IMG/VR virus record: IMGVR_UViG_3300034104_004745
Span: 64,001-128,000 of that record
Direction: 5' to 3' (one strand)
Origin: a virus
Length of the DNA stretch: 64,000 bases
Part shown: piece by piece, positions 1 to 64,000 of the stretch
Position numbering within the stretch: the stretch's first letter is position 1
Layout of the letters: the number at the start of each line of letters is the position of its first letter
Position numbers and translations under genes: made by a program
Notes under the pieces: generated by a model
Seen by the model: the letters and a program-made list of their open reading frames with translations, nothing else
Told to the model about the DNA's origin: nothing
The model's database searches: none

Positions 1-449
1 CCAGAATCTGTAACCGATATACTAACCAAGGAATTGGTACCAACATTTATGTTGTTTACCTTTAAATTTCCAGTAATTTCGGTATTTGTGTTAATTAATA
101 ACCCATTTGCTTGAGAAATAGACGCGGTTGCACTTCCTTGGGAGATTTGGCTAAGATTTAGCCCGGTAACCCCACTGGCTGGTATATTATACAATTGAGC
201 ACCATCCCCACCAAAAGAACCAGTAAAGGAACCGGTAGAATATGATGAGGTAAAACTATTAAAGCTATTGGTGTGTTGATGGAAGCTTGAAGTTAGGGTA
301 TAAGCTGACGCATGTGATGTCGAAACCGCATTTTCTGCAGTACCTGAAATGGTTGCAAATAAGGTACCCAAAACGGTCAAATCACCCGAAACTTGCCCAG
401 AACCTGAGACCGACAGTGACCCTGAAACTAATGGATTAAATATATTCAT
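1..449 (-). CDS. Tail-fibre protein, N-terminal part (runs off window)
   Basis: Open reading frame of 149 codons on the minus strand, starting with ATG at 449 and still open at the window edge, so the C-terminus is missing. The translation is Ser/Thr/Gly-rich with SGS repeats. It contains the block FTGSFGGDGAQLYNIPASG followed by VTGLNLSQIS, nearly the same as blocks in the large fibres at 29.2-34.5 kb and 42.2-46.7 kb. It is therefore a further member of the fibre set, on the far side of the modification island. A GTATTTAT-type motif lies about 20 nt upstream of the start. Identification as a fibre rests on module sharing; its length and receptor end cannot be seen. Confidence 0.8.
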   Translation of the reverse strand, partial: MNIFNPLVSGSLSVSGSGQVSGDLTVLGTLFATISGTAENAVSTSHASAYTLTSSFHQHTNSFNSFTSSYSTGSFTGSFGGDGAQLYNIPASGVTGLNLSQISQGSATASISQANGLLINTNTEITGNLKVNNINVGTNSLVSISVTDS

Positions 450-467
450 CTAAATGTGTATTATACT

Positions 468-481
468 TAGATAAATACTTT
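468..481 (-). promoter_or_regulatory. Candidate phage promoter motif (AAAGTATTTAT)
   Basis: On the coding strand this reads AAAGTATTTATCTA, about 20 nt upstream of the fibre start at 449. The core GTATTTAT recurs upstream of many minus-strand starts in the window. Its promoter role is inferred from recurrence and position only. Confidence 0.45.
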
Positions 482-490
482 GTCCTTCGG

Positions 491-1522
491 TTATATTAAA
501 TTATTTATTGTCTTAGGAATATATAAATCTACGATGTCGTGCATATTATGGGTACACCCGTATTTTTTATTTATTTTAACCAATTCTATTAAGAACTTAT
601 CAAATTCGGGGTGATTGTGTGACCAAATTTGTTTTAATCTAAATTCCCCTTCTGAATATGTACCCCAGTTGTCTATTTTATTAAAAAATATGTTTACGTT
701 GTTTTTAAAGATTTTCATTATCATTACATAAAAATCCCACATTTCCGTATAATTTGTGTCTTGAACAACAAATGACACATTTTTTTTATTCATGGGGATT
801 TTTGATATAAATTTTAAATTTTCAATCAGGGTTTCCCAATTACCACCTCGTCTAACCACCTCGTACGTTTCTTTTTTACTGGCGTCTACACTAATTTCAA
901 TGGTTTTTATTAAATGGTGTATATGGGATAATTTATCCCACATTTGCTTATTTAAAAGCAACCCGTTGGTGTGTAAGTGAATGTGATTTAGTCTTGGATA
1001 CTTATTAAGGTCAATATTAAATAAAAAATTTCTAAATGTTTTGGATGCAAATGGGTCAGATGTCCCTGAAAGGTATATTAGTTCAACACTGTCGCTGAAC
1101 TGAGTGATAACCTCGTTTAGTTTTGATTCAACAAAATCAATTTCGGAACCATTTGCCATTATCATTGAAGTCCTACATGTTGGGCAGGATAAATTACAAC
1201 TTCTGTCAAATGCGAAATTTAAGCTTTTGGGACCGTTTTTATATTTTTCTAAGTTAAAATCTTCTTTTTTAATAAATTTTGATGGTGGTCTCTTTGTTGA
1301 AATAAAACTAGATAGATATGGGCAAGCTGTTTTAGAACAATATTTATATGACCCATCTAAAATAGAATCTTGTACTTTTGTTAATTGATCTCCACCCCAA
1401 ACCTGACTTAATGAATTACCAACATTATTAGGTAGCCAGGTTGGGCAACAACTATGTGTACTATTTTTATGTATTTCCAAGTACATAAAAGGTGTGGGGC
1501 ATACATAATCATTCAACTTCAT
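491..1522 (-). CDS. Radical SAM protein with N-terminal Cys cluster
   Basis: 343 residues. The radical SAM motif CNLSCPTC (CxxxCxxC, near residues 109-116) would bind the catalytic [4Fe-4S] cluster and SAM. It has family strand motifs SVDASKKETYE and VVRRGG, like the SxD...R.G motif of the seven other radical SAM proteins at 12-22 kb. The GGEP motif of those relatives is replaced by SGTSDP. The N-terminus has CPTPF...HSCC, matching the N-terminal cysteine block that probably holds an auxiliary cluster. It is the lone member of the set at the left end of the island, just upstream in the genome order of the sulfotransferase. Substrate unknown; a peptide or sugar modifier is possible. Confidence 0.8.
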   Translation of the reverse strand: MKLNDYVCPTPFMYLEIHKNSTHSCCPTWLPNNVGNSLSQVWGGDQLTKVQDSILDGSYKYCSKTACPYLSSFISTKRPPSKFIKKEDFNLEKYKNGPKSLNFAFDRSCNLSCPTCRTSMIMANGSEIDFVESKLNEVITQFSDSVELIYLSGTSDPFASKTFRNFLFNIDLNKYPRLNHIHLHTNGLLLNKQMWDKLSHIHHLIKTIEISVDASKKETYEVVRRGGNWETLIENLKFISKIPMNKKNVSFVVQDTNYTEMWDFYVMIMKIFKNNVNIFFNKIDNWGTYSEGEFRLKQIWSHNHPEFDKFLIELVKINKKYGCTHNMHDIVDLYIPKTINNLI

Positions 1523-1526
1523 TGGG

Positions 1527-2174
1527 TTATATTAAATAAGCATGCGGTGATTCACCTTTATCAAGTCTAACTCTATTTTTATCGGCTAAAACAAATTTAT
1601 TATAAATCACGTCATTGAGTTCTACACCAACATATCTTAATATGTCTTTAACAACCGATTTGTTTCTATCCGTATAAATGTCTTCAAAATAAAATATTGG
1701 GTATCCATTTTCGGATAAGCCATGTAGTTTTTTAGACTCTTCGATTAATATTTTTTTTCTATATTCAATATCACTTTCCTCAATACCAGAAAAATCATAA
1801 TATTGTCTTTTATGCCAATCTCCCTTTGTACCTTTTATTGCATGGTATACAAAACTTTCACTTTGTAGAGTTTTATCTTTTCGGTCTAAAAGTATTATTT
1901 TTTCAAAATAATTGAAAAACCAATCCCAATACATTTCATCATTATTTAAAAAACCATTTGGTCGATGAACGTCGTTTAAAAATGTTTTAATGAAAACATT
2001 ATTTTTATTTTCATAAAAACTAGGTAAATAAACATTTCTATTTTTTAATTCGTATAGATATTGATTAAATGGCTCGCAGTGGCTGGTATAATTTAAAGAA
2101 TCTAAATGTTCTTTAATAAGGTAAAAAAGTGTTGTTGATCCGGTTCTTTCGCTACCTAATATTGCAATTCTCAT
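1527..2174 (-). CDS. Sulfotransferase-like protein
   Basis: 215 residues. The N-terminus IAILGSERTGSTTLFYLI has the P-loop-like 5'-phosphosulfate-binding pattern (G-S-x-R-[TS]-G-[ST]-[ST]) of PAPS-dependent sulfotransferases. LLDRKDKTLQSESF in the middle resembles the 3'-phosphate-binding region with its Arg and Ser, and YFEDIY further on fits the family. It would transfer sulfate from PAPS to an acceptor that cannot be read from the sequence. The stop codon of the preceding gene (2171..2695) overlaps this start by 4 nt, so the two are co-translated. A CysC-like APS kinase 6 kb away could supply PAPS. The family call is by motif; the acceptor is unknown. Confidence 0.65.
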   Translation of the reverse strand: MRIAILGSERTGSTTLFYLIKEHLDSLNYTSHCEPFNQYLYELKNRNVYLPSFYENKNNVFIKTFLNDVHRPNGFLNNDEMYWDWFFNYFEKIILLDRKDKTLQSESFVYHAIKGTKGDWHKRQYYDFSGIEESDIEYRKKILIEESKKLHGLSENGYPIFYFEDIYTDRNKSVVKDILRYVGVELNDVIYNKFVLADKNRVRLDKGESPHAYLI

Positions 2175-2695
2175 ATAAGCTTGTTTTTATTTGGTTCCAT
2201 TCTGAATTTATGAATAAACATCGCAATTGACCATCTTTCCCTTTCGATTAATGGTGTTATTTGGTGAGGTATTTGTGATTGAAATATACAAACATTACCC
2301 ACTTTTTTATCAATGACTATTGGTTTATCATCTTCATCATAAATTATATAATCTCCACCAATAAAATCTTCATTTAAGATGATACCAACATTCCACTCTT
2401 TTATAGGATTTCCGGTGTCTATATGCTTACCAAATTCATCACCAACAGTGAAGTGATGTAAATTTAGTTTAATAGGTCTTAAAAAAATGTGTAACTTCAT
2501 CTCTTTTTCGAAAAAGTCACACATTCTTTTTATAATCCAGTCAACATCGGTCTTATATTCCAATGTGTAAAATTTATAATTAAAATTATCGAATTCACCC
2601 CATCTACCATTAGTACCTAATAATGGATATTTGTTTTTTAAATTTATGATAGTTTTACATTCATCTTCGGTAAATAAAATAGATTGAATTAACAT
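2171..2695 (-). CDS. 2OG-Fe(II) dioxygenase, prolyl-4-hydroxylase-like
   Basis: 174 residues with the double-stranded beta-helix signature of 2-oxoglutarate/Fe(II) dioxygenases. The HxD iron ligands are in KHIDTGNP, the distal His is in QIPHQITP, and the 2OG-binding Arg is in the downstream RERWSIAMF segment. The GGDYIIYD segment between them matches the GGEL/F strand of prolyl-4-hydroxylase-type enzymes. The likely reaction is hydroxylation of a peptidyl side chain or small molecule using O2 and 2-oxoglutarate. It overlaps the sulfotransferase start by 4 nt. It is one of four such enzymes in 2.2-6.9 kb. Substrate unknown. Confidence 0.8.
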   Translation of the reverse strand: MLIQSILFTEDECKTIINLKNKYPLLGTNGRWGEFDNFNYKFYTLEYKTDVDWIIKRMCDFFEKEMKLHIFLRPIKLNLHHFTVGDEFGKHIDTGNPIKEWNVGIILNEDFIGGDYIIYDEDDKPIVIDKKVGNVCIFQSQIPHQITPLIERERWSIAMFIHKFRMEPNKNKLI

Positions 2696-2722
2696 TTGTA
2701 ATGGTTGATTTTTTGTTTATTA

Positions 2723-3253
2723 CTATATGATTTTTAATTTACCATTTTTTATTTGTGATTTTCTAAAAAAAACCAATATAATGTTTCTAATCCCTTCTTT
2801 TATTTCATAAAGCTCATGTTCAAATATTGATTCAAAAAAATAACAGTTACCAATAATTTTTTGAAAATTAAATATTTCGGTATTATTAGTAATGTTCTCA
2901 ATAATAAATTCTCCTCCCTCAAAATCATCATTTAATAATAAACCTAACCCATATAATCTGTTATGAATACTATCGTTGTGCCTATTAAATTTATCTCCCT
3001 TAACATATGTTTGTAAATAAAACTCTTTACTATCCGTATTTTCCCAATCAATAGAAATATTAAATTCTTCGTTTATCCACAATATAAATCTATCTAATAT
3101 CCACTTATCTTCAACGTCATTCATATTTTTATAAGTGTAACTTATACTTGACTTACGTATTTGATTTCCATCGATAGGTTTCAGTTCATACTTTTTTAAA
3201 ATCAAATCACACTCTTCTTTTGAAAAAAGTATCTTTTGTTTTGGTGTAGTCAT
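2723..3253 (-). CDS. 2OG-Fe(II) dioxygenase
   Basis: 176 residues from the ATG at 3253 (MTTPKQK). A longer frame to 3289 would run 35 nt into the previous gene, whereas the 3253 start sits next to the upstream stop at 3255. The HxD ligands are in NRHNDSIH, followed by NDDFEGGEFII, the distal His in IFEHELYEI, and Arg in GIRNIILVFF. This is the same arrangement as the neighbouring 2171..2695 enzyme but with divergent sequence, so a paralogue rather than a recent duplicate. A hydroxylase role is expected; the substrate is unknown. Confidence 0.75.
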   Translation of the reverse strand: MTTPKQKILFSKEECDLILKKYELKPIDGNQIRKSSISYTYKNMNDVEDKWILDRFILWINEEFNISIDWENTDSKEFYLQTYVKGDKFNRHNDSIHNRLYGLGLLLNDDFEGGEFIIENITNNTEIFNFQKIIGNCYFFESIFEHELYEIKEGIRNIILVFFRKSQIKNGKLKII

Positions 3254-3254
3254 A

Positions 3255-3986
3255 TTATATAATAGATTTAGTTCTTTTAAAAGCGCCATCTACGTATTTG
3301 TCAACAAATTCTATCAATTCTGGTGTTTTTGTTATCGCACAGTAATCTATTTTTGTTTGATTAACGTGTGATAATTTGAAATCAACATTAAGTTTTTCAG
3401 ACATATAATCTTCAAATTCCTCTATTCTATCAAAATGAAATTCCTTAACTTTTACTGTATCGTTTAATATCCAATTATATTGTGAAATAAATGTCAATAT
3501 ATGAAGTGAAAAACGATGAACAAATTTATTATCTTTTTTCAATTCTTCGGGAAATTCTAATTCATCAATTAATTTAAGAAAAAGTTTTTTTACTGTATCA
3601 TTATCTCCATACGCGTTAATGAAATCATTATAATTGTTTTTTATAAAATTAATTAAAAATTCATTGTTTTTATTTTTCATTTTATCTAACGTAAAAGAAT
3701 CTAATAACTCGGAAGATTGTGCAATAAAAAATTTCCACGCTGAAATAAATCTATCTGTTGAATTTCTTAGTATACAAACGTAATCTAAATTATCCCCAAA
3801 TGTTCTAATTAAAGATTGTACTTTTGTATGAATATGTTTATTTTTTTGCCCATCCTCCTTCATTGTATTTTCCCATAAAATATTGGTATATTTTAAATCG
3901 AAATTGTATTCCTTACAGGTAAATTCTACTGACCATGATGCGTTTTTTGGTATTGGGATGAACGCAATTTTATCATTTATGACCAT
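3255..3986 (-). CDS. Sulfotransferase family protein (Sulfotransfer_2-like)
   Basis: 243 residues. IAFIPIPKNASWSVE near the N-terminus matches the FIPKTAGTS-type phosphosulfate-binding loop. KHIHTKV and the segment CILRNSTDRFISAWKFF match the 3'-phosphate-binding R-[ND]-P-x-x-R-x-x-S motif of carbohydrate sulfotransferase-like proteins. The Pro of the loop is replaced by Ser-Thr here. It probably uses PAPS to sulfate a glycan, but this is family inference. It lies between two 2OG dioxygenase genes with 1-3 nt spacing, so is part of one operon. Confidence 0.65.
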   Translation of the reverse strand: MVINDKIAFIPIPKNASWSVEFTCKEYNFDLKYTNILWENTMKEDGQKNKHIHTKVQSLIRTFGDNLDYVCILRNSTDRFISAWKFFIAQSSELLDSFTLDKMKNKNNEFLINFIKNNYNDFINAYGDNDTVKKLFLKLIDELEFPEELKKDNKFVHRFSLHILTFISQYNWILNDTVKVKEFHFDRIEEFEDYMSEKLNVDFKLSHVNQTKIDYCAITKTPELIEFVDKYVDGAFKRTKSII

Positions 3987-3989
3987 TTA

Positions 3990-4553
3990 TTATATAAAAC
4001 TTTTAGTATTTTTAACAACATCTTTTATTTGGAATCCTAATGTTAAAGTTATTCTAGGTTTTTCACCTATTACGGGGGTACTGCCATGTTTAACTTTACC
4101 CGCAACACATCTCCACACCATCCTTTCCTTTAATTCATTTATTTTACCGTTATATATGGAATGTCCTCCTTGTTCGGGATAAGATAGTATAATATTATAT
4201 CTGACATGTGTATACCCATCCACATTCATATCAGTATGTGTGTGAATTGATCCGCCCTCTCTATTAATACCAATGGCATCTTCAAAATTTGGGTCTAATA
4301 TCCAATCGTTAATTTTTTCTACTTCAATTACCCTATCCTTTATCTTTTTTACTATATCTAATGGGGAATTTGGTATCCTATTTAATACACCGATTTGTCT
4401 AGAACCGTATGGTGCATTTATGGTATGACTATTTGTTGTGTTTATTTCAAATAGATGTGAATTAGAATTTGTCCAAAATAAAAGAATTTCTTGTTCTTCG
4501 TTTGTTATAAATTCCTCATAACCATAGGTGTCATTCAACTCTATGTGTTTCAT
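3990..4553 (-). CDS. 2OG-Fe(II) dioxygenase-like protein
   Basis: 187 residues. HTHTDMNVDGYTHVRYNIIL gives the HxD metal ligands followed by the RYNIILSYPEQGG strand. VAGKVKHGSTPV contains the distal His and EKPRITLTLGF the 2OG-binding Arg. The order and spacing fit a cupin-fold dioxygenase acting on a soluble or peptide substrate. It is third of the four dioxygenases in the island and directly follows the 40-residue peptide gene at 4570..4692. Partner and substrate cannot be read from sequence. Confidence 0.7.
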   Translation of the reverse strand: MKHIELNDTYGYEEFITNEEQEILLFWTNSNSHLFEINTTNSHTINAPYGSRQIGVLNRIPNSPLDIVKKIKDRVIEVEKINDWILDPNFEDAIGINREGGSIHTHTDMNVDGYTHVRYNIILSYPEQGGHSIYNGKINELKERMVWRCVAGKVKHGSTPVIGEKPRITLTLGFQIKDVVKNTKSFI

Positions 4554-4569
4554 AAGTTAATTTTATAAT

Positions 4570-4692
4570 TTATTGACTCGTAATGTCAGTATAAATAAGA
4601 GTTGCAACCTCTTGCATTATGGTTGCAACATTTGTATTAGTTGTACCACTTGTTGGTACAACTTCTGATGATAAAATTTTTGGTTTTGACAT
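4570..4692 (-). CDS. Small 40-residue peptide, unknown
   Basis: ATG at 4692 opens a 40-codon frame, MSKPKILSSEVV onward, rich in Ser/Thr/Val with TSGTTNTN in the centre. A longer frame reaching 4815 overlaps the previous gene by 100 nt and is rejected. It fits neatly between the 511-residue Hint-like gene (end 4715) and the dioxygenase (start 4553), which supports real coding. It has no Cys and no signal peptide. It could be a modification substrate (precursor-like) for the surrounding enzymes, but that is only positional inference. Confidence 0.5.
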   Translation of the reverse strand: MSKPKILSSEVVPTSGTTNTNVATIMQEVATLIYTDITSQ

Positions 4693-4714
4693 TTTTTTAT
4701 AATTTATAAATTTA

Positions 4715-6250
4715 TTATTCTTTAGGAACTCTTTCTCCTCCGCCGCCACAATAAGAGCAACTGTTACACGACCACCAACTACATCCACCACCAGAACACC
4801 AGCTGTAACACGCATTATGTTGTATAAATGCTAAACCTAAAGTTTCATCTAAAACCGGTAGGAATACATCACTTTGTTCAACATTTATATCAAATATCAT
4901 TCTATTTACATAAACCACCTCTAAATTTGTTATTTTAGATTTAGTTAACGTATCATTAATATAATCATAAAACACAATGGAATCATCTATTCTAAATGTA
5001 TTTGTTAATGCATATGTGGTACGAAGTGTATCAAACTCTTCAATAATCATGTTACTACCAGGTAAATCTTCATATGTTAAACCATTTTCTAAAGTGACTT
5101 TAATCATTAAACATTCTTTTTGAGCTCCACTTATTTCTTCAACTATTGTTGATGAAGTTGTAAATACTGTAAGGTCGTCTGTAAAATTATTACTGTTCAC
5201 TCCAGGTATAAAATTTGGGATGCCGTCGATTAATTCATCGTCAAGGGGTACCCACGGAAGTAGTAATGTTTTTAATGTACTATTAATCGTTATTTGACTT
5301 GGTAACACTAAATCACCTTCACCATTTAAAATTTTTGTATCATTGTCTAAAATGTAAATCTCACCAAGGGTATTTGGTGATTTAGTCATCCATAGTACTC
5401 TAGATGATTGTGACATCAAACCATTTGAATCATACTCTGTTGGCCATTCATCATGTTTAACTTGTGAAGTCATTATATATGACCCCAAATGTAAACAACT
5501 AAGTGTTCCTCCATATAATATATCTAAACTTCTAATTACACCCATTTTTTCATTCACAATATTATCAGAATGAGTGTGATACTCTTCCATGTATTCCGAT
5601 TCAATTAATGATTCTTTCAATAATTGTAAATTTTCTAATGATGTGATTTTATACAATTTCGGATATGTAACAAGATTTCTATTAGGATATCTAGGTTTAA
5701 CAATGTAATTTGGTGTATCTCCATTTGTAATATGTAAATCGGTTAATTGGTCAATATTTAAATAGGTATCAACATTAGATGAATAGAATATGTTTGGTGA
5801 ATATGATTTATTTTGAATCAATCTATGAAAATTAACTTTATCTTTCGTATATTCTTCATCCACAACCGCTGTGGTATCATATGATGTTCTTATGATTAAT
5901 GTGTTATCACCGTCCTCAATATATGGAACCGTTATTGAATTATGTGCCACTTGGTGAAAGGTAAATGAACCATCTAAATCACCTATAATTTCTTCCATTT
6001 TATCTTTGATGGTAACATCATTAAGATTCGTACTAAATGCACCATCTTTTTCACTATAAATGATATTTCCCTCAGTTACAATAAGATGTAAATTATTTAT
6101 GGAATTATCTATCAAAAATTGCCTAAAAGAGTCCCAATCTAAATTTGGTACGATTTTATTATGTACATCAACATTCGTATTTGTTTCAATTATTCTTAGA
6201 TTTCCGTTTGAATCTTTTAATAGATCCGTACCAATTATTACTGCTTTCAT
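4715..6250 (-). CDS. ATP-grasp-like plus Hint-like protein with Cys-rich tail
   Basis: 511 residues, not a family I can name firmly. Residues about 16-28 (NGNLRIIETNTNVD) resemble the metal-binding ExN strand of ATP-grasp enzymes. Residues about 165-270, with YIVKPRYPNRN and the later YMEEYHTHS and VIRSLDILYGG, resemble the ATP-grasp central region, which would make the order permuted. The C-terminal half, through TLRTTYALTNTFRIDDSIVF and MIFDINVEQSDVFLP, resembles a hedgehog/intein (Hint) fold. It ends at the splice-type dipeptide HN (478-479). After HN come 32 residues with six Cys, beginning ACYSWCSGGGCSWWSC. No clear N-terminal Hint nucleophile is seen, so cleavage activity is unproven. 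A promoter-like palindrome lies just upstream. Confidence 0.5.
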   Translation of the reverse strand: MKAVIIGTDLLKDSNGNLRIIETNTNVDVHNKIVPNLDWDSFRQFLIDNSINNLHLIVTEGNIIYSEKDGAFSTNLNDVTIKDKMEEIIGDLDGSFTFHQVAHNSITVPYIEDGDNTLIIRTSYDTTAVVDEEYTKDKVNFHRLIQNKSYSPNIFYSSNVDTYLNIDQLTDLHITNGDTPNYIVKPRYPNRNLVTYPKLYKITSLENLQLLKESLIESEYMEEYHTHSDNIVNEKMGVIRSLDILYGGTLSCLHLGSYIMTSQVKHDEWPTEYDSNGLMSQSSRVLWMTKSPNTLGEIYILDNDTKILNGEGDLVLPSQITINSTLKTLLLPWVPLDDELIDGIPNFIPGVNSNNFTDDLTVFTTSSTIVEEISGAQKECLMIKVTLENGLTYEDLPGSNMIIEEFDTLRTTYALTNTFRIDDSIVFYDYINDTLTKSKITNLEVVYVNRMIFDINVEQSDVFLPVLDETLGLAFIQHNACYSWCSGGGCSWWSCNSCSYCGGGGERVPKE

Positions 6251-6263
6251 TATTATTTTTTAT

Positions 6264-6282
6264 TATTTATATATAAATATCC
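6264..6282 (-). promoter_or_regulatory. Promoter-like palindrome TATTTATATATAAATA
   Basis: Perfect 16-bp palindrome at 6264-6279, 14 nt upstream of the start at 6250. It contains the TATTTAT core in both orientations, so it is one of the recurring AT-rich motifs. Its function is inferred. Confidence 0.4.
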
Positions 6283-6287
6283 TTATT

Positions 6288-6929
6288 TTAAATTAACGAT
6301 GAGGTCTTCTTAACGAATTCCAAACCAATATTTCCCGCTAAAACTATTCTATCAATTGTCGAATTTGGGGCATTTTTAGGAGAATGGGGTACATCTGCTT
6401 GCATAATTATTAATTCGTCTTCCTCAGGTTTAACCCAATATTCGACACCTTTTTTATTTTTAAAGTACAATACCCCATCATCACCATTCATAACATCAGG
6501 CATTTGAATATAATAAACAAAGGTAAAGTCGGGGTGGAACGTCTTTAATTTTTTATTAATATCCGTATGGACGTGGTATTTGTCGACATTATTTTTCCAA
6601 AATTCTGTTTGCACTGGTTTTTTATGTCTAATTCGATTTACCCAAGTTTCTAGGTTAACTTTATTAAAAGGGATGTTATCATCCTCGTATATTTTTTTAC
6701 ACTCATTAATTCCTATTTGTGTAATTTCGTCCATTTTATTTGATATATTCAATTCACCTGATGAATTTATAGAGTCCGTCCAATATATAACACCAAATCC
6801 ATCATGTTTAGATTCCGGTTGGGACTTTATTATTTTGTTAGCCTCTTCCAATAAAGAATCTTTGTATTTTACCAAATTTAATTTTTTTTTCCATATAAAT
6901 GTATTTTCATCAAAGTATATTTTTTTCAT
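6288..6929 (-). CDS. 2OG-Fe(II) dioxygenase-like protein
   Basis: 213 residues. YHVHTDINKKLK carries the HxD ligands. The later TFVYYIQMPDVMNGDDGVLYF strand, the distal His in ADVPHSPKNAP and Arg in TIDRIVLAGNIGLEF complete the dioxygenase facial triad and 2OG site. DVPHSPKN resembles the H-x-V/S loop of phage and marine 2OG oxygenases. The C-terminus overlaps nothing; the N-terminus overlaps the stop of the methyltransferase gene by 4 nt, so the two are probably translated together. Its partner may hydroxylate or halogenate-like modify an unknown substrate; hydroxylation is the default. Confidence 0.75.
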   Translation of the reverse strand: MKKIYFDENTFIWKKKLNLVKYKDSLLEEANKIIKSQPESKHDGFGVIYWTDSINSSGELNISNKMDEITQIGINECKKIYEDDNIPFNKVNLETWVNRIRHKKPVQTEFWKNNVDKYHVHTDINKKLKTFHPDFTFVYYIQMPDVMNGDDGVLYFKNKKGVEYWVKPEEDELIIMQADVPHSPKNAPNSTIDRIVLAGNIGLEFVKKTSSLI

Positions 6930-7534
6930 AATAAAACTTTAGTCTCTATTTTTTTATAAAAATTGGTTCCGTTAAATGTTGTATATTTCAACTCAAATTC
7001 ACCGTTTTTAAAATGAAGATTTTTATATGGTAATGCTTCATATTCCGCATCTGTCAATTTATGCCTAACCGCATTAAATACATTATCTTTAACTGGCGTT
7101 GAAAAAAAACCAACTATGGTTCCCTGTTTACAATTTGGTTTTACATAATCTAAAAATTTAGAAATATTTGGGTCCCTATGTGTGTCATGTAAAATACCGT
7201 CAAACTTTGATTGTAGTGTTGGTAAAACATTAATCCAATCACCTAAAATTATTTTTACTTTTGGTTTGTCTTGTGCCCATTTTAATGCGCTTTTAAACAT
7301 TTCGGGGTGTATTTCAATTATTGTATGTGATGTTATATTTGGATTAGACTGAATTCCGTCAGCAGATAAATGCATACCAAAACCAATTTCAAGTATATCT
7401 CCACCATTTTTTGTTACTATTTCTGCTAACCTATACATTAAAGATTTTTCCCCTTTATGCATTACCCAATCTTTTTCTAAATTTGTAATTCTAATCTCAT
7501 CGTCAGATATTATTACTTTTTCTGTTCCCTTCAT
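6926..7534 (-). CDS. SAM methyltransferase related to guanidinoacetate/arginine N-methyltransferases
   Basis: 202 residues. ILEIGFGMHLSADGIQ is the SAM-binding glycine-rich motif I in the exact style of guanidinoacetate methyltransferase and RMT2-type enzymes (VLEVGFGMxxxA). HTIIEIHPEMF is motif II, ILGDWINVLPTL is the post-II strand, and FDGILHDTHRD corresponds to the FDGILYDTY segment. This strongly suggests an N-methyltransferase for a guanidino or related amine substrate. The actual substrate is unknown. It lies between a 2OG dioxygenase (4-nt overlap) and the DUF2061 membrane protein. GAMT-like proteins are unusual in phages as far as I know. Confidence 0.75.
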   Translation of the reverse strand: MKGTEKVIISDDEIRITNLEKDWVMHKGEKSLMYRLAEIVTKNGGDILEIGFGMHLSADGIQSNPNITSHTIIEIHPEMFKSALKWAQDKPKVKIILGDWINVLPTLQSKFDGILHDTHRDPNISKFLDYVKPNCKQGTIVGFFSTPVKDNVFNAVRHKLTDAEYEALPYKNLHFKNGEFELKYTTFNGTNFYKKIETKVLL

Positions 7535-7756
7535 TTATAAAATATTCTTATTTTTTAACCCATACTTAATCCACCTATACCATACCCTTTCATGAATATA
7601 ATATTGAATTGGTTTATATACTAATTCAGCAACACCAAATGCTGCGCCAACCTTAATCGAACCACTTATCCACCACATTATAATAAACCCAATTAGGGTG
7701 CTTATAACACGGTACGAAATGGTTTTTGCAATGTGTCTTTTACGTTCTACTACCAT
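7535..7756 (-). CDS. DUF2061 small membrane protein
   Basis: 73 residues. The pattern RHIAKTISYRVISTLIGFIIMWW, then a short loop and VGAAFGVAELVYKPIQYYIHERVWYR, matches the DUF2061 family, with two predicted membrane passes. Family function is unknown, but DUF2061 proteins commonly sit beside or are fused to sulfate-activation genes. Here it lies directly beside a nucleotidyltransferase and an APS kinase, fitting that pattern. It overlaps the nucleotidyltransferase stop by 17 nt. It may help uptake or scaffold sulfate activation; that is inference. Confidence 0.75.
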   Translation of the reverse strand: MVVERKRHIAKTISYRVISTLIGFIIMWWISGSIKVGAAFGVAELVYKPIQYYIHERVWYRWIKYGLKNKNIL

Positions 7757-8102
7757 CTGAATTTATTAATTTATTTCTTATTGCAGTTCCACTTATTTCA
7801 GCAATTTCTGTGGGTGGTTCGTGATAAATAACCTCGTATCCAACCCCTCTACCATAATTAACCGATTCAATATCTGGGATAATAGATACGAGAATCTTAT
7901 CAAAATTATTGTTGAAGAAAGGTTCTTGTATTAACATCTGAAAAACTTCTTGTGCCGTCTTTGGGTTGTTTTCGTCAACTTCAACATCTCTAATAGCAAC
8001 CCATACATTTTTACCTTGGTTTAATTGTTGATTAATCAACCATTCGTGACCTTTGTGCCAGTTCTGCCATCTACCGATGTATAGTGCGTATTTTTTACTC
8101 AT
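7740..8102 (-). CDS. Small nucleotidyltransferase (HxGH family)
   Basis: 120 residues. GRWQNWHKGHEWLI is the GRFQPxHxGH nucleotide-binding motif, and ISGTAIRNKL near the C-terminus is the second IS[ST]xxxR signature. Together these mark an adenylyl/cytidylyltransferase of the NMNAT/NadM type with a Rossmann-like fold. It is short, lacking extra domains. Its gene overlaps the APS kinase start region by 4 nt, and the neighbour DUF2061 suggests a link to sulfate activation. However, its size and motifs are closer to NadM than to ATP sulfurylase. Substrate unresolved. Confidence 0.75.
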   Translation of the reverse strand: MSKKYALYIGRWQNWHKGHEWLINQQLNQGKNVWVAIRDVEVDENNPKTAQEVFQMLIQEPFFNNNFDKILVSIIPDIESVNYGRGVGYEVIYHEPPTEIAEISGTAIRNKLINSDGSRT

Positions 8103-8533
8103 AATGTTATGTTTTTTAATAATTTATAATATGAATCTGTTTCATTATCTGTTGTTGTGTCAATATCAATAAAGTTTTCTGTTGGTGCTTCATATTCAGT
8201 AACGTGAAATGATTCACGACCTCTAATTTCAGAAGTGTGAACATATATTTCAATAACAGAATTTTGTGATTTAAAACGATCTCTTTGATCTTTATACGGT
8301 GCAACCAATGAAACAACAACGTCGAATCCTTTGCTATTCATAAATTGAGCAATATATTGAGCTCTTTCGACATTCGCACGTCTACCATACTCACTATAGT
8401 CCTTATTATTGAATGCGTTTCGTAAATCGTCACCATCAATGTGGATGACATTGTCTTTAGGGAAGTGTTCCACTAAATATTTTGCTAATGTGGTCTTACC
8501 AGCACCTGGTTGACCTGTAAACCAGTATATCAT
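8099..8533 (-). CDS. cysC: Adenylylsulfate (APS) kinase, CysC-like
   Basis: 144 residues from the ATG at 8533 (MIYWFTGQPGAGKTTLA); the frame to 8560 opens only at a TTG. WFTGQPGAGKTTLA is the Walker A P-loop. HIDGDDLRNAFNNKDYS is the D-G-D-x-x-R substrate-binding motif, and the RRANVERAQYIAQFM segment and VSLVAPYKDQRDRF match APS kinases. It would phosphorylate APS to PAPS, the sulfuryl donor for the two sulfotransferases in this island. A triplicated 8-bp repeat and a 38-residue basic peptide gene lie upstream. CysC is an accepted metabolic gene in some phages; that it works in concert here is inference. Confidence 0.85.
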   Translation of the reverse strand: MIYWFTGQPGAGKTTLAKYLVEHFPKDNVIHIDGDDLRNAFNNKDYSEYGRRANVERAQYIAQFMNSKGFDVVVSLVAPYKDQRDRFKSQNSVIEIYVHTSEIRGRESFHVTEYEAPTENFIDIDTTTDNETDSYYKLLKNITL

Positions 8534-8556
8534 ACTATTAATATAAGGAATTATTT

Positions 8557-8580
8557 TCAAATAATCAAATAATCAAATAT
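8557..8580. repeat. Three tandem 8-bp repeats TCAAATAW
   Basis: TCAAATAA, TCAAATAA, TCAAATAT in immediate succession, 24 nt upstream of the APS kinase start. On the coding strand each unit contains ATTTGA, close to the TTTG boxes of Bacteroidota promoters. It could be part of a promoter or operator, or simple AT-rich slippage. Confidence 0.5.
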
Positions 8581-8696
8581 CAATGATTATATGTAAATGG
8601 GTCGCGTTTTTTTAATTCTTCCATCTTTTTTTTATGGATTCTTTTACGTTTATACTCTTTAATTTTGGACATTAACCAATTTATTAGTTTTTTCAT
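8580..8696 (-). CDS. 38-residue basic peptide, unknown
   Basis: An ATG at 8696 opens 38 codons ending TGA at 8580, giving MKKLINWLMSKIKEYKRKR, then a KKKMEELKKRDPFTYN-type end. It is strongly basic and amphipathic with a C-terminal DPFTY. It lies between the APS kinase and the glycosyltransferase and fills a 155-nt gap, and it begins like a genuine small phage protein. It is not an obvious DNA-binding or membrane family. I think it is real because the codons form a coherent, non-random peptide. Function unknown. Confidence 0.55.
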   Translation of the reverse strand: MKKLINWLMSKIKEYKRKRIHKKKMEELKKRDPFTYNH

Positions 8697-8715
8697 ATTA
8701 ATTTTATGTTTTATA

Positions 8716-9501
8716 TTAAATAATCTCTTCCAAAAAGTTTAATTGTTCACTTATTATTGGTTTGTTTATGTGTAAATGCACAAATTTATTTGAAATAAAT
8801 GCTAATCTATCAAAACTATTAAGGTCATGTGGATTATCCGTAGCACCTTTACATATAAACCCAAAATCAATACCATATTTTATTATATATTGGTGAGATA
8901 AGAATTGTTCCAATAGGGTTGGTGTTATTTCGTGTATATCTTTATTATCTATTAATTTAAAAATTGTTTTAAAAATTGTTGACATTATAATTGGGTTTTT
9001 TACTATAACAACACAAAAACAAGGATATATCGACCAATTCATGATGGTTAATTCTTGGTCGTTATAATATTTTTTTATGTTATTAACAAATGGTTTTATA
9101 TAAGCATCCTGAGCCCAATTCACCATATGCATGTCAACATGTTCTCTATTTAGATTAACCTCCGGATATCCATAAGTTATTGTGTGTATTGATTCTAGTT
9201 TTTCGAACAATACTACATCTAGATCCATTAAGATATATGGCTCGGTTTCCTTAATCATTGCATAAATTTTAGGAATTGAAAATTGAGTTGGGTAATCATC
9301 TATAAACTCATTGATAATGATAACCTCATCAAATAAGATGTTGTTTTGTTGGAAAAAAATGTGTGAATTTAAATCACAATATATTTTAGTTTTGTAAAAC
9401 TTTTTGGCCGATTTAACAGATAATTTAGCTAACCTAATGAAATCATCGTTGATTGGTTTATAATGGTTATAAATTATTTTAAATGCGAAAATGGCTGTCA
9501 T
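8716..9501 (-). CDS. Glycosyltransferase-like protein (GT-A fold)
   Basis: 261 residues. The N-terminal region through TKIYCDLNS and the acidic DLDVVLFEKL (YILMDLDVV, D-x-D motif near residue 92) resemble GT-A glycosyltransferases of the DUF6734 type. NWSIYPCFCVVIV and HLHINKP near the C-terminus may form the acceptor and metal sites. It would transfer a sugar from a nucleotide sugar to an unknown acceptor. It is next to the carbamoyltransferase with 12 nt spacing. The exact family is uncertain. Confidence 0.55.
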   Translation of the reverse strand: MTAIFAFKIIYNHYKPINDDFIRLAKLSVKSAKKFYKTKIYCDLNSHIFFQQNNILFDEVIIINEFIDDYPTQFSIPKIYAMIKETEPYILMDLDVVLFEKLESIHTITYGYPEVNLNREHVDMHMVNWAQDAYIKPFVNNIKKYYNDQELTIMNWSIYPCFCVVIVKNPIIMSTIFKTIFKLIDNKDIHEITPTLLEQFLSHQYIIKYGIDFGFICKGATDNPHDLNSFDRLAFISNKFVHLHINKPIISEQLNFLEEII

Positions 9502-9513
9502 ATTATTTTAAAT

Positions 9514-11190
9514 CTATTTGTATATCAAGTAGTTACCTATAACAAGGTAATCCATTTCTGTGTTAAAAAATGTTTCTAACGCATCTTTAGGTGTTAATAC
9601 CATTGTTTTATCTTTTATGTTAAATGAGGTATTAAGTAATATTGGGTAACCACTTAATTTTTCGAATTCTAATAATAAATTATAGATCGTAGAATTTTTA
9701 TAAACAGTTTGGACTCTTGCTGTCCCATCTACATGTGTTATCGATGGTAGGTGATCTACATAGTCAGGTTTAACTTTAATGATTTGATTCATATATGGGA
9801 CGTCCCCAGATACATTAAAATATAAGTGTTGTTTTTCCTTTATAACCATAGGTGCAAATGGTCTAAAACCTTCCCTTTTTTTAATCACTTTGTTAATCTT
9901 GTCTTTCATTCCGGGAATTGTTGGGTCTGCTATAATTGATCTGTTACCCAATGCCCTTGCGCCGAATTCGATATGTCCTCTATACCACCCAATAACCTTA
10001 CCTTTTCTTAATTTTTCAGCAACTTTCTTAATTAAAACGTCTTCAGATCTAAACCTAAAGAATTTTAAATTTTTACTATTTTTGATAAAAGTATCATAGT
10101 AATAGCTTGGTCCCAGAAATGGGTTTTTAGGAATTCTTTCCTTTAATTTTTTGTTTTTAACCAAATAATGAATACAAGCCCCAATAGACGATCCAGCGTC
10201 AGATGGGGCTAATGGTATCCATAAGTTATTAAAGTGCGAATTTGAGACTATTTTACCGTTTGCGGTGCCATTATACGCGCACCCACCAGATAAACATAAA
10301 TTACCATTATCGTTTATTATTGAAATCGATTTTATGACCTCAAATAATATTTCCTCATATCGCATTTGAACCGCTGCAGCTAGATCTTTATGATCTTGCG
10401 TTATTTCACTGTCAATAACTCTTGGGTCTAAGTTTAACAACTCTATTAGTTTGTAATTGAACATACTTGTTGTTGATCTATCCCAACAAAATACCTCCAT
10501 ATTACATGTTAATGAACTATTTTTATATGTAATTAGTTTTCTAACTTTTTTTATATATTTTTCCGGGTCGCCATATGGTGCCAACCCCATAACCTTATAT
10601 TCACCCTCGTTTGGTTTAAACCCCAAGAATGCGGTTAATGCAGAATAGAATAAACCCAAAGAATGTGGGTATTCTGCCATGGATATATAATCTATGCCGG
10701 TATTATCCGCTAACCCCATAGATAAGGTGTCGATCTCACCAACACCATCTATAGACAAGCAAACAGCATTTTGAAAATTTGAACTGTAAAAAGAATAATA
10801 TTGATGAGACTCGTGGTGTGTTGAATAAAATATATTGTCAGAGTACTTTTTTAGCTCCTTATTTAAGCTCCAAGTATTCTTTTTTATTTTATACAGTGTT
10901 TGTAATGAGTATATTGGGTTTTTTAATAGTTGTGGTTTTATGTTTTTAAGAACCCTTTTAAGTTTTAGTTCCGGATATTCATAGAAACATATCATTTCAA
11001 TATCATCTCGCTTAATCTTATAATTTTTAATTATATAGTTAAGTGCTTGGTGTGGAAATGAACTATCATGTTTGATCCCTGTAAATTTTTCTTCCTCACA
11101 AGCAAAAACCAGCTGTCCGTTTTTGAATAAACAGACAGCTGAGTCGTGATAGAAAGCGGATATACCAATAATATACTGAATTTTACTCAT
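9514..11190 (-). CDS. Carbamoyltransferase (NodU/CmcH/TobZ family)
   Basis: 558 residues, the usual size of the two-domain NodU/CmcH/TobZ family. The N-terminal Kae1-like domain begins YIIGISAFYHDSAVCLF, and FACEEEKFTGIKHDSSFP and THHESHQYYSFYSS carry the conserved metal-binding His. The C-terminal YrdC-like part includes VIGWYRGHIEFGARALGNRSI and the DxxxPxFxPFAP-like REGFRPFAPMV. Such enzymes use carbamoyl phosphate and ATP to make carbamoyl-adenylate and O-carbamoylate hydroxyls, for example on Nod factors or tobramycin. Here a hydroxyl on a glycan or modified peptide is a reasonable acceptor, but this is inference. No domain appears missing. Confidence 0.9.
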   Translation of the reverse strand: MSKIQYIIGISAFYHDSAVCLFKNGQLVFACEEEKFTGIKHDSSFPHQALNYIIKNYKIKRDDIEMICFYEYPELKLKRVLKNIKPQLLKNPIYSLQTLYKIKKNTWSLNKELKKYSDNIFYSTHHESHQYYSFYSSNFQNAVCLSIDGVGEIDTLSMGLADNTGIDYISMAEYPHSLGLFYSALTAFLGFKPNEGEYKVMGLAPYGDPEKYIKKVRKLITYKNSSLTCNMEVFCWDRSTTSMFNYKLIELLNLDPRVIDSEITQDHKDLAAAVQMRYEEILFEVIKSISIINDNGNLCLSGGCAYNGTANGKIVSNSHFNNLWIPLAPSDAGSSIGACIHYLVKNKKLKERIPKNPFLGPSYYYDTFIKNSKNLKFFRFRSEDVLIKKVAEKLRKGKVIGWYRGHIEFGARALGNRSIIADPTIPGMKDKINKVIKKREGFRPFAPMVIKEKQHLYFNVSGDVPYMNQIIKVKPDYVDHLPSITHVDGTARVQTVYKNSTIYNLLLEFEKLSGYPILLNTSFNIKDKTMVLTPKDALETFFNTEMDYLVIGNYLIYK

Positions 11191-11244
11191 TTACACATAT
11201 ACTTCTAATTTAAATATACGGATAAAAATAGTAAAAAAAGAGTC

Positions 11245-11451
11245 TTAAACTGTAATTATTTCAAAATAATGGTATTTTTCACCATTTAATTCTAATACAA
11301 CCACATCAATTTCTTCACTTAGTTCACTTATCATTAAATTATCTTTAAGATATTCTAATGCTAATTCTTTAGTCTCAAACGAATTATCTAATAATTCTAA
11401 GTCTCCTGTACCAAATTCGGTCCTTTTTAATGCATTGATTTTATAAGCCAT
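11245..11451 (-). CDS. Hypothetical protein, 68 residues
   Basis: Small acidic protein with an alpha/beta pattern, MAYKINALKRTEFG and the strand EIDVVVLELNGEKYHYFE. I do not recognise a family. It has its own promoter-like motif right upstream (11464-11479) and is separated from the carbamoyltransferase by 54 nt, so it may be expressed independently. Coding is supported by regular codon content. Confidence 0.6.
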   Translation of the reverse strand: MAYKINALKRTEFGTGDLELLDNSFETKELALEYLKDNLMISELSEEIDVVVLELNGEKYHYFEIITV

Positions 11452-11463
11452 AGTTTTTGTTTT

Positions 11464-11479
11464 TTATATAAATACTTTA
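11464..11479 (-). promoter_or_regulatory. Candidate phage promoter motif
   Basis: On the coding strand TAAAGTATTTATATAA, 13 nt upstream of the 11451 start. It is one of the best matches to the recurring motif. Confidence 0.5.
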
Positions 11480-12208
11480 AATTATTTGTCTTTTTTGTGA
11501 AGTGTCATTTTTTTTGCCCGATCCATAGAATTCTGAGTATAATTTTTCATTATATATAATCGTATAGTCAATAACCTCATGTAAATGCTTTGAAAGGGTT
11601 TTATGCCCATTTTCACTATAATGAGAGTCTTGTACTTTATTTTCGGTTTCTTCTTTGATGGTTTGGATTTTTGGTATGGTTATGACATCCATTCCGGGGA
11701 AAAAGCCAGAAAAAGGTGACCAATGAATTACCAGATTATTTTTAAATGTACGATTTATTAATTTAATTAAACTATTTAATTCATTAACATAGCAAGAATT
11801 ACCGTGTCTATTAACTAAGATTTCTTCCATAGTATTTATTGAAATCCCCATTAAATCACAACTTATTTTTTTTTGGTTATTGTCCCAATTAGAATGCATT
11901 GTGGTAAATTTACCAAATTTATTTGCCAATCTAGCCCTCTCAATACTAGACCAACCAATAATAATAATATCACCATCTTTTATTTCATCTATATTTTTCA
12001 CAATAATCTCAAGTATACTTTGATTATCTGCACCTCCATGCCCCCTATTAATACAAGTATATCTAAAATCTTCAGATAAAAAATCAGTAAAAACTTTAGG
12101 TACGTACTCTTTATATTCAAAGTATTTAGCTCTCCAATCCGATAGTCCTGGGACAGGGGCTAAAGATTGTGTAAAAGAATCACCAAACGCCCAAATTTTT
12201 CTTTCCAT
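11477..12208 (-). CDS. SGNH/GDSL hydrolase-like protein
   Basis: 243 residues. The catalytic GDSF block I (WAFGDSFTQ), the NRGHGGADNQ block with Gly/Asn, the GWSSIERA segment and the C-terminal DSHYSENGH (D-x-x-H catalytic pair) define the SGNH hydrolase fold. Such enzymes deacylate or deacetylate esters, including O-acetyl groups on glycans. In this island, trimming or acyl editing of a glycan is a plausible role. It is preceded by a promoter-like motif about 55 nt upstream. The substrate is not predicted. Confidence 0.75.
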   Translation of the reverse strand: MERKIWAFGDSFTQSLAPVPGLSDWRAKYFEYKEYVPKVFTDFLSEDFRYTCINRGHGGADNQSILEIIVKNIDEIKDGDIIIIGWSSIERARLANKFGKFTTMHSNWDNNQKKISCDLMGISINTMEEILVNRHGNSCYVNELNSLIKLINRTFKNNLVIHWSPFSGFFPGMDVITIPKIQTIKEETENKVQDSHYSENGHKTLSKHLHEVIDYTIIYNEKLYSEFYGSGKKNDTSQKRQII

Positions 12209-12262
12209 TAATGTTTATTTTTTATAATATAATGTTTAAAACACATTTTATCAATGTTTACT

Positions 12263-12277
12263 AAATATAAATACAAA
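12263..12277 (-). promoter_or_regulatory. Candidate phage promoter motif
   Basis: Coding-strand TTTGTATTTATATTT, about 55 nt upstream of the SGNH hydrolase start at 12208. A long AT-rich leader follows it. Confidence 0.45.
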
Positions 12278-12278
12278 T

Positions 12279-13544
12279 CTATATCATTTTTTCATTTATG
12301 AATCCGTGTATCTTTAATCCTATCTCATTTTCAAATTTTTCCAATCTTAAAGTATCTAAAGTTTCGTTATATTTCTTAAACTCTCGATACAAATCAAATC
12401 TATTTAAATCATCAACATCACTAATACTAAAAAGATAGATAGAATCTAATAATTCTATTATCTCTTTATTAATATCGTCACTAACACCTAACGATTTTAA
12501 CTCTTGATTAAAGGTTAATAAACGAGTTTTAAACCTATCTTTAATTTCATTAGATATCCATTTACAACTTAAATAATCAGGACCATATATTGGATTTATC
12601 GCCAACATTCTTCTTCGTGAATAATCTATATTTTTTTCAATAAGACCTTGGTTAATTAATTCAAGAATCATATCAAATGTATGTAGATAATTTAGTGCCC
12701 CATAAGAAAAAGTATAAAAAATATGTGAATTAGTTAAAAATTCTGATACTTTTTTAGCATTTGTGATAAAAGTTTCAGTTTTAAATCCAGATCTTATATA
12801 CTCGCCTACACTACCTAAACCGTCTAAACTAGGAAATAATGTGATGTTATTAAAATGAGACCAATAATCAAAAATATGTTTATTTTTAAACGTTATTTTT
12901 GATAAATTGGTGCTATATCTTAAATAAACTTGTTTGTTTCTTTTTATTATCTCATCTAATATTTCATAATGATGCTCACTTATTAATGGTTCGCCACCAG
13001 CAAAATATATTTCATCCACATATTCATAATGATCACCTAATTGTTTTAAAAAATCATTTGTATCATCTAAAGTTATTATTGCTTGGTTACTATGTGACAT
13101 ATTCATACTAACAGCATCATTAAACCAAGATGAACTAAACCCATGATAACACATCCTACATTTAAAATTACATAGATTAGTGATTCTAATATCCCACAAA
13201 TGAAACTTTGTTTCGTCATAATCAACATAGTCAACACATTGTGGATAATCTCTATTTAATCTTTGTCTATATGATTCCGAGTTTAATTTCTCATTATTGA
13301 TACAATTAGAACATTGTTTAACAAAATCACCAGATATCATTTTACTCTTAATATCTTTAGATTTATCTGATTTATAAATCTCATTTAATGTTGATTTATT
13401 AATATTGCCAAGAGGATCATTTAAATCCCAATTACAACACGGAAGAACATTACCATTAGGATGAACATAGACACTCATCCAAGGCGCAACACAAAAAGAT
13501 TTTGAATCAACTAGTAAAGATTTCTTCTCATTTTCATTCATCAC
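12279..13544 (-). CDS. Radical SAM protein, N-terminal twitch-like type (1 of 7)
   Basis: 421 residues. The N-terminal block FCVAPWMSVYVHPNGNV with PCC, then QCSNC, resembles the auxiliary cluster region of twitch-domain radical SAM proteins. The radical SAM motif is CNFKCRMC, followed by FAGGEPL and FPSLDGLGSVGEYIR. The C-terminal region is an alpha-helical extension. The family cleaves SAM to a 5'-deoxyadenosyl radical and modifies a peptide or sugar; the substrate is unknown. It overlaps its neighbour by 4 nt (start at 13544 or 13541), and it is the last gene of the co-translated set of seven. Confidence 0.8.
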   Translation of the reverse strand: MMNENEKKSLLVDSKSFCVAPWMSVYVHPNGNVLPCCNWDLNDPLGNINKSTLNEIYKSDKSKDIKSKMISGDFVKQCSNCINNEKLNSESYRQRLNRDYPQCVDYVDYDETKFHLWDIRITNLCNFKCRMCYHGFSSSWFNDAVSMNMSHSNQAIITLDDTNDFLKQLGDHYEYVDEIYFAGGEPLISEHHYEILDEIIKRNKQVYLRYSTNLSKITFKNKHIFDYWSHFNNITLFPSLDGLGSVGEYIRSGFKTETFITNAKKVSEFLTNSHIFYTFSYGALNYLHTFDMILELINQGLIEKNIDYSRRRMLAINPIYGPDYLSCKWISNEIKDRFKTRLLTFNQELKSLGVSDDINKEIIELLDSIYLFSISDVDDLNRFDLYREFKKYNETLDTLRLEKFENEIGLKIHGFINEKMI

Positions 13545-14749
13545 ATAAAGTAGTTTACTAAAGTTGGGTAATTTGTTTTAACGATATCGATAGTCGATTC
13601 ACTTCTATAACCATCTAATATCGTGAATTTAGTGTATTCTCTTCTTAGTTCATCATCAGTTGGTTGTTTACTGTACATAAATTCAATCAACGCATTGATA
13701 TCGTTTGTTTGTTCCTTAAAATCAAATGTTTCCCAGTGTGATTTTATTCTATCTTTTTCTTCTTTAGGTAACATATAGATTGACATATGTGGTGGGTAGT
13801 GAACAATGTTTAACCAAAAATCAAATAGAGGCGTGTTATCTCTCATCCATTGGATAGTTTTTGGTAACTCGTACGCATTTACCCAAGAAGTTGTATGTGT
13901 GTAGGTAAACCCTAAATTCCTATACTTCTTTCTTAGTTCGTGGTACTTAAATAAGTTTTCTTTTACCTCACCCCACACCGCATTTTTTCTTAGGTACTCA
14001 AACGTACCTTCGGTTCCGTCAATACTTAACCCAATACCAACTGCTTTAAATCCTTCACAGATTTTAATCATTAGATCTTCGTTAAGAATGGTGCCGTTGG
14101 TGGACATATTTAACAATATATTTTTACTATGTCCTTCGTTAATCATATGTGTTAAGACTCTTTCCCAGGTGTTCGAATAGAAAGGTTCCCCACCAACAAT
14201 TTCAAGCCTTCTAACGTGAGGTAACCAAGTATCCATACTAGAAATAAATTCACTTGTTTGGTGACCTGGTTGCCCATGTTTTAACCCGAAATAACGAATA
14301 CCAAATTTTTCCCATTCTGATTCTGGAATATCGTTTACTTCCTTCAACCAACTAGTACTATGACTAGGTGAACAACTTCTACATTTTAAATTACAAGAAT
14401 TATTTAAAATTATCTGGTAGTCTTCAGGATATTCAGGGACTTTACCATAATCGACTGTTGTTCCATTGTTTTTTAAAATTTCAATATATATTTGCCTTTT
14501 GCTTTTATAACCATTCTCTTCATCCTTCCAACACGTTTCACATCCTTTTGGTTTTTCGCCATTTAAAAATTGTGTTCTTAAATTTTCCATGTACTGACTA
14601 TGAAATATGTCTTTAACTGTATCGTTTTGAACATAAAAAAAAGAACCGTCTGGTTTTACTACATAATCTTTATTTATACAACAAGGTTTTACGCTTCCAT
14701 ATGGATCATTTGAAAACCCGACCCAAGGTAGTGGACATATATGTTCCAT
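13541..14749 (-). CDS. Radical SAM protein, N-terminal twitch-like type (2 of 7)
   Basis: 402 residues from the ATG at 14749 (MEHICPLPW); the frame to 14776 overlaps the upstream gene by 26 nt, while 14749 places the family motif at the N-terminus. It has CPLPW...KPCC and CETC as the N-terminal Cys block, CNLKCRSC for the SAM cluster, IVGGEPF, and LSIDGTEGTFEYLR. It shares the S-x-D...Y-[IV]-R motif with all members. It is adjacent to 14751..15944, with stop and start separated by about one nucleotide. Substrate unknown. Confidence 0.8.
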   Translation of the reverse strand: MEHICPLPWVGFSNDPYGSVKPCCINKDYVVKPDGSFFYVQNDTVKDIFHSQYMENLRTQFLNGEKPKGCETCWKDEENGYKSKRQIYIEILKNNGTTVDYGKVPEYPEDYQIILNNSCNLKCRSCSPSHSTSWLKEVNDIPESEWEKFGIRYFGLKHGQPGHQTSEFISSMDTWLPHVRRLEIVGGEPFYSNTWERVLTHMINEGHSKNILLNMSTNGTILNEDLMIKICEGFKAVGIGLSIDGTEGTFEYLRKNAVWGEVKENLFKYHELRKKYRNLGFTYTHTTSWVNAYELPKTIQWMRDNTPLFDFWLNIVHYPPHMSIYMLPKEEKDRIKSHWETFDFKEQTNDINALIEFMYSKQPTDDELRREYTKFTILDGYRSESTIDIVKTNYPTLVNYFM

Positions 14750-14750
14750 A

Positions 14751-15944
14751 TTACTTAAAATATTTTTTCCATTCATTTAAGTAGTCTGTTATTTTTACAT
14801 TTCTAGATGTATCCAATAAATTAACAAACCCATAAAATTTTTCTTCATCATTATTATTTTTTGGCTTAAACAATTCAATTTTTAATCTTTCAACTTCATC
14901 TGGCCTCATGTATTTGATATTAGTAATAATTTCAGTTTTCATATCATCTGGAATAATATTAACCTGTTGAAATGAAGGATAATGTACATAGTTGTGTGAA
15001 ATAACTAAATCATAATCTAATGTGAATTTTTTAAAATTATCAATATTAAAAACATTATACGCACTAACTGTTTGGCAAACTTCTAAATTGAAAATATCTT
15101 TATATTCGACGATTTTTTTAAAATTTTCAAGTATTTGTCCCCAACTAGATCCATGTCTTATATAATCGTTTCTTTCTTCTAAATCATCTATTGATAAGTG
15201 AATTCTAACTTTCCTAAATTTCTTCCATATCTCTATGAATTTATCAGGTACTGCTGTCATATTGATACTATAATGTAAATCAACGTTTCCACTAGTACCA
15301 TCCGAAATAAATTTCTCTAAGAAATACCCGTGTTCCCTAATTAAGGTAGGTTCTCCCCCATTTATCCATATTTCTTTTAGCTTATTACACTTAGTGTATA
15401 GTTCGTCATAGAATGAGTGGTCTCTAAACCATTCAGTTCGTATATCACATTTGAAATAATCGTTTTCAAATTGAGTACCTTTAAATGAATGTATATCTTC
15501 ATTCCATCTATTTGATGAAAAAGGATTACAAGTAACACATTTTAAATTACAAACAGTACCAAGTCTCAATTCAACATAGTTGTAATTCACATCTTTAAGT
15601 GAGCCGTCTTCGTTAGTGTTAGTAAAACATTTCTCAATAAACTCTTCAAATTTTTTATTTGATTCGATTCTTTTTGATTCAACACCACCTTGTTCGTACT
15701 TGTAACATTTTTGACAAACGGATGGGAATTCCCCATTCATCATTTGTTTTCTAATATTATTAAACTTACTAGTATTTGTTATATCATTCAATTTATCTTT
15801 ACCCAAAAAAAGATGTTTACCATCAGGGTGAGCTGCGGTTGAAATACTATTAGTCATATCGGTTATACAACAAGGTGTAACCGTTCCAATTGGGTGTGTA
15901 GCTAAATGTATCCAAGGTAAAACACAAAATGATTTACTTTCCAT
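14751..15944 (-). CDS. Radical SAM protein, N-terminal twitch-like type (3 of 7)
   Basis: 397 residues. The N-terminus FCVLPWIHLATHPIG with PCC and CQKC forms the auxiliary-type Cys block. The SAM cluster motif is CNLKCVTC, followed by INGGEPTLI and LSIDDLEERNDYIRHG. Its C-terminus includes the family's shared FHYP-like VHYPSFQQVNIIP segment, which also appears in the neighbour as VHYPPHMSIYMLP. It is translationally coupled to 15944..17296 by a 1-nt overlap. No partner precursor peptide is evident nearby. Confidence 0.8.
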   Translation of the reverse strand: MESKSFCVLPWIHLATHPIGTVTPCCITDMTNSISTAAHPDGKHLFLGKDKLNDITNTSKFNNIRKQMMNGEFPSVCQKCYKYEQGGVESKRIESNKKFEEFIEKCFTNTNEDGSLKDVNYNYVELRLGTVCNLKCVTCNPFSSNRWNEDIHSFKGTQFENDYFKCDIRTEWFRDHSFYDELYTKCNKLKEIWINGGEPTLIREHGYFLEKFISDGTSGNVDLHYSINMTAVPDKFIEIWKKFRKVRIHLSIDDLEERNDYIRHGSSWGQILENFKKIVEYKDIFNLEVCQTVSAYNVFNIDNFKKFTLDYDLVISHNYVHYPSFQQVNIIPDDMKTEIITNIKYMRPDEVERLKIELFKPKNNNDEEKFYGFVNLLDTSRNVKITDYLNEWKKYFK

Positions 15945-17296
15945 TAAATTAATATTTTACTATTATTTTGCCACCATTGAAGTACTCGTGGGTTTTGACT
16001 GAATATCTCATCAATCACCCCCACATTGTTTCTCCATAAATCAACAGCGTTTAAATTTTTTATTCCTCTTTGTAGCCCTTCTTGCCAATTAGGATACTTC
16101 TCTTGAAAAGTCTGTCTATTTTTTAAATCCTCAAGACACGTTATCCAATAATCATATTTATGATTCTGTTGGATTTTAGGTCTAATATAATCTAAAATAT
16201 CATCAATTACTTCGTTATAAATTTCTCTAGGTAGTACCTGTGGACACATAATGATACTACTATCAAACGCAAATGTGGTTTTAATTAATGTGTGAACATT
16301 TAACTCTAAGGACAAGTCAAATAATTCCTTTAAACTAAAAAGACCTGGTGTTGTGATTGTTAAATCAAACGCAATACCGTAATCACCATATCTTTGATTT
16401 AAGAACATAAAGTCCTTAAAGTTTTTGATCCATTCATCCCATCTTATACCGTGACGAACATATTCAACTATCTTACCTGTACCATCAATTGATGCGCATA
16501 TTTGTACTTGTTTGAAATGTGGTAAGAGAGTTCTTAAATCATAGTCTTTATAAGTTGTTCTTGAGAAATTAGAATTATATCTAACCCACACATTTTTTGC
16601 CCCACCTGTTTTAACTAGGTAATCCATAATCTCCCAGTGAATGTCCCACATTAATGGTTCGCCACCAACCCAATAAATCTCCTCAATTGTACCATTCTTA
16701 ACCGCTTCCCATAGTTCCTTTTCAGCAACGTCTTTTTGAAATGATTCAATAATTGGTTTATTTTGTTTTTGTGCCCAGTAATCGGTATTACCCTGTGCAT
16801 CATAGTGGCCCATAGATCTTCTTTCTGCTTCCCAAGAAGATGATAATTGATCCCCACACATTCTACATTTGAAATTACATAAGTTTTTAATTCGATAATC
16901 AAATGAAATAGGTTTCATCTCAGTATGACCGTCATCATTTGTCTTTTCAAATGCTTCCTCAATCTTGTGTGGAAATAGTGTTTTATTAAAGTAGTCACGG
17001 TATATTGAAATGTTCAATAGTTTATCGTTACAAACAGCACACTGAGGTATTTCTTTACCTTCCATTAAATCTTTTCTGATACCTTTCATATAATCAGAAT
17101 TCCAATGGTCGTCTAATGTTCCTGGATTATATTGTGAACCATTATCAGCACTTTCAGAATCAAGGTATTGTGTTGCCCAAGATGCTTTCTCCCTACTCGC
17201 ACAACAAAGTCTTCTTTCACTTTGTGGTGAAAGATAGGTGTGTGACCAAGGAGCCATACAAAATGTTTTATTTCCCTCAGATGGTTTTAATTTCAT
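15944..17296 (-). CDS. Radical SAM protein, N-terminal twitch-like type (4 of 7)
   Basis: 450 residues, slightly longer than its neighbours. FCMAPWSHTYLSPQSERRLCC and CAVC replace the PCC form, and CNFKCRMC is the SAM motif. WVGGEPL and ASIDGTGKIVEYVRHGIRW follow. The extra residues lie between the SAM cluster and the GGEP motif. The start overlaps the previous gene's stop by 20 nt. Same family and unknown substrate. Confidence 0.8.
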   Translation of the reverse strand: MKLKPSEGNKTFCMAPWSHTYLSPQSERRLCCASREKASWATQYLDSESADNGSQYNPGTLDDHWNSDYMKGIRKDLMEGKEIPQCAVCNDKLLNISIYRDYFNKTLFPHKIEEAFEKTNDDGHTEMKPISFDYRIKNLCNFKCRMCGDQLSSSWEAERRSMGHYDAQGNTDYWAQKQNKPIIESFQKDVAEKELWEAVKNGTIEEIYWVGGEPLMWDIHWEIMDYLVKTGGAKNVWVRYNSNFSRTTYKDYDLRTLLPHFKQVQICASIDGTGKIVEYVRHGIRWDEWIKNFKDFMFLNQRYGDYGIAFDLTITTPGLFSLKELFDLSLELNVHTLIKTTFAFDSSIIMCPQVLPREIYNEVIDDILDYIRPKIQQNHKYDYWITCLEDLKNRQTFQEKYPNWQEGLQRGIKNLNAVDLWRNNVGVIDEIFSQNPRVLQWWQNNSKILI

Positions 17297-18533
17297 CTAT
17301 ATTTTCTTTTTCAAATACCTCAATAAGATAAGGATATAATGACCTCCAATCTGTGTTTCGTCTTTGGTCGATTTTATCTAAATAATCCCTCAATCTTTTA
17401 AGTTGTGTTTTATCAACATCGTGAGTTGTCACTTGTTTCTCAAAACCATATAAGTAAAGTTTTCTGTGATCTTCTTCCGGTACTGCGGAAAGTAAATCTT
17501 CAAAAAATGATTTAGCGTGATGCCCTAAATTTTCAGGATTCATAAACGTTGGTCTAGCAACTGTGTTCCAACCAAAATCAACTTTCTTTATTTTATTCCA
17601 CTCGATTATCTTTCTGTAGAATTCACCCATCGTAGGTAAAGTAACAGGTGTAATGGTTGAGTGTACTGATATCTTTACAAGTGGTGATGTTAAAAGAGTA
17701 TTAAAATTAGTTTCCCATTCAATTAAATCCATACCAAATCTAGCAAATTCCGCTTGTGGCCCCCAACAATCCATACTGCAAACAATTTCAAAAGATTCTA
17801 ATTTTTTTTGTTCAATTAGTTTTGAAATTCTTTCTATTTTTTCTTTGAATTTACTTGGGTTGTGTTTGAGATTACTGAATATTTTAAAATTTGTGTTTGG
17901 ATGTTCATGTCTTTCAAAAAATTCTAAACATTCCTCAAATTCTGGTTGATACATAGGTTCACCACCTAAAATTTGGAAATGATATAAATCTCTAGAATTT
18001 TTTTCCATCCAAACCCAGAAATCCGCTTTAAGTTTGTCATAATCATCCCTACCGTGGAAACCATCCAAATCGTATTCACTCTCAAGTGGCCCAAATTTTT
18101 CAATCTCATTTTGAATTAGTGAGCTAAAAAAAGGTGAACAATAAACACATTTTTGATTACAAACATTAGTAAAATACACCTCCAATATTCTTGGTGTTAC
18201 ACTTAATTCTTTTGGATTAAGTTTTAGCTCTTTAGGTGATAATAAACTATCATTAATGTATGCTGTTCTTTCACTAATTCCTCCAGAGTCTTCTATTTTT
18301 TTACAATATTCACAACCATTACCTGGCCATTGTCCATCTAACATTTTTTGTCTATCCGATAATTTACCAGGATGGTTATGGAAGTCTTGCATGTGTTGAG
18401 TAACATCCCATCCCTTACATCTATGACAACTTGACGATGTTCCAACAGACAAAAATAAAGTGCTCCATGTCCATTTAAATTGACAAGCAGTTTGTGTTTT
18501 AATTGGAAATATATCTTCTATATTATGTGGCAT
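17277..18533 (-). CDS. Radical SAM protein, N-terminal twitch-like type (5 of 7)
   Basis: 418 residues. It belongs to a second subgroup: the N-terminal block is ACQFKWTWSTLFLSVG with SCHRC instead of PCC, then CEYC. The SAM motif is CNQKCVYC, followed by ILGGEPMYQ and CSMDCWGPQAEFARFG. The two-subgroup split suggests different substrates or carriers. It is joined to the next gene by a 1-nt overlap (TAATG). Confidence 0.8.
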   Translation of the reverse strand: MPHNIEDIFPIKTQTACQFKWTWSTLFLSVGTSSSCHRCKGWDVTQHMQDFHNHPGKLSDRQKMLDGQWPGNGCEYCKKIEDSGGISERTAYINDSLLSPKELKLNPKELSVTPRILEVYFTNVCNQKCVYCSPFFSSLIQNEIEKFGPLESEYDLDGFHGRDDYDKLKADFWVWMEKNSRDLYHFQILGGEPMYQPEFEECLEFFERHEHPNTNFKIFSNLKHNPSKFKEKIERISKLIEQKKLESFEIVCSMDCWGPQAEFARFGMDLIEWETNFNTLLTSPLVKISVHSTITPVTLPTMGEFYRKIIEWNKIKKVDFGWNTVARPTFMNPENLGHHAKSFFEDLLSAVPEEDHRKLYLYGFEKQVTTHDVDKTQLKRLRDYLDKIDQRRNTDWRSLYPYLIEVFEKENIDEIKTI

Positions 18534-20101
18534 TATTTATTTTTTATAAAGTTTAACATTTCATCTTGTTGGTCAGGTTCAACAAAGTCTTGTGCTCCCG
18601 GGTTTGCCCATTGAGGGTCCAAAACCCACCCTTCTTTCTTAGCTGTTTCCATAACTTCATCAACATACCTATTTGATTTTGCATCATCACCATCAATAAC
18701 ACTTTTTAATGGTTCTAATTTGGTTTCAGGTATTGAATCCCACCATTCTTTTAACTCTGGAAATGTCTCAACAAAGTTTTTGTTTCTTCTTATATCATAT
18801 TGAGTGTAAAAAGATTTCCAATCTCTTTCTCTAGTCTCAATTGAAGATGTAAAACTATGCCCCGTTTCTACTTGTCTAATATAGGCCACCATTCTTAACA
18901 TACCATCTCTTTCCCAATCTTGGAAAAAATTAGCACCGCCGTCGTAGTTTTTATTTATCCAAGCTTCAATGTGATCTGCTCTTTCTTCCCTAATATGTTT
19001 TGGTAATGTAACAATAGACATAAAAGATGGAAAACGAAGAATATTGAAAGAACAATGTGGGGATGGTGTTTTATATTTTCTTTTTAGTCTTAAGATTTCA
19101 TCCATAAAATCTGTAATTTTAAATAAACAAAGAGCATTAATTGTCATCATACAATTTATAGATTTAACATTACCTTCACTTAACATTCTTTCAACGTTTC
19201 TTAACCATTTTTCCCATACAAGGCCGTCACGAATGTATTCAGCTTGAGCTCCAACAGTTTCACAACTGGTATAAAGATGAAAACTTTTAATATTATGGCT
19301 AGCTTTTATTAACTCTTCAAATAACTCATCTTTTTGACCTAAATTAGAATTAACAGCGAAATCAACATTACAGTCTTTATGATTTTCCCACCATTTCATC
19401 AATTTCCAAAAATCTTGTGACATGGTTGGTTCACCACCAGTTACTCTTAGTTCTCTTAAACTAAACTGCAATTCACCTTCCCACCATTTCCAAAAAGCCT
19501 CAACATATGGATTATCTTTATTTTTCTTACCATATGGTAATGCATGCGCACCATCATGTTGAAATGCTGCTGCACCGTCACTAACTAAATTTTGATATGG
19601 GCCATTCTTTTTAATGTCATTTTGCCACGTTGTTGAAAACGATGCGTTACAATACGAACATGCAAAATTACAATTAGGGTCAAAAGCAATCTCTAATGTT
19701 TTTAGATCAACATCTTCTGTCCAACCAAATTTAGTTTTAGCCTCCAACAATTCCTTGTCAGTGTAAATTATAGATTTATAAACTCTATCAGATACTTTAT
19801 CAGGGCCAAGATCTTCAATTTTCCAACAATACTCACACTCTTTAGGTCTTTCACCCTCAAGCATTTGTTTTCTGATTAATTTTTTATATTGAGTATTATG
19901 GATAGCTTTATAGCTTTGTGCAACCTCTTCTAAAGGTATTTTATGTGCAGGTGGGTGATGACAACTAGCCGTTGTACCATTTCCTAACCATATGGTTGCA
20001 TTATACCATTTAGCACCGCAAAATGCTGGTGATATTGAATTAACTGCACGATTTCTATATTCAATATAGTTTTCGCCTTCTTTTTTTGAGAAAATACCCA
20101 T
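18533..20101 (-). CDS. Radical SAM protein, N-terminal twitch-like type (6 of 7)
   Basis: 522 residues, the largest of the set. FCGAKWYNATIWLGNG with SCHHP and CEYC form the N-terminal block, and CNFACSYC is the SAM motif. VTGGEPTMS and TSCETVGAQAEYIRDG follow. A roughly 80-residue C-terminal extension of unknown function is present, rich in Asp/Glu and ending DQQDEMLNFIKNK. It shares the SCHHP form with 20670..22052, making those two close paralogues. Confidence 0.8.
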   Translation of the reverse strand: MGIFSKKEGENYIEYRNRAVNSISPAFCGAKWYNATIWLGNGTTASCHHPPAHKIPLEEVAQSYKAIHNTQYKKLIRKQMLEGERPKECEYCWKIEDLGPDKVSDRVYKSIIYTDKELLEAKTKFGWTEDVDLKTLEIAFDPNCNFACSYCNASFSTTWQNDIKKNGPYQNLVSDGAAAFQHDGAHALPYGKKNKDNPYVEAFWKWWEGELQFSLRELRVTGGEPTMSQDFWKLMKWWENHKDCNVDFAVNSNLGQKDELFEELIKASHNIKSFHLYTSCETVGAQAEYIRDGLVWEKWLRNVERMLSEGNVKSINCMMTINALCLFKITDFMDEILRLKRKYKTPSPHCSFNILRFPSFMSIVTLPKHIREERADHIEAWINKNYDGGANFFQDWERDGMLRMVAYIRQVETGHSFTSSIETRERDWKSFYTQYDIRRNKNFVETFPELKEWWDSIPETKLEPLKSVIDGDDAKSNRYVDEVMETAKKEGWVLDPQWANPGAQDFVEPDQQDEMLNFIKNK

Positions 20102-20104
20102 ATT

Positions 20105-20686
20105 TTAAATTTTATGTATAAAGTTACAGTTTCCTGTTAGATCAAAGCTTTTATTGTGAATGTACTTTTCAAAAGTATGTTCAGCTATTATTTCATTGTC
20201 TTTCTCAATTAAGAGATATTCTAATATAAATGAAAAATAGTTTAAATTAAAGCCGTTTTGTGGGAAATTACCTGAGCCAAATATTATGTGAGATTCATTA
20301 TTTCTCGCTAATTTCTCAATGATTTCATGACTTATTAGTACCTCATCATTTATTGATAAAGTAATATTATTATCGATCTTATTTATTTCTAAAACAGTTA
20401 TTTTATTGGGTTCTAGAGAAAAATTAGCTTGTAGATACTTTGAATCTTTAGTGTTATCAGTTAATATCAATGTAACATAATTTTGATCAAAATCAACACC
20501 AAAATATGATGGTAATTTAGAAAATAATGTAGATCTTTTTTCTATCTTTTCCTCAGTTTTAAAGATCATTTTAAATTTAAAATTACCATCGTAATCAAAG
20601 ATTTTATTAGCGGGAAAATCAATAAAATTCGCGACTAAAATATCGGGCCACATTAGCCAAGGTTCACCTTTATTTATTTTTAACAT
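20105..20686 (-). CDS. LamG-like (concanavalin-type) protein, standalone
   Basis: 193 residues from the ATG at 20686; the frame to 20776 would overlap the upstream gene by 107 nt, and 20686 gives a normal 17-nt overlap. The beta-rich pattern includes DYDGNFKFKMIFK, ITLSINDEVLISHEII and IIFGSGNFPQNGFNLNYFSF, and it ends FTEKYIHNKSFDLTG-like. It resembles a LamG/concanavalin jelly-roll domain, like those in the fibres and galactosyltransferases. It has no signal peptide. Possibly a carbohydrate-binding partner for the flanking radical SAM enzymes. Only the fold call has support. Confidence 0.5.
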   Translation of the reverse strand: MLKINKGEPWLMWPDILVANFIDFPANKIFDYDGNFKFKMIFKTEEKIEKRSTLFSKLPSYFGVDFDQNYVTLILTDNTKDSKYLQANFSLEPNKITVLEINKIDNNITLSINDEVLISHEIIEKLARNNESHIIFGSGNFPQNGFNLNYFSFILEYLLIEKDNEIIAEHTFEKYIHNKSFDLTGNCNFIHKI

Positions 20687-22052
20687 AATTGTATAATTTT
20701 TCAAATTCTGGAAAGGTTTCCAAAAAATTAGTTCCTCTTCTTCTATCATGTTCGTCAACAAATAAAATAAAATCATTTCTATTTAAGTCTACATTGAAAT
20801 CATCTTCACTTATTGAATAATCATATAGTCTCTTTATTTTTTGTACTTCGACGTCTGAAAATCCATAATTGTCATGATTAAAACTAGGTGATGCATGATA
20901 AAACACCTTTTTAGCCATATCTAAAATTAAATCTTTATGATCTTTTTCTAGAATTTTAACAGACATGTGGGAAGGCCACCTTAAATAGGTGGTATCTAAC
21001 TGCACAGCAGATATCCAATATCTTTGTCCGTTATGATATTTCTTTTTTAGTTCGAAAACTTTATCTATAAGTTTTGAATAACCAAAAACAGACATTGCAT
21101 TAAATGTTGCCATTATATTTATTGTTACTTTAGGTAATTCACTCAAAATATATTCAACATTTTCTAAAAATAGATCAAAATTTAAACCATTTCTAATATA
21201 TTCGGCTTGACTACCCCATGACTCACAGGAAGTAAAAATAATAAATTCATTTACCTTTTTTTCATTTATTATTATTTTTGCTTTCTCAACAAATTTCTCA
21301 ATTAAACTTTTAGGTGAACCTAAATTAGTGTTAATGGAGAAATTAAGTTGTCTATTTGGGTTTTCATTTGTACATAAAAAATCTAAAACTTCCCAAGTAT
21401 CTTTAGATAATAATGGTTCACCACCAGTAATTCTGAATGTATGTAAGTCTCTATATAATTCTGGCCACCAATTCCAAAAAGAATCTACATAAGGATTTTG
21501 TTCGGAATGTTTATATGGCATTTGACCAGATTTTCTTAAATGCTCAATTTCATTGAACTTAAATGAAGTTGGATAAGCACCATAACGTTCGATCTCCTCC
21601 ACCCATTTGGACGAAAATGACGGGCCACAATATGAACATTTGAAGTTACATGTATTTGAGAAACTTACTTCAACATATTTTGGATTATAATTTGCTCTCC
21701 AGTCTGCTGTTTTAATTTCATTTAAAAATGGTTTAGACCACGGTTCACTACTTTTAAAAATTCTATCTGAATGTGAATTTGAATTCTCTTCAATTTTCCA
21801 ACAATAGTTACATTCACCTGGTTTTATACCAGATAACATTTCTTTTCTAACCTCCTTTTTGTACCTAGTATTATGTAAAGCTGTTGGATTGTTTTTTATT
21901 TCACTTAAAGGTATTTTATGTGGTGTTGGATGATGACAAGAATGTGTCATACCATTATGTAAATGCATTGTTACTTGCGTCCATTTTGCAAGACAAAACC
22001 CACAACCAACACTGTCTAATTTTTCTTTTATATCGTCGTGATCTCTTTTCAT
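20670..22052 (-). CDS. Radical SAM protein, N-terminal twitch-like type (7 of 7)
   Basis: 460 residues. FCLAKWTQVTMHLHNG with SCHHPTPHKI, then CNYC, CNFKCSYC, ITGGEPLLS and TSCESWGSQAEYIRNG. Its nearest relative is 18533..20101 (SCHHP subgroup, about 40-50% similar by eye over the first 300 residues). The C-terminus FPEFEKLYNYV is equivalent to FPELKEWWDSI in the paralogue. The start overlaps the upstream galactosyltransferase stop by 4 nt. The substrate is unknown. Confidence 0.8.
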   Translation of the reverse strand: MKRDHDDIKEKLDSVGCGFCLAKWTQVTMHLHNGMTHSCHHPTPHKIPLSEIKNNPTALHNTRYKKEVRKEMLSGIKPGECNYCWKIEENSNSHSDRIFKSSEPWSKPFLNEIKTADWRANYNPKYVEVSFSNTCNFKCSYCGPSFSSKWVEEIERYGAYPTSFKFNEIEHLRKSGQMPYKHSEQNPYVDSFWNWWPELYRDLHTFRITGGEPLLSKDTWEVLDFLCTNENPNRQLNFSINTNLGSPKSLIEKFVEKAKIIINEKKVNEFIIFTSCESWGSQAEYIRNGLNFDLFLENVEYILSELPKVTINIMATFNAMSVFGYSKLIDKVFELKKKYHNGQRYWISAVQLDTTYLRWPSHMSVKILEKDHKDLILDMAKKVFYHASPSFNHDNYGFSDVEVQKIKRLYDYSISEDDFNVDLNRNDFILFVDEHDRRRGTNFLETFPEFEKLYNYVKNK

Positions 22053-23443
22053 TTCATTTTTACATTTATGAATTTTGTATTTTCATATTGATTACTATCA
22101 ATATTAATAATATCTAATGTGTTCAATACTTGCTTCAAACCATCATTTTTATAATCAATTTTTTTCTGCTGCATTTCAGTAACAAATCTTTTTTCATTCC
22201 TAGCGGTTGTTTCACCTTTAGCCCATGTGCCATTAACAAATCCTTCATCTATATGTGGTAAACAATAAAATTTACTCTCTCTTCTATATGGTACAACATT
22301 TTCAATAATTTCAATATCCTCATTTGTAAATGTGACATTTTGATTAACAAAATCTTGAGAATTGAAGTCACAATCTAATACCAAATTTTCTTTATTATCG
22401 GCTAAGTCAGATATGTTTGAAAAATACTTGTTATATATTTTCACATCACATATTTTCCCTTTGTAATAGACATTAGAATGGTTGCAGAACCCAAGTAAAA
22501 ATGGCTTAACGGAATCGTGAGCTTTTAAATCATTTTTAACAGGAAATGGGATATTTTGTTTCACACCATTCATTTGACTAATCAATTCGTCATTTACATA
22601 AAAGTATGCATTTTTTTCTTCATTATCAAAACTAAAAACTATTTGTGTCCACATACCCTCAAATCTCTTAGCCCAGTTATAATGATGCATCCCATTTCTA
22701 TCAAACAATTGCATAGTAACTGCTCTAGAATTATTAAAAGAAACCCCCCAGGTCCAGCTTCCGTCTTTTCTAATTAATGGATACTCAATGAATTTCTTTT
22801 CAACATCACCCACAAGCCAAATTGGGACTTTATGGTCTTGTTGTTCCGCATTGAATGTGATGGTTATTGTATGGTCGCCGTGTAAACAAGAACTTATTTC
22901 TCTGTTCGTTGATATTGCTAGATAAGAATTATCACCATTAAAATTAGCAACCAATTTATCAGCTACTTTTTTAATTATTCGACCAGTTGTTAGAGACTCA
23001 AAATAACATCTCCAAAATAGATCATCATCTTCCTGTCCCCAATCCCAATAATCATTTGAATATCCGTTTGTTAGATATGCTTGTTCTTTATTAAACAACA
23101 CAACACCACCGAAGTACTGATCATAACCTAAATTATAACCGTACTTTGATAATTTAGTTGCGATATGTATCGGTGTTTCTTCCGGATAAGAATAGTCCGC
23201 TTCTTGATCTGGTAGCATATCAACATCGTGCCAGGCTATGTAATCACAACCATCTTCAAATGCAATATGTGCTGCAATATTTTTCATTGCACCGCGGTTA
23301 AATAATTTATCATCAATTTGATGTCCAACATAAAAGGAATGTTCGATACCTCTTTCATTTAAATGTTTGGTTAAATGTGGTATCAATCTATCGATATGTT
23401 CTTTTCTGTTTCTATATGGTATACAAATTCCTAATTTATGCAT
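22049..23443 (-). CDS. Beta-1,4-galactosyltransferase-like enzyme with an inserted LamG domain
   Basis: 464 residues. Residues 1-160 match family GT7: IPYRNR, then FNRGAMKN, the metal-binding HDVDMLP, YFGGV and NGYSNDYWDWGQEDDD. Residues about 165-385 are a LamG-like jelly roll (segments AKRFEGMWTQIVFSFDNEEK and FYVNDELISQMNG). The GT7 C-terminal part then resumes: CLPHIDEGFVNGTWAKGE and NEKRF...DGLKQVLNTL correspond to the H...RF...DGLNSLTY end of animal enzymes. So the LamG is inserted in the catalytic domain. It would add a sugar to an unknown acceptor. Coupled to 23443..24870 by a 1-nt overlap. Confidence 0.75.
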   Translation of the reverse strand: MHKLGICIPYRNRKEHIDRLIPHLTKHLNERGIEHSFYVGHQIDDKLFNRGAMKNIAAHIAFEDGCDYIAWHDVDMLPDQEADYSYPEETPIHIATKLSKYGYNLGYDQYFGGVVLFNKEQAYLTNGYSNDYWDWGQEDDDLFWRCYFESLTTGRIIKKVADKLVANFNGDNSYLAISTNREISSCLHGDHTITITFNAEQQDHKVPIWLVGDVEKKFIEYPLIRKDGSWTWGVSFNNSRAVTMQLFDRNGMHHYNWAKRFEGMWTQIVFSFDNEEKNAYFYVNDELISQMNGVKQNIPFPVKNDLKAHDSVKPFLLGFCNHSNVYYKGKICDVKIYNKYFSNISDLADNKENLVLDCDFNSQDFVNQNVTFTNEDIEIIENVVPYRRESKFYCLPHIDEGFVNGTWAKGETTARNEKRFVTEMQQKKIDYKNDGLKQVLNTLDIINIDSNQYENTKFINVKMK

Positions 23444-24870
23444 TATATTCCAACATTAACGTGTAAAATTTTATTATTGTATATTTCACCATATTCAATG
23501 AAATTTAAATCAGACAAACCATCTGTTTTCATTAATTGGATATTTTGTGAAACCTCATTATGAAACCTTAGTTGATTCCATCTCGTCGCCTGATCTTTCC
23601 AACGATTACCTAAAAATCCATTTTCTTCATGTTTTAAAGATTTAAATAATGATATTCTTCTGTATGGTATTTTAACTTTTACACTATAATCATATTTTTG
23701 ATTTATTATTTCGCAATTTACAATCTCCCCATCATTTCCATTATTTGTTAAATCTTTCAATTTATAATTTTCAATATGATCCGCATCATAGTATATTTTA
23801 AGTGAATCTTTTGACTTATATTCACCGAATGATTCATTTAAATAATGTTTCGTGTTGTGTGATATTTCTTTAATTTCATCATCAGTAAGAATGTCGTCAT
23901 AATAAGCGAAAGAATCTATTTTTCCATTAAAAAAATTAGGTATATTTTCTCTACCCGGATTACCAGCACCTAAATAAAAATTTGGTTCTTTTCTATAAAA
24001 ATATAATTTTTTAAATTGTTCAGTTTGGCCTAGAAATTCACCATCTTGGTATACTTTAATAACATTATTTTCTTTATCTAAAACAACTACCATATTTGTT
24101 TTATAGTTTGTTTTAATTTTAGAATTAATAAAATATGGTTTGTACAAATTATCAAAAGCGCAAAAATTATATCTCATAAATGAATTATAACAAATTGCAA
24201 AATCCCATCCTGGTATACTAAACACGGTGAACTCATCAGATTCTTTTTTATGGTTTAAAATATTCTTTTCCGGGTAAAAAGAAACAAAAAAAGTGGCATT
24301 ATTATTTAAATCTATTGTATTATCACAGTTAACGTAAGCATTAACACCATTGAAACTTAATGCGTTACCGACCCTACCAAAGTTTTTAAATTCAAGTGTG
24401 TCTAAGTCTAAACCATTAACTCTACATCTTAACAAAAGCTCGGTATCTTCATAACCCCATCCCCAATACTTGTTTGAATATCCATTAATTTTTTCAAAGT
24501 CTTCTATTGTGAACATTGTAACCCCACCAAAATATTCATCAAATATCTCTCTAGTTTTCTCACCTTTTTCCAATACAAAATTGGTTGCTAAATGTAATGG
24601 TTTTTTTGAATATGAATAATCAACATTTATTGGTAACATGTCAACATCATGAAAAACAATATAGTCACAGCCCAATTTTTTTGCATAGGTATACCCAATG
24701 TTTAATAACATTCCTCTATTGAACTGTTTAGCATTATCCTGATTGACTATAATAACATCATAATCAATTTCCCTATCTTTAAAATATTGAGTTATGTGAT
24801 TTGAAAATTTTTTTAAATCAGTTTCTCTATTTCTATAAGGAACAATAATACCTAGCTTATGCTTATCCAT
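23443..24870 (-). CDS. Beta-1,4-galactosyltransferase-like enzyme with an inserted LamG domain (paralogue)
   Basis: 475 residues from the ATG at 24870; the longer frame begins at a TTG. The architecture matches the downstream neighbour. GT7 motifs are VPYRNRETDL, FNRGMLLNIGY, HDVDMLP, YFGGV and GYSNKYWGWGYEDTELLLRC. LamG starts near NALSFNGVNAYVNCDNTI and runs to about residue 385. The GT7 end, SLKHEENGFLGNRWKDQATR and later LMKTDGLSDLNFIEYG, follows. Overall similarity to its neighbour is modest, so the duplication is old. The two share an insertion site, arguing for a common ancestor already carrying LamG. Confidence 0.75.
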   Translation of the reverse strand: MDKHKLGIIVPYRNRETDLKKFSNHITQYFKDREIDYDVIIVNQDNAKQFNRGMLLNIGYTYAKKLGCDYIVFHDVDMLPINVDYSYSKKPLHLATNFVLEKGEKTREIFDEYFGGVTMFTIEDFEKINGYSNKYWGWGYEDTELLLRCRVNGLDLDTLEFKNFGRVGNALSFNGVNAYVNCDNTIDLNNNATFFVSFYPEKNILNHKKESDEFTVFSIPGWDFAICYNSFMRYNFCAFDNLYKPYFINSKIKTNYKTNMVVVLDKENNVIKVYQDGEFLGQTEQFKKLYFYRKEPNFYLGAGNPGRENIPNFFNGKIDSFAYYDDILTDDEIKEISHNTKHYLNESFGEYKSKDSLKIYYDADHIENYKLKDLTNNGNDGEIVNCEIINQKYDYSVKVKIPYRRISLFKSLKHEENGFLGNRWKDQATRWNQLRFHNEVSQNIQLMKTDGLSDLNFIEYGEIYNNKILHVNVGI

Positions 24871-25069
24871 TAATTGTTGGGTCTTTTGGTTTAACGGTAT
24901 TATGCCATTCTGATAAATAATATTGGATTCTATCGCTCCACTCCTGTTTATCAATTTCTTCAAACCAAATGGTTAACGCATCTAATGAATTTGCGATTTT
25001 TTCTAACGCTTTTACTTTTCTTTCTTCTAGTTTTTGAAGTTGTTCTTCTTTTTCTACTTTTGTGCTCAT
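24863..25069 (-). CDS. Small coiled-coil protein, unknown
   Basis: 68 residues, starting MSTKVEKEEQLQKLEERK and continuing KALEKIANSLDALTIWFEEI. The helical, charged N-terminal half is coiled-coil-like. It overlaps the galactosyltransferase start by 8 nt, so could be an accessory or chaperone for it. No family recognised. Confidence 0.6.
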   Translation of the reverse strand: MSTKVEKEEQLQKLEERKVKALEKIANSLDALTIWFEEIDKQEWSDRIQYYLSEWHNTVKPKDPTING

Positions 25070-25917
25070 ATTGACATTATTTTTTTTATTAGTTTATCCC
25101 ATTGCCTATATCTTCTGTATTCTGCTTGACCATCACTGGATTCAAACATAAACTCTGGGTCGTTTAAATCAATTTTAAATTTTGTTTTAAAAAGTTCTTT
25201 ATACATTGTTCTATATTCATCAGAATATGCATATTCCTTACTTACTGATGCAACAGATTTTATTCTGTCTATAGATGTTTTATCCCATTTGAAATGATGA
25301 ACTTGAACAAATCTATGTGGGTGAATTAATGGGTGATTCCATCCTTGCCATCTCCACGTTGTTTGTCCATTTATTTTAGCATAATGCTGTCCTGCAGTTA
25401 TTTCAACATAACCTTTCATAACACAAACCTTATTAGGACAGGCTTTACTCATTGGATATCTAAAAAATCCCATATTGGGGAATTGTTTAAAAATATTAAC
25501 GTCGTCCTTTAGCTCTGAAAATTCACCATCTAGACCTATTCTGTCAATAAACCCACCCCTAACTAAATCCCAACCATATTCTTCACATGTTTTGATAATG
25601 TTGGCTAAACTATCATCTGGATATAAATGAAATTCATCAATATCGGCTATAACCCACCAATCATTTGGTTTTTTCGATTTAACCATATTGTATAGTGCAG
25701 TTACCTTTTCCCAATCAAAAGCACGATCTTCAATAGTTTTAACGATTTTTACATTTTTGTATTCTTTAACCAATTCTTTAACATCACTGATTAATGTAGG
25801 ATGTACAACAGATTGATAAACAATTAGTTGTATCTCGTCAACATACTTTGAATAATGTTCTACAAAATGTGGGATAAGGTTTGTTCCGTGACCTATAACT
25901 GATAAAGCTCTAATCAT
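25066..25917 (-). CDS. Glycosyltransferase family 2/92-like protein
   Basis: 283 residues. NDWWVIADIDEFHLYP gives the D-x-D-E metal-binding motif typical of GT92/GT2-like (DUF23 or Glyco_tranf_2_4) enzymes. The N-terminal segment RALSVIGHGTNLIPHFVEHY and QVHHFKWDKTSIDRIKS near the C-terminus (H and Lys/Arg acceptor motif) fit that family. It presumably adds a hexose to a glycan being built. Start overlaps the small coiled-coil gene by 4 nt. Confidence 0.75.
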   Translation of the reverse strand: MIRALSVIGHGTNLIPHFVEHYSKYVDEIQLIVYQSVVHPTLISDVKELVKEYKNVKIVKTIEDRAFDWEKVTALYNMVKSKKPNDWWVIADIDEFHLYPDDSLANIIKTCEEYGWDLVRGGFIDRIGLDGEFSELKDDVNIFKQFPNMGFFRYPMSKACPNKVCVMKGYVEITAGQHYAKINGQTTWRWQGWNHPLIHPHRFVQVHHFKWDKTSIDRIKSVASVSKEYAYSDEYRTMYKELFKTKFKIDLNDPEFMFESSDGQAEYRRYRQWDKLIKKIMSI

Positions 25918-26642
25918 TTTTTTCGGTTAATAATGGTGACACCGCTCGATGACGGTTTATCCATTAATATACGAAAATTATGTAAATTAATCAAGTTCCA
26001 GTCTGGATTTTCTTCAAGTTCTTTAACAAACTTGGATGGGCCATCAAAAGAGTGATGGTCTTTTTTTGCGTCTTCAGAAACTAATAAGGTTTCTTCATAA
26101 TTTGAATCGGTGTCATGAATAATGATAACCCCGTTGTCAGATAGTATTTTTGAATATAGATCAAAATCGGTTTTAACCCCTTCATAAGAATGGTCTCCAT
26201 CGATCCAAAGTAAATCTATTTTAATATCTTGTCTAATAAAAAAGTCATGGTAGGCATCGACTGAAGTCGCCTTAATAAGTCGCGGGTAAAACGTGCTCCT
26301 GAAGAATGAGGACTCGTTTTCAAGGTCGTTAGGGCCACCAATACCATTACAAGCATCGACAAGATAAGTGCTGCCAATATCCCCCCAATTATAATCACTG
26401 TTTCCATCAAATATTTTTTGTTTATGTAAATCAACTCTTGCTTGTGTCATTATTCTGGGAATGAAACCACCGCCAGACCCAATACAAACACAATTTTTTG
26501 CTCTCATATGCTGTATAAGAGAATACACAATAATACCGTCTCCCATATGTAAATCTGTGGCGCCATGCGTCCAGCGATAAGGTACAGGTTCATCATTATT
26601 GTTAGTGATGTTCTTTCTAATATATTCATTATTCGTTATCAT
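25914..26642 (-). CDS. SAM methyltransferase / cephalosporin-hydroxylase-like Rossmann protein
   Basis: 242 residues from the ATG at 26642, which overlaps the previous stop as ATGA; the frame to 26660 begins with TTG. VCIGSGGGFIPRIM is the SAM-binding loop, LLWIDGDHSYEGVKTDF is the D-G-D-H-x-Y-E family motif of Methyltransf_24-like proteins, and VIIIHDTDSNYEE follows. This family O-methylates sugars or small molecules. Its acceptor in the phage is unknown. Co-translated with 26639..27382 and the glycosyltransferase. Confidence 0.75.
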   Translation of the reverse strand: MITNNEYIRKNITNNNDEPVPYRWTHGATDLHMGDGIIVYSLIQHMRAKNCVCIGSGGGFIPRIMTQARVDLHKQKIFDGNSDYNWGDIGSTYLVDACNGIGGPNDLENESSFFRSTFYPRLIKATSVDAYHDFFIRQDIKIDLLWIDGDHSYEGVKTDFDLYSKILSDNGVIIIHDTDSNYEETLLVSEDAKKDHHSFDGPSKFVKELEENPDWNLINLHNFRILMDKPSSSGVTIINRKK

Positions 26643-27382
26643 TTCATCCATTCTGGCCAAAACTCGGGTCTTGTATATCTTCTACTAACACTCTCCATTT
26701 TGTCTTTCAATATGTTATAAAGATCCAAATCTCTCTCAATATTGATTTCACATAATTTTGATGCAAGCTGTATTGATATACCTTCACCTGCGCCGTTTAT
26801 TTCTTTATTCATGTGTAAATCACAAAATTCTTTTGCTAATTGTAATTTTTCATAATATTCATAAAAAGACGTCTGATTAAATCCCTTTTTGTTAATTATT
26901 AAAAAATATTCCCATATTGTAGCGAAATCGCCATAATTAGGGTATAATTTATTAGCATATAAATGATATGAATTCCATTCTTGGCTTTCTGGTACAATTA
27001 GTTCTTTAACCCAAGCTTTTTTAGCTTTATGATTTTCTAATGTATCAATATAACTAATTCCTTCCTTAAAATCAAATATTTTTAATTTATTTAAAAGTGA
27101 ATAGTCTTTAATGTGTGTATCGGCATCGAGTAGAATACAAATATCGTGTTGTTTTAAAACATATTTAGGTAAAATCATTTTATCAGCATATGATTTATAT
27201 GTTCTATTGTATTCAAATACGTGAATGTTTGGTGTTGTAAATCTTTTTGTAAAATATTCTGTGTCTTCTGTTAATATGTAACAATCAAAACCATGTTCAA
27301 GAATATTATTTATTTTATCTACACTTCCTTTATAGTAATATTCTTCACCAAAACAGAAAATACCAAAACCTATGTTATTCAT
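26639..27382 (-). CDS. Glycosyltransferase-like protein (GT-A, D-x-D)
   Basis: 247 residues. CYILTEDTEYF, KSYADKMILPKYVLK and ICILLDADTHIKDY (D-x-D, near residue 82) resemble GT-A glycosyltransferases of the GT6-like type. The C-terminus ends with RRYTRPEFWPEWMK. It is the last gene of the enzyme island before the fibre cluster and is separated from it by 37 nt with a motif, ATATAAATAAAATT at 27390-27403. Donor and acceptor are unknown. Confidence 0.6.
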   Translation of the reverse strand: MNNIGFGIFCFGEEYYYKGSVDKINNILEHGFDCYILTEDTEYFTKRFTTPNIHVFEYNRTYKSYADKMILPKYVLKQHDICILLDADTHIKDYSLLNKLKIFDFKEGISYIDTLENHKAKKAWVKELIVPESQEWNSYHLYANKLYPNYGDFATIWEYFLIINKKGFNQTSFYEYYEKLQLAKEFCDLHMNKEINGAGEGISIQLASKLCEINIERDLDLYNILKDKMESVSRRYTRPEFWPEWMK

Positions 27383-27419
27383 AGGGAAAATATAAATAAA
27401 ATTGTTTGTAAAATAAAGT

Positions 27420-27785
27420 TTACACTTTAGGAAACTGCGTTTTAACTTCGTTTATACTTTGAAACCAAGATCCGTTTGTACTAATTGAACCACTAGTGTT
27501 TAATTCATGCCATAACATGTCCAATTGTTCAGTTATTTGTGGATAATTAGTCATTCTCAATGCAGTATATGGTGGGACATAACTTAAGTCCGGTTGACCT
27601 AAGTAATCAATATCTTGCTCAATCCACCCCTCTCCTGGTATTTCGTCTTTAAGAATTGTATGAATATCACCATTTGGTGCTTCATACCTTTTATATTTTT
27701 CAACCAATTCAGTCCAACCTGCAGGTATTTCTTGGCCATCTAATATTGGTTGAATTCTACCTTCGTTATCAATAAATTTTCTCAT
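27420..27785 (-). CDS. Tail-fibre-associated small protein (assembly/chaperone type)
   Basis: 121 residues. Conserved features are GDIHTILKDEIPGEGWIEQD near the middle and a C-terminal YPQITEQLDMLWHELNTSGS followed by W...VKTQFPKV. This closely resembles the end segment of small proteins found beside marine-phage tail fibres (YPSIxxQLDxLW). It probably aids fibre maturation or is a minor virion protein. The family link is from memory of the motif; no enzymatic residues are seen. Confidence 0.6.
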   Translation of the reverse strand: MRKFIDNEGRIQPILDGQEIPAGWTELVEKYKRYEAPNGDIHTILKDEIPGEGWIEQDIDYLGQPDLSYVPPYTALRMTNYPQITEQLDMLWHELNTSGSISTNGSWFQSINEVKTQFPKV

Positions 27786-27809
27786 TTTAATATTTTTTTA
27801 TTTTATTTA

Positions 27810-28295
27810 TTATTGTACAGGTCCACCATAATAGTTACCACCATCACTAGTTTGAACTGAAGCAATTATACTAACATTAGATTGGGTTACATCACTTCTA
27901 GTTGCGTATGCGTTTATTGTGAATCCATTATAATATTGACTTGCGGCATATGCTCTTAATACAATATAACCGTCAGAAGCAATATACACTCCGTGGGGTG
28001 TTAACCCATTATATTGACTTACTAACCCTATATTATATAAAAATCCATTGGTGTATGGCGCACCCGCAGTACTTATATGAAACCCCCAAGAACATCTTAC
28101 AGGAGCAGCTAACCCATAGTTATAACCAACAGCTTCAAACATCCACATATTATATGTTGTTGCACCAATTAAACTTGTTTTTAAATGAATATATAGTGGT
28201 GATCCCGAAGTAGTGTTAAAATTATAAATGTATTTTTGTTGAAAATACCAACTACTAATCGATGAGACTCTAAAAGGTGGGGTTAAATTTGCCAT
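27810..28295 (-). CDS. Receptor-binding-type small structural protein (1 of 3)
   Basis: 161 residues, Gly/Tyr/Ser-rich. Internal motif MWMFEAVGYNYGLAAPVRCSW, then ASDGYIVLRAYAASQYYNGF and NAYATR. It is one of three tandem paralogues at 27.8-29.2 kb. The motifs resemble C-terminal receptor-binding modules of marine phage fibres. It is likely a trimeric tip protein; that is inference. Confidence 0.65.
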   Translation of the reverse strand: MANLTPPFRVSSISSWYFQQKYIYNFNTTSGSPLYIHLKTSLIGATTYNMWMFEAVGYNYGLAAPVRCSWGFHISTAGAPYTNGFLYNIGLVSQYNGLTPHGVYIASDGYIVLRAYAASQYYNGFTINAYATRSDVTQSNVSIIASVQTSDGGNYYGGPVQ

Positions 28296-28298
28296 AGT

Positions 28299-28739
28299 TT
28301 AATAATAAGAAGCTGATGATGTTTGAACCGCAGATACTACGGACATTATGGTTCCATAACCATTTCCTGCTGTGTTATATGCATTTAATGTAAATCCACA
28401 ATAGTATAAACTACTAGCATACAATACAATTACAATTCTATTATCCGCCGCAACATAATGACTATGTGCCGTTGCCCCACCATATGCTGATGTTTGAACA
28501 TTACCAAAGAAGTAACTGTAACAATAGAAATTCCAAGCGCATCTAATGGGTAATGCAGTTCCATAGTTATATCCAACCGCTTCAATCATAATCATTGCAT
28601 ATGATTGATGTGTGACATTTGTTTTTATATGATAGTAAGAACCCCCACCTGACGATAAATTCGCAGCACTAAAAAAGCCTAACTGTTCTAAATAACCACC
28701 GTCTGGATATATTCCCGTACCTCCTAGTAAATTTGCCAT
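28299..28739 (-). CDS. Receptor-binding-type small structural protein (2 of 3)
   Basis: 146 residues. IMIEAVGYNYGTALPIRCAW and later VAADNRIVIVLYASSLYYCG match the other two paralogues. Separate sequence and 3-nt spacing from its neighbours indicate an operon of three. It may differ in receptor specificity. Confidence 0.65.
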   Translation of the reverse strand: MANLLGGTGIYPDGGYLEQLGFFSAANLSSGGGSYYHIKTNVTHQSYAMIMIEAVGYNYGTALPIRCAWNFYCYSYFFGNVQTSAYGGATAHSHYVAADNRIVIVLYASSLYYCGFTLNAYNTAGNGYGTIMSVVSAVQTSSASYY

Positions 28740-29167
28740 TAATAATAATTTCCTGCGTTATCTGTTTGGACACTAGCTATTATGCCAACATTAAAATTAT
28801 ACCCAGTGGGATTTAAACAATAAGCATTAAGTACCCAGCCACTATAATATGACGCACCACTTGCCCTAATTACCGCATAACCATCTGAAGATTTATAAAC
28901 ACCGTGAGCGGATAAACCACTATACGTGTTTTGTAAACCAACATTTATAACATCATTTGCGGGCGCGTAGGTATAAAAACACCAAGCACATCTAATTGCG
29001 GTATTATTACCATATGAATAACCCACAGCCTCAATCATACACATAGTATAATTCAACGGTATGTTTGTCTTATAGTGATAATAACTGTTACCACCATAAT
29101 ACCTATCCTTAAAAAACCCAAGTTGTACACCTGGTGCTGGTCTTGTATTTGCTAAAAAATTAGCCAT
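28739..29167 (-). CDS. Receptor-binding-type small structural protein (3 of 3)
   Basis: 142 residues. CMIEAVGYSYGNNTAIRCAW and KSSDGYAVIRASGASYYSG are the shared motifs. Its start lies at the fibre's 3' end with an 8-nt overlap with the 1766-residue fibre gene. The C-terminus NVGIIASVQTDNAGNYY is similar to the others. Confidence 0.65.
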   Translation of the reverse strand: MANFLANTRPAPGVQLGFFKDRYYGGNSYYHYKTNIPLNYTMCMIEAVGYSYGNNTAIRCAWCFYTYAPANDVINVGLQNTYSGLSAHGVYKSSDGYAVIRASGASYYSGWVLNAYCLNPTGYNFNVGIIASVQTDNAGNYY

Positions 29168-32100
29168 TGTTCTTTAATTCGTTTATTTCTTTTTTCAAAT
29201 CTTTTATTGCTTCAATTAATAGTGCGGTAATTCTTCCATAAGATACAGAATCCGGACGACCTTCTGTATCATAATTTACTAATTCAGGTAAAATTTCTGC
29301 AATTTCTTCAGCAATCACCCCCACTTCTTTTATGTCGTTTTCTTTTTTAAGATACGTAACACCTCTCATTTGTAAAACTTTATCTAAACCATATGAAATA
29401 GTTTCAATATCTTTTTTATATCGAATGGATGAATTTTCGGTTAATGTACCACCTATTGTTGCATTACCTGTGGTGGTAAGTGTTATGGTGTTTATATCAC
29501 CACCAAACTCTGCATTATTATTTGCTAAATTAACTCTAAATGGCCATCTACTATTTGCGGCTATTGACCATCCAGCATCGGTAGCACCTCCAGGACCAGT
29601 TAAAACATAAAACCAATCACTATTTACGTGGATATAACCAGTTCTGTTATCAGTATCTTTAAAAGTTATGGTTGGTGCGGTACCTTCCAGTCTAAGACCA
29701 TCATCGTTAGCATTTGTTATGGTTAAATCATCTTCAAAACCACCAGTACCTTTAACGTGTAATTTATAGGATGGATCACCTGCACTAAAGTTACCTATAC
29801 CAACATTATTAGCGGGACCAACAACAAGACCATCTGTAGGTCTTGCAATATCTGCCGGCTCACCATTATATCCATTGGCTAAGAATATCATACCGTTATT
29901 ATTTACGGTCCATATTCTTAATTCCGCATCGGCATCATCGTGTTGTCTAATACCACATCTCCAAGTTGTACTTGATCCAAATAAAATTGAACCCTCATAT
30001 GAACCACCATTTAGATATAATCTACCTGTTAAGTCTGCACCAGCAAACGTTGGTGTGTTAGATGTGTTTAAATTCTGATTTGCTGAATAACCAGCACCAG
30101 CCATTGCATATGATGTGTAGTTGCCGGCATGCAATGCAACATTACCCGCAATTCTTACAGTGTTACCTACTGGATTCAACTCTAATGGCTGACTACTGTG
30201 TGACTGTACGTAAGAATATGTGCCGTTATTACCTATGGAAATTGTGAAGTTACCAACAGAACCCGGATTGGTTGTACCAATTAAAAATTTACTGTCTGCT
30301 GATGATGTGCTATATGCGTATGAGGTAAAATTTGAACTATTAAGAACTAAATTACCAGTTGTTGTTCCATTGCCATTAGTATAAATGTTACCAACTGTAT
30401 ATAGATCACCATTACTATCAAATGTTCCACTTACTGTTCTATTTTGTCTATAAAAATATAATCTGGCGCTTTCACCTGACGCAGTTGAAGATTTGATTTG
30501 CATTCCAATACCACCATATTCGTAGAATGTACCTGAACTATTGTTAGCACAGAAATATAAGTTAGCCCCATTACCTACGGTATTATCGTTCATGTATAAT
30601 TGAAGAATACCATAAGAACCACCAGCACCACTATAACCGGCTTTTGTCATTCTAAATGGAACTGGTGTATTTGCACCATTATGAACAAATAATTCGGTGG
30701 TGCCTGCTGGGTTTCCTAAATTATGTGAGAATGAACCACCACTGCCAGAATATGTGCTATTATTTGTAATTCCAGCAAATGTAACAGCACTTGATGTATT
30801 TAAATTTTGATTTGCAGAATAACCAGCACCAGCCATTGCATATGATGTGTAATTTGCCGCATCTAAAATTACATTTCCAGCATATGTTGGTCTAGCTCTT
30901 GGAAAATCAACTACACCACCATTTGTTGCTGTCATAAATAATTGTGGCCCACTAGCATATGAGTTTGTTGTGGCAAACCCCATAGATGTGCCATAACTAC
31001 TATTATTTAAAACATAGATACCAGCTTGCGCTTCTGATGAAGACCCCCCTTGAAAGGTTATTGCTGCCTGATTACTATTGTCATTACCTACGCCTGAACC
31101 ATTTTGTATGTGAATGTTACCTATAGTTGTTTTTGCAACACTAAATCCTAAATTTGATCTACCTGTTGCTGTGTTATATGTTGAATATATGATATTACTT
31201 CCACTATATGTTGAAGTGTTTGTTATACCATTAAATGTAACCGTTGAACCAGATTTTACCGCTTGATCCAAGTATGTACTAAAACCTGTTGTTGATGCTA
31301 TCGATACTTGAGCAGAACCAGAAACCAATCCAGATGGAATACTAGAAATACTACCAAAAGATATTTGACTTGATCCGGAAACCAAACCAGATGGAATACT
31401 AGAAATATTACCAAAGGTTATTTGAGAAGATCCCGATACTATCCCTGATGGTATACTAGATATACCACTGTATGTGATTTGTGATGACCCAGACACAATT
31501 CCCGATGGTATACTAGATATACCACTGTATGTGATTTGTGACGAACCCGACACTAACGCAGGTTTATCTACTATACCGTTGAAAGACACTTGTGATGATC
31601 CAGACACCAACGTTGGTTTATCTGTTATACCATTGAAAGATATTTGACCTGAACCAGACACAACACTAATACCATTAAAGAACGCACCAGAGTGAATTGT
31701 TGTTCCAGCTAACACTTGTGAACTACCTGACACAACACCACTTGGTAATTGTGCTGAACCTGACCATATACCAGTACCAGATAAAACTTGTGATGATCCT
31801 GAAACGGTACCACTTGGTAATGCCGCAACAACTTGTGCACTACCACTAATAACACCATCTGTATTCATCTTTGATTTAACACCAGAGGTGAATGTTGCTG
31901 ATGCCGTGTCTAATGTTAATGTTCTTGTTGCTGATATATCACCACCACCACTTAAACCATTACCGGCAGATATTGAAACTGAAGTATGATCGATATGTCT
32001 ATTTGCAACATATCCTGTTGTTGAATCATGTGATATTTGTGAAGATCCAGAAACTATCGTTGTTCCGGTTGCACTAATTGTACCATTAATAATAGTATTA

Positions 32101-34460
32101 GATAAAATAGTTACCGTTGTTCCATCGTCACTAATATTACTATTAGTTAAATGTTCAATACCTGTACTTTTTACTAATCTATTTGCTGTTATGTATGTTT
32201 CATTACCTATATTATTATAAGTTTCTGGCCCCATCAATAAAACAGACGATGTAACGGTTCCTTGATTTTGATGAACAAACAACCATTGGTTATTAACCGA
32301 ATCGAATAACATTGAACCGGAAACAGTAGGTGAAGAACCGCTATCAATAACCGCAAGACCACCAAATCTAACTGATGGGTTAATGGCATTAACTGTAATA
32401 ATATTATCAGCAATATTAACTACCGATGAGCTAATATGTTGAATGGATGAAGAGCCAGCAATAATTAAATCTTGCGAAACATAAAGAGATCCAGTAATCG
32501 TCTGATTACCAATAAAAATATTACTACCAGTTGTTGCATAACTACCAGTTTTACCTTCAATTGAATCTAATCTACCGCTTTGTGCCGTGTTTGTAGTTAA
32601 TATACTACCACTTGTTGTTTCTAATGAATCAAGTCTACTATTTTGTGTTGTATTAACACCTATAATACTACCAGTAGTTGTTTCAATAGATGATAATCTA
32701 CTGTTAGCAGAAGATGTAAATGTATTAATTGATCCAGTAGATGTCTCAATAATTCCTAATCTTGTATTATTAGAAGCTGTATATGAATTTAAACTACTAG
32801 TTGCAGTATGAATAGCATTTATATTAGTTGTGTTAGAACTTGTATATGAATTCAAACTACTTGTTGCAGTATGAATTGAATTTATATTAGTTGTGTTAGA
32901 ACTTGTATATGAATTTAAACTACCTGTTGTTCCTTCTATATTACTTAACCTTGTATTGTTACTTGATGTATATGAATTTAAACTACCTGTTGTACTCTCT
33001 AAAGAATTAAGTCTACTATTAGCAGAAGATGTAAATGAATTTAAACTTCCACTACTACTTTCTAAGTTATTAATTCTATTATTAATTGATGAACTAAAAT
33101 CAGTAAGGTTAATTCCTTCAATTGTGCCCGTTATGTCAATCGATCCAGAAACAACAATATCATTTGCAAAAACTACAGGTGTACCGCCAACTGATGATTG
33201 GATTTTATTTCCACTCAAAACTTCAACAGTCCCTTTTAATAATATCTTACCATTTGTTGGATCTAATAAAATATCACCATCCCCGTTTGATTTTAATTCA
33301 ACATCACCATCGGCAGTTTGTAAAATAATTGAATCAGTTCCACTTTCTAATATCTTAATTGACTGACCATTATCTGTTGTAATTGTTAATTCTTGAGTTG
33401 TTGATGAAAGTACTTTTGTTCCATCGATATAAAGTGAACCAGAAGAAATATAAACATCTCTCCATTGATAATCTGGGCTACCTAAGTCGTATGTATTATC
33501 AACTGATGGTAATATAGATCCGCTAAGTGTTTGTGTACCTTTAAATAAATTTGAACCTGTTGTTGCAAATCCATATGCAGTAACTTGTGCTGAACTTGAA
33601 ACAATATTTGAACCATTTAATATTTGAACTGACCCAGAAATAACACCATCAAGATTTAATTTATCTTTAATTATTGTGTTAATAGAGGCACTAAAATTAT
33701 TTAAACTACTTGTTGTGTTTTCAATTGCTACTAATCTATTAGTTTGATTTAAATCAGTTGTTGCGACTGAAGAACTTAAGCTACCGATACTTGAACTTAA
33801 TCCACTTGTTGTTGTTGCAACAGATGATGAAATATCCGCAATTGATGTTGATATTGAAGAGCTAAAAGTTGAATACCCTGTTGTACCAGTTAATACAACT
33901 TGAATACTACCTGAAATAACATTATCAGCATCTAATTTAGATTTGATTGTTGTATTAATAGATGAAGTAAAACTATTTAAACTTCCTGATGATGTTTCAA
34001 GTGATGAAATTTTACCATTATTACTTGATGTATATGATTGGAATGTAGTTTCGTCTAATTTTCCTGTACCAATCGCTTGCCCATTTAATGAAATTGATCC
34101 GGTGATCTGAACAGATCCCGTAAATTGATGTACATCATTATTATCATTACCAAATGCAGATGATCCACTAGCAAAACTTGTGGTCATATATGTTACTGAT
34201 GAACTTACAATATATTCAGTAGCAATAAGTGCTCCGGTAACAGATAAATTACCTTGAATTTGTGTATTTTTGTTTACAGTAAACCCTGTTGATGAAATGG
34301 ATGCTGTAGCATTTCCATTGGAGATTTGTGATAGGTTTAAACCTGTCACACCTGAGGCTTGGATTCCGGTTAATCCTGAACCATCACCAATAAATGAGCC
34401 GGTAAATGCTGAGGCCGTGACTGACCCCGAAATATTGTGTAACGAACCGTATAATTCCAT
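29160..34460 (-). CDS. Long tail-fibre protein with C-terminal S74 intramolecular chaperone
   Basis: 1766 residues. The N-terminus MELYGSLHNISGSVTASAFT leads into the shared module FTGSFIGDGSGLTGIQASG. A long set of LNSYTSSNNTRL-type repeats (about residues 460-620) and six tandem 19-residue SGSSQI...IPSGIV units follow. The last 100 residues (SIRYKKDIETISYGLDKVLQ, then VGVIAEEIAEILPELV) are a Peptidase_S74 domain, whose Ser-Lys dyad autocleaves after trimer assembly. It is 90% similar over several modules to the 1727-residue fibre. It is a virion adhesin assembled as a homotrimer; receptor unknown. Confidence 0.9.
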   Translation of the reverse strand: MELYGSLHNISGSVTASAFTGSFIGDGSGLTGIQASGVTGLNLSQISNGNATASISSTGFTVNKNTQIQGNLSVTGALIATEYIVSSSVTYMTTSFASGSSAFGNDNNDVHQFTGSVQITGSISLNGQAIGTGKLDETTFQSYTSSNNGKISSLETSSGSLNSFTSSINTTIKSKLDADNVISGSIQVVLTGTTGYSTFSSSISTSIADISSSVATTTSGLSSSIGSLSSSVATTDLNQTNRLVAIENTTSSLNNFSASINTIIKDKLNLDGVISGSVQILNGSNIVSSSAQVTAYGFATTGSNLFKGTQTLSGSILPSVDNTYDLGSPDYQWRDVYISSGSLYIDGTKVLSSTTQELTITTDNGQSIKILESGTDSIILQTADGDVELKSNGDGDILLDPTNGKILLKGTVEVLSGNKIQSSVGGTPVVFANDIVVSGSIDITGTIEGINLTDFSSSINNRINNLESSSGSLNSFTSSANSRLNSLESTTGSLNSYTSSNNTRLSNIEGTTGSLNSYTSSNTTNINSIHTATSSLNSYTSSNTTNINAIHTATSSLNSYTASNNTRLGIIETSTGSINTFTSSANSRLSSIETTTGSIIGVNTTQNSRLDSLETTSGSILTTNTAQSGRLDSIEGKTGSYATTGSNIFIGNQTITGSLYVSQDLIIAGSSSIQHISSSVVNIADNIITVNAINPSVRFGGLAVIDSGSSPTVSGSMLFDSVNNQWLFVHQNQGTVTSSVLLMGPETYNNIGNETYITANRLVKSTGIEHLTNSNISDDGTTVTILSNTIINGTISATGTTIVSGSSQISHDSTTGYVANRHIDHTSVSISAGNGLSGGGDISATRTLTLDTASATFTSGVKSKMNTDGVISGSAQVVAALPSGTVSGSSQVLSGTGIWSGSAQLPSGVVSGSSQVLAGTTIHSGAFFNGISVVSGSGQISFNGITDKPTLVSGSSQVSFNGIVDKPALVSGSSQITYSGISSIPSGIVSGSSQITYSGISSIPSGIVSGSSQITFGNISSIPSGLVSGSSQISFGSISSIPSGLVSGSAQVSIASTTGFSTYLDQAVKSGSTVTFNGITNTSTYSGSNIIYSTYNTATGRSNLGFSVAKTTIGNIHIQNGSGVGNDNSNQAAITFQGGSSSEAQAGIYVLNNSSYGTSMGFATTNSYASGPQLFMTATNGGVVDFPRARPTYAGNVILDAANYTSYAMAGAGYSANQNLNTSSAVTFAGITNNSTYSGSGGSFSHNLGNPAGTTELFVHNGANTPVPFRMTKAGYSGAGGSYGILQLYMNDNTVGNGANLYFCANNSSGTFYEYGGIGMQIKSSTASGESARLYFYRQNRTVSGTFDSNGDLYTVGNIYTNGNGTTTGNLVLNSSNFTSYAYSTSSADSKFLIGTTNPGSVGNFTISIGNNGTYSYVQSHSSQPLELNPVGNTVRIAGNVALHAGNYTSYAMAGAGYSANQNLNTSNTPTFAGADLTGRLYLNGGSYEGSILFGSSTTWRCGIRQHDDADAELRIWTVNNNGMIFLANGYNGEPADIARPTDGLVVGPANNVGIGNFSAGDPSYKLHVKGTGGFEDDLTITNANDDGLRLEGTAPTITFKDTDNRTGYIHVNSDWFYVLTGPGGATDAGWSIAANSRWPFRVNLANNNAEFGGDINTITLTTTGNATIGGTLTENSSIRYKKDIETISYGLDKVLQMRGVTYLKKENDIKEVGVIAEEIAEILPELVNYDTEGRPDSVSYGRITALLIEAIKDLKKEINELKNNG
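31312..31655 (-). repeat. Six tandem 57-bp coding repeats in fibre gene
   Basis: Each unit encodes 19 residues of the form SGSSQITYSGISSIPSGIV. Two units near 31447 and 31504 match at the nucleotide level over about 40 bp, 57 bp apart. The repeats are in frame, so number changes would vary fibre length. Confidence 0.75.
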
Positions 34461-34462
34461 TA

Positions 34463-34487
34463 ATTTATAGTTTAACTATAAATATTA
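34463..34487 (-). promoter_or_regulatory. Perfect palindrome overlapping a promoter-like motif
   Basis: Arms ATTTATAGTT (34463-34472) and AACTATAAAT (34474-34483) flank a single base. On the coding strand AATATTTATAGTT is the promoter-like core, with the palindrome ending 3 nt from the fibre ATG at 34460. A leader hairpin or an operator are both possible. Confidence 0.45.
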
Positions 34488-34513
34488 ACAGAACTGATTA
34501 GGGTTGGGATTAT

Positions 34514-35287
34514 TTAACAATTTGAACACCCAGGGTCATATTCATATAATTGACATCCATAACCACAATCATAATATTTGTGATATCTTGGTCTAAAATA
34601 GTTGGTTAACTGTAATATTTCCATTCTAGACAATACTCTATTATAAACTAATACAGCACCAATCTGCCCATTTGCAAATTCTGAGCCTCCAACATATGAA
34701 CCTAATCTAAAACCATTAGGTCCTTGTGAACCAGCGTTATTTGATACTGTTGAATTACCATTAACATAAATTTCATAAGTGTCACTAGAAATATTACCAG
34801 TTCCAGCTAAAAATTTCCAGTTAGTGTCCGATGTACCTGCACCCACACCTGAAACCCATCCTTCAGCATAATAATTACCGGTATAACCACCCCAGTGACC
34901 TAAAAGCCAGTTGTTACTTCTCGCTGAAATTAATCTACCAGCCTCATAACCAGCTGGATATATTGATGAATCTATTGTAACATACCTAGCAACACCAAAA
35001 ACAGTATAATTTGTTGATGTCATATTTGGTGTAGATACATCAACATAATCATTTGTACCATCTAATGTTATGACACCACCAAATTGTGTTGAATATCCCG
35101 CACCATTTATTAATGTTCCGTGATTACCATTTCCGGTTAAATCAAACCAAGTAGACCCCGAACCAGGATATGAATTTGACACTCCGGCGTCTAAATACAT
35201 AACCAAACCATCACGGATTACCGTTGTTTCGTTGTAATATTTTACTTGACTATCTGTTAATATGTTTCCGTTTATATCAAATGGCAT
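34514..35287 (-). CDS. LamG-like lectin protein with Cys-rich C-terminus (1 of 3)
   Basis: 257 residues. The N-terminal adaptor MPFDINGNILTDSQVKYYNE is shared with two neighbours. A LamG/concanavalin jelly roll follows: VMYLDAGVSNSYPGSGSTWF, then GGVITLDGTNDYVDVS and NGQIGAVLVYNRVLSRMEIL. The C-terminus differs from its paralogues: RPRYHKYYDCGYGCQLYEY then DPGCSNC, giving four Cys in the last 17 residues. Likely a glycan-binding virion tip. The Cys may form disulfides or bind metal. Overlaps next gene by 1 nt. Confidence 0.75.
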   Translation of the reverse strand: MPFDINGNILTDSQVKYYNETTVIRDGLVMYLDAGVSNSYPGSGSTWFDLTGNGNHGTLINGAGYSTQFGGVITLDGTNDYVDVSTPNMTSTNYTVFGVARYVTIDSSIYPAGYEAGRLISARSNNWLLGHWGGYTGNYYAEGWVSGVGAGTSDTNWKFLAGTGNISSDTYEIYVNGNSTVSNNAGSQGPNGFRLGSYVGGSEFANGQIGAVLVYNRVLSRMEILQLTNYFRPRYHKYYDCGYGCQLYEYDPGCSNC

Positions 35288-35994
35288 TATCTTCCGAATC
35301 TTTTTCTTGTTGAATTATAATTTTGTATTATTTGTGCTTGTGTATGGTTCGTGTTATAGTGCGAAACATGTGCAATTGCACCATTAAAATATGCCCATCC
35401 CCAGTTAACACCAATACTACCGATATTTGAACTATAATGGCCCCCAGGAATTGCCACTGTATAATTTAAAACACCATCAGCATAAAATTGTAATGAACCA
35501 TTAGACGCTGCCGGTGAAACAAATGACAAATAAACCCAGTTACCTGTGTTAACACTAGCGCCATTACTAACAACGGTTCTCCAATCTCCATTATAATACC
35601 AATATCCCATTTTACCGCCAGTAATATACATCGCGTTATTAACGGGGCCTCCACTCCAGTGTGACATCAATCCATTATCACCACCACTACTAGTTCTACA
35701 CCAAAAATTAACAGTCCAGGGAGGTGATAATGTCCAAGTAGGTATTGACACAAAATCATTTGAACCATCAAAATTAAAAATACCTCCATTTGCACTAGAA
35801 AATGAAGGGCCGTTTTCTAATGTACCATTTCTACTACCACCAATAAAATCAACCCAACTTGTTCCTGTTCCCACATATGAACTTGGTAGTGATGGGTCCC
35901 ATAAGTTTACTAAATTAGTTTTAACATATGATGTTTCATTTAGTAATTTACTAGTTGAAGAGTTAAAAATATTTGTTCCTATATCTAATGGCAT
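35287..35994 (-). CDS. LamG-like lectin protein (2 of 3)
   Basis: 235 residues. Adaptor MPLDIGTNIFNSSTSKLLNE, then VNLWDPSLPSSYVGTGTSWV, NGGIFNFDGSNDFVSIPTWT and later SIGVNWGWAYFNGAIAHVSH. It ends NYNSTRKRFGR. It is a LamG-type jelly roll expected to bind carbohydrate or another surface ligand. Spacing and adaptor show it belongs with its two paralogues. Confidence 0.75.
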   Translation of the reverse strand: MPLDIGTNIFNSSTSKLLNETSYVKTNLVNLWDPSLPSSYVGTGTSWVDFIGGSRNGTLENGPSFSSANGGIFNFDGSNDFVSIPTWTLSPPWTVNFWCRTSSGGDNGLMSHWSGGPVNNAMYITGGKMGYWYYNGDWRTVVSNGASVNTGNWVYLSFVSPAASNGSLQFYADGVLNYTVAIPGGHYSSNIGSIGVNWGWAYFNGAIAHVSHYNTNHTQAQIIQNYNSTRKRFGR

Positions 35995-36005
35995 AACTTT
36001 ATTTA

Positions 36006-36725
36006 TTAAACACCAAAACGATGTCTCGTTGAATTATAATTTTGTAATATTTGCGCTGAGCTTAATGTTGTGTCATAAACCATAACAGACCCAATTGAAC
36101 CATTAAAATATCCAGCCCAACTTGCTCCCATTATATCAATTGGATTGTTATTACCGGAAGCACTATAACCATTATTATGATCTAAAACACCATTTACATA
36201 CATATCCATATAATAATTTGATTTTTGTGCCCAACATAAAAAATTCCATCTGTTATTATTCACTGTTGTTGAACCCATAATTCTAAACCATCCATTACTA
36301 TATGTCCAATATGTTATTTTACCAGCATTTATTGATAATGCAGAATAAACTGGTCCGCCACTAGAATTACTTAAAATAGATCCAGCACCTAAACCATCCG
36401 CGCCTGTTGATGTTCTTACCCAAGCACATATTGTCCAAGGTAATTGTCCATTCCCCAATGTAAATGTCGAAAAGGTTGCACTGTCATTTGAACCATCAAA
36501 TGTTATAAATCCACCGTTAGTTGAATTGTTGTATGTTGGCCCATTATTTAAAGTTGCAGTCCTTGAATTAGAAGTTAAGCTAAACCAAGAAGTACCAGAT
36601 CCGGGGTATGATGCCATATTATTAGCATCCCAATGATATACTAAATTACTATTAATAATAGTTGATTCATTTAAAAAATCAACACCTAAAGAATCTAATA
36701 CATTGTTGTTTACATTAATTGGCAT
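36006..36725 (-). CDS. LamG-like lectin protein (3 of 3)
   Basis: 239 residues. Adaptor MPINVNNNVLDSLGVDFLNE, then VYHWDANNMASYPGSGTSWF, GGFITFDGSNDSATFSTFTL and FNGSIGSVMVYDTTLSSAQI, ending YNSTRHRFGV. Near-identical build to 35287..35994 with different binding loops, as expected for diversified lectins. Its start overlaps the stop of 36725..36976 by 1 nt. Confidence 0.75.
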   Translation of the reverse strand: MPINVNNNVLDSLGVDFLNESTIINSNLVYHWDANNMASYPGSGTSWFSLTSNSRTATLNNGPTYNNSTNGGFITFDGSNDSATFSTFTLGNGQLPWTICAWVRTSTGADGLGAGSILSNSSGGPVYSALSINAGKITYWTYSNGWFRIMGSTTVNNNRWNFLCWAQKSNYYMDMYVNGVLDHNNGYSASGNNNPIDIMGASWAGYFNGSIGSVMVYDTTLSSAQILQNYNSTRHRFGV

Positions 36726-36976
36726 TATCTCATTGGTTCTTTATTTGGATTATTCCATACTTCAGTATCCAATATGTTTAAAAATTCATAATGTGAATAT
36801 GGTCCTTGTTTTGTTTCTAATTGTTCAACACTATCTGGCATTTCACCATTGTATTTAACGAATGTTAATTGTTCATCAACAGATTTTCTTAAGGTATCTA
36901 CAGATGTTTCTAAAACTTCATTAAAATCTATTTTATTTATTTCGCTTACATTAAAAACTATATAATTTCTTTCCAT
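36725..36976 (-). CDS. Small fibre-region protein, unknown
   Basis: 83 residues, MERNYIVFNVSEINKIDFNE and then VLETSVDTLRKSVD, ending PNKEPMR. Similar small proteins occur beside tail fibres in marine myoviruses, by my recollection, so it may be an assembly factor. It is between the LamG gene and the 1727-residue fibre with 1-3 nt spacing. No catalytic motif. Confidence 0.6.
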   Translation of the reverse strand: MERNYIVFNVSEINKIDFNEVLETSVDTLRKSVDEQLTFVKYNGEMPDSVEQLETKQGPYSHYEFLNILDTEVWNNPNKEPMR

Positions 36977-36979
36977 AAT

Positions 36980-39900
36980 TTATGATTTTTTCGGTGTTGC
37001 TGTTGCTGGATCTTCTTCTTGTAAAACAAAAGAATATACCTTATTATTTTTATTATTATATAAGTATAGTTTTTCTTCACCCTCAACAATAGTATAGTCA
37101 CCAATACCGTTTGAAAGAGATAAATCCGAAGTGAATACAGTACCCCATCTTAATGATGCAGAACCTAAATTTTGTGTTCCGTTTGCTCCTGGATGAATGT
37201 GCCCGGTTTCAGCTTTAAAAACCATTCTTGAGGTCATTGTACCACCAACATTTTGTCTAATATGAATATCACCAAAAACTTGGCCCGAACTTAATGGGTA
37301 TGTACTATCAATATAACACAACGCATTATTAGGGTTATACCTCATTTCCAAACCTGTTCCCGACGTCCATCTTGCTGCAACAACAGCGTCATTTGAAGCA
37401 ACTGTTGACATTGAAACAATTAATGATGATCCAGCATAAGCTCTTATTTGACCAGCGACATCTAGTTTGTACCCCGAATTGAATGTGCTACCAATTTCCA
37501 CATTCCCGTTGCCCCAAATGTTAAACACATCATCAACAGAATGTAATCCCAATGATAATCTGTTACTCGTAGACCCCGCCCCATTATATTGGAAATAGAA
37601 TTGACCCATGTTTCTAGAACCATCCGCCTGACCTACGGCCATCATAATATGATCACCAGCATTCATTCCACTATTAAGAAGTCTTACACCTCTTTGAAAT
37701 GTTCCTGTTCCAGTGGCGGTTAAATTAACTAATGGTGCACTTGAACTATTTGACCCCGATAATGATAATTGACCAGACCCATTGACAGCCATTGTTTGAG
37801 TACCATTAGCGTACCAAGTATGTGTTCCATTAAATGAATTATATCTTAAATTACCAGTATTATTTTCTGTACCAATATATCCTTGCCATTGTGCTGTTGC
37901 ATTATAATATTCAATACCGGCGAAACCAGCAACACTCACAATTGTTGTTGCTGAAAATGTTTTTGTTCCACCAATTGTTTGATTTCCAGTTGTATAAACA
38001 CCATTTGTTACCGTCCCTGCACTATCAGCATAACCTGCAGAAATTTTATTCCAAGACCCCCATGTTGTTGCCTCTCTAGTTCTAAATGATATATATTTGT
38101 CTGAAGATCCATATCTTGGTATAGCTAATTGTAACGCATAGTCACTATATGCATAATCATTACCAAGACCAATACTAAATCCATAGAATTGAGAAGAACC
38201 AGTTCCTGGACCATTTGTTGATCCTTGTACGTATCTAAATCCAAAATTACTAATACTATTAAAATCAGTATGGGTGCTATGGTTATTACCCATATTGTTA
38301 AAGAACTGAACTGGTGTTAAATTCGCAACAGTTGATGCATTAGAAACCGACTGTGAACCAATATTACCGGTTGTAATCGCATCTGTAATCCCATAACCAC
38401 TGATTGTTGTTGGCTTTGAAGAAACGTTTGCGAATGAGATACCAGTAATGTACCCATTTGGATTTGTTGCGTTATATGGTGTATAACCTAATGCTGTTGT
38501 TACATTACTAGAAGTGATACCAGTTATATAACCTGGTCCATTAGTAAGTTGGTTAAGGTTAGTTAAGTTACCAGCATGATATATTGCGTTACCATTAAAA
38601 CTGAAATTATCTCTAGCAACTATGAATAAAGACGTGAATGTTGCCGCGCCACCAATAGTTGCCCCAGAAAACACATTTAAATCCATGCCACCACCAGAAG
38701 TATTAAAGTTCAAATATGCACCTGTAGTACTTGTTGCCTGCCATCCACCATTAAAAAATGCACCTCTACTTATAATACCACTATCTGATGTTATAAAAAT
38801 ACCGTTTGCTGTTGATCCAAATAACGCTACTGTTTGATAATTTGCTGTGCTTGGCTTGTTAAACGTATAATAAGCCGCACCGGAAACACTAAGACCGGCC
38901 GTAGATGTTAATCCTGCTGCTGTTATGTTACCAGCAGTGTTTATTGTAACTAGATTTGCAGTTCCACCATTAGGTCTAAAATTAAATCCATTTCCAGTTG
39001 AAGCTGTAAAATACATACCATCTGTAGTTCCAGTAGCAGCAAATATTCTATTGCCCCCATCTGCTGTAGAATTAAAACCAATAACTTTATATGGAGAACC
39101 ATATGTGGTATCATTACCAAGTAAAATACCATTTGCATTCATGTTACTTGTTGAAGTTACACCAGCAAATGTTGGTGATGATGTTGTTAAAACCGCTTGG
39201 TTTAAAACAGAACCGTATCCTGTTGTAGATGATAAAGTAATTTGAGATGAACCAGAAACTAAACCAGAAGGAATGCTTGATATACTTCCAAAAGATATTT
39301 GGGATGAACCAGAAACAACACCTTCGGCATTTAATCTTGTTTTTATTCCGGTTGAATAGTTCGTTGTTGCTGTTAAATCAATTTGAACTGAACCTGAAAC
39401 AATACCACTAGGTATACCACTTAAACTAGGATATGAAACTTGTGAAGAACCAGAAACAATACCTGATGGTATGCTACTTAATCCTGTATATGAGATTTGT
39501 GATGAACCAGAAACTAATCCAGATGGTACACCGGTTATTCCGCCAAATGAAATTTGAGCAGATCCCGAAACAACAGATATACCATTAAAGAATGAACCTG
39601 AATGAATTGTTGTACCAGCCAATACTTGAGATGAACCAGAGACAATACCACTTGGTATTCCACTTAATCCACTATATGTTATTTGTGATGAACCAGATAC
39701 AACACCTTCAGTGTTTAATTCTTTTTTAACACCATCTAAGAAGTGTACAGAACCGGTATCTAATGTTATTGTTCTTGTTGATGCAATTGTTCCACCACCA
39801 CTTAAACCACTACCTGCTGTTATTGAAACTGCGGTATGGTCAACGTGTTGATTTGCATCATAGTTTGTTGTTGCGTTATGATTTATCTGTGATGAACCAG

Positions 39901-42163
39901 ACACTAAAGTTGTACCAGTTGCACTAAACGTACCATTAACAACAGTATTTGAAAGCATTGTGACAGTTGTTCCATTATCACTAATATTACTAGCAGCTAA
40001 ATGTTCAATACCTGTGCTTTTTACTAATCTATTTTGTGTAATATATAATTCACCACCTAAATCATTATAGGTTTCTGGGCCCATTAATAAAACAGATGAT
40101 GTTACAGTTCCCTGATTTTGGTGTACAAATATCCATTGATTATTTGTTGAATCAAATAACATTGAACCAGAAACAGTCGGTGAAGAACCACTATCTATTA
40201 CAGCAAGACCACCAAAACGAATACTTGGATTTTGTGCGTTTACTGTAATAATATTATCGCCAATATTAACTACCGATGAACTAATATGTTGAATCGATGA
40301 TGAACCCGCAATAATTAAATTTTCGGAAACAAATAACGATCCAGTTATTGTTTGATTACCTTGAAATATATTAGAACCAGTAGTTGCATAACTTCCGGTT
40401 TTATTTTCTAAAGATGTTATTCTACCATCTTGTGTTGTGTTAGCTGACGATAAACTAGCAGTTGTAGATTCAATTGAAGTTAATCTATTGTTTGTACTTG
40501 AACTATATGTGTTTAAACTTGATGTACTTGTTTCGATTGCACTTAGTCTTCCATTGGTTGTACCACTATAAGAAGCGAATGAACCTGTAACAGTTTCAAT
40601 GCCACTAAATTTAGTATTAGCACTTGATGTAAAACTATTTAAACTTGCAGTTGTACTTTCAATTGTTGATACTCTTGTATTATTACTTGATGTATATGAA
40701 TTTAAACTACTTGTTGTTGATTCAATAATACCTAATCTTGTATCGTTACTTGTTGTATATGAATTTAAACTACTTGTTGTGGTTTCTATAGCATTTAATC
40801 TACTAATCGCAGATGCAGTAAAACTATTTAAACTTCCTCCACTACTTTCTAAGTTACTAATTCTAGTATTAACTGATGAACTAAAATCAGTAAGGTTTAT
40901 TCCTTCAATTGTACCAGTAATATCAATAGATCCAGAAACAACAATATCATTTGCAAATACAACTGGTGTTCCACCAACTGATGATTGAATTTTATTACCA
41001 TTCAATATTTCTACGGTACCCTTCAACATGATTTTACCATTTGTTGGGTCTAATAAGATGTCACCATCTGCATTAGATTTTAATTCAATATCACCGTCAG
41101 CTGTCTGAAGAATAATTGAATCGGTACCGCCTTCTAATATTTTAATTGATTGCCCGTTATCTGTTGTAATTTGTAATTCTTGTGAAGTACTACTAATAAC
41201 TTTTGTTCCGTCAATATAAAGAGACCCAGAAGAGATATAAACATCTCTCCATTGGTAATCAGCACTACCTAAATCATATGTGTTATCTACTGAAGGTATA
41301 ATTGAACCTGATAAGGTTTGTGTACCTTTAAATAAATTAGATCCAGTTATTGCAAAACCGTAGTTTGTTACTTGAACTGAACTTGAAACAATATTAGAAC
41401 CATTTAATACTTGAGAAGATCCAGAAATAACACCATCAAGATTTAATTTATCTTTAATTGTTGTATTAATTGATGAAGTAAATGAATTTAAACTTCCTGT
41501 TGATGTTTCAACAGTTGATAATCTATTATTAACAGATGAAGTAAAACTATATAAACTAGATGTTGCAGATTCAATAGATGTTAATCGCCCATTTGTGCTG
41601 CTTGTATATGAATTTAATGATCCTGTTGTAGTATCAATAACATTCAATCTATTTTCTAAACTACTTGTATATGAATTTAAACTTGATGTATAACTTTTAA
41701 TTGAACTTGAGAAGTTACCAAATTCAACCTCACTAACAAACGAAGTATCTAAAGATGAACTAAATGATTCTAATCCACCAATTCGTGCATTGAATGAAGA
41801 ACTATCACTAATATAAGATGTTGTAAACGAATTATATGATCCTGTTAAGTTGTTAAAGTCTGTTGTTGCAACTTTATAGGATGAAGTATAGGTATTAAAT
41901 GTTGTTTCATCTAATTTTCCCGTTCCAATTGCCTGGCCATTCAAAGAAATGGACCCAGTAATATTCATTGAACCGGTAAATGTATGAATATCATCTCCCG
42001 AGTTACCAAATCTGGTAGAACCAGACTCATAAATTATTGAAGACGTGGTAATTGATGTATGAAATTCATCTACCGTTAACGTACCTCTAACGCGTAAATC
42101 TTGTTCGATTTCCGCAGAACCGGACACAACAAGTCCGTTTTTGACTTTAAATTCGTTTGCCAT
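36980..42163 (-). CDS. Long tail-fibre protein (paralogue, different C-terminus)
   Basis: 1727 residues. It has N-terminal MANEFKVKNGLVVSGSAEIE, then modules nearly identical to 29160..34460, such as DNTYDLGSADYQWRDVYISS and SVGGTPVVFANDIVVSGSID. The DNA differs more than the protein, suggesting old paralogues under purifying selection. SGSSQI...PSGIV units recur near 39.2-39.7 kb. The C-terminus is not S74 but ends NGIGDYTIVEGEEKLYLYNN and KVYSFVLQEED, seen in other marine fibres. It would be an alternative or second fibre with its own receptor end. Confidence 0.9.
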   Translation of the reverse strand: MANEFKVKNGLVVSGSAEIEQDLRVRGTLTVDEFHTSITTSSIIYESGSTRFGNSGDDIHTFTGSMNITGSISLNGQAIGTGKLDETTFNTYTSSYKVATTDFNNLTGSYNSFTTSYISDSSSFNARIGGLESFSSSLDTSFVSEVEFGNFSSSIKSYTSSLNSYTSSLENRLNVIDTTTGSLNSYTSSTNGRLTSIESATSSLYSFTSSVNNRLSTVETSTGSLNSFTSSINTTIKDKLNLDGVISGSSQVLNGSNIVSSSVQVTNYGFAITGSNLFKGTQTLSGSIIPSVDNTYDLGSADYQWRDVYISSGSLYIDGTKVISSTSQELQITTDNGQSIKILEGGTDSIILQTADGDIELKSNADGDILLDPTNGKIMLKGTVEILNGNKIQSSVGGTPVVFANDIVVSGSIDITGTIEGINLTDFSSSVNTRISNLESSGGSLNSFTASAISRLNAIETTTSSLNSYTTSNDTRLGIIESTTSSLNSYTSSNNTRVSTIESTTASLNSFTSSANTKFSGIETVTGSFASYSGTTNGRLSAIETSTSSLNTYSSSTNNRLTSIESTTASLSSANTTQDGRITSLENKTGSYATTGSNIFQGNQTITGSLFVSENLIIAGSSSIQHISSSVVNIGDNIITVNAQNPSIRFGGLAVIDSGSSPTVSGSMLFDSTNNQWIFVHQNQGTVTSSVLLMGPETYNDLGGELYITQNRLVKSTGIEHLAASNISDNGTTVTMLSNTVVNGTFSATGTTLVSGSSQINHNATTNYDANQHVDHTAVSITAGSGLSGGGTIASTRTITLDTGSVHFLDGVKKELNTEGVVSGSSQITYSGLSGIPSGIVSGSSQVLAGTTIHSGSFFNGISVVSGSAQISFGGITGVPSGLVSGSSQISYTGLSSIPSGIVSGSSQVSYPSLSGIPSGIVSGSVQIDLTATTNYSTGIKTRLNAEGVVSGSSQISFGSISSIPSGLVSGSSQITLSSTTGYGSVLNQAVLTTSSPTFAGVTSTSNMNANGILLGNDTTYGSPYKVIGFNSTADGGNRIFAATGTTDGMYFTASTGNGFNFRPNGGTANLVTINTAGNITAAGLTSTAGLSVSGAAYYTFNKPSTANYQTVALFGSTANGIFITSDSGIISRGAFFNGGWQATSTTGAYLNFNTSGGGMDLNVFSGATIGGAATFTSLFIVARDNFSFNGNAIYHAGNLTNLNQLTNGPGYITGITSSNVTTALGYTPYNATNPNGYITGISFANVSSKPTTISGYGITDAITTGNIGSQSVSNASTVANLTPVQFFNNMGNNHSTHTDFNSISNFGFRYVQGSTNGPGTGSSQFYGFSIGLGNDYAYSDYALQLAIPRYGSSDKYISFRTREATTWGSWNKISAGYADSAGTVTNGVYTTGNQTIGGTKTFSATTIVSVAGFAGIEYYNATAQWQGYIGTENNTGNLRYNSFNGTHTWYANGTQTMAVNGSGQLSLSGSNSSSAPLVNLTATGTGTFQRGVRLLNSGMNAGDHIMMAVGQADGSRNMGQFYFQYNGAGSTSNRLSLGLHSVDDVFNIWGNGNVEIGSTFNSGYKLDVAGQIRAYAGSSLIVSMSTVASNDAVVAARWTSGTGLEMRYNPNNALCYIDSTYPLSSGQVFGDIHIRQNVGGTMTSRMVFKAETGHIHPGANGTQNLGSASLRWGTVFTSDLSLSNGIGDYTIVEGEEKLYLYNNKNNKVYSFVLQEEDPATATPKKS

Positions 42164-42195
42164 ATTATATTAGTTTCACTGTCCACTAATGTGTT

Positions 42196-42210
42196 ACTAA
42201 TAAATACTTA
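42196..42210 (-). promoter_or_regulatory. Candidate phage promoter motif
   Basis: Coding-strand TAAGTATTTATTAGT, about 35 nt upstream of the fibre start at 42163. Confidence 0.45.
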
Positions 42211-42214
42211 CTTT

Positions 42215-45200
42215 TTAACAAGCATATTGATTAATTACGAAACCATTAGAGTCAATTCTTAGAGTTGTGCCGTAATCCGCTGTAGAATTTCCATAATACT
42301 TGTTGTTACCATTAAATGGTGTTACTAAGCTTGAATTTGTAAAGAATCTAGTGACCTCTAACCAATCAGATGCGTTACCATATACTGTTTGATCTTGACC
42401 AAACAATCCAGAGCAATAATCTGGGGCAGTGCTACCTGTACTTATTTGATAAGTCGTTGATGCGCAGTAACCTTTCGCAACTAAAACACCATTTGCGCCT
42501 ATTTGATACCATGCGGTAATTCCTGTTGTCTCTGTTCTATAAAATCCAACTGGAACAAACGTGGTTTGAATTTGGTTAGTGTACCAAACAGCCCCTACAT
42601 CATAAATTGCTTGGGAAGTGTATGCTGATACATATATATTAAATGGCGCCCCAGTATTGATATTTGTACAAACATTTCCCGCACTAGATCCACTATACAC
42701 ATCTAAAATAACCCACATTTGTGGACCAGATGAAGTTGCTGTAGGCGTTGGTGTTGCAGTAATAGTCGGGGTCGAGGTTGGTGTTGGTGTCACCATTGGT
42801 GTTGAAGTAGGTGTTGGTGTTGGTTGAGCAATAACTTGATCACCAAGTGCTCGATATAATACCTCAATTGTCCATGTTCCAGAACTTATTGTAGCATTTA
42901 ATTTACCTGCACCTGAAACATTAAAACCAACTGCAGTTGTATTACCTAAATCAATTGTTGTTGTTTCATTGAATGTCGAATTTGTACCATCCCAAGCACT
43001 CATTATGCTACCGGCTCTCATATTGGAACCATTTTTAACAACGTAATCAAAAAACGCTCCATCAAATGACCCTAAATCAAATATTTCAGCGTTACCTGAA
43101 ATTGTTGTAGTGGTTGCACACATCTTAGCGTTGTTAATAGTTAAACAACCATTAATAGTTTGATTACCATTGAATACATTTGATCCAGTTGTTGCATATC
43201 CATAACCTGAAATTTGAGCACTACTACTTACAATAGTACTACCACTAAAATTTATATTACTGGTATCAATTGAACCAGAAATAATATGCCCACCTTTTGC
43301 CACATTTAAATGTCCAGCAACTGGTGCAGAAAAATAAACCTCAATATTATCACCATCAATAGATCTGATTTCTTGTGGGAAAATTATTTTTCTATTGTTA
43401 TCATAAACAGTAACAATTGGGTAATCTGTACCCATATTGTGTGATATTGACCAAGTTGTTGCCGCACTAAATTGTTCTGTCATTCCGCCAGGGCCAGTAC
43501 CAAGTGAAGCAATTGCTCTACCACTTTGTGCTGATGGGAATGTTATAGTTGCACTATCAGAAGTTACTGCTGTTATTTGTGATGGAATAATCACATTATC
43601 ATTTGTATCAAAAATTTGGAAAATTGGATACTTCTGACCTAAATTGTGATTAAATGTCCAAGTTGTACTAGGTGTTGTTTGATTTAATTCAGCAAACCCG
43701 CCACCACTACCACCACTACCACCTGAACCAGCATTAAGCGCAAATGCCGCAGTTAATGCGTATGATGCACTTAATACAGTCATTGATGATGTTTGACTTG
43801 TATAAACAACACTAGAAGTAAAATTATCTAACGCTGAAATATGTGTATTAACTGAACCACTGAATAAACTAAATGAACTTGTGAAAGATTCGAACGACCC
43901 AGTAATAATATCAACTCTGTCATTAAGAGATGATGAAAGGTTAGTTGTACTAAATTTTAATTCTTTTGTATATCCATTTGTATTTGTATCTGTGTTTGAT
44001 ACTGTAATATCAACACCACCTTCGCTAACAACCTCAAACGCATCCGATCCAGTTGCTCTTAACATTCCTGAACCCGATACAAAAATATCTCTAAAGTGTG
44101 AACCAATTGATATGAATGCTGTCCCAGGAACAGATTCACTAACATTTAATCCCGTACTATCATCAAAATGTAATTTAGTAAATTGCTTGTCATATGTACC
44201 ACCATCAACATCAGAACCTGTGATATGGAATGGGACATTTGTTAAACCAAGTGCACTACCTGTAAATTCGTTAGCGGTAACATAACCTAAAACATTTAGA
44301 TTATGACCAGCTTTAATACTACCACTAAATTCATATGTGTATCCACTACTTACCGAACCAGTATTAAATGAAATTTGTTTTGACCCACTAATTTGAATTT
44401 GTGGATTTTGCCAATTACTTTGTGCAAATAAATTTAAATTTGATGGGTGAGCAATTCCACCTAATGTACCAACATATAAATCTTTTCCCGCGTTTATGAG
44501 GTATGCATCATTCGCATATCCAACATAACCCTCATCATATGTTGATGAATTAATACCCAAATCAACGTAATGAATTGATTCATTACCATTGTCTGCCGTT
44601 ATAACCACATCACCACTAGCTCCTGAACCAGAATTATGGTTTTGTACTTTTATTTGGGTGTACGCCGTATAATCACCCTCAAAATGTGCAACATTAAAAC
44701 TACCACTATTCTGTACGTGTAAAATTTCGGGGTTATTCACATGGAATGATCCTGTACCAATTAATAATGAGCCTGTTACACTTTGGTTACCATGTAAATT
44801 AAAACTACCGCTAATGAATACAGAACCTGTAAAATTATGTGTATCATCAGACGTGTCACCAAATTTTGTTGAACCGGATTGATATAAAACAGATGATGTT
44901 ACATAATCAATATGTAATTCTTTTGCTGTTAATGTACCATCAATGTAAACATCTCTGTTTACGTATAAACCAGTATTGTCGATTGATGCACTAGCATTAC
45001 CACTAACGATTTTATCTAGTTGTAATCCAGTAACACCACTCGCTGGAATATTATATAAACCAATACCATCACCAATAAATGATCCTGTGAATGCACCTGT
45101 TGTATATGAAGATGTAAATGAATTAAAATCACTTCTAATACTTCCACTTTCAGTTTCTAAAGAATCAATTCTTTCATCAAGAAGATTTGTTGTTGTTGCA

Positions 45201-46651
45201 ATAGATGAACTTAAATCAGTTATTGATCCTGTAACAACATCTATACTATCTTTAATAGAAGAACTGAATGTTGAATATCCTGTTGTTCCTGTAATTTCAA
45301 TTTGTGATGATCCAGATACTAATGTTGGTCGATTAATTAAACCAAAGAAATCAAATGAACCTGTAATTGAATTTGCAACTAAATTACCATCAATATTAAT
45401 TGTTGTTCCTGTTTCTGAAATAATAGAAACATCTAAATGGTCTCCGCCAATAGATTTTACTATTCTTCCATCAATTAATCCTGGCTCATCGCCTAAAGAA
45501 CCACTGTTTCTTGGCCCAGAAAGTAGCATACCTCCGGAATATGATGCCCCGTCAACATTTTGATAAACCCAATGATTGTGTTGGCTATCCCAAGCTAAAG
45601 ACGCTGTTGCATTTGAACTTCCACTATCATAAACTTTTAACCCACCAAATCTTTCTGCAGGTTCAAAGACATTAACACTTATGAAAGATGCACTTACCGC
45701 TAATTGTGATGATGTAACATAAACAAGTGAAGATGAACCTAAAACAGTTAAATTTTGTGTAACTGTTAGACTTCCTGTAACAACATAATCACCTTCTAAT
45801 GATTTACTATTTTTCCAAAGACTACCACTTCTAACTAGTAAGTCACCGTGGGTTATTCCTGTGTATATAACGTCGTGAGCCTCATTTAACTCTATACCAT
45901 TATCAACACGAACATAAATTGAACCTTGGTTTTGTTGGATTCTTAATACTTCACCAAGACGAACACCGTGATTGGGTGCAGTTGGTGGTGTGGTTGTAAA
46001 AGTACCATTTAACCCCAAGAATAATAACGCACCGGCAGTCATTCCATTGGTATTAACTCCCGTCAATACACCTTCTGTAATCACTAAACCAAAATCATCA
46101 TTTGGTATGTTTACTGTTGCAATACCTAATACGTTTGCTGAACCCTCTTCTGAAGTTGGATCTGCTACACCAATTAATGGATTGTCACCGGTTGAACCAA
46201 CAATTCTAACAACTGTACCTTTATTAATCTGTGCACCAGTAATGTTCTTACAATAAACATCTGTTTGTAATGTCCTAAATGACATTGAAGACGATGGTAC
46301 CAATTGTGAACCGCTATATGCTTCTAAACTATCTAAACGATCATCGAATGAACCCGATATTGTAACTAAGTTTGTTACACCAGATAATGGTATATTATAT
46401 AAACCAGAACCATCCCCAATAAATGAACTTGAAACTTGAGATGCTGAAATAGCACCTATTAAATTAATTGAACCTGTATTAACCGTGTTTGTTGAGATTA
46501 ACTCTTCCACTGATGGTCCGAGAGAACCTGATTTTGCCATATAAACCTTACCGTCGGTAGTGTTTAATGCTAATTCACCTAATTGTAAATTTGAATTAGT
46601 GGGTTTTTGACCAGATACACTGCTCCTACGCAGTTTTACTATTTGTGCCAT
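42215..46651 (-). CDS. Tail-fibre protein with Thr/Pro-rich linker
   Basis: 1478 residues. The N-terminus AQIVKLRRSSVSGQKPTNSN is an adaptor also seen in the 680-residue fibre. Shared modules include DGIGLYNIPASGVTGL and ERFGGLKVYDSGSSNATAS. Two copies of a W-containing module occur about 50 residues apart (TWTFNHNLGQKYPI and TWSISHNMGTDYPI). Near the C-terminus lies a TPTPTSTP-type linker (about 42.72-42.83 kb), followed by a 140-residue globular end with MWVILDVYSGSSAGN. The linker is similar in style to the protein at 58732..59040. Confidence 0.85.
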   Translation of the reverse strand: MAQIVKLRRSSVSGQKPTNSNLQLGELALNTTDGKVYMAKSGSLGPSVEELISTNTVNTGSINLIGAISASQVSSSFIGDGSGLYNIPLSGVTNLVTISGSFDDRLDSLEAYSGSQLVPSSSMSFRTLQTDVYCKNITGAQINKGTVVRIVGSTGDNPLIGVADPTSEEGSANVLGIATVNIPNDDFGLVITEGVLTGVNTNGMTAGALLFLGLNGTFTTTPPTAPNHGVRLGEVLRIQQNQGSIYVRVDNGIELNEAHDVIYTGITHGDLLVRSGSLWKNSKSLEGDYVVTGSLTVTQNLTVLGSSSLVYVTSSQLAVSASFISVNVFEPAERFGGLKVYDSGSSNATASLAWDSQHNHWVYQNVDGASYSGGMLLSGPRNSGSLGDEPGLIDGRIVKSIGGDHLDVSIISETGTTINIDGNLVANSITGSFDFFGLINRPTLVSGSSQIEITGTTGYSTFSSSIKDSIDVVTGSITDLSSSIATTTNLLDERIDSLETESGSIRSDFNSFTSSYTTGAFTGSFIGDGIGLYNIPASGVTGLQLDKIVSGNASASIDNTGLYVNRDVYIDGTLTAKELHIDYVTSSVLYQSGSTKFGDTSDDTHNFTGSVFISGSFNLHGNQSVTGSLLIGTGSFHVNNPEILHVQNSGSFNVAHFEGDYTAYTQIKVQNHNSGSGASGDVVITADNGNESIHYVDLGINSSTYDEGYVGYANDAYLINAGKDLYVGTLGGIAHPSNLNLFAQSNWQNPQIQISGSKQISFNTGSVSSGYTYEFSGSIKAGHNLNVLGYVTANEFTGSALGLTNVPFHITGSDVDGGTYDKQFTKLHFDDSTGLNVSESVPGTAFISIGSHFRDIFVSGSGMLRATGSDAFEVVSEGGVDITVSNTDTNTNGYTKELKFSTTNLSSSLNDRVDIITGSFESFTSSFSLFSGSVNTHISALDNFTSSVVYTSQTSSMTVLSASYALTAAFALNAGSGGSGGSGGGFAELNQTTPSTTWTFNHNLGQKYPIFQIFDTNDNVIIPSQITAVTSDSATITFPSAQSGRAIASLGTGPGGMTEQFSAATTWSISHNMGTDYPIVTVYDNNRKIIFPQEIRSIDGDNIEVYFSAPVAGHLNVAKGGHIISGSIDTSNINFSGSTIVSSSAQISGYGYATTGSNVFNGNQTINGCLTINNAKMCATTTTISGNAEIFDLGSFDGAFFDYVVKNGSNMRAGSIMSAWDGTNSTFNETTTIDLGNTTAVGFNVSGAGKLNATISSGTWTIEVLYRALGDQVIAQPTPTPTSTPMVTPTPTSTPTITATPTPTATSSGPQMWVILDVYSGSSAGNVCTNINTGAPFNIYVSAYTSQAIYDVGAVWYTNQIQTTFVPVGFYRTETTGITAWYQIGANGVLVAKGYCASTTYQISTGSTAPDYCSGLFGQDQTVYGNASDWLEVTRFFTNSSLVTPFNGNNKYYGNSTADYGTTLRIDSNGFVINQYAC

Positions 46652-46713
46652 ATATATGGTTCTCTCTCTATTTTTTTGTGGTATATACCACGGTTAATTG
46701 ACCTATATAGGTC
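46648..46713 (-). promoter_or_regulatory. Three perfect palindromes in the 5' leader and start codon
   Basis: CCATATATATGG at 46648-46659 covers the start codon; GTGGTATATACCAC at 46678-46691 and GACCTATATAGGTC at 46700-46713 lie upstream. The last two are centred 22 bp apart, about two DNA turns. They lie between the promoter-like motif (46716-46730) and the gene. As DNA they look like dimeric operators; as RNA they are weak hairpins that could hide the start. Confidence 0.7.
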
Positions 46714-46715
46714 TT

Positions 46716-46730
46716 AACTATAAATACATA
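46716..46730 (-). promoter_or_regulatory. Candidate phage promoter motif
   Basis: Coding-strand TATGTATTTATAGTT, just upstream of the palindromes and 65 nt from the 46651 start. Confidence 0.5.
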
Positions 46731-46748
46731 AAAAATTAGATTAAATAA

Positions 46749-46778
46749 ATAAAAAAGGGAGGTTTTTAGTCCTCCCTT
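46749..46778 (-). terminator. Rho-independent terminator after 46802..48844
   Basis: On the minus strand AAGGGAGG, a short loop, CCTCCCTT, then a T-run (46749-46756 in plus coordinates as A). An 8-bp GC-containing stem and T-tract are convincing. It closes transcription of the 680-residue fibre and separates it from the 1478-residue gene. Confidence 0.85.
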
Positions 46779-46801
46779 AATTTTATATTTAAAATAAACG
46801 T

Positions 46802-48844
46802 TTAGTACGTTCCGCCATCAATAACTGTCGAGAAGACTAATGCTCCTGTTGAGTTTTTATATCCTAAAACACCGTCAAGTACATCTTCAGTTTCTGTTGT
46901 AGAAACAAATCCAACAACGTTTGATGAATTTCTGAACATGATTGCTGAAGTATTGCTTCCATTATCAGTACCACCCGAGTAAGATAATGTAAAGTTACCA
47001 CTTACTAATGTATCACCAGTTCCTGAATCTATTGTGAATTTGTTTGTATTAAAAGATAATGTTGTTCCACTATATCTCAATAAACTATCACCAATTGTAT
47101 TTGGTCCTGTTGCAATTGGGAAATATGTGTCAGTTAAACTATTTTCTGATCCGTAAGTTCCAGCAGTTGTACCAATCATTTTACTTGATTGACCACTTGA
47201 AGAAACAAACATCCAATAATCATTTAAACCATCCCATACAAGTGAAGCTGAAACCCCAGTTGACCCTGAATCGATAACTTCAAAACCAGCATATCTTTCG
47301 AATGGTGAATATGCGTTTAATCTGATTATATTGTCATCTAATTCAACAGTTGTTGATTGGATTATCACATTTGTTGATGATCCCAATACTTCAAGGTTAC
47401 CAGAAACATATAAATTAGATTGTAATTCTGTGTTTCCAGTTACAGTTAAGACACCGTTTACTGTTACATCACCATTGATCGTTTGTCCGCCCTCAACAGT
47501 TAATGAGCCAGATGTTCTAATGTCGCCATCAGCGTTATCTACCTCAAATTGACCATTACCAACTTTTAATGTTGTTCCATCATAGGTTAGTCCGCTATAA
47601 TCAATTAAGGCTCCACCAGAACCAACACCCACAACTCTATATTGTGTTAAATCTTCAACAACAGAAGATGAAACTGTAGCAATACCGTCAACATTAATTG
47701 TTGATGAGAATTGTGCAGAACCTGTAACATCTAATAAAGTACTAACAGACACACCATTTACACCAACAATTGTTGCTGTTCCTGCATTGTCATCTATTTT
47801 TAGATAATTTGTATCATCACCAAAGAAACTTAATCCACCATTAGATTTGATGTGAGTATCACTTGCACCAGTGTTATAAATCTCAAAATATCTTGAATCA
47901 GCTTCGTCTGCTTTTAGATATAATGAGCCAGTACCTTGAATGTTTGTAACTTCAAGAGCACCAGATAAATTTAAATTACCGTTGTCAAAAGTTAATCCAC
48001 TGTAGTCTGTTAATAAACCATCAACACCCGCAACAACTAATCTTTTTTCTGTTAATTGGTCATTATATATTGAACCAGAAACAATTACTTGGTCCCCAGC
48101 ACCGTGTCCTAAATAAGAAGAACCGCTAACAACTAAATCTTCAAATACTGTGATACCATCAAGTGAAATTGATTGTGCTTCTAATATATTAACATATGCC
48201 GTTCCGCTAACATGTAAATTTCTCCAATTTTTACTTGATGAACCTAAGTCAAACGAATTATGAACTATTGGTAAAATTGATGAACTTACCTCACCACCAA
48301 ATTGAATGATATCGGTTGTTTGATTACCAATTGTGATGTTACCACCTAGTGTGATGTCACCAGTAATATCAATAGAACCAGTCTGATATGTGCTACCAGT
48401 AATATATAAATTACTACCCAAGTTGGTTGTTCCAGTAACGGTTAATGTTCCACCAGTTATATTTGTAACAAATGCGTTACTACCTGTTAGGTTGTTAATT
48501 GTAACACCACTTATAGTGTTACCTTCAATATTACCTGTAAGATCTAATCTAGCGTTACCATCTTTACTAAGGATATAAAGAGATTTATTACCTGAAGCAT
48601 AAAAAGGTGTTCCATCAACTACTGAACCATGTGAACCAACAGTAATTGTTGGGGCTGCAGAACCTTGATAAATCTTTGAAACTGATCTATAAGCACCTGC
48701 CACACCTTCTGTTTCACCCACAAAAAGAAAAGGACCATTAAGGTCACCAATCGATCCTGTGGCTACAACAAGTTCAGAAATTCTGGCTGTAACATCTTTT
48801 AGTTGGGTAATACTACCTCTTCTGTGTTTAATTATTTGTGCCAT
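46802..48844 (-). CDS. Tail-fibre-like protein with MAQI adaptor
   Basis: 680 residues. AQIIKHRRGSITQLKDVTAR at the N-terminus is the same class of adaptor as 42215..46651. Shared modules include FERYAGFEVIDSGSTGVSAS and DSRYFEIYNTGASDTHIKSN. It is shorter than the large fibres and lacks an S74 domain, ending with a small GALVFSTVIDGGTY tail. It has its own terminator downstream and a motif upstream. It may be a collar or side fibre. Confidence 0.8.
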   Translation of the reverse strand: MAQIIKHRRGSITQLKDVTARISELVVATGSIGDLNGPFLFVGETEGVAGAYRSVSKIYQGSAAPTITVGSHGSVVDGTPFYASGNKSLYILSKDGNARLDLTGNIEGNTISGVTINNLTGSNAFVTNITGGTLTVTGTTNLGSNLYITGSTYQTGSIDITGDITLGGNITIGNQTTDIIQFGGEVSSSILPIVHNSFDLGSSSKNWRNLHVSGTAYVNILEAQSISLDGITVFEDLVVSGSSYLGHGAGDQVIVSGSIYNDQLTEKRLVVAGVDGLLTDYSGLTFDNGNLNLSGALEVTNIQGTGSLYLKADEADSRYFEIYNTGASDTHIKSNGGLSFFGDDTNYLKIDDNAGTATIVGVNGVSVSTLLDVTGSAQFSSTINVDGIATVSSSVVEDLTQYRVVGVGSGGALIDYSGLTYDGTTLKVGNGQFEVDNADGDIRTSGSLTVEGGQTINGDVTVNGVLTVTGNTELQSNLYVSGNLEVLGSSTNVIIQSTTVELDDNIIRLNAYSPFERYAGFEVIDSGSTGVSASLVWDGLNDYWMFVSSSGQSSKMIGTTAGTYGSENSLTDTYFPIATGPNTIGDSLLRYSGTTLSFNTNKFTIDSGTGDTLVSGNFTLSYSGGTDNGSNTSAIMFRNSSNVVGFVSTTETEDVLDGVLGYKNSTGALVFSTVIDGGTY

Positions 48845-48863
48845 CTTTCTTTTTTAATTGTTT

Positions 48864-48882
48864 TATTTATATAAATACTTTA
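48864..48882 (-). promoter_or_regulatory. Promoter-like palindrome TATTTATATAAATA
   Basis: Perfect 14-bp palindrome at 48864-48877 on both strands, with coding-strand TAAAGTATTTATATAA 20 nt upstream of 48844. It would look the same to an RNA polymerase on either strand. Confidence 0.5.
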
Positions 48883-48889
48883 TTTTTAA

Positions 48890-49627
48890 TTAGAAAAAGC
48901 CGTCGCCGCAGTCGATGACCGAATTTTTATTACGATCACTTAGCGCCCCTAAATTTTCTATAACTAACGATGCTGACACTATTTGGCTGTTAACAATGTT
49001 TTTCACTATTGCCATAGCCCCAGACACAGTTAAAGTGTCTTTATCATGTGTTGTTTGAACTAATGTGGTCCCACCCTCTACTTTTAAATCACCTATAATT
49101 CTAACAGATCCACTCATTAATATTGTTGCGCCATTATCTGAAACTCTAGAGTTAACCAAAGTACCACTAGGGCCAGCTTTTTGTAAATAATCGAGAGTAC
49201 CAGTACCACCCAATAATAAAGGAAGTTCAGCCCCTAATGGACCTGCTATCCACCTATCATTAAGTGAATCCCATAAAAATGAACCTGAAATTGTGTTTGG
49301 GGCAGTGGGATCTTTAACTAATAAACCACCAAATGCTGCGGATGTACCGTTTAATTCAACAATATTGTCACCAATTGTTACAATATTGGACTCAACAGAA
49401 GTTGTTGAACCTTTTACAGTTAAGTTACCGCTAACCACAAGGTTACCCGGTATATCCAGGTCTCCACCAACAACTAATGAACCAGAAGCGTATAAATTTC
49501 TAGCATAAACCGCTTCTAAATAATTTGAGCCAGTATTACCTAATATAATTAAAGAAGCCGATCCGCTAGAATTTAACGGAACGGTTTGGGTGTCTATCTG
49601 TAACCAATTTATCTGTTGTAAAGGCAT
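48890..49627 (-). CDS. Short tail-fibre-like protein
   Basis: 245 residues. PLQQINWLQIDTQTVPLNSS starts it, then AGPLG and the shared module AAFGGLLVKDPTAPNTISGS. The C-terminus SDRNKNSVIDCGDGFF carries a single Cys. It is the smallest of the fibre set, perhaps linking or capping the others. Confidence 0.75.
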   Translation of the reverse strand: MPLQQINWLQIDTQTVPLNSSGSASLIILGNTGSNYLEAVYARNLYASGSLVVGGDLDIPGNLVVSGNLTVKGSTTSVESNIVTIGDNIVELNGTSAAFGGLLVKDPTAPNTISGSFLWDSLNDRWIAGPLGAELPLLLGGTGTLDYLQKAGPSGTLVNSRVSDNGATILMSGSVRIIGDLKVEGGTTLVQTTHDKDTLTVSGAMAIVKNIVNSQIVSASLVIENLGALSDRNKNSVIDCGDGFF

Positions 49628-49645
49628 GTAAAAGTAAAGTCTTTT

Positions 49646-49658
49646 ACATAAATACTTT
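49646..49658 (-). promoter_or_regulatory. Candidate phage promoter motif
   Basis: Coding-strand AAAGTATTTATGT about 20 nt upstream of 49627. Confidence 0.45.
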
Positions 49659-49680
49659 TATTATGGTTCTTCGCATAAAA

Positions 49681-49707
49681 AAAGGGATTTTTTTTAAATC
49701 CCTCTTT
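49681..49707 (-). terminator. Terminator-like hairpin after 49716..49988
   Basis: On the minus strand AGGGATTT, loop, AAATCCCT, then a run of seven T. It ends the glutaredoxin/thioredoxin/AAA operon. Confidence 0.75.
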
Positions 49708-49715
49708 CATTTTTT

Positions 49716-49988
49716 TTACAGATATTTTTTTATTTTTTCTATCGCTTCTTCTTTTGTGTTAAAATCTCTCCCAGCAACAAATATGGGACCAGAAAGCGTT
49801 TCTGGATCTTGTAAATATACAGTTGGTAAAGCGTCTAGGTTTGTTAACTTAACAACTTCATCATAAACTTTTCTATTTTTATTAACTTCAAACTCATCAT
49901 AAGCAATCCCCTGCTTATTTAATTCTTCCTTCAATATTTTACAATGAGAACAGCCATTAAGTGTGAAAATATTAATAGTGTATGCCAT
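49716..49988 (-). CDS. Glutaredoxin-like protein
   Basis: 90 residues. FTLNGCSHCKILKEELNKQG carries the CxxC (CSHC) redox site, and ALPTVYLQDPET is the cis-Pro loop. Likely a dithiol/GSH-dependent reductant. It directly follows thioredoxin, so the two may share partners such as a ribonucleotide reductase elsewhere in the genome, or the disulfides of virion proteins. Only the family call is supported. Confidence 0.8.
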   Translation of the reverse strand: MAYTINIFTLNGCSHCKILKEELNKQGIAYDEFEVNKNRKVYDEVVKLTNLDALPTVYLQDPETLSGPIFVAGRDFNTKEEAIEKIKKYL

Positions 49989-49989
49989 T

Positions 49990-50295
49990 TTATAAATCGT
50001 TTAAAATTTTCTTATAGAACGCGTCTGAATTAGCACCACTAGATCTATCAATCAAATCCCCATTTTTATAAATCATAATTGTTGGGACTGATCTAATACC
50101 AACTTTCATTGAGTGATCAGTATTTTCATCAACATCTACCGATACAAATTTCGCATTTGGGTACTCTGACTCTAATGCGGTTAGTCTTGGCATAAGTGTT
50201 TTACATGGACCACACCACTTAGCGAAATAATCAACCAAAACAACTTTGTCTTGGGTTAATAATTGTTCTACAACTTCTCCTGATACATTTTCCAT
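49990..50295 (-). CDS. trxA: Thioredoxin
   Basis: 101 residues, compact thioredoxin fold. VDYFAKWCGPCKTLMPRL has the canonical WCGPC active site, and IRSVPTIMIYKNGD holds the cis-Pro76 motif. It reduces disulfides and is also known as a polymerase processivity factor in some phages, though no partner is seen here. One nucleotide separates it from the glutaredoxin-like gene. Confidence 0.9.
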   Translation of the reverse strand: MENVSGEVVEQLLTQDKVVLVDYFAKWCGPCKTLMPRLTALESEYPNAKFVSVDVDENTDHSMKVGIRSVPTIMIYKNGDLIDRSSGANSDAFYKKILNDL

Positions 50296-50298
50296 AAT

Positions 50299-51369
50299 TT
50301 AAAATCCTATTTTACTTGTTTTTTTATTTGACGATTTATGAACCTCAACATCTATATTATATATATCAGCCAAAACCATTCCTTCTTTTGATACGGTATC
50401 TTTTTTTAGATGTTTTAGTAGTTTATTTGTTTCTTCTAGCGATAGTTTATCAAACTTATGTTCTGCGATCAATCTACCCTTCCTTAACAACGCTTGATCG
50501 ATTCTTTCTCTCTTCATATTAAAGGTGGCAATCACTTGGATGTTTAAACAATCCCCCAATATACCATCTGTTAGGTTTAATAAGTTAGAAACCCCAGATG
50601 CTGATCCATTACCTTCTCTATCTGAAATTACTCTTTCAGCATCTTCAATAATAAGAACAGTATTTCTATGATCCATTAAAAACGGTATGATACTTGGTTC
50701 AGATAGCATCTCAGCCATTGACGGAGGGATAAATAAAATATCCTTCTCCTTAACTAATTTTGTTAAGTACTTTATATACGAAGTCTTACCTGTTCCTGGT
50801 TCACCGTGTAATAAAATAATACCTTTATCATTTGGTTTATTTAATCTTTTTACAATAATATCATGTATTTCTTTAAACTCTTCCCCATAGTTTAAAACTA
50901 AATCAATGTCAGGAACTGCAAGATCATACTCTTCAGTATCTAAATGACCCATCTCACTTTTAACAAGATTAATGTTCGCTTTTTTCTTATTCTTCGCGAA
51001 TTTTTTAATTGCATCAAAGTTTAATTGTTTTTCTAATTCACCAGCTTTGATATCATAAAAAAAAGTTAACGTTAGTAATGGATTTTTTTCGGTAGTTTTA
51101 CCGTGTGAAAATAGAATAAAAATCTTTTTATCGAAGTTTAAGAATAAACGTTCTGACGAATTCATTTCTCTACTTGATAATTCAATTCTTGATAATTCAA
51201 CAAAATCATTATTCTCAAAATATGATATGATCTCATGAGAATATGTTTGCTTATAAAGACGCTTAGATGGGATTGTGTTGAAATGAATCAAAAACATCTG
51301 TTCTACTGGAGCTTCGTTTCCGTAGGATGTCTCATATAAATTATAATTTTGTGGATATTCTATCTTCAT
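50299..51369 (-). CDS. AAA+ ATPase, unknown role
   Basis: 356 residues. An N-terminal region of about 160 residues has no recognised domain. LLHGEPGTGKTSYIKYLTKL is the Walker A, VLIIEDAERVIS is the Walker B, QVIATFNMKRERIDQALLRKGR is the sensor and Arg-finger type region. This resembles BCS1/FtsH-like AAA ATPases. Partner unknown; similar AAA genes occur in Bacteroidota genomes and phages. It is in an operon with thioredoxin and glutaredoxin. Confidence 0.75.
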   Translation of the reverse strand: MKIEYPQNYNLYETSYGNEAPVEQMFLIHFNTIPSKRLYKQTYSHEIISYFENNDFVELSRIELSSREMNSSERLFLNFDKKIFILFSHGKTTEKNPLLTLTFFYDIKAGELEKQLNFDAIKKFAKNKKKANINLVKSEMGHLDTEEYDLAVPDIDLVLNYGEEFKEIHDIIVKRLNKPNDKGIILLHGEPGTGKTSYIKYLTKLVKEKDILFIPPSMAEMLSEPSIIPFLMDHRNTVLIIEDAERVISDREGNGSASGVSNLLNLTDGILGDCLNIQVIATFNMKRERIDQALLRKGRLIAEHKFDKLSLEETNKLLKHLKKDTVSKEGMVLADIYNIDVEVHKSSNKKTSKIGF

Positions 51370-51407
51370 GTATTAAATATACATGAAAAAAATCATAAAA
51401 CAAAATA

Positions 51408-51701
51408 CTAATTCATAGAAGTTGGAGGGAAATCTCTAAAAAACATAAAAAGGCCATCCTCACTATAAAAAACATCTTGCTTACTAATAGTAACGGCTAA
51501 GATAGTTTTACGTAATAATTCAAACTGCTCTCTTGTTAATTCAGGTTGCCCGTTATCTTCAAAGTTTTTTTCAGATATAATGGTTAGATGTTTATAAAAT
51601 TCATCGATGTCAGATTCCCCAATGAAATAATCTCTTGCTTCATCATTTGAGTTTAAATAATTTTTTACTTTCTGTAAATAAACAAGTATCTCAGTTTGCA
51701 T
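51408..51701 (-). CDS. Hypothetical protein, 97 residues
   Basis: MQTEILVYLQKVKNYLNSND then a short acidic alpha-helical body. No family recognised. It lies between the AAA and NusG genes with 2-nt spacing and appears co-expressed. Confidence 0.6.
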   Translation of the reverse strand: MQTEILVYLQKVKNYLNSNDEARDYFIGESDIDEFYKHLTIISEKNFEDNGQPELTREQFELLRKTILAVTISKQDVFYSEDGLFMFFRDFPPTSMN

Positions 51702-51703
51702 CT

Positions 51704-52225
51704 TTAATTTTTTGATATCTGCTCAATATTAACTTCAACGACAGTATCTCTCCCAAAAACTTTAACGTTAAGTTGGACCTTGTCATTATAGATATGACTA
51801 ACCACCCCATTAAATGAGGCAAATGGTCCTTCGTTAATAATAGCATTTTCACCTATCATGAATCTAATACTTTTATTTTCTTTGTGTTTTTCTAAGACTT
51901 CATCTTTCAAGATTTTATTGATGTCCTCTTCGCTCATTCTTCTTGGTTTTTTATCCCCAAGCATACCCATAACCGCAGGAAAAGCCGCAACCGTTTTTAA
52001 TTGATCCTCAGTTAGTTGGTTTTGAGATTCAAAGTAAAGATAACCATTATATATGATTTTTTCCCTTGAAACTTTCTTTTTTCTAAGGACAACAAACTCT
52101 TTTTCCATTGGGCAGACAAACCTATCAATAAAACCGATCTTACCCAACCCTATTTGAGTGTTAAATTGCTCATTCAGTTGTCTTTCCTTACCAGGCATCA
52201 CCTTAATTACATACCATTTAGACAT
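51704..52225 (-). CDS. nusG: NusG-like transcription elongation factor
   Basis: 173 residues. MSKWYVIKVMPGKERQLNEQ is the NGN domain's first strand and helix (KWYV...pGkE), FDRFVCPMEKEFVVLRKKKV and IIYNGYLYFESQ continue it, then a linker and a KOW-type C-terminal domain (ENAIINEGPFASFNGVVSHI, then YNDKVQLNVKVFGRDTVVEV). NusG binds RNA polymerase and tunes pausing, termination and antitermination. A phage copy could redirect the host polymerase. It has a good promoter-like motif upstream and is divergent from the plus-strand unit. Confidence 0.85.
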   Translation of the reverse strand: MSKWYVIKVMPGKERQLNEQFNTQIGLGKIGFIDRFVCPMEKEFVVLRKKKVSREKIIYNGYLYFESQNQLTEDQLKTVAAFPAVMGMLGDKKPRRMSEEDINKILKDEVLEKHKENKSIRFMIGENAIINEGPFASFNGVVSHIYNDKVQLNVKVFGRDTVVEVNIEQISKN

Positions 52226-52235
52226 ATACGTTCTT

Positions 52236-52252
52236 TTAATATAAATATTTAT
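52236..52252 (-). promoter_or_regulatory. Promoter-like motif upstream of nusG
   Basis: AAATATTTATATTAA on the coding strand, with ATAAATATTTAT as a 12-bp palindrome at 52241-52252. It is just upstream of the 52225 start. Confidence 0.45.
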
Positions 52253-52258
52253 TTTTTA

Positions 52259-52277
52259 CCCTAGTATTAATATAGGG
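52259..52277. promoter_or_regulatory. Near-perfect 19-bp palindrome in the divergent region
   Basis: CCCTAGTATTAATATAGGG. The arms match except one mismatched pair. It lies between nusG and the plus-strand operon, the place for an operator controlling both. It is the only GC-anchored palindrome in this AT-rich gap. Confidence 0.5.
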
Positions 52278-52300
52278 ATAAATTTCAAAATAAGCAAATG

Positions 52301-52332
52301 TTTGGTTTTTAGCTAAATTTTATCTATATTTA
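52301..52332 (+). promoter_or_regulatory. Possible Bacteroidota-type promoter on plus strand
   Basis: TTTG at 52301-52304 and TATATTTA at 52325-52332 with 20-nt spacing resemble the -33 TTTG and -7 TAnnTTTG boxes. The last -7 base is A, not G. A start right at the ATG (leaderless) would result, so this is tentative. Confidence 0.25.
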
Positions 52333-52335
52333 ATT

Positions 52336-52488
52336 ATGTCTTGCAAAAGTTGTAAAAATAAAAAGTCGTTTATCGAAGAAAAGGAAGAGTTGTTATCCGG
52401 CTTCAATAGTACTGCAATTGGATTTGCTGTGATTTGGTCTATTTTGGCTCTATACGGGCTTTATTCCTTAATTATGTTACTGGTATGA
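52336..52488 (+). CDS. Small membrane protein with CxxC (50 residues)
   Basis: ATG at 52336 to TGA at 52486-52488. MSCKSCKNKKSFIEEKEELL has a CxxC pair, then a hydrophobic helix AIGFAVIWSILALYGLYSLI. The stop overlaps the next ATG as ATGA, so it is translationally coupled to 52485..53135. Likely a zinc- or disulfide-bearing small membrane protein. No family recognised. Confidence 0.6.
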   Translation: MSCKSCKNKKSFIEEKEELLSGFNSTAIGFAVIWSILALYGLYSLIMLLV

Positions 52489-53135
52489 GTAAAGAACCAA
52501 AATATATGATTGTTGTGATGTTGAACAAAAAAAGAAAGAAGGTTCTACATAAAAGCAACAAAAGAACAACCATAAATGAGTACTGGAGAGAGTGTAAAAC
52601 ACAGAAAAAACCACCTTATTGTGCAGAAAATAGAGGTAGATCTAGGGCTAAATTAAATTTTCATTTAATGCTTGTTTACCCAAATAATAGATGGGCAAAA
52701 AATGATGAGAAATTCCATATTACAGATCATTTAGGTAGGAGCCAGGAGGTTTTTATTGAAAGTGACGAATATAGAATAAAAGAAATCATTCCTTGGTGGG
52801 AGCCAGAAAAGATATACGATTTCCAACAGAAAAAACACATCTATTTTGAAGAGATGTTCGAGATTATTAATAAGATAACCGAATATGCTCAAATCTTTAC
52901 ATTAAATAATAAAATATTTGTACAGATTGACGATGATGTAACTGTATATAAAAACAAAAACCTCAACGATACGCAGAGGTTATTCACTTTATTACAATCA
53001 GAACTATTAAAAAAGAAAAGAACAAACTTTATGTTTGTTAAAGATGTTACTTCATATCAGAGAAAATTACTTTATGATATCCTAGAACCAAAAGGATTCT
53101 CTAGAAATGAATTGTTTAGACATTACTCATATTAA
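52485..53135 (+). CDS. Unknown protein, the only large plus-strand gene
   Basis: 216 residues from the ATG at 52485; the longer frame at 52434 opens at TTG and overlaps the CxxC gene. MSKEPKYMIVVMLNKKRKKV, then RRTTINEYWRECK-like and AENRGRSRAKLNFHLMLVYP. Basic N-terminus, acidic middle, and a Trp-rich RIKEIIPWWEPEKIYDF segment. I do not recognise it. Its reversed strand and coupling suggest an early or regulatory gene. It converges with 53116..53349 with a 20-nt overlap. Confidence 0.6.
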   Translation: MSKEPKYMIVVMLNKKRKKVLHKSNKRTTINEYWRECKTQKKPPYCAENRGRSRAKLNFHLMLVYPNNRWAKNDEKFHITDHLGRSQEVFIESDEYRIKEIIPWWEPEKIYDFQQKKHIYFEEMFEIINKITEYAQIFTLNNKIFVQIDDDVTVYKNKNLNDTQRLFTLLQSELLKKKRTNFMFVKDVTSYQRKLLYDILEPKGFSRNELFRHYSY

Positions 53136-53349
53136 AGATAATATTAACGTCGCCAATTTTAATGTTAAATGTATTTTTGGGTCTTTCGCTCATGAACCTA
53201 CCCTTAGATTCAACCATTTTATAAATTCTATAGAATTCACTTTCAGGTACTTCCAATATAAATGTTTGGCTTTTCGAGTCGATATTAACTTTCTCTAATA
53301 GGTCTGATATAATTGCTAACTGATTAAAAACATCACCCTTTTTTTCCAT
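53116..53349 (-). CDS. Small unknown protein
   Basis: 77 residues from the ATG at 53349 (MEKKGDVFNQ); the frame to 53355 begins at TTG. A short alpha/beta protein with FILEVPESEFYRIYKMVESK. No family recognised. The end overlaps the plus-strand gene end by 20 nt. Confidence 0.55.
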   Translation of the reverse strand: MEKKGDVFNQLAIISDLLEKVNIDSKSQTFILEVPESEFYRIYKMVESKGRFMSERPKNTFNIKIGDVNIIFNMSNV

Positions 53350-53536
53350 AACCAAAAATTATAAGTAGTTTATCCCACATAGATATTTTCTTTTTTGGTT
53401 TTTGAATAAACATCTGGGATTTATCGAGTGACTTAATTTCTTTTAGTTGGTTTTTTTTGTGTTCTAGTATCTCCTTCTTGTCCTTCTCCATCTCTTTCGA
53501 GAGCCAACTCATCCCCTGTTGAATCTTCTTGTCCAT
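53333..53536 (-). CDS. Small charged protein, overlaps 53433..53906
   Basis: 67 residues from the ATG at 53536; the frame to 53545 begins at TTG. MDKKIQQGMSWLSKEMEKDK is a lysine-rich helical start, and SMWDKLLIIFGYGKKG ends it. It overlaps the upstream gene by about 104 nt in another frame. I think both are real because the peptide is coherent, but one could be spurious. Confidence 0.5.
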   Translation of the reverse strand: MDKKIQQGMSWLSKEMEKDKKEILEHKKNQLKEIKSLDKSQMFIQKPKKKISMWDKLLIIFGYGKKG

Positions 53537-53906
53537 TTTCAGCAATAAAGTTTATTTCTTTCAATTTATGTAGAGACTCTTTTCTGAAAAGGGTTTCCAA
53601 TTCTCTAACCTTCTCTTTAAAAAGTCTGTCTTTTTCTTCCAATTCAATATTATATTTAATTATTTCTTCAGCACATATTCTGGCAGTATCATAACCATCT
53701 TGTGTTGCCAATGAAATAATAGACACTAATTGACTCTTGTCATTCTTATCTTGAACTTTGAGTTGTAGTGATTTATATTGTGAAAGGATATTCTGAATAT
53801 TTTCCAGTCTCCATGTTGTTGGTATTCTTAGATCTAAACTAACATTATCACTAATCTCTCTTAGAGAAAAGAAATATGGCCTTAAACTTGAAATTAATTC
53901 GTACAC
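53433..53906 (-). CDS. Coiled-coil-like protein with GTG start
   Basis: 157 residues. The first codon is GTG (53904-53906) and no in-frame ATG follows, so a GTG start is needed. LREISDNVSLDLRIPTTWRL then an alpha-helical middle with KYNIELEEKDRLFKEKVREL. The C-terminal 35 residues are low-complexity and overlap the 53333..53536 gene. No family recognised. Confidence 0.55.
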   Translation of the reverse strand: MYELISSLRPYFFSLREISDNVSLDLRIPTTWRLENIQNILSQYKSLQLKVQDKNDKSQLVSIISLATQDGYDTARICAEEIIKYNIELEEKDRLFKEKVRELETLFRKESLHKLKEINFIAENGQEDSTGDELALERDGEGQEGDTRTQKKPTKRN

Positions 53907-54088
53907 TATATTGTAATTAAAAATGTTATTATAAAAGCTACTGCAACATAAATTGCTATTTCAGTAACTTTATTTATTGTCATTGGTTTTGGATTATCGC
54001 TTCTTAGCATAATGAGAAATTCTACTGCATATCTCAGCAAAAAAATAATACTAAAAACGAAGAAGAATATACTAGTTATCTTGATCAT
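53906..54088 (-). CDS. Small two-helix membrane protein
   Basis: 60 residues. Two membrane segments, SIFFFVFSIIFLLRYAVEFL and the C-terminal IAIYVAVAFIITFLITI. No recognised family. It lies in a chain of small genes and overlaps 54072..54260 by 17 nt. Confidence 0.6.
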   Translation of the reverse strand: MIKITSIFFFVFSIIFLLRYAVEFLIMLRSDNPKPMTINKVTEIAIYVAVAFIITFLITI

Positions 54089-54260
54089 GATTCTTGATTT
54101 CTTCTAGAATTTCTTTTCTATATACACCAATGAGAGCTTTAAGCTCTTGTGCGTGTTTTCTAGCTCGAATAGATGCACTTCGATTACCCTTAATAAAAAC
54201 CTTTTGGGTATCGACAGACATTTTTTCTACTAAGTCTTTTATTTTTTTTAATGTTTCCAT
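54072..54260 (-). CDS. Small protein related to histone-like/regulatory peptides
   Basis: 62 residues. METLKKIKDLVEKMSVDTQK then NRSASIRARKHAQELKALIG. The sequence resembles a short lysine-rich DNA-binding-type histone H1-like domain common in Bacteroidota (Hc1-like), though it is short. It is preceded by a motif 20 nt upstream. A nucleoid or regulatory role is only suggested. Confidence 0.55.
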   Translation of the reverse strand: METLKKIKDLVEKMSVDTQKVFIKGNRSASIRARKHAQELKALIGVYRKEILEEIKNHDQDN

Positions 54261-54332
54261 TTTTTAGATATTTTATCTATAATAATATAAATAAAAATAT
54301 CCGGTTTTTAAAGTCAAAAACGAGATTTTTTT

Positions 54333-54785
54333 TCACTTTTTGATATTTGCTTCTAAAATCTTGTAGATTTCAGTAAGCATATCTAGTTCGGATCTGGTTT
54401 TCCTGTAATCGAATTGAAACAGCTTTGTGAAGTATTCTTTAATTCTATTGTTAGAACTATTTTCGTTTAAATAAAAGGCTTCATAGAAGAAATTCCATAA
54501 ATAATCTCGGTGTTGACCGGTTTCTCGGAATTTAATTGATTCTTTTTCAAAGTTTTTGATAACCTTGTTCCAACACCAGTTAAAATGATTTTTTTGTTCC
54601 TGTTCGGTGACAATAGCATCAGGACCTAGATAGGTTTCATCTATAGTATCATGTAGAGAAAGCACAAAGTCGTGAAACAATTCGACTTTCTCTCGTATGA
54701 TATTATACGCTTTATACCAAACTTCTATTTGATTGCGGAAATTTTCAGATGCAATAAATTCTAAATAACTTTCGTCCTTTTTCAT
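54333..54785 (-). CDS. Hypothetical protein, 150 residues
   Basis: MKKDESYLEFIASENFRNQI, then an alpha-helical body with FNWCWNKVIKNFEKESIKFR. No family recognised. It has an inverted repeat right in front of its start. Confidence 0.55.
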   Translation of the reverse strand: MKKDESYLEFIASENFRNQIEVWYKAYNIIREKVELFHDFVLSLHDTIDETYLGPDAIVTEQEQKNHFNWCWNKVIKNFEKESIKFRETGQHRDYLWNFFYEAFYLNENSSNNRIKEYFTKLFQFDYRKTRSELDMLTEIYKILEANIKK

Positions 54786-54788
54786 ATT

Positions 54789-54811
54789 CCTTATATACCT
54801 TTAATATAAGG
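54789..54811 (-). promoter_or_regulatory. Inverted repeat upstream of 54333..54785
   Basis: CCTTATA and TATAAGG with a 9-nt spacer, 4 nt upstream of the ATG at 54785. It could be an operator or leader hairpin. Confidence 0.35.
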
Positions 54812-54836
54812 ATAAAAGAATTGAAAAAAAAGAGAG

Positions 54837-56360
54837 TTATTGAGTTTTCTTATTGTAAGAAGCCATTTGCTTAATTCTTTGAATTTCTTCAGAAATAACT
54901 TTTTTAGACTCTTCTTTGGATTCTTTAACTTCTCTTGAAGGCTGTACATCTTTATTGTACATTTTCATACTTGCCTCTTGTTTATCTTTTCTCTTAACCT
55001 TTTTAATAATTTTTTCACCTAGTTTGCTTGGGATTACGTTTGCAGCATCTTGTGAGTTACCCATTTTAGTATCACCTTTTAATGCTTTTTCGTGTCTATC
55101 CTGAGCTTCTTTTGATGGATCTACATCATAAATTAAATCTTCTAATCCACCACCTCTATTGTCAGCAACTTCTTCAGATTCTTCATCATCTGTTCTTCTT
55201 GCTTTCACTTCTCCACCGATTTGATTTGGAAATTCTGGATTATCGTTACCATCGAAATTTAAAAATTCTTTAATCTTTTTTTCAACATCAGATAACGCGT
55301 CATCGTTTTCTTTACCACTTTGCTTGTGTACCGTTTGTTGTAATTCAACACCTGGAACAGCTTCACTTACCATTTTTTTAATAAGTTTAATTAAATCTGA
55401 TTCATTTAAACGAATTGATTTTTTACTTTCGTTTGTCATAGAACCGCACTCACATAATTCTTTACCACACTTTTCACACATACCACCTTGGCCCTCATCT
55501 ATATCATCGTCAGGATTATAGTCTGAAGACGTAACACTATAAGGTTCATTTTCACTGTTTGAAGCTTCAACATAAAAGAAAGAATTAGGGAACATATCAG
55601 ATAAGCTATTAACTCTACTTTTAGCCTCTTCTTCTGTGTCATAAACACCTTGATACCCTATTTCGCCATAACCACCATCTTGTAATACGTGGTAATATGT
55701 TTTTTTATGATCATCTTCCTTCATATCGGAACCACACTCATAACATTCTTCTTCCTCATCCATTGCTTCATCAGCATCAGCATCTTGAACAGGATAGGTT
55801 TCACCATCAACAGTGAATTCATCTTCACCATTTTTTATTGCTTCAGCTCTAGCAGCGCTAAATGCGTTACCTTCTGCTGGCTCAACTTTTTTAATTTTAG
55901 CAGTCAATTCTGACATATCATAGTCTTCTAAAATGTCGAAAACACGTTGTGCTGGTACTTTACCTTCATATGCCTCACATAATTCCATTAAATCTTCTTT
56001 AGCTTCTGAAATAACATTTCCAGCCTTATTTGCTAGTTTAGTTACTTGATCAATTGTAAAGTGACCTTTATGTTTTGTTTCATTAATATTTTCCATGTTT
56101 TCTAGTTTTTCTGACATTTTATCTAATTCTTCAAATGATAATTTTTCACCAGGTTCAATGATTAACTCTTGATCTGGGTTATCTTTTTTATATGTTTCTA
56201 AGGCTTTTTGAGCTTCTTCTTCAGTTTCAAACTGTTCAATTGGCTCACCTTGTTTATTTTTAATAATATAAACCTCACCTGAAATCCCTTCCAGAATAGC
56301 GTTTTTTATTTCTCTGGTAATTGATTCTTTTATAATGTTTTTCAATTCTTCGGTTTTCAT
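54837..56360 (-). CDS. Large acidic protein with two CxxC zinc-type knuckles
   Basis: 507 residues, very acidic. EEEECYECGSDM and MCEKCGKELCECGSM are cysteine knuckles. KKSIRLNESDLIKLIKKMVS is a short helical motif (RLxESxLxxLIKxxxxE) that recurs in phage structural proteins. The region around YYHVLQDGGYGEIGYQGVYD is a small beta domain. It may be a prohead or virion protein; it is followed by a ParB/DUF5661 gene with a similar terminal helix. No enzyme motif. Family unassigned. Confidence 0.55.
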   Translation of the reverse strand: MKTEELKNIIKESITREIKNAILEGISGEVYIIKNKQGEPIEQFETEEEAQKALETYKKDNPDQELIIEPGEKLSFEELDKMSEKLENMENINETKHKGHFTIDQVTKLANKAGNVISEAKEDLMELCEAYEGKVPAQRVFDILEDYDMSELTAKIKKVEPAEGNAFSAARAEAIKNGEDEFTVDGETYPVQDADADEAMDEEEECYECGSDMKEDDHKKTYYHVLQDGGYGEIGYQGVYDTEEEAKSRVNSLSDMFPNSFFYVEASNSENEPYSVTSSDYNPDDDIDEGQGGMCEKCGKELCECGSMTNESKKSIRLNESDLIKLIKKMVSEAVPGVELQQTVHKQSGKENDDALSDVEKKIKEFLNFDGNDNPEFPNQIGGEVKARRTDDEESEEVADNRGGGLEDLIYDVDPSKEAQDRHEKALKGDTKMGNSQDAANVIPSKLGEKIIKKVKRKDKQEASMKMYNKDVQPSREVKESKEESKKVISEEIQRIKQMASYNKKTQ

Positions 56361-56361
56361 A

Positions 56362-57441
56362 CTAAATAAATATCTCTTTAATCTGATTTAACACCAGTCT
56401 TTCTACTTCTTTAACTGGTAAATTATATTTGTTTGCGGTTTCTTGAATAGCTTTGTCCAAATCCTGAGATTCTAATAGTTCTAAAACACTTTTATCCCCC
56501 TGATTACAGTATGGGAATTTTTTACATTTATCAGCTATTTTAACGAATTTACCACCAGGTCCACCCCACTTTGGGAAGTTTTTATCTTTGACTGCCCTTC
56601 CTTTATATATTGTATCTGGTCCACCAATACTTAATGGATTTTTTCTACCTTTTGTACCACCAAATAAAGGAACATCATATGAACCAGCAGAACTACCATC
56701 GGTAACTTCATCGATCTCTTGCTCTTGTTCAGTCATGTTGTGTATTTTGGTTATGTGTTTCTTTTTTATAACCTGACCAAAAGCCGGAGCACTATACGAA
56801 CCAGATGAATCACCACCAGTCATCTCTTTAGCTTCAACCTTCTTTAATTTTGTGTAATATGATGGGTCTTCCCATAAATGGTCCATAGCAATTTCTTTCG
56901 CTCTTTTTTCATTATCAGTGTGTTCCATCTCAACTTTTATACCCATCTCCAATTGTTTTTTTAGAGATTTCATCATATCGTTGATGTGATAATAACTTTT
57001 AGCATTATGTTTTTTTGCTAGTTGAACTAGAGACTTGTTATCTGCTAATCCACCTTTTAATTCTTCCGCTTCATTCATTTCATAATCATATTTAGATAGA
57101 TCAACTACCCATAATTTAGGGTTAATACCATTTTTAATTAATCCAGCTAATCTGGTGTTACCACCCAATAAATCATAGTCTTCATCACTAAATTTCACAA
57201 CCATTGGTATTTCTACCACACCCATTTCAAACGCCTCTTCAAATCTTTTCTTTTTATCTTCCTCTAAACTATCGAAATCTAAATTGGTGTTGTTTAAAAC
57301 ATCTTTAATTTTCTTGTAATTAGTTATTTTAAAGTTGTTTTGTGCAACGTCTAACCAACCCTCATAACCCATTTCTTCAAACTCTGGATAACGCAAAGCT
57401 TCCATCCACTCTTCATCAAAATCGGGCTTACTATATTTCAT
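56362..57441 (-). CDS. ParB/Srx-like plus DUF5661-like protein
   Basis: 359 residues. VVEIPMVVKFSDEDYDLLGG then NTRLAGLIKNGINPKLW carries the GGNTR motif of ParB/sulfiredoxin-like nucleotide-binding folds. Further on, EMGIKVEMEHTDNEKRAKEI then AMDHLWEDPSYYTKLKKVE matches DUF5661. The end NLPVKEVERLVLNQIKEIF resembles the acidic protein's helix. Such proteins are often in marine T4-like structural regions. The catalytic role is not clear. Confidence 0.65.
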   Translation of the reverse strand: MKYSKPDFDEEWMEALRYPEFEEMGYEGWLDVAQNNFKITNYKKIKDVLNNTNLDFDSLEEDKKKRFEEAFEMGVVEIPMVVKFSDEDYDLLGGNTRLAGLIKNGINPKLWVVDLSKYDYEMNEAEELKGGLADNKSLVQLAKKHNAKSYYHINDMMKSLKKQLEMGIKVEMEHTDNEKRAKEIAMDHLWEDPSYYTKLKKVEAKEMTGGDSSGSYSAPAFGQVIKKKHITKIHNMTEQEQEIDEVTDGSSAGSYDVPLFGGTKGRKNPLSIGGPDTIYKGRAVKDKNFPKWGGPGGKFVKIADKCKKFPYCNQGDKSVLELLESQDLDKAIQETANKYNLPVKEVERLVLNQIKEIFI

Positions 57442-57680
57442 TATTTAACGTTCTTTAATGCACTAACCCAGAAGTTATTTCTGGTCCATAAAGTTTTATA
57501 TAGTTCAACAACAACTTTAGTAGCTAGATCAACGATTTTATCATCTATCTTTTTTGTGCCTAATTCTTTTTGAATTATCTTAACCACAATGTCGTGAGCT
57601 TTGGTAGTATCAAGGAAATCTTTAATCTCTTTTTTAACGATTTTTTCAATCTCCTTTTTATCATCATTTGTTAATGCCAT
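57441..57680 (-). CDS. Hypothetical protein, 79 residues
   Basis: MALTNDDKKEIEKIVKKEIK then a predicted long helix. No family recognised. Coupled to the ParB/DUF5661 gene by a 1-nt overlap, so perhaps its helper. Confidence 0.6.
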   Translation of the reverse strand: MALTNDDKKEIEKIVKKEIKDFLDTTKAHDIVVKIIQKELGTKKIDDKIVDLATKVVVELYKTLWTRNNFWVSALKNVK

Positions 57681-57682
57681 TG

Positions 57683-58168
57683 TTAGTTATTTTTTCTATT
57701 GTTCATTATTTCCATTACAACATCTTCAAACGTATGTTGGAATTTCTCTAATTTGTTAATTGTCTCAACTGTCTCTGCCTCTATTTTTAACATATTAGCA
57801 TTTAAATATAAACCTCTTTCATTACCAGCAATAAGAACAAAACTTAGATCTTCTTCGATACTACCATCAAGTCTAACTGAATCAACATAAATGTTAAAAC
57901 CTTCTTCAAAATTAACTAACTCACTTACTTGTGACTTAAAATTTTGTACTAATTGGTTTAATGATGCTTTTTCTTCATCAGATAAAGAAAGGTCTTCCTG
58001 ATCTGTACTATGGATTTTTACTTCCACATTATCATTAAGAACTAGGTTAAATAATTTTTCATCTTCTTCTTTTAGGATGCTCTTTGATTTTACATTTTCA
58101 TTAAGATTTCTCATTGTATTGAGCATCTTTTTTGTTAAATCATATCCTGGGTTCTGTTTGTGTAACAT
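57683..58168 (-). CDS. Hypothetical protein, 161 residues
   Basis: The ATG at 58168 (MLHKQNPGY) is used; the frame to 58177 opens at TTG. The pattern NLNENVKSKSILKEEDEKLF, then an alpha/beta domain with LSLSDEEKASLNQLVQNFKS. Its N-terminus overlaps the amidase-like gene end by 29 nt. No recognised family. Confidence 0.55.
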   Translation of the reverse strand: MLHKQNPGYDLTKKMLNTMRNLNENVKSKSILKEEDEKLFNLVLNDNVEVKIHSTDQEDLSLSDEEKASLNQLVQNFKSQVSELVNFEEGFNIYVDSVRLDGSIEEDLSFVLIAGNERGLYLNANMLKIEAETVETINKLEKFQHTFEDVVMEIMNNRKNN

Positions 58169-58763
58169 TTTCTTCAAATATATTAAAATTAAACGATGGG
58201 TTTATATCTGTATAAATATCCGAGAAATTCGATTTACTGACTATCCCATTGAAGTTTTTAGCGTTCTCGAAGAATCCGGAAGATGGAACGGATTGATAAG
58301 GTATATCATAATGTGCACAAAGCAGCAAACATAGGTCTGCTAATGCGTTTAATTGTTCTTTTGAGTAGGTGTCCCAATAGAAATACCCTCTCCAACCTCT
58401 TAGATGTGGCTCCCCTCGATAAATGTCATTAATCCAATTACTATAGGTACCCATTATGGTATTCTTGTTTAACCATCCTAGATTTTCTATAGCAATTTTG
58501 ATTTGTTTTTTGTCAACGGAGGTATCACCAAAAGTCTTGGTCATGTAATCGGGCTCGATTAACTTGTATATTTTACCGGTTTTTGTAATGCAGAAATGGG
58601 GAATATCTTCATATTTCCCCTCTCTTCTATACTTCAGCATCTTTATAAAATCATCAATCCTTCTTTTAGTATCATAAAGAAGGATCTGTGTTTTATTATA
58701 TTTTCTCTTTTTGTGATTTAAATTACTTAAATCAAAAACTTCTGCGCCTAGAATTTCTAACAT
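58140..58763 (-). CDS. Amidase_2-like fold protein lacking the zinc histidines
   Basis: 207 residues. [14 protein letters not shown] (55-68), [13 protein letters not shown] (86-98), [20 protein letters not shown] and [20 protein letters not shown] (171-190) follow the N-acetylmuramoyl-L-alanine amidase/PGRP fold. The usual first zinc His (HHT) is replaced by YDT (30-32), and the usual GHxxxxxxxDP is [14 protein letters not shown] with no His. Thus hydrolysis is doubtful, and it may bind peptidoglycan or be a structural piece. Alternatively the alignment is slightly different. Confidence 0.6.
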
Positions 58764-59040
58764 TTCTTTGGAATGTTTTATTACTTATTATTGGTTGCGG
58801 TGCTTCAATAATCCCATCTTCCCAATATAAATCATCCGGCGTATCGCTTGGCGTAGCCGAAGGAATAAACGTCTCTGTTGGCGTTTCAGTTGGGGTTCCT
58901 GTTATAAAAAATGTGGGTGTAGGCGTAGGTGTTGGTATAACAGTTTCTGTTGGTGTGAATGTCGGCGTAACAGTTTCTGTTGGACTAGGTGTTGGTGTCT
59001 CAGTCGGTGTAGGTGTTAAAGTTGGGGTGAACTGAGGCAT
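58732..59040 (-). CDS. Thr/Pro-rich protein
   Basis: 102 residues. About 70 residues of (T/P/E) repeats, such as [20 protein letters not shown], then [20 protein letters not shown]. Similar in style to the TPTPTSTP linker of the 42215..46651 fibre. The end overlaps the amidase-like start by 32 nt. It may be an extended, O-modifiable spacer or a virion-attached peptide. No enzyme motif. Confidence 0.6.
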
Positions 59041-59060
59041 TTCTGTAATAAAAGGTGTCG

Positions 59061-60326
59061 TTATGATTTTTTTTTTAAGTCATCATCCTCATTTTCCTGG
59101 ATATGATCTCGCCAAAAGCTATCATTGTTGATTTCTTTAAATTCTTCTTCTCTAGGTATTGAGTCATCAATATTATATTTTGGCATTTCTTCGATTGTTG
59201 TAAATGGTTCAACTACCGTTTCTTCTTCCCATTCGTTAATCTGATCTTCATAATCCTGAACAGGATCTTGGAAAATATTCTCATAATTTGGCTCTATAGT
59301 AGAAAAATTTTCTTCTATTTCTTCTTCAGTTGGTTCTTCTTGGATAATTTCCCCCAATTCTTCTTCGGTTTGTGGATTTACATAATCCTCTAACTTTTGT
59401 AATTGCGTTTTTTCAATTAAGGCCGGTGCTTCATCACTAACTAAATCTTCGTCTTGAATATCCTCAAATTTTCTTTCCCATTCATTGATAAACATCTCTC
59501 TTACTTCCTCATCTGATAAAGCAGGAATAACTTCTGTTTTAATTAATGGATTATCAAAAGGTTCATCATATAAACCCAATTCTTCATCCAATCTCATCAT
59601 TTCACTAAGAACCTCATCAATTCTTTCTTTAGATGGTGTTTCATTTACTTTTGGTTGCTCATTCTCAATCTTTTCCTTATATTTTTTAGCCGCTTCTTTT
59701 AATGCTTCATTTGGCTCTGGTGGGTTTTCTAAAAATCTTTGTAGAATTTCTAAATCTTTTTCGGTTAATTTAAGTCTAGCAGATTCATCAGCAAGATCAG
59801 CATTAATTATGTTATCTTGAATTTGTTTATCAACACTAGGTTTATTATCCTCTTTCAATCTATCTTCCTCTGTGAATTTAACTAACATATGTAAGAATGA
59901 TAATGAAATCATTGGTAACATACCGCCGGCAAATAAAGCTAGGAATCTTTTATGACCAACAAGATTTGTTGCTTCAACACCCATAAACTCTAATAATGGT
60001 GCAACAAGATCAACCCAGTCTTTAAATGATTGTGAATTGATATCAATAAAAGAATAAGCGAAAAATATATTTCCAATAAATTGAACTAGGGTAACAATAG
60101 CAAAAGGGAAGTAAACCTTTTTACCCATATCTGCAGATATTGCAGCTAATGCAGATAATGCTGCTATTTCTATACCAATTGAAAGGTACAATGCCCAACT
60201 CACTGGGTTTGAAATACCATACCATATTGTAACGTGTGATATTGAAACTATCGCCACGGTAATGATAGGTACTAAAAACGCTGTTATAATTAACGTTTTA
60301 TAATTTTTATTAATCCAATTTTTCAT
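59061..60326 (-). CDS. Membrane protein with a long acidic tail
   Basis: 421 residues. About four membrane segments in the first 160 residues ([76 protein letters not shown]), then a Glu/Asp-rich C-terminal 260 residues with many EEE runs. The tail is likely cytoplasmic. No recognised family. It may remodel the membrane or bind a cytosolic complex. Confidence 0.6.
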
Positions 60327-60327
60327 A

Positions 60328-60621
60328 TTAATATTTGCCCAATTCTTTAGTCAATGTTGTTATTTCCTCATCAATTTTTGTTTGACGTTGAACATCTAAC
60401 ATTTTTCGATCGGTTGCCTGGATCATTCTTTTTTCAGACTTAAGCCCTTCGATTTGTAAAACAATATTCAATTCTTTCTTTGTATATGTCGAATCTTTAA
60501 TTGTTTTAATCTCGTTTTTTATTTTAGTTATCTCCCTAGTATCACTACACCCTTTAAAGAATGTTAATAATGTAATAGCTAATACAATAACAGTAAAATT
60601 TCCTTCGATAAACTTTTTCAT
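60328..60621 (-). CDS. Small membrane-anchored coiled-coil protein
   Basis: 97 residues. FTVIVLAITLLTFFKGCSD is an N-terminal membrane segment with a Cys that could be lipidated but lacks a clean lipobox. A coiled-coil region follows, EITKIKNEIKTIKDSTYTKK. Possibly a spanin-like or periplasmic factor. One nucleotide from the neighbour and coupled to the sigma factor. Confidence 0.6.
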   Translation of the reverse strand: MKKFIEGNFTVIVLAITLLTFFKGCSDTREITKIKNEIKTIKDSTYTKKELNIVLQIEGLKSEKRMIQATDRKMLDVQRQTKIDEEITTLTKELGKY

Positions 60622-60623
60622 TT

Positions 60624-61433
60624 TTATAAATATTTTAAGAGAGAAAAGCTTTCATTTCTAAGCTTTTTTATTGCTTTATCTTTTAGTTGTCTAATTCTTT
60701 CTTTAGTACAACCAAATTCTTCACCTAAATCATCCAAATTCTTTTCAGTGCCTGTTAAACCAAAATAACCTTCAATGATGGCGCTTTCTCTTTCATCCAA
60801 GAAAGACATCATATACTTGATTCTATGTTTTAAATCTTCAGCACTATTTGCCATATCTTCTGGAGATGTGGCATTTGGATTAACAATTATTTCAAGTAAC
60901 GTATCACCTTCTTCATTTATTTCTCTAAACAAATCAATGGTTGTTGGAATTCCATTTAATGGTGTTTCTCTATATTCAAGATAGAAGCCATCTTCACTTG
61001 ATGCTTCTTCCTTCTTTAATTTTTGAGCTTCTTGAATTACGTTTGATGGAATTCTTATTGTTCTAGCATATTCATTTAATGAATAAAGTATTTGTTGTTT
61101 GATCCACCAAACAGCATATGATATAAATTTAAACCCAGATGTAATATCATAGCGTTCGATAGCTTTGATTAATCCTATATTACCTTCTGAAATTAAATCC
61201 GAAACATCAAGACCTTGATTTTGATAAGTCTTTGCAATTGAAATTACAAATCTCAAATTACCTCTAACAACTTCATCACTCAGCTTCTGTCGCTCCGACT
61301 TAGACAAATTCTTTTCTTTGAGTTTGAGAAAAATTTCATTTTCTCTCTCATGAGTTATCACTGGGATTTTCTTGAGATCTTTGATGTAATAGTTGATCTC
61401 ATCTGTTCTTACGATTGGAGCGGTCTTTTTCAT
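60624..61433 (-). CDS. Sigma-70 family factor of the Bacteroidota RpoD type
   Basis: 269 residues. Region 1.2-like DEINYYIKDLKKIPVITHER at the N-terminus, region 2 with NLRFVISIAKTYQNQGLDVS and KFISYAVWWIKQQILYSLNE, region 3, and region 4 with FLDERESAIIEGYFGLTG and GEEFGCTKERIRQLKDKAIK. It lacks region 1.1, as do Bacteroidota RpoD proteins of about 287 residues. It should recruit RNA polymerase to phage promoters, possibly the recurring GTATTTAT motif. It strongly suggests a Bacteroidota host. Confidence 0.9.
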   Translation of the reverse strand: MKKTAPIVRTDEINYYIKDLKKIPVITHERENEIFLKLKEKNLSKSERQKLSDEVVRGNLRFVISIAKTYQNQGLDVSDLISEGNIGLIKAIERYDITSGFKFISYAVWWIKQQILYSLNEYARTIRIPSNVIQEAQKLKKEEASSEDGFYLEYRETPLNGIPTTIDLFREINEEGDTLLEIIVNPNATSPEDMANSAEDLKHRIKYMMSFLDERESAIIEGYFGLTGTEKNLDDLGEEFGCTKERIRQLKDKAIKKLRNESFSLLKYL

Positions 61434-61479
61434 TTGTTAAAAGTAAAAGGTTTGTTCAGCTAAAATAAGCAAAAAAAAC

Positions 61480-61920
61480 CTAATTACCAAATCCATCAAG
61501 AAATTTTTTTTCATCTTCAGTTAAACTGTCCATTCCTTGATCTTGGATTTTTTCTAAAATCTCATCTAATTCAAATTTTCTGTCTAACTTTCTAATAGAA
61601 ACCTTAAACGCATCATGTGAGGAATTTTGTGGTTTGAAGATAAACTCTCTAAGTGCTTCCGGGATTTCAGCCCAAAAAACATTCTCCTTTTCAAATATAA
61701 AATAAAATTTAATGTGTTCTAAGTCTAGAAGCTTTTTTAAGTCATCTATAAGGGTTTCTTTATCTTTTTCACTATCAAATATAATGATGCAGTTTCCAAG
61801 ACTTTCAATGACATATTTGACACCGGATTCTGAAACCTGGGTAAAATGCTCCATGCAGAAGAATTCTAGGTCCTCGTGATCCTCAAACGCACCATAAATA
61901 AAGAGTATATATGATTTCAT
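61480..61920 (-). CDS. Hypothetical protein with SLTxxE C-terminal motif
   Basis: 146 residues. N-terminal alpha/beta domain with MKSYILFIYGAFEDHEDLEF, then LDEILEKIQDQGMDSLTEDE followed by KKFLDGFGN, which closely resembles the tail found in Bacteroidota rhomboid-type and other proteins (ILDKIxxxGxxSLTxEE). It fits a Bacteroidota origin. Function unknown. Confidence 0.6.
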   Translation of the reverse strand: MKSYILFIYGAFEDHEDLEFFCMEHFTQVSESGVKYVIESLGNCIIIFDSEKDKETLIDDLKKLLDLEHIKFYFIFEKENVFWAEIPEALREFIFKPQNSSHDAFKVSIRKLDRKFELDEILEKIQDQGMDSLTEDEKKFLDGFGN

Positions 61921-61953
61921 AATTAACGATAGGTAACATAAAATGAAATAAAA

Positions 61954-62601
61954 CTATTTCTTTTTCTTTACGTTTATCTTCCAGTAAACCCCACCACCTA
62001 CATATGGTTGAAATTCGCCGGTTAAACCGTTCACAACCGTGTTATTAACCCCAGTTGATACTTTGTATAATCTATCGTTTTTATCCTTTATAATAAAGCC
62101 TAAACCCATTAATCTCACTACGTTAAGCCTATCAAAGTTCGCGTCAAACCCAAAATACATTTGAGTTTTTTTAGGTTCCAGGGTATAAATCGTGTCTTTA
62201 ACTACTTTTTGTTTAACTTTTGCATCAAAACTCCTAGACAAAACTTTATTTTCGCTAATGGTTTCTGTTAATTCAATAACACCTAAACCATTAGGTAAAT
62301 TTAAATTCTCTTTGGTTTCAATTTTTGCATAGAAATTCTTAAGAATTACCGCTGTGTCTACCGGCATTAATACGGTATCATGTACAGCATATGGTATTTG
62401 AACTTCATACGGTACATCGACTTCAACCTCAACCAGTGAATCAACAGTAATTGTATCATACACTGGGTAAGGTATTGAATCGATTTTGTGGTGATACTTA
62501 GTTCTATTGGGCATTATACCTTTCGGGTTAATTGCTATTATAGCCGTTGTTGCTAGTAATAGTAAAATAATAATATTCCTAATATCTAAGTATTTTTTCA
62601 T
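61954..62601 (-). CDS. Membrane-anchored periplasmic protein, unknown
   Basis: 215 residues. An N-terminal membrane segment (IIILLLLATTAIIAI), then a beta-rich periplasmic part with VDSLVEVEVDVPYEVQIPYA and a C-terminus EFQPYVGGGVYWKINVKKKK. Small proteins of this design are common in Bacteroidota phages. Role unassigned; perhaps cell-envelope related, next to the spanin-like pair. Confidence 0.55.
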   Translation of the reverse strand: MKKYLDIRNIIILLLLATTAIIAINPKGIMPNRTKYHHKIDSIPYPVYDTITVDSLVEVEVDVPYEVQIPYAVHDTVLMPVDTAVILKNFYAKIETKENLNLPNGLGVIELTETISENKVLSRSFDAKVKQKVVKDTIYTLEPKKTQMYFGFDANFDRLNVVRLMGLGFIIKDKNDRLYKVSTGVNNTVVNGLTGEFQPYVGGGVYWKINVKKKK

Positions 62602-62602
62602 T

Positions 62603-63019
62603 TTATTTAACTAATAAAAAAGATGTAGCAATTATACCAACAAAAGAAGCCACCTTGTAAAGGAAAGTTTTTCTTCTCTGTCCTTTAAGTTCTTTTAATA
62701 AACTTTCAGACTTAGCTCGTTCCAAATCAAATTGTTGGTCTTTTTTGGTAATGATCAATTCAAGATTTGAAATCTTTTGATCTTTAAGTGTGTCTTTTTG
62801 TTTGAACAAGCTTATTTGTTCATCTTTAAGGCCAATAACTTTATTTAATTCCTTGATTTCTTCAACCGCGCCATCACCTTTTATTAAATCTTTAATAACC
62901 AATTTCGCAACTGGAACCTTTAAAGGGACTAAAGTATCAATATTGGTCTTTGTAACGGTCTGTGAAAAACTTTTCAAGGTCACTAAAGTTATAATTGTTA
63001 ACAGAATCAATTTTTTCAT
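62603..63019 (-). CDS. Secreted coiled-coil protein with C-terminal membrane helix (spanin-like partner)
   Basis: 138 residues. Signal peptide MKKLILLTIITLVTLKSFSQ with the FSQ end common in Bacteroidota, a coiled-coil middle (LKDEQISLFKQKDTLKDQ) and a C-terminal hydrophobic helix ASFVGIIATSFLLV. Its start lies within the 3' part of 62937..63281 in another frame, the overlap arrangement of two-component spanins. There is no lipobox, so it is not a classic o-spanin. Confidence 0.5.
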   Translation of the reverse strand: MKKLILLTIITLVTLKSFSQTVTKTNIDTLVPLKVPVAKLVIKDLIKGDGAVEEIKELNKVIGLKDEQISLFKQKDTLKDQKISNLELIITKKDQQFDLERAKSESLLKELKGQRRKTFLYKVASFVGIIATSFLLVK

Positions 63020-63281
63020 GTGTTTGTGTTTTAATAATTGTTATGTTTTTACTAACGTTATTGATGTCTCCATCAATATTATCGATTTCCTTATCGATAG
63101 TCAAAATTTGTTGAGTTAATGCTGTGTTAACGTCTTGGATAGAATCAATTTCGGTTTGAATTGAGTCTATTTTAGCATTATATCCAGCGACATCGGTTCT
63201 TATTCCGTGACTTTGAAAAATACTATAAGCCGCCAAACAAGCAATAATAACCAATAAAACTGTTTGTTTATTTACTTTCAT
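62937..63281 (-). CDS. Membrane-anchored coiled-coil protein (i-spanin-like)
   Basis: 114 residues. N-terminal membrane helix TVLLVIIACLAAYSIF, then a long coiled-coil with IDSIQTEIDSIQDVNTALTQ and IDNIDGDINNVSKNITI. This is the layout of an i-spanin that spans the periplasm. It overlaps the next gene by 83 nt out of frame. A promoter-like motif lies just upstream. Confidence 0.5.
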   Translation of the reverse strand: MKVNKQTVLLVIIACLAAYSIFQSHGIRTDVAGYNAKIDSIQTEIDSIQDVNTALTQQILTIDKEIDNIDGDINNVSKNITIIKTQTHEKIDSVNNYNFSDLEKFFTDRYKDQY

Positions 63282-63291
63282 AGTTTATGTT

Positions 63292-63308
63292 TTATATATA
63301 AATACAAA
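63292..63308 (-). promoter_or_regulatory. Candidate phage promoter motif
   Basis: Coding-strand TTTGTATTTATATATAA about 12 nt upstream of the 63281 start. Confidence 0.45.
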
Positions 63309-63329
63309 GAGGTCGCAAAAAGCGACCTC
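63309..63329 (-). terminator. Rho-independent terminator after 63356..63988
   Basis: GAGGTCGC, loop of five, GCGACCTC: an 8-bp GC-rich perfect stem. On the minus strand it is followed by TTTGTATTT, a weak T-tract. It closes the zinc-ribbon gene, and the motif for the next gene lies immediately downstream. Confidence 0.75.
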
Positions 63330-63355
63330 AAAGTAAGACCTTGTGATTAGTTTAT

Positions 63356-63988
63356 TTAGTATTTTGTTCCGCAGTGTGGGCAGAACTTATGATTATCTTT
63401 TTTGCGTTTTGAACCACATTCTGTGCAGTAAACAACTAAATCCTCAGCTACCAATGGTTTAGTGGACTGTGGCTTTAATTTCCACCAATTTGTTTGAAAT
63501 GGAAAGTTATAAAATGACGAATTATCATATGTGAATGATTGATCCGAATTTGATCCCTTTTCAACCCTACCAGTCTCAAGTTGTCTTGTTGATTTTTTAG
63601 GTTTGTCTGAGTTATTAAAAAACGAATTGGTACTAATCGTTCCACTTGTTAAAGATGTGTTGTTGTAAAGCATATTTGTTGAACTAGTGGATGTTGTGGT
63701 AAAGATGTTACCATAATATGGTGATCCTGTTGTTGTGGTCCAACCAATATTTGGGTTATTAATTGTTAAAGTTGAGCCACTACCTACTGTAAAAGTAGCC
63801 GGTGTTTCGTTATAAAACTTAACAGTTACGTCCCCGTTTTCTGCAATAGCTTGCTTTACTTCTTCATTTTTCCCATCTACAGTGTAGGTTTCGAACAAAA
63901 ACTTTTTGGCTTCATTCAAGTATCTTTCCAAGAATACTCGTTCACCAGGACGAAGTATAATACCATTACCAATGGAATTACCATTCAT
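63356..63988 (-). CDS. Zinc-ribbon protein, unknown
   Basis: 210 residues. N-terminus IILRPGERVFLERYLNEAKK, a low-complexity Ser/Thr/Asn centre with TTTGSPYYGNIFTTTSTSST, and a C-terminal CTECGSKRKKDNHKFCPHCG zinc ribbon (CxxC...CxxC). It may be a virion or DNA/RNA-binding protein. The start at 63988 is close to the window edge but an upstream in-frame start cannot be excluded. Function unknown. Confidence 0.55.
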   Translation of the reverse strand: MNGNSIGNGIILRPGERVFLERYLNEAKKFLFETYTVDGKNEEVKQAIAENGDVTVKFYNETPATFTVGSGSTLTINNPNIGWTTTTGSPYYGNIFTTTSTSSTNMLYNNTSLTSGTISTNSFFNNSDKPKKSTRQLETGRVEKGSNSDQSFTYDNSSFYNFPFQTNWWKLKPQSTKPLVAEDLVVYCTECGSKRKKDNHKFCPHCGTKY

Positions 63989-64000
63989 CTCAATTTTTGC

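Follow-up and report, generated by a model that had tools for sequence, protein, structure and literature searches.

Does the gene for P0001, a 511-residue phage protein, specify a self-cleaving carrier that releases a Cys-rich peptide, as a first-pass annotation proposed, or an enzyme that keeps its Cys-rich end? The gene, which an ORF check places on the minus strand, lies in the 64,000 nt stretch analyzed here (the window), comprising bases 64001–128000 of a 198,825-base IMG/VR virus record (Table 1). P0001 begins with a D-x12-ExN hairpin, continues through an ATP-grasp-like centre and a Hint-like domain that closes with QHN, and finishes in a 32-residue Cys tail. The overall reading that we favor, to which we assign about an even chance, is that of a permuted R2K-like ATP-grasp ligase in which a dead Hint domain serves as the stalk for a Cys-rich tip, the latter being followed by additional caps in relatives of P0001.

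P0001 belongs to an undescribed phage family

Used alone as the query, P0001 did not match anything meaningful in Pfam, PHROGs or the PDB. Iterated profile scans of IMG/VR retrieved seven close relatives in the first round and, altogether, homologues from around 45 distinct viral contigs (designated here by L numbers), with identities of 26–87%. A search of 50,697 cultured phage records using P0001, L006, L010, L020, L034 and L057 as queries retrieved no homologue, L010 yielding a single chance match, and the C-terminal regions of L005 and L035 retrieved from cultured phages S74 domains or noise and nothing else; the family was likewise not found in two scans of some 85,000 bacterial and archaeal genomes. 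The family is phage-only and previously undescribed, and the virus carrying P0001 is a large uncultured phage. We found no description in the literature of an ATP-grasp joined to a Hint domain in phages, and the domain order proposed here (permuted ATP-grasp, dead Hint, Cys-rich end and swappable self-cleaving cap) occurs in none of the libraries searched. The residue counts given below derive from an alignment of 42 homologues, with which AlphaFold2 (AF2) produced a model with a mean pLDDT of 80.7 and a pTM of 0.77, as compared to a pLDDT of 37 with just eight close homologues.

Table 1. Coordinates within the window of the P0001 gene, its putative domains and associated genes.
Feature	Coordinates	Strand	Basis
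Whole gene, 511 aa (P0001) plus stop	4715..6250	-	Full-length homologues found
Beta-hairpin D9-x12-E22-x-N24, residues 1–37; putative ATP-grasp metal-binding end shifted to the N-terminus	6140..6250	-	Invariant in 42 homologues; profile matches
Putative pre-ATP-grasp-like alpha/beta domain, residues 38–121	5888..6139	-	Inference from the order of secondary structure in the AF2 model
Putative ATP-grasp centre, residues 122–292; K185, R187, K198, K201, E223, R240, D243, R284	5375..5887	-	Conservation counts; weak matches
Hint-like domain, residues 298–479, without Cys1 or block-B His, ending in QHN	4814..5359	-	Foldseek; PDB HMM; alignment
His478-Asn479	4814..4819	-	Alignment rows
Cys-rich C-terminus, residues 480–511, six Cys	4718..4813	-	Alignment; low model confidence here
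Companion micro-ORF, 40 aa, MSKPKILSSEVVPTSGTTNTNVATIMQEVATLIYTDITSQ	4570..4692	-	ORF at the equal place in all loci checked; dN/dS
2OG-Fe(II) oxygenase-like gene, product ends KKTSSLI	6288..6929	-	2OG-FeII_Oxy_3, E 5e-5, just below cut-off
2OG-Fe(II) oxygenase-like gene, product ends KNTKSFI	3990..4553	-	Weak, E 0.07; phrog_13746
Sulfotransferase-like gene, product ends RTKSII	3255..3986	-	Weak, E 0.01
Radical SAM gene of the same island, product ends NNLI	491..1522	-	E 5e-11

The N-terminal half resembles a permuted ATP-grasp ligase

The ExN-type strand described in the first-pass annotation was borne out by the alignment: the N-terminal motif of P0001 is IGTD9-x12-E22-T-N24, and its D, E and N are kept in 42/42 homologues, as are K185, R240, D243 and R284, with E223, K201 and R187 each present in 41 and K198 in 37. 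Compared to the ATP-grasp fold, D9 would correspond to the acidic residue of strand 4, E22 and N24 to the ExN of the last strand, and K185, located in strand 182–186 of the AF2 model, to the Lys of the second RAGNYA strand; the linker Lys is not conserved (K138 in 18 of the 42). The D-x12-ETN spacing equals that of D257, E270 and N272 in D-Ala-D-Ala ligase, and the hairpin of the family aligns to residues 256–278 of E. coli DdlB (hhalign E 0.004), while the C-terminal end of the Pfam RimK profile matches residues 1–27 of L078. Because K185, E223, R240 and R284 come after D9, E22 and N24 in the chain, this order would be that of a circular permutation. Rejoining the ends of the family chains in the canonical ATP-grasp order (un-permuted sequences) improved the Pfam RimK match to E 0.0035 (RimK C-terminal positions 140–168). 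In a scan of NCBIfam with the un-permuted sequences alone, CofF, the RimK family and MvdC were weakly matched (E 0.03–0.04), the CofF match spanning the rejoined junction, and CP_ATPgrasp_1 (PF04174) matched one un-permuted member at E 0.09 and none in the natural order; outside the hairpin, these values of E around 0.03 are per scan, with many members scanned.

The un-permuted family profile did not match any PDB entry, nor did the family match RimK alone in hhalign. The order of secondary structure elements in the AF2 model fits a putative RAGNYA plus kinase-like fold; the 50 best PDB matches listed by Foldseek were all of the Hint type, with neither an ATP-grasp structure nor a sequential structural match among them. 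The permuted-looking ATP-grasp centre of the first-pass annotation therefore stands as regards motifs and weak profile matches, but not as regards a sequential structural match, and the structure prediction and profile search suggested there as a check led to the Hint fold by both routes and to the ATP-grasp by motifs and weak profiles, not by Foldseek.

Proteins of the R2K clade (CDC123, DUF4343) are inferred protein-peptide ligases (PMC4431377) and occur in jumbo phages (PMC7824862). In residue pattern the family comes closest to this clade, the putative resemblances being the lack of a conserved linker Lys, an extra K/R after the strand-2 Lys and a loop without a Gly motif (PMC4431377), as well as an Arg in the first kinase-like strand, the D...ExN arrangement and a presence in phages. 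Unlike R2K proteins, the family appears circularly permuted, with the ExN hairpin first, and is joined to a Hint domain and a Cys-rich end; permutation is not mentioned for the R2K clade in PMC4431377, and no R2K Pfam model matched the family in scans up to E 10. With RimK, CofF and MvdC the family shares the ExN hairpin and, once un-permuted, the order E...R...D...ExN, although its natural order is permuted and, as judged from sequence comparisons, the similarity is too low for membership. CP_ATPgrasp_1 shares the permutation in principle, but in a different domain context. The best reading of the N-terminal half of P0001 is thus a putative circularly permuted, R2K-like amide/peptide ligase, which would use ATP to activate a carboxylate and then create an amide or peptide bond on a partner. 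Candidate partners would be tail-fibre or other virion proteins, or host proteins, with the product of the companion micro-ORF as a cofactor or substrate.

The Hint-like domain has a broken catalytic set

The 50 best PDB matches of the model listed by Foldseek were all Hint domains or inteins, with TMt up to 0.76, and included hedgehog 1at0 (E 8e-8) and the Mtu RecA intein (TMt 0.76). Hint/intein chains also ranked first in a comparison of the family HMM to the PDB (E 0.05–0.2), and several members weakly matched the Pfam Intein_splicing and Hint models. The model with its Foldseek matches, the independent HMM ranking and the weak Pfam matches together strongly support a predicted Hint fold for residues ~298–479, in agreement with the Hint-like segment ending in HN that had been annotated. 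The family shares this fold and the terminal HN with the Hint superfamily (hedgehog, inteins, BIL domains) but, unlike it, P0001 lacks Cys1, the block-B His is missing in its clade, and the residue following HN is variable and can be Pro.

We compared the alignment with the residues needed for Hint/intein catalysis as listed in PMC4031507. As to the N-terminal nucleophile (Cys1/Ser1, block A), none of the 42 members has a Cys at or beside Hint position 1. The block-B TxxH motif has a Gly at the His position in P0001 and is varied within its clade, and the His is found in 22 members, mostly of the S74 type. Conversely, the terminal His-Asn pair is present in P0001 (H478 N479), with the His in 39/42 rows and the Asn in 40/42, two rows ending before the site, which usually reads QHN or THN, and SN in L057. 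The residue at +1 can be A, G, P, R, L, Q, Y or F, and Pro directly follows HN in five members (L003, L022–L025). A Pro at +1 is expected to block cleavage at HN. To judge from these residues, the first Hint of the family appears catalytically dead, and we have moderate confidence that the HN of P0001 is structural, a role that does not fully account for its strong conservation.

These observations bear directly on the carrier that had been proposed, in which Asn479 would cyclise and the Cys-rich tail be freed as a peptide by cleavage at HN-A. HN is kept in nearly all members reaching it, the tail is small and Cys-rich, and there is a precedent in the C-terminal cleavage of inteins, which can happen off-pathway without N-terminal cleavage (PMC4031507). 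However, the absence of a nucleophile at position 1, the loss of the block-B His in the window clade, the Pro or otherwise variable residue at +1, the SN of L057 and the position of processing modules downstream of the Cys region in relatives (see below) all count against it, and we regard this carrier as very improbable. In the permuted ligase that we favor, the dead Hint would act as a rigid stalk presenting the Cys-rich C-terminal tip, and P0001 would make no cut at HN.

Relatives carry putative self-cleaving caps after the Cys-rich end

The tail after HN in P0001 has, as annotated, 32 residues and six Cys. Among the 20 members making up its half of the family, 18 have six Cys and the other two seven, down to about 31% identity, which is more than expected by chance; the tail spans ~26–32 residues in the clade of P0001 and the group sister to it, and that of L027, read to its stop, also contains six Cys. 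The Cys stretch is longer in the S74 clade (~67–90 residues), and its Cys count is even (6–12) in every fully readable row, including L037 and L050 (8 and 10, counted by hand); the Cys-rich tail of L057 is also long. Such even counts would be compatible with disulfides, among related sequences that are not independent, and the Cys residues could otherwise bind a metal.

An S74/ICA chaperone, absent from P0001, directly follows the Cys region in 18 members, among them L031–L035, L044 and L005; 16 members match S74, L035 above the Pfam cut-off, and a Ser-x4-Lys dyad is kept in 18/18. The spacing of this dyad is that of the auto-cleavage residues S578/K583 of MYRF, which are equivalent to those of phage endosialidases (PMC3742443). 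Relatives of P0001 thus end in the same module as endosialidase tailspikes and MYRF but, in contrast to these, it is preceded by a Cys-rich stretch. L078 (5001–6953) instead has a degenerate Hint and six Cys, followed by another, intact-looking Hint that possesses Cys1, TYDH and HN, scores above Pfam cut-offs and ends in HN-KKQY; to this second Hint the family alignment gave a short weak match and nothing more. In a tree, the S74 clade is separate and the S74-bearing L005 is nested among the uncapped clade, indicating repeated gain or loss of caps.

In members without a cap, the stop comes no more than ~14 residues past the last Cys, close to the expected S74 cut position. Their C-termini read ...VCNK, FCNK, QCGKA, QCPTK or SFCDQGGKV, and YCGGGGERVPKE in P0001, and the S74-type junction is ...C-N-x-x-K|SD, where the expected cut leaves ...YCNxQK. 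Most simply, the Cys-rich end would be the mature C-terminus in all members, exposed by differing means: in relatives, the auto-cleaving trimeric S74 chaperone or the second Hint would remove itself, whereas the P0001 gene would encode this end directly via its stop codon. Since processing in the family, by S74 or a second, intact-looking Hint, appears to take place past the Cys region, the Cys segment would remain on the protein, and the tip probably stays there rather than leaving as a peptide. The family could then be seen as a natural series that follows the conversion of a Hint into a scaffold, with C-terminal processing taken over by other modules.

The S74 part of the relatives matches virion-structural and tail-fibre PHROGs, and uncapped members might share a virion role. 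S74 caps typically belong to tail spikes and fibres and, with the Hint dead, P0001 could be envisaged as a tail or virion part reusing the ATP-grasp and Hint folds without catalysis. We find this quite unlikely, as the predicted metal and ATP residues of the ATP-grasp are invariant at 26% identity, unlike in a relic.

Separately, a LamG-like protein (identified by eye) of the same phage, encoded at 34514–35287 on the minus strand, likewise has Cys in its C-terminal tail, CGYGCQLYEYDPGCSNC.

A conserved micro-ORF and modification enzymes adjoin the gene

An ORF of 36–49 aa is found directly downstream of the family gene in 18/18 aligned loci, plus L002 and L003. Its dN/dS of ~0.06–0.43, from comparisons of the window, L002, L003 and L004, indicates that it is very probably a real gene under purifying selection, whose product may be a partner (cofactor) or a substrate of P0001. 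The radical SAM and dioxygenase genes that had been annotated nearby are also present, the latter as 2OG-Fe(II) oxygenase-like genes. The surroundings in the window include tail-fibre-like, glycosyltransferase-like and radical SAM genes, with, around the P0001 gene, a densely packed island whose genes resemble those for 2OG-Fe(II) oxygenases, sulfotransferases and methyltransferases. Across family loci, the frequent neighbours are 2OG oxygenases, sulfotransferase-like genes and a zinc-ribbon-like gene of 92–108 aa, this last not seen beside the P0001 gene in the window.

The suggested peptide-maturation system would be compatible with the putative peptide-ligase-type ATP-grasp, the conserved micro-ORF and the adjoining radical SAM and 2OG genes. 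In a RiPP-like version of it, the ATP-grasp would be the maturase of the adjacent micro-ORF peptide, acting with the radical SAM and 2OG enzymes. The constant position and purifying selection of the micro-ORF, the weak match to the MvdC maturase and the modification enzymes nearby agree with this; however, micro-ORFs vary strongly between clades and show by eye no repeated core or acceptor motif, and neither a transporter nor a protease was noticed nearby. Furthermore, to our knowledge no graspetide maturase resembles the fusion to Hint and S74. We therefore consider a RiPP-like system unlikely, and retain the permuted ligase, with the micro-ORF product as its putative cofactor or substrate. 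The family points to a possible ATP-dependent protein modification in large uncultured phages.

Leaving out the P0001 gene, 12 of the 16 genes in the island (491–13541) encode products ending in a hydrophobic residue plus I/L, compared to 2/51 elsewhere (Fisher p 2e-8), a count inflated by oxygenase paralogy, although unrelated families carry the -LI ending nonetheless. This ending, usually just preceded by K/R/N and also seen in L009, L020 and L022, is common to non-homologous 2OG oxygenase-like, sulfotransferase-like, radical SAM, methyltransferase-like, GDSL-like and zinc ribbon proteins, and might possibly be a docking or packaging tag. An origin at the DNA level (gene overlap or ribosome site) was judged insufficient, as there is no overlap with the next start in several of the tagged genes, and codons and stops differ. 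Endings of this type (KSLI, KSII, NKLI) were noticed in L004, L010, L021 and L034 too. In its fullest and rather speculative form, which we consider unlikely, our proposal would be a virion-borne trimeric permuted ligase, its tip exposed by interchangeable caps or a stop, working with a 40-residue partner and with enzymes tagged -[K/N]..LI to modify phage or host surface proteins.

Also on the minus strand are an APS-kinase-like gene (8099–8533) and a nucleotidyltransferase-like gene (7740–8102), both recognized by eye, and a carbamoyltransferase gene (9514–11190) identified by profile; these could plausibly provide sulfate and carbamoyl donors for the decoration of virion glycans. Around seven radical SAM/SPASM-like genes, two of them profile-tested and the others read by eye, form a run on that strand between 12279 and 22052.

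Follow-up and report, generated by a model that had tools for sequence, protein, structure and literature searches.

The 198,825-base genome record of a T4-like phage carries a stack of seven diverged, paralogous radical SAM genes, and four of their classes recur in one fixed order in every related viral contig tested. With somewhat better than even confidence, we favor the reading that the stack is a translationally coupled cassette of N-terminal-twitch radical SAM enzymes that tailor a glycan or an activated sugar, located in a host-recognition region of the phage genome. Since relatives, viral ones as well as those of Bdellovibrio-type bacteria, keep four of the genes in the same order beside sugar-handling genes, a surface sugar chain is probably what is decorated.

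The radical SAM stack and its carrier phage

The DNA analyzed here (the window, 64,000 nucleotides) corresponds to bases 64001-128000 of virus record IMGVR_UViG_3300034104_004745. The tail-sheath protein of this record matches those of T4-like phages, with the best matches in a Microcystis phage, Flavobacterium phages and cyanophages; judged by sequence, the carrier is a T4-like phage. An initial annotation, made from the sequence alone, had reported seven nearly contiguous radical SAM genes plus one more in the window, and their coordinates, strand and open reading frames (ORFs) were confirmed (Table 1). The seven are complete ORFs of 397-522 amino acids, all located on the minus strand within positions 12279-22052, and their order in the direction of transcription is 7-(LamG)-6-5-4-3-2-1. 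Chaining by overlaps of 1-26 nt, interrupted solely by one LamG-like gene, was also found as described: the radical SAM genes overlap by 1, 1, 4, 20 and 26 nt, except on either side of the LamG gene, and gaps inside the stack are 3 nt at most. The eighth gene lies outside the stack, and a ninth, weaker radical SAM gene is located at ca. 51.9-52.9 kb of the complete record, beyond the window. Among the other genes of the record is one for an A-type Fe-S carrier, which, together with the glutaredoxin, may help to load the many clusters. Two 2OG-oxygenase genes are present in the window as well.

Table 1. Location and annotation of the genes discussed (window positions).
Feature	Position	Strand	Description	Evidence and remarks
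Eighth, divergent radical SAM protein	491..1522	-	outside the stack	NF033640 61 bits; CxxxCxxC, no GGEP
2OG-oxygenase	2171..3289			
2OG-oxygenase	6288..6929			
O-carbamoyltransferase, NodU/TobZ/GdmN type	9514..11190	-		Carbam_trans_N/C >200 bits; PDB GdmN 2.8e-80, TobZ 4.6e-59
SGNH/GDSL-like protein	11477..12208	-	directly downstream of the stack	GDS motif only, no Pfam match
Radical SAM gene 1	12279..13544	-	421 aa, GTG start, accessory class	NF033640 316 bits
Radical SAM gene 2	13541..14776	-	411 aa, accessory class	NF033640 297 bits
Radical SAM gene 3	14751..15944	-	397 aa, core class	NF033640 342 bits
Radical SAM gene 4	15944..17296	-	450 aa, core class	NF033640 320 bits
Radical SAM gene 5	17277..18533	-	418 aa, SCHRC variant, accessory class	NF033640 226 bits
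Radical SAM gene 6	18533..20101	-	522 aa, SCHHP subgroup, core class	NF033640 313 bits
LamG-fold protein	20105..20686	-	between radical SAM genes 7 and 6	193 aa from likely start (ORF-list start 20776)
Radical SAM gene 7	20670..22052	-	460 aa, SCHHP subgroup, first radical SAM gene of the stack, core class	NF033640 335 bits
GT7 glycosyltransferase-LamG fusion	22049..23443	-	overlaps gene 7 by 4 nt	Glyco_transf_7N/7C above Pfam cut-off, Laminin_G_3 just below
GT7 glycosyltransferase-LamG fusion	23443..24963	-		Pfam Glyco_transf_7N/7C and Laminin_G_3 above cut-off
Probable glycosyltransferase (Glyco_tranf_2_4)	25066..25917	-	syntenic upstream gene, family in 28 loci	Pfam 26.0 bits vs. 27.5 cut-off
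Methyltransferase (Methyltransf_24)	25914..26660	-	syntenic upstream gene, family in 24 loci	Pfam 50 bits
Glutaredoxin domain	49812..49970	-	possible Fe-S support gene	PF00462 41.7 bits

Each of the seven stack proteins contains exactly one CxxxCxxC, one GGEP and one S-x-[D/E]...[Y/F]-x-R motif; in a control, CxxxCxxC occurred in 0.5% of shuffled proteins. As had been claimed, CxxxCxxC is present in all eight proteins, i.e., the products of genes 1-7 and of the gene outside the stack. The shared S-x-D/E...Y-[IV]-R motif proposed earlier holds among the seven in its S-x-[D/E] part, but Y-[IV]-R is not strict (YLR in gene 2 and FAR in gene 5). The extra N-terminal cysteine block is real, with a PCC-like form in genes 1-4, SCHRC in gene 5 and SCHHP in genes 6 and 7. 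Residues C18, C37, C78 and C81 (gene 1 numbering) are invariant across the seven and are the auxiliary-cluster candidates.

A profile search bore out the assignment to twitch-type radical SAM proteins and placed all seven in one family: they score 226-342 bits over nearly the full length of the NCBIfam N_Twi_rSAM model, NF033640, whose curated cut-off is 170 bits. By its score, the eighth protein is not a member. The Pfam Radical_SAM model matches all seven, three of them slightly under the Pfam cut-off. In genes 1-3, Pfam SPASM matched on the N-terminal side of the radical SAM domain (residues 7-83; in gene 1, 45.3 bits at residues 18-81), and genes 4-7 gave no match to it. Thus, the auxiliary domain is N-terminal, whereas in classical SPASM/twitch enzymes it follows the radical SAM domain. 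The named maturase models PapB, StsB, YhhB and AlbA scored only 20-34 bits against cut-offs of 340-850, and BtrN gave a weak match (27.6 bits) over the auxiliary domain.

The AlphaFold model of the gene 4 product (pLDDT 92) was compared with solved structures using Foldseek, and the nearest were only remote radical SAM enzymes. The best PDB matches, all with low TM-scores, included the peptide-modifying SuiB and CteB and the sugar-nucleoside enzyme BlsE (TM 0.32-0.42). For the LamG-like protein, sequence profiles yielded no convincing PDB relative, but the fold search did: with an AlphaFold model of pLDDT 91, the best Foldseek matches were laminin-G/LNS domains.

Substitution rates were calculated against L031, the closest relative found, for genes 1-5 (dN 0.02-0.09, dS 0.7-1.0) and against L018 for gene 7 (dN 0.22, dS 2.6), gene 6 being outside the test. 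These values point to strong purifying selection among the genes tested. Since the frames are intact, dN is far below dS where tested and both catalytic and auxiliary cysteines are retained, the stack genes are not pseudogenes. Recent tandem duplication was likewise ruled out: the paralogues are 18-31% identical to gene 1, while orthologues reach 96%. The two subgroups noted in the initial annotation were recovered in a phylogenetic tree, with genes 5, 6 and 7 falling in one clade (support 1.00) and gene 5 a clade of its own (support 1.00).

Core order in viruses and bacteria

Four IMG/VR scans yielded 159 loci after removal of duplicates, with the window counted in. Single proteins were used as queries in the collection scans; a joint alignment of the seven paralogues is too diverged for such scans. 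IMG/VR contains at least 598 relatives of gene 4. Among the 159 loci, stacks of 2-11 genes are recurrent, with up to 11 family members per locus, and the stack-bearing uncultured viral contigs are apparently largely marine. In the phage collection, gene 7 had zero matches, and the matches of gene 3 were limited to two Vibrio phages and one fragment. Vibrio phage K566 contains several N_Twi_rSAM genes, two of which exceed the family cut-off. The view that such a stack is unusual in a phage is not supported: equal or larger stacks are common in uncultured viral contigs, a 12-gene case has been published (PMC5332604) and the Bdellovibrionota sets are larger still.

Family members were assigned to the class of the nearest window paralogue at 30% identity or more, so that distant class members are approximate. 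The core order 7-(LamG)-6-4-3 held in every contig tested, with further radical SAM genes inserted: class 6 has class 7 upstream of it in 89/89 contigs, class 4 has class 6 in 83/83 and class 3 has class 4 in 84/84. Grouping the contigs by their class 6 protein at 90, 70 or 60% identity gave no cluster that departs from this order. Among 388 adjacent radical SAM pairs, 387 are co-directional and 335 overlap. The LamG-protein family is found in 32 loci, always at most 150 bp from a radical SAM gene and in 30 of them within the stack. Accessory classes vary in presence between contigs. Many stacks are located just ahead of the tail-sheath gene.

The three SAM-cluster cysteines of CxxxCxxC are invariant in all seven classes. 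The auxiliary cysteines are also conserved within classes, except in classes 3 and 5, where the first one misses the 97% threshold, probably due to truncated sequences among those counted. In the tree, classes 2, 3, 4, 5 and 6 were supported across diverged contigs, and class 7 with its relatives formed a grade inside the SCHHP group, not a single clade. The paralogue classes thus appear to be separate old lineages.

A genome scan revealed relatives in Bdellovibrionota and other assemblies, some matches resembling phage contigs. Eight genomes contained 10-37 family matches each (13-37 in those named Bdellovibrionales, Bdellovibrionia and Deltaproteobacteria); all are metagenome-assembled, and binning errors are possible. 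Like the phage stack, the Bdellovibrionota islands hold the same family in stacked form. In one Bacteriovoracaceae cluster with the same core, class 6, 4 and 3 members follow in order, and another class 6 gene is immediately preceded by a class-7-like gene; genes for a family-2 glycosyltransferase and an NTP-transferase lie ca. 6 kb from the cluster. In a Bdellovibrionia genome, a GT-A-like family gene lies directly upstream of an N_Twi_rSAM gene, the same as in phages. The bacterial islands differ from the phage stack in their copy number, 13-37 per genome in most, in the placement of N_Twi_rSAM genes on both strands (seen in Bdellovibrionia) and in the presence of Asp/Asn beta-hydroxylase and amidinotransferase-like genes. 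Asp/Asn beta-hydroxylase genes adjoin stacks both in Bdellovibrionia and in one phage contig.

One can imagine that the paralogues have unrelated jobs and were brought together by accessory-gene build-up in a variable phage island. The coming and going of accessory classes among contigs and the two-strand arrangement in Bdellovibrionia would agree with such a history. An exceptionless core order in 83-89 contigs, seen in all lineages after clustering, and the nearly uniform strand and frequent overlap of adjacent pairs speak against it, and we disfavor this explanation as improbable.

With every paralogue class conserved on its own and the core order fixed, the part of the initial annotation that envisaged a multi-enzyme pathway is plausible. 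The enzymes may serve a single multi-step radical pathway, but parallel tailoring of different residues fits equally well. A bolder proposal, possible though doubtful, is that of a modular radical SAM assembly line common to many viruses and Bdellovibrio-type bacteria, in which a fixed four-enzyme core with exchangeable extras would use several radical reactions in succession to produce heavily modified surface sugars. If true, stacked radical glycan tailoring would be a new biosynthetic logic and a route to diversified phage-host recognition.

Neighboring genes and proposed function

Immediately upstream of the stack, 27 contigs encode a GT7-LamG fusion and 32 a protein of a probable GT-A-like family. 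On the downstream side, 32 contigs have a member of a 432-aa family and 11 have SGNH-like proteins. Neighbors of the relatives further include a UDP-glucose/GDP-mannose dehydrogenase, an NAD-dependent epimerase, an amidinotransferase closest to inosamine-phosphate amidinotransferase (4e-90) and, with a weaker assignment, a sugar-aminotransferase-like protein. As far as homology goes, the assignments of GT7, carbamoyltransferase, dehydrogenase, epimerase and amidinotransferase are firm. For the two commonest neighbor families, the label "glycosyltransferase" is weak, since profile searches gave no convincing solved relative.

At least one carbohydrate-family gene, firm or weaker, is located nearby in 82 of the 94 loci with three or more radical SAM genes and in 17 of the 18 loci with one or two. 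Such neighbors being as frequent at the smaller loci, linkage alone cannot separate function from regional habit. Glycosyltransferases are described as generally abundant in marine myophage host-recognition islands (PMC7029224), and the linkage to the stack may therefore be regional rather than functional.

In the glycan-tailoring reading, the GT7-LamG proteins would initiate or lengthen a glycan or an activated sugar, to which the LamG protein would bind. Each radical SAM enzyme would then abstract hydrogen at its own sugar residue or position, with oxidation, epimerization, deoxygenation or coupling as candidate outcomes. The carbamoyltransferase and, in relatives, the amidinotransferase, sugar aminotransferase and sugar dehydrogenase may finish the tailoring. 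The product would probably alter the infected host's surface or the phage fibers and, hence, adsorption or superinfection.

Peptides are frequent substrates of SPASM/twitch radical SAM enzymes. Radical cross-links, epimers or oxidations could instead be introduced into virion proteins (LamG, fiber) or an unlinked ribosomal peptide, and the SuiB and CteB fold matches, the 2OG-oxygenase genes of the window and the beta-hydroxylase genes beside stacks in the phage contig and in Bdellovibrionia are in line with this. Yet, with gaps of at most 3 nt, there is no room for a precursor-peptide gene within the stack, although a precursor may be encoded elsewhere; a small conserved acidic ORF (cluster 16) that accompanies related genes comes from a different group of phages, and no neighbor matched a peptide-maturation family in profile scans. 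We therefore regard protein or peptide modification as rather unlikely.

The similarity of the amidinotransferase to a streptomycin-type enzyme, the closeness of the carbamoyltransferase to TobZ and GdmN, the sugar-aminotransferase-like gene and the weak BtrN match to the auxiliary domain would all suit a small diffusible product, such as a natural product of the aminocyclitol-like or guanidino-sugar kind, in place of a surface decoration. The amidinotransferase and aminotransferase are, however, not seen beside the stack of the window and occur in a minority of contigs, many stacks directly precede the tail-sheath gene, and none of the genes identified near the stack is an exporter, making such a product quite unlikely.

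Should glycan tailoring be true, the known uses of radical enzymes would widen to the surface chemistry of phage or host, and a handle would be gained on how such phages change host recognition.

Comparison with known systems

Earlier papers already described phages rich in radical SAM genes, as well as cassettes of such genes in a host-recognition island (PMC5332604, PMC7029224). The T4-like environmental genome TARA_ERS488813_N000010, reported in 2017, resembles the present record in combining a radical SAM set (12 genes) with an A-type Fe-S carrier and a glutaredoxin; the likeness is one of description, not sequence, the report giving a gene list without order, classes or neighbors (PMC5332604). 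The pelagimyophage host-recognition islands described in 2020 are variable and contain fibers, glycosyltransferases and radical SAM cassettes, the glycosyltransferases having proposed roles in LPS modification and coinfection exclusion; that account is given without a core order, a twitch family, or LamG or carbamoyltransferase partners (PMC7029224). Within the open-licence PMC literature, we found no earlier account of the classes of paralogues, their fixed core order, the linkage to LamG and GT7 or the cassette shared with bacteria, and the conserved core order and the shared cassette appear to be new. Fixed core order, class-wise conservation and the bacterial cassette make of a mere list of "radical SAM genes" a defined unit whose partners can be tested.

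The family itself is abundant, and within the same literature it has no recorded function and no member with a reported substrate or reaction. BtrN, BlsE and DesII are likewise radical SAM enzymes, with carbohydrate-type substrates, and show weak profile or fold similarity to the stack proteins. Their auxiliary domain is C-terminal or absent, and their similarity to the stack proteins is so low that they are not members of the same family. NF033640 shares with the stack both family and N-terminal auxiliary domain; its model name states no function, while the stack presents this family as an ordered set of seven diverged paralogues.

Genes around the radical SAM stack

The host-recognition island that holds the stack of N_Twi_rSAM genes also encodes an APS-kinase-like protein, which possibly plays a role in a sulfation step. 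Two of the three matches of small downstream proteins to 2OG-Fe(II) oxygenases are below the Pfam cut-off. The 1766-aa protein is probably a fibre. The scores of the sigma-70-family factor fall under the cut-offs of both the RpoD/RpoS and the MzaA models.

Window genes other than the stack
Feature	Window positions	Match or context
2OG-Fe(II) oxygenase-like small proteins (three)	2171-2695, 2723-3289, 6288-6929	downstream of stack
APS-kinase-like protein	8099-8560	Pfam APS_kinase, 61 bits
1766-aa protein	29160-34460	endosialidase-type chaperone domain at C-terminus
Laminin_G_3 genes (three, consecutive)	34514-36725	adjoin 1766-aa protein gene
Sigma-70-family factor	60624-61433	resembles RpoD/RpoS and MzaA models

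Relatives in other phages

Among the relatives with ~40% identity to gene 5, the SCHRC variant of the stack, the majority are loci L072-L110, which apparently belong to a different phage group. There, the gene-5-like radical SAM genes adjoin genes of a small acidic protein and a 150-aa protein and, sometimes, RecA. At L010 8841-9623 and L011 4316-7414, several proteins of this record have short leaders that resemble one another at their N-terminus, such as MKILITENQLKNLL and MRFIFNEDQIVRL.

Several radical SAM genes of the N_Twi_rSAM family are present in a named, deposited genome, that of Vibrio phage K566 (L218; OZ196521.1 161548-178879), where two exceed the NF033640 cut-off and three are almost contiguous.
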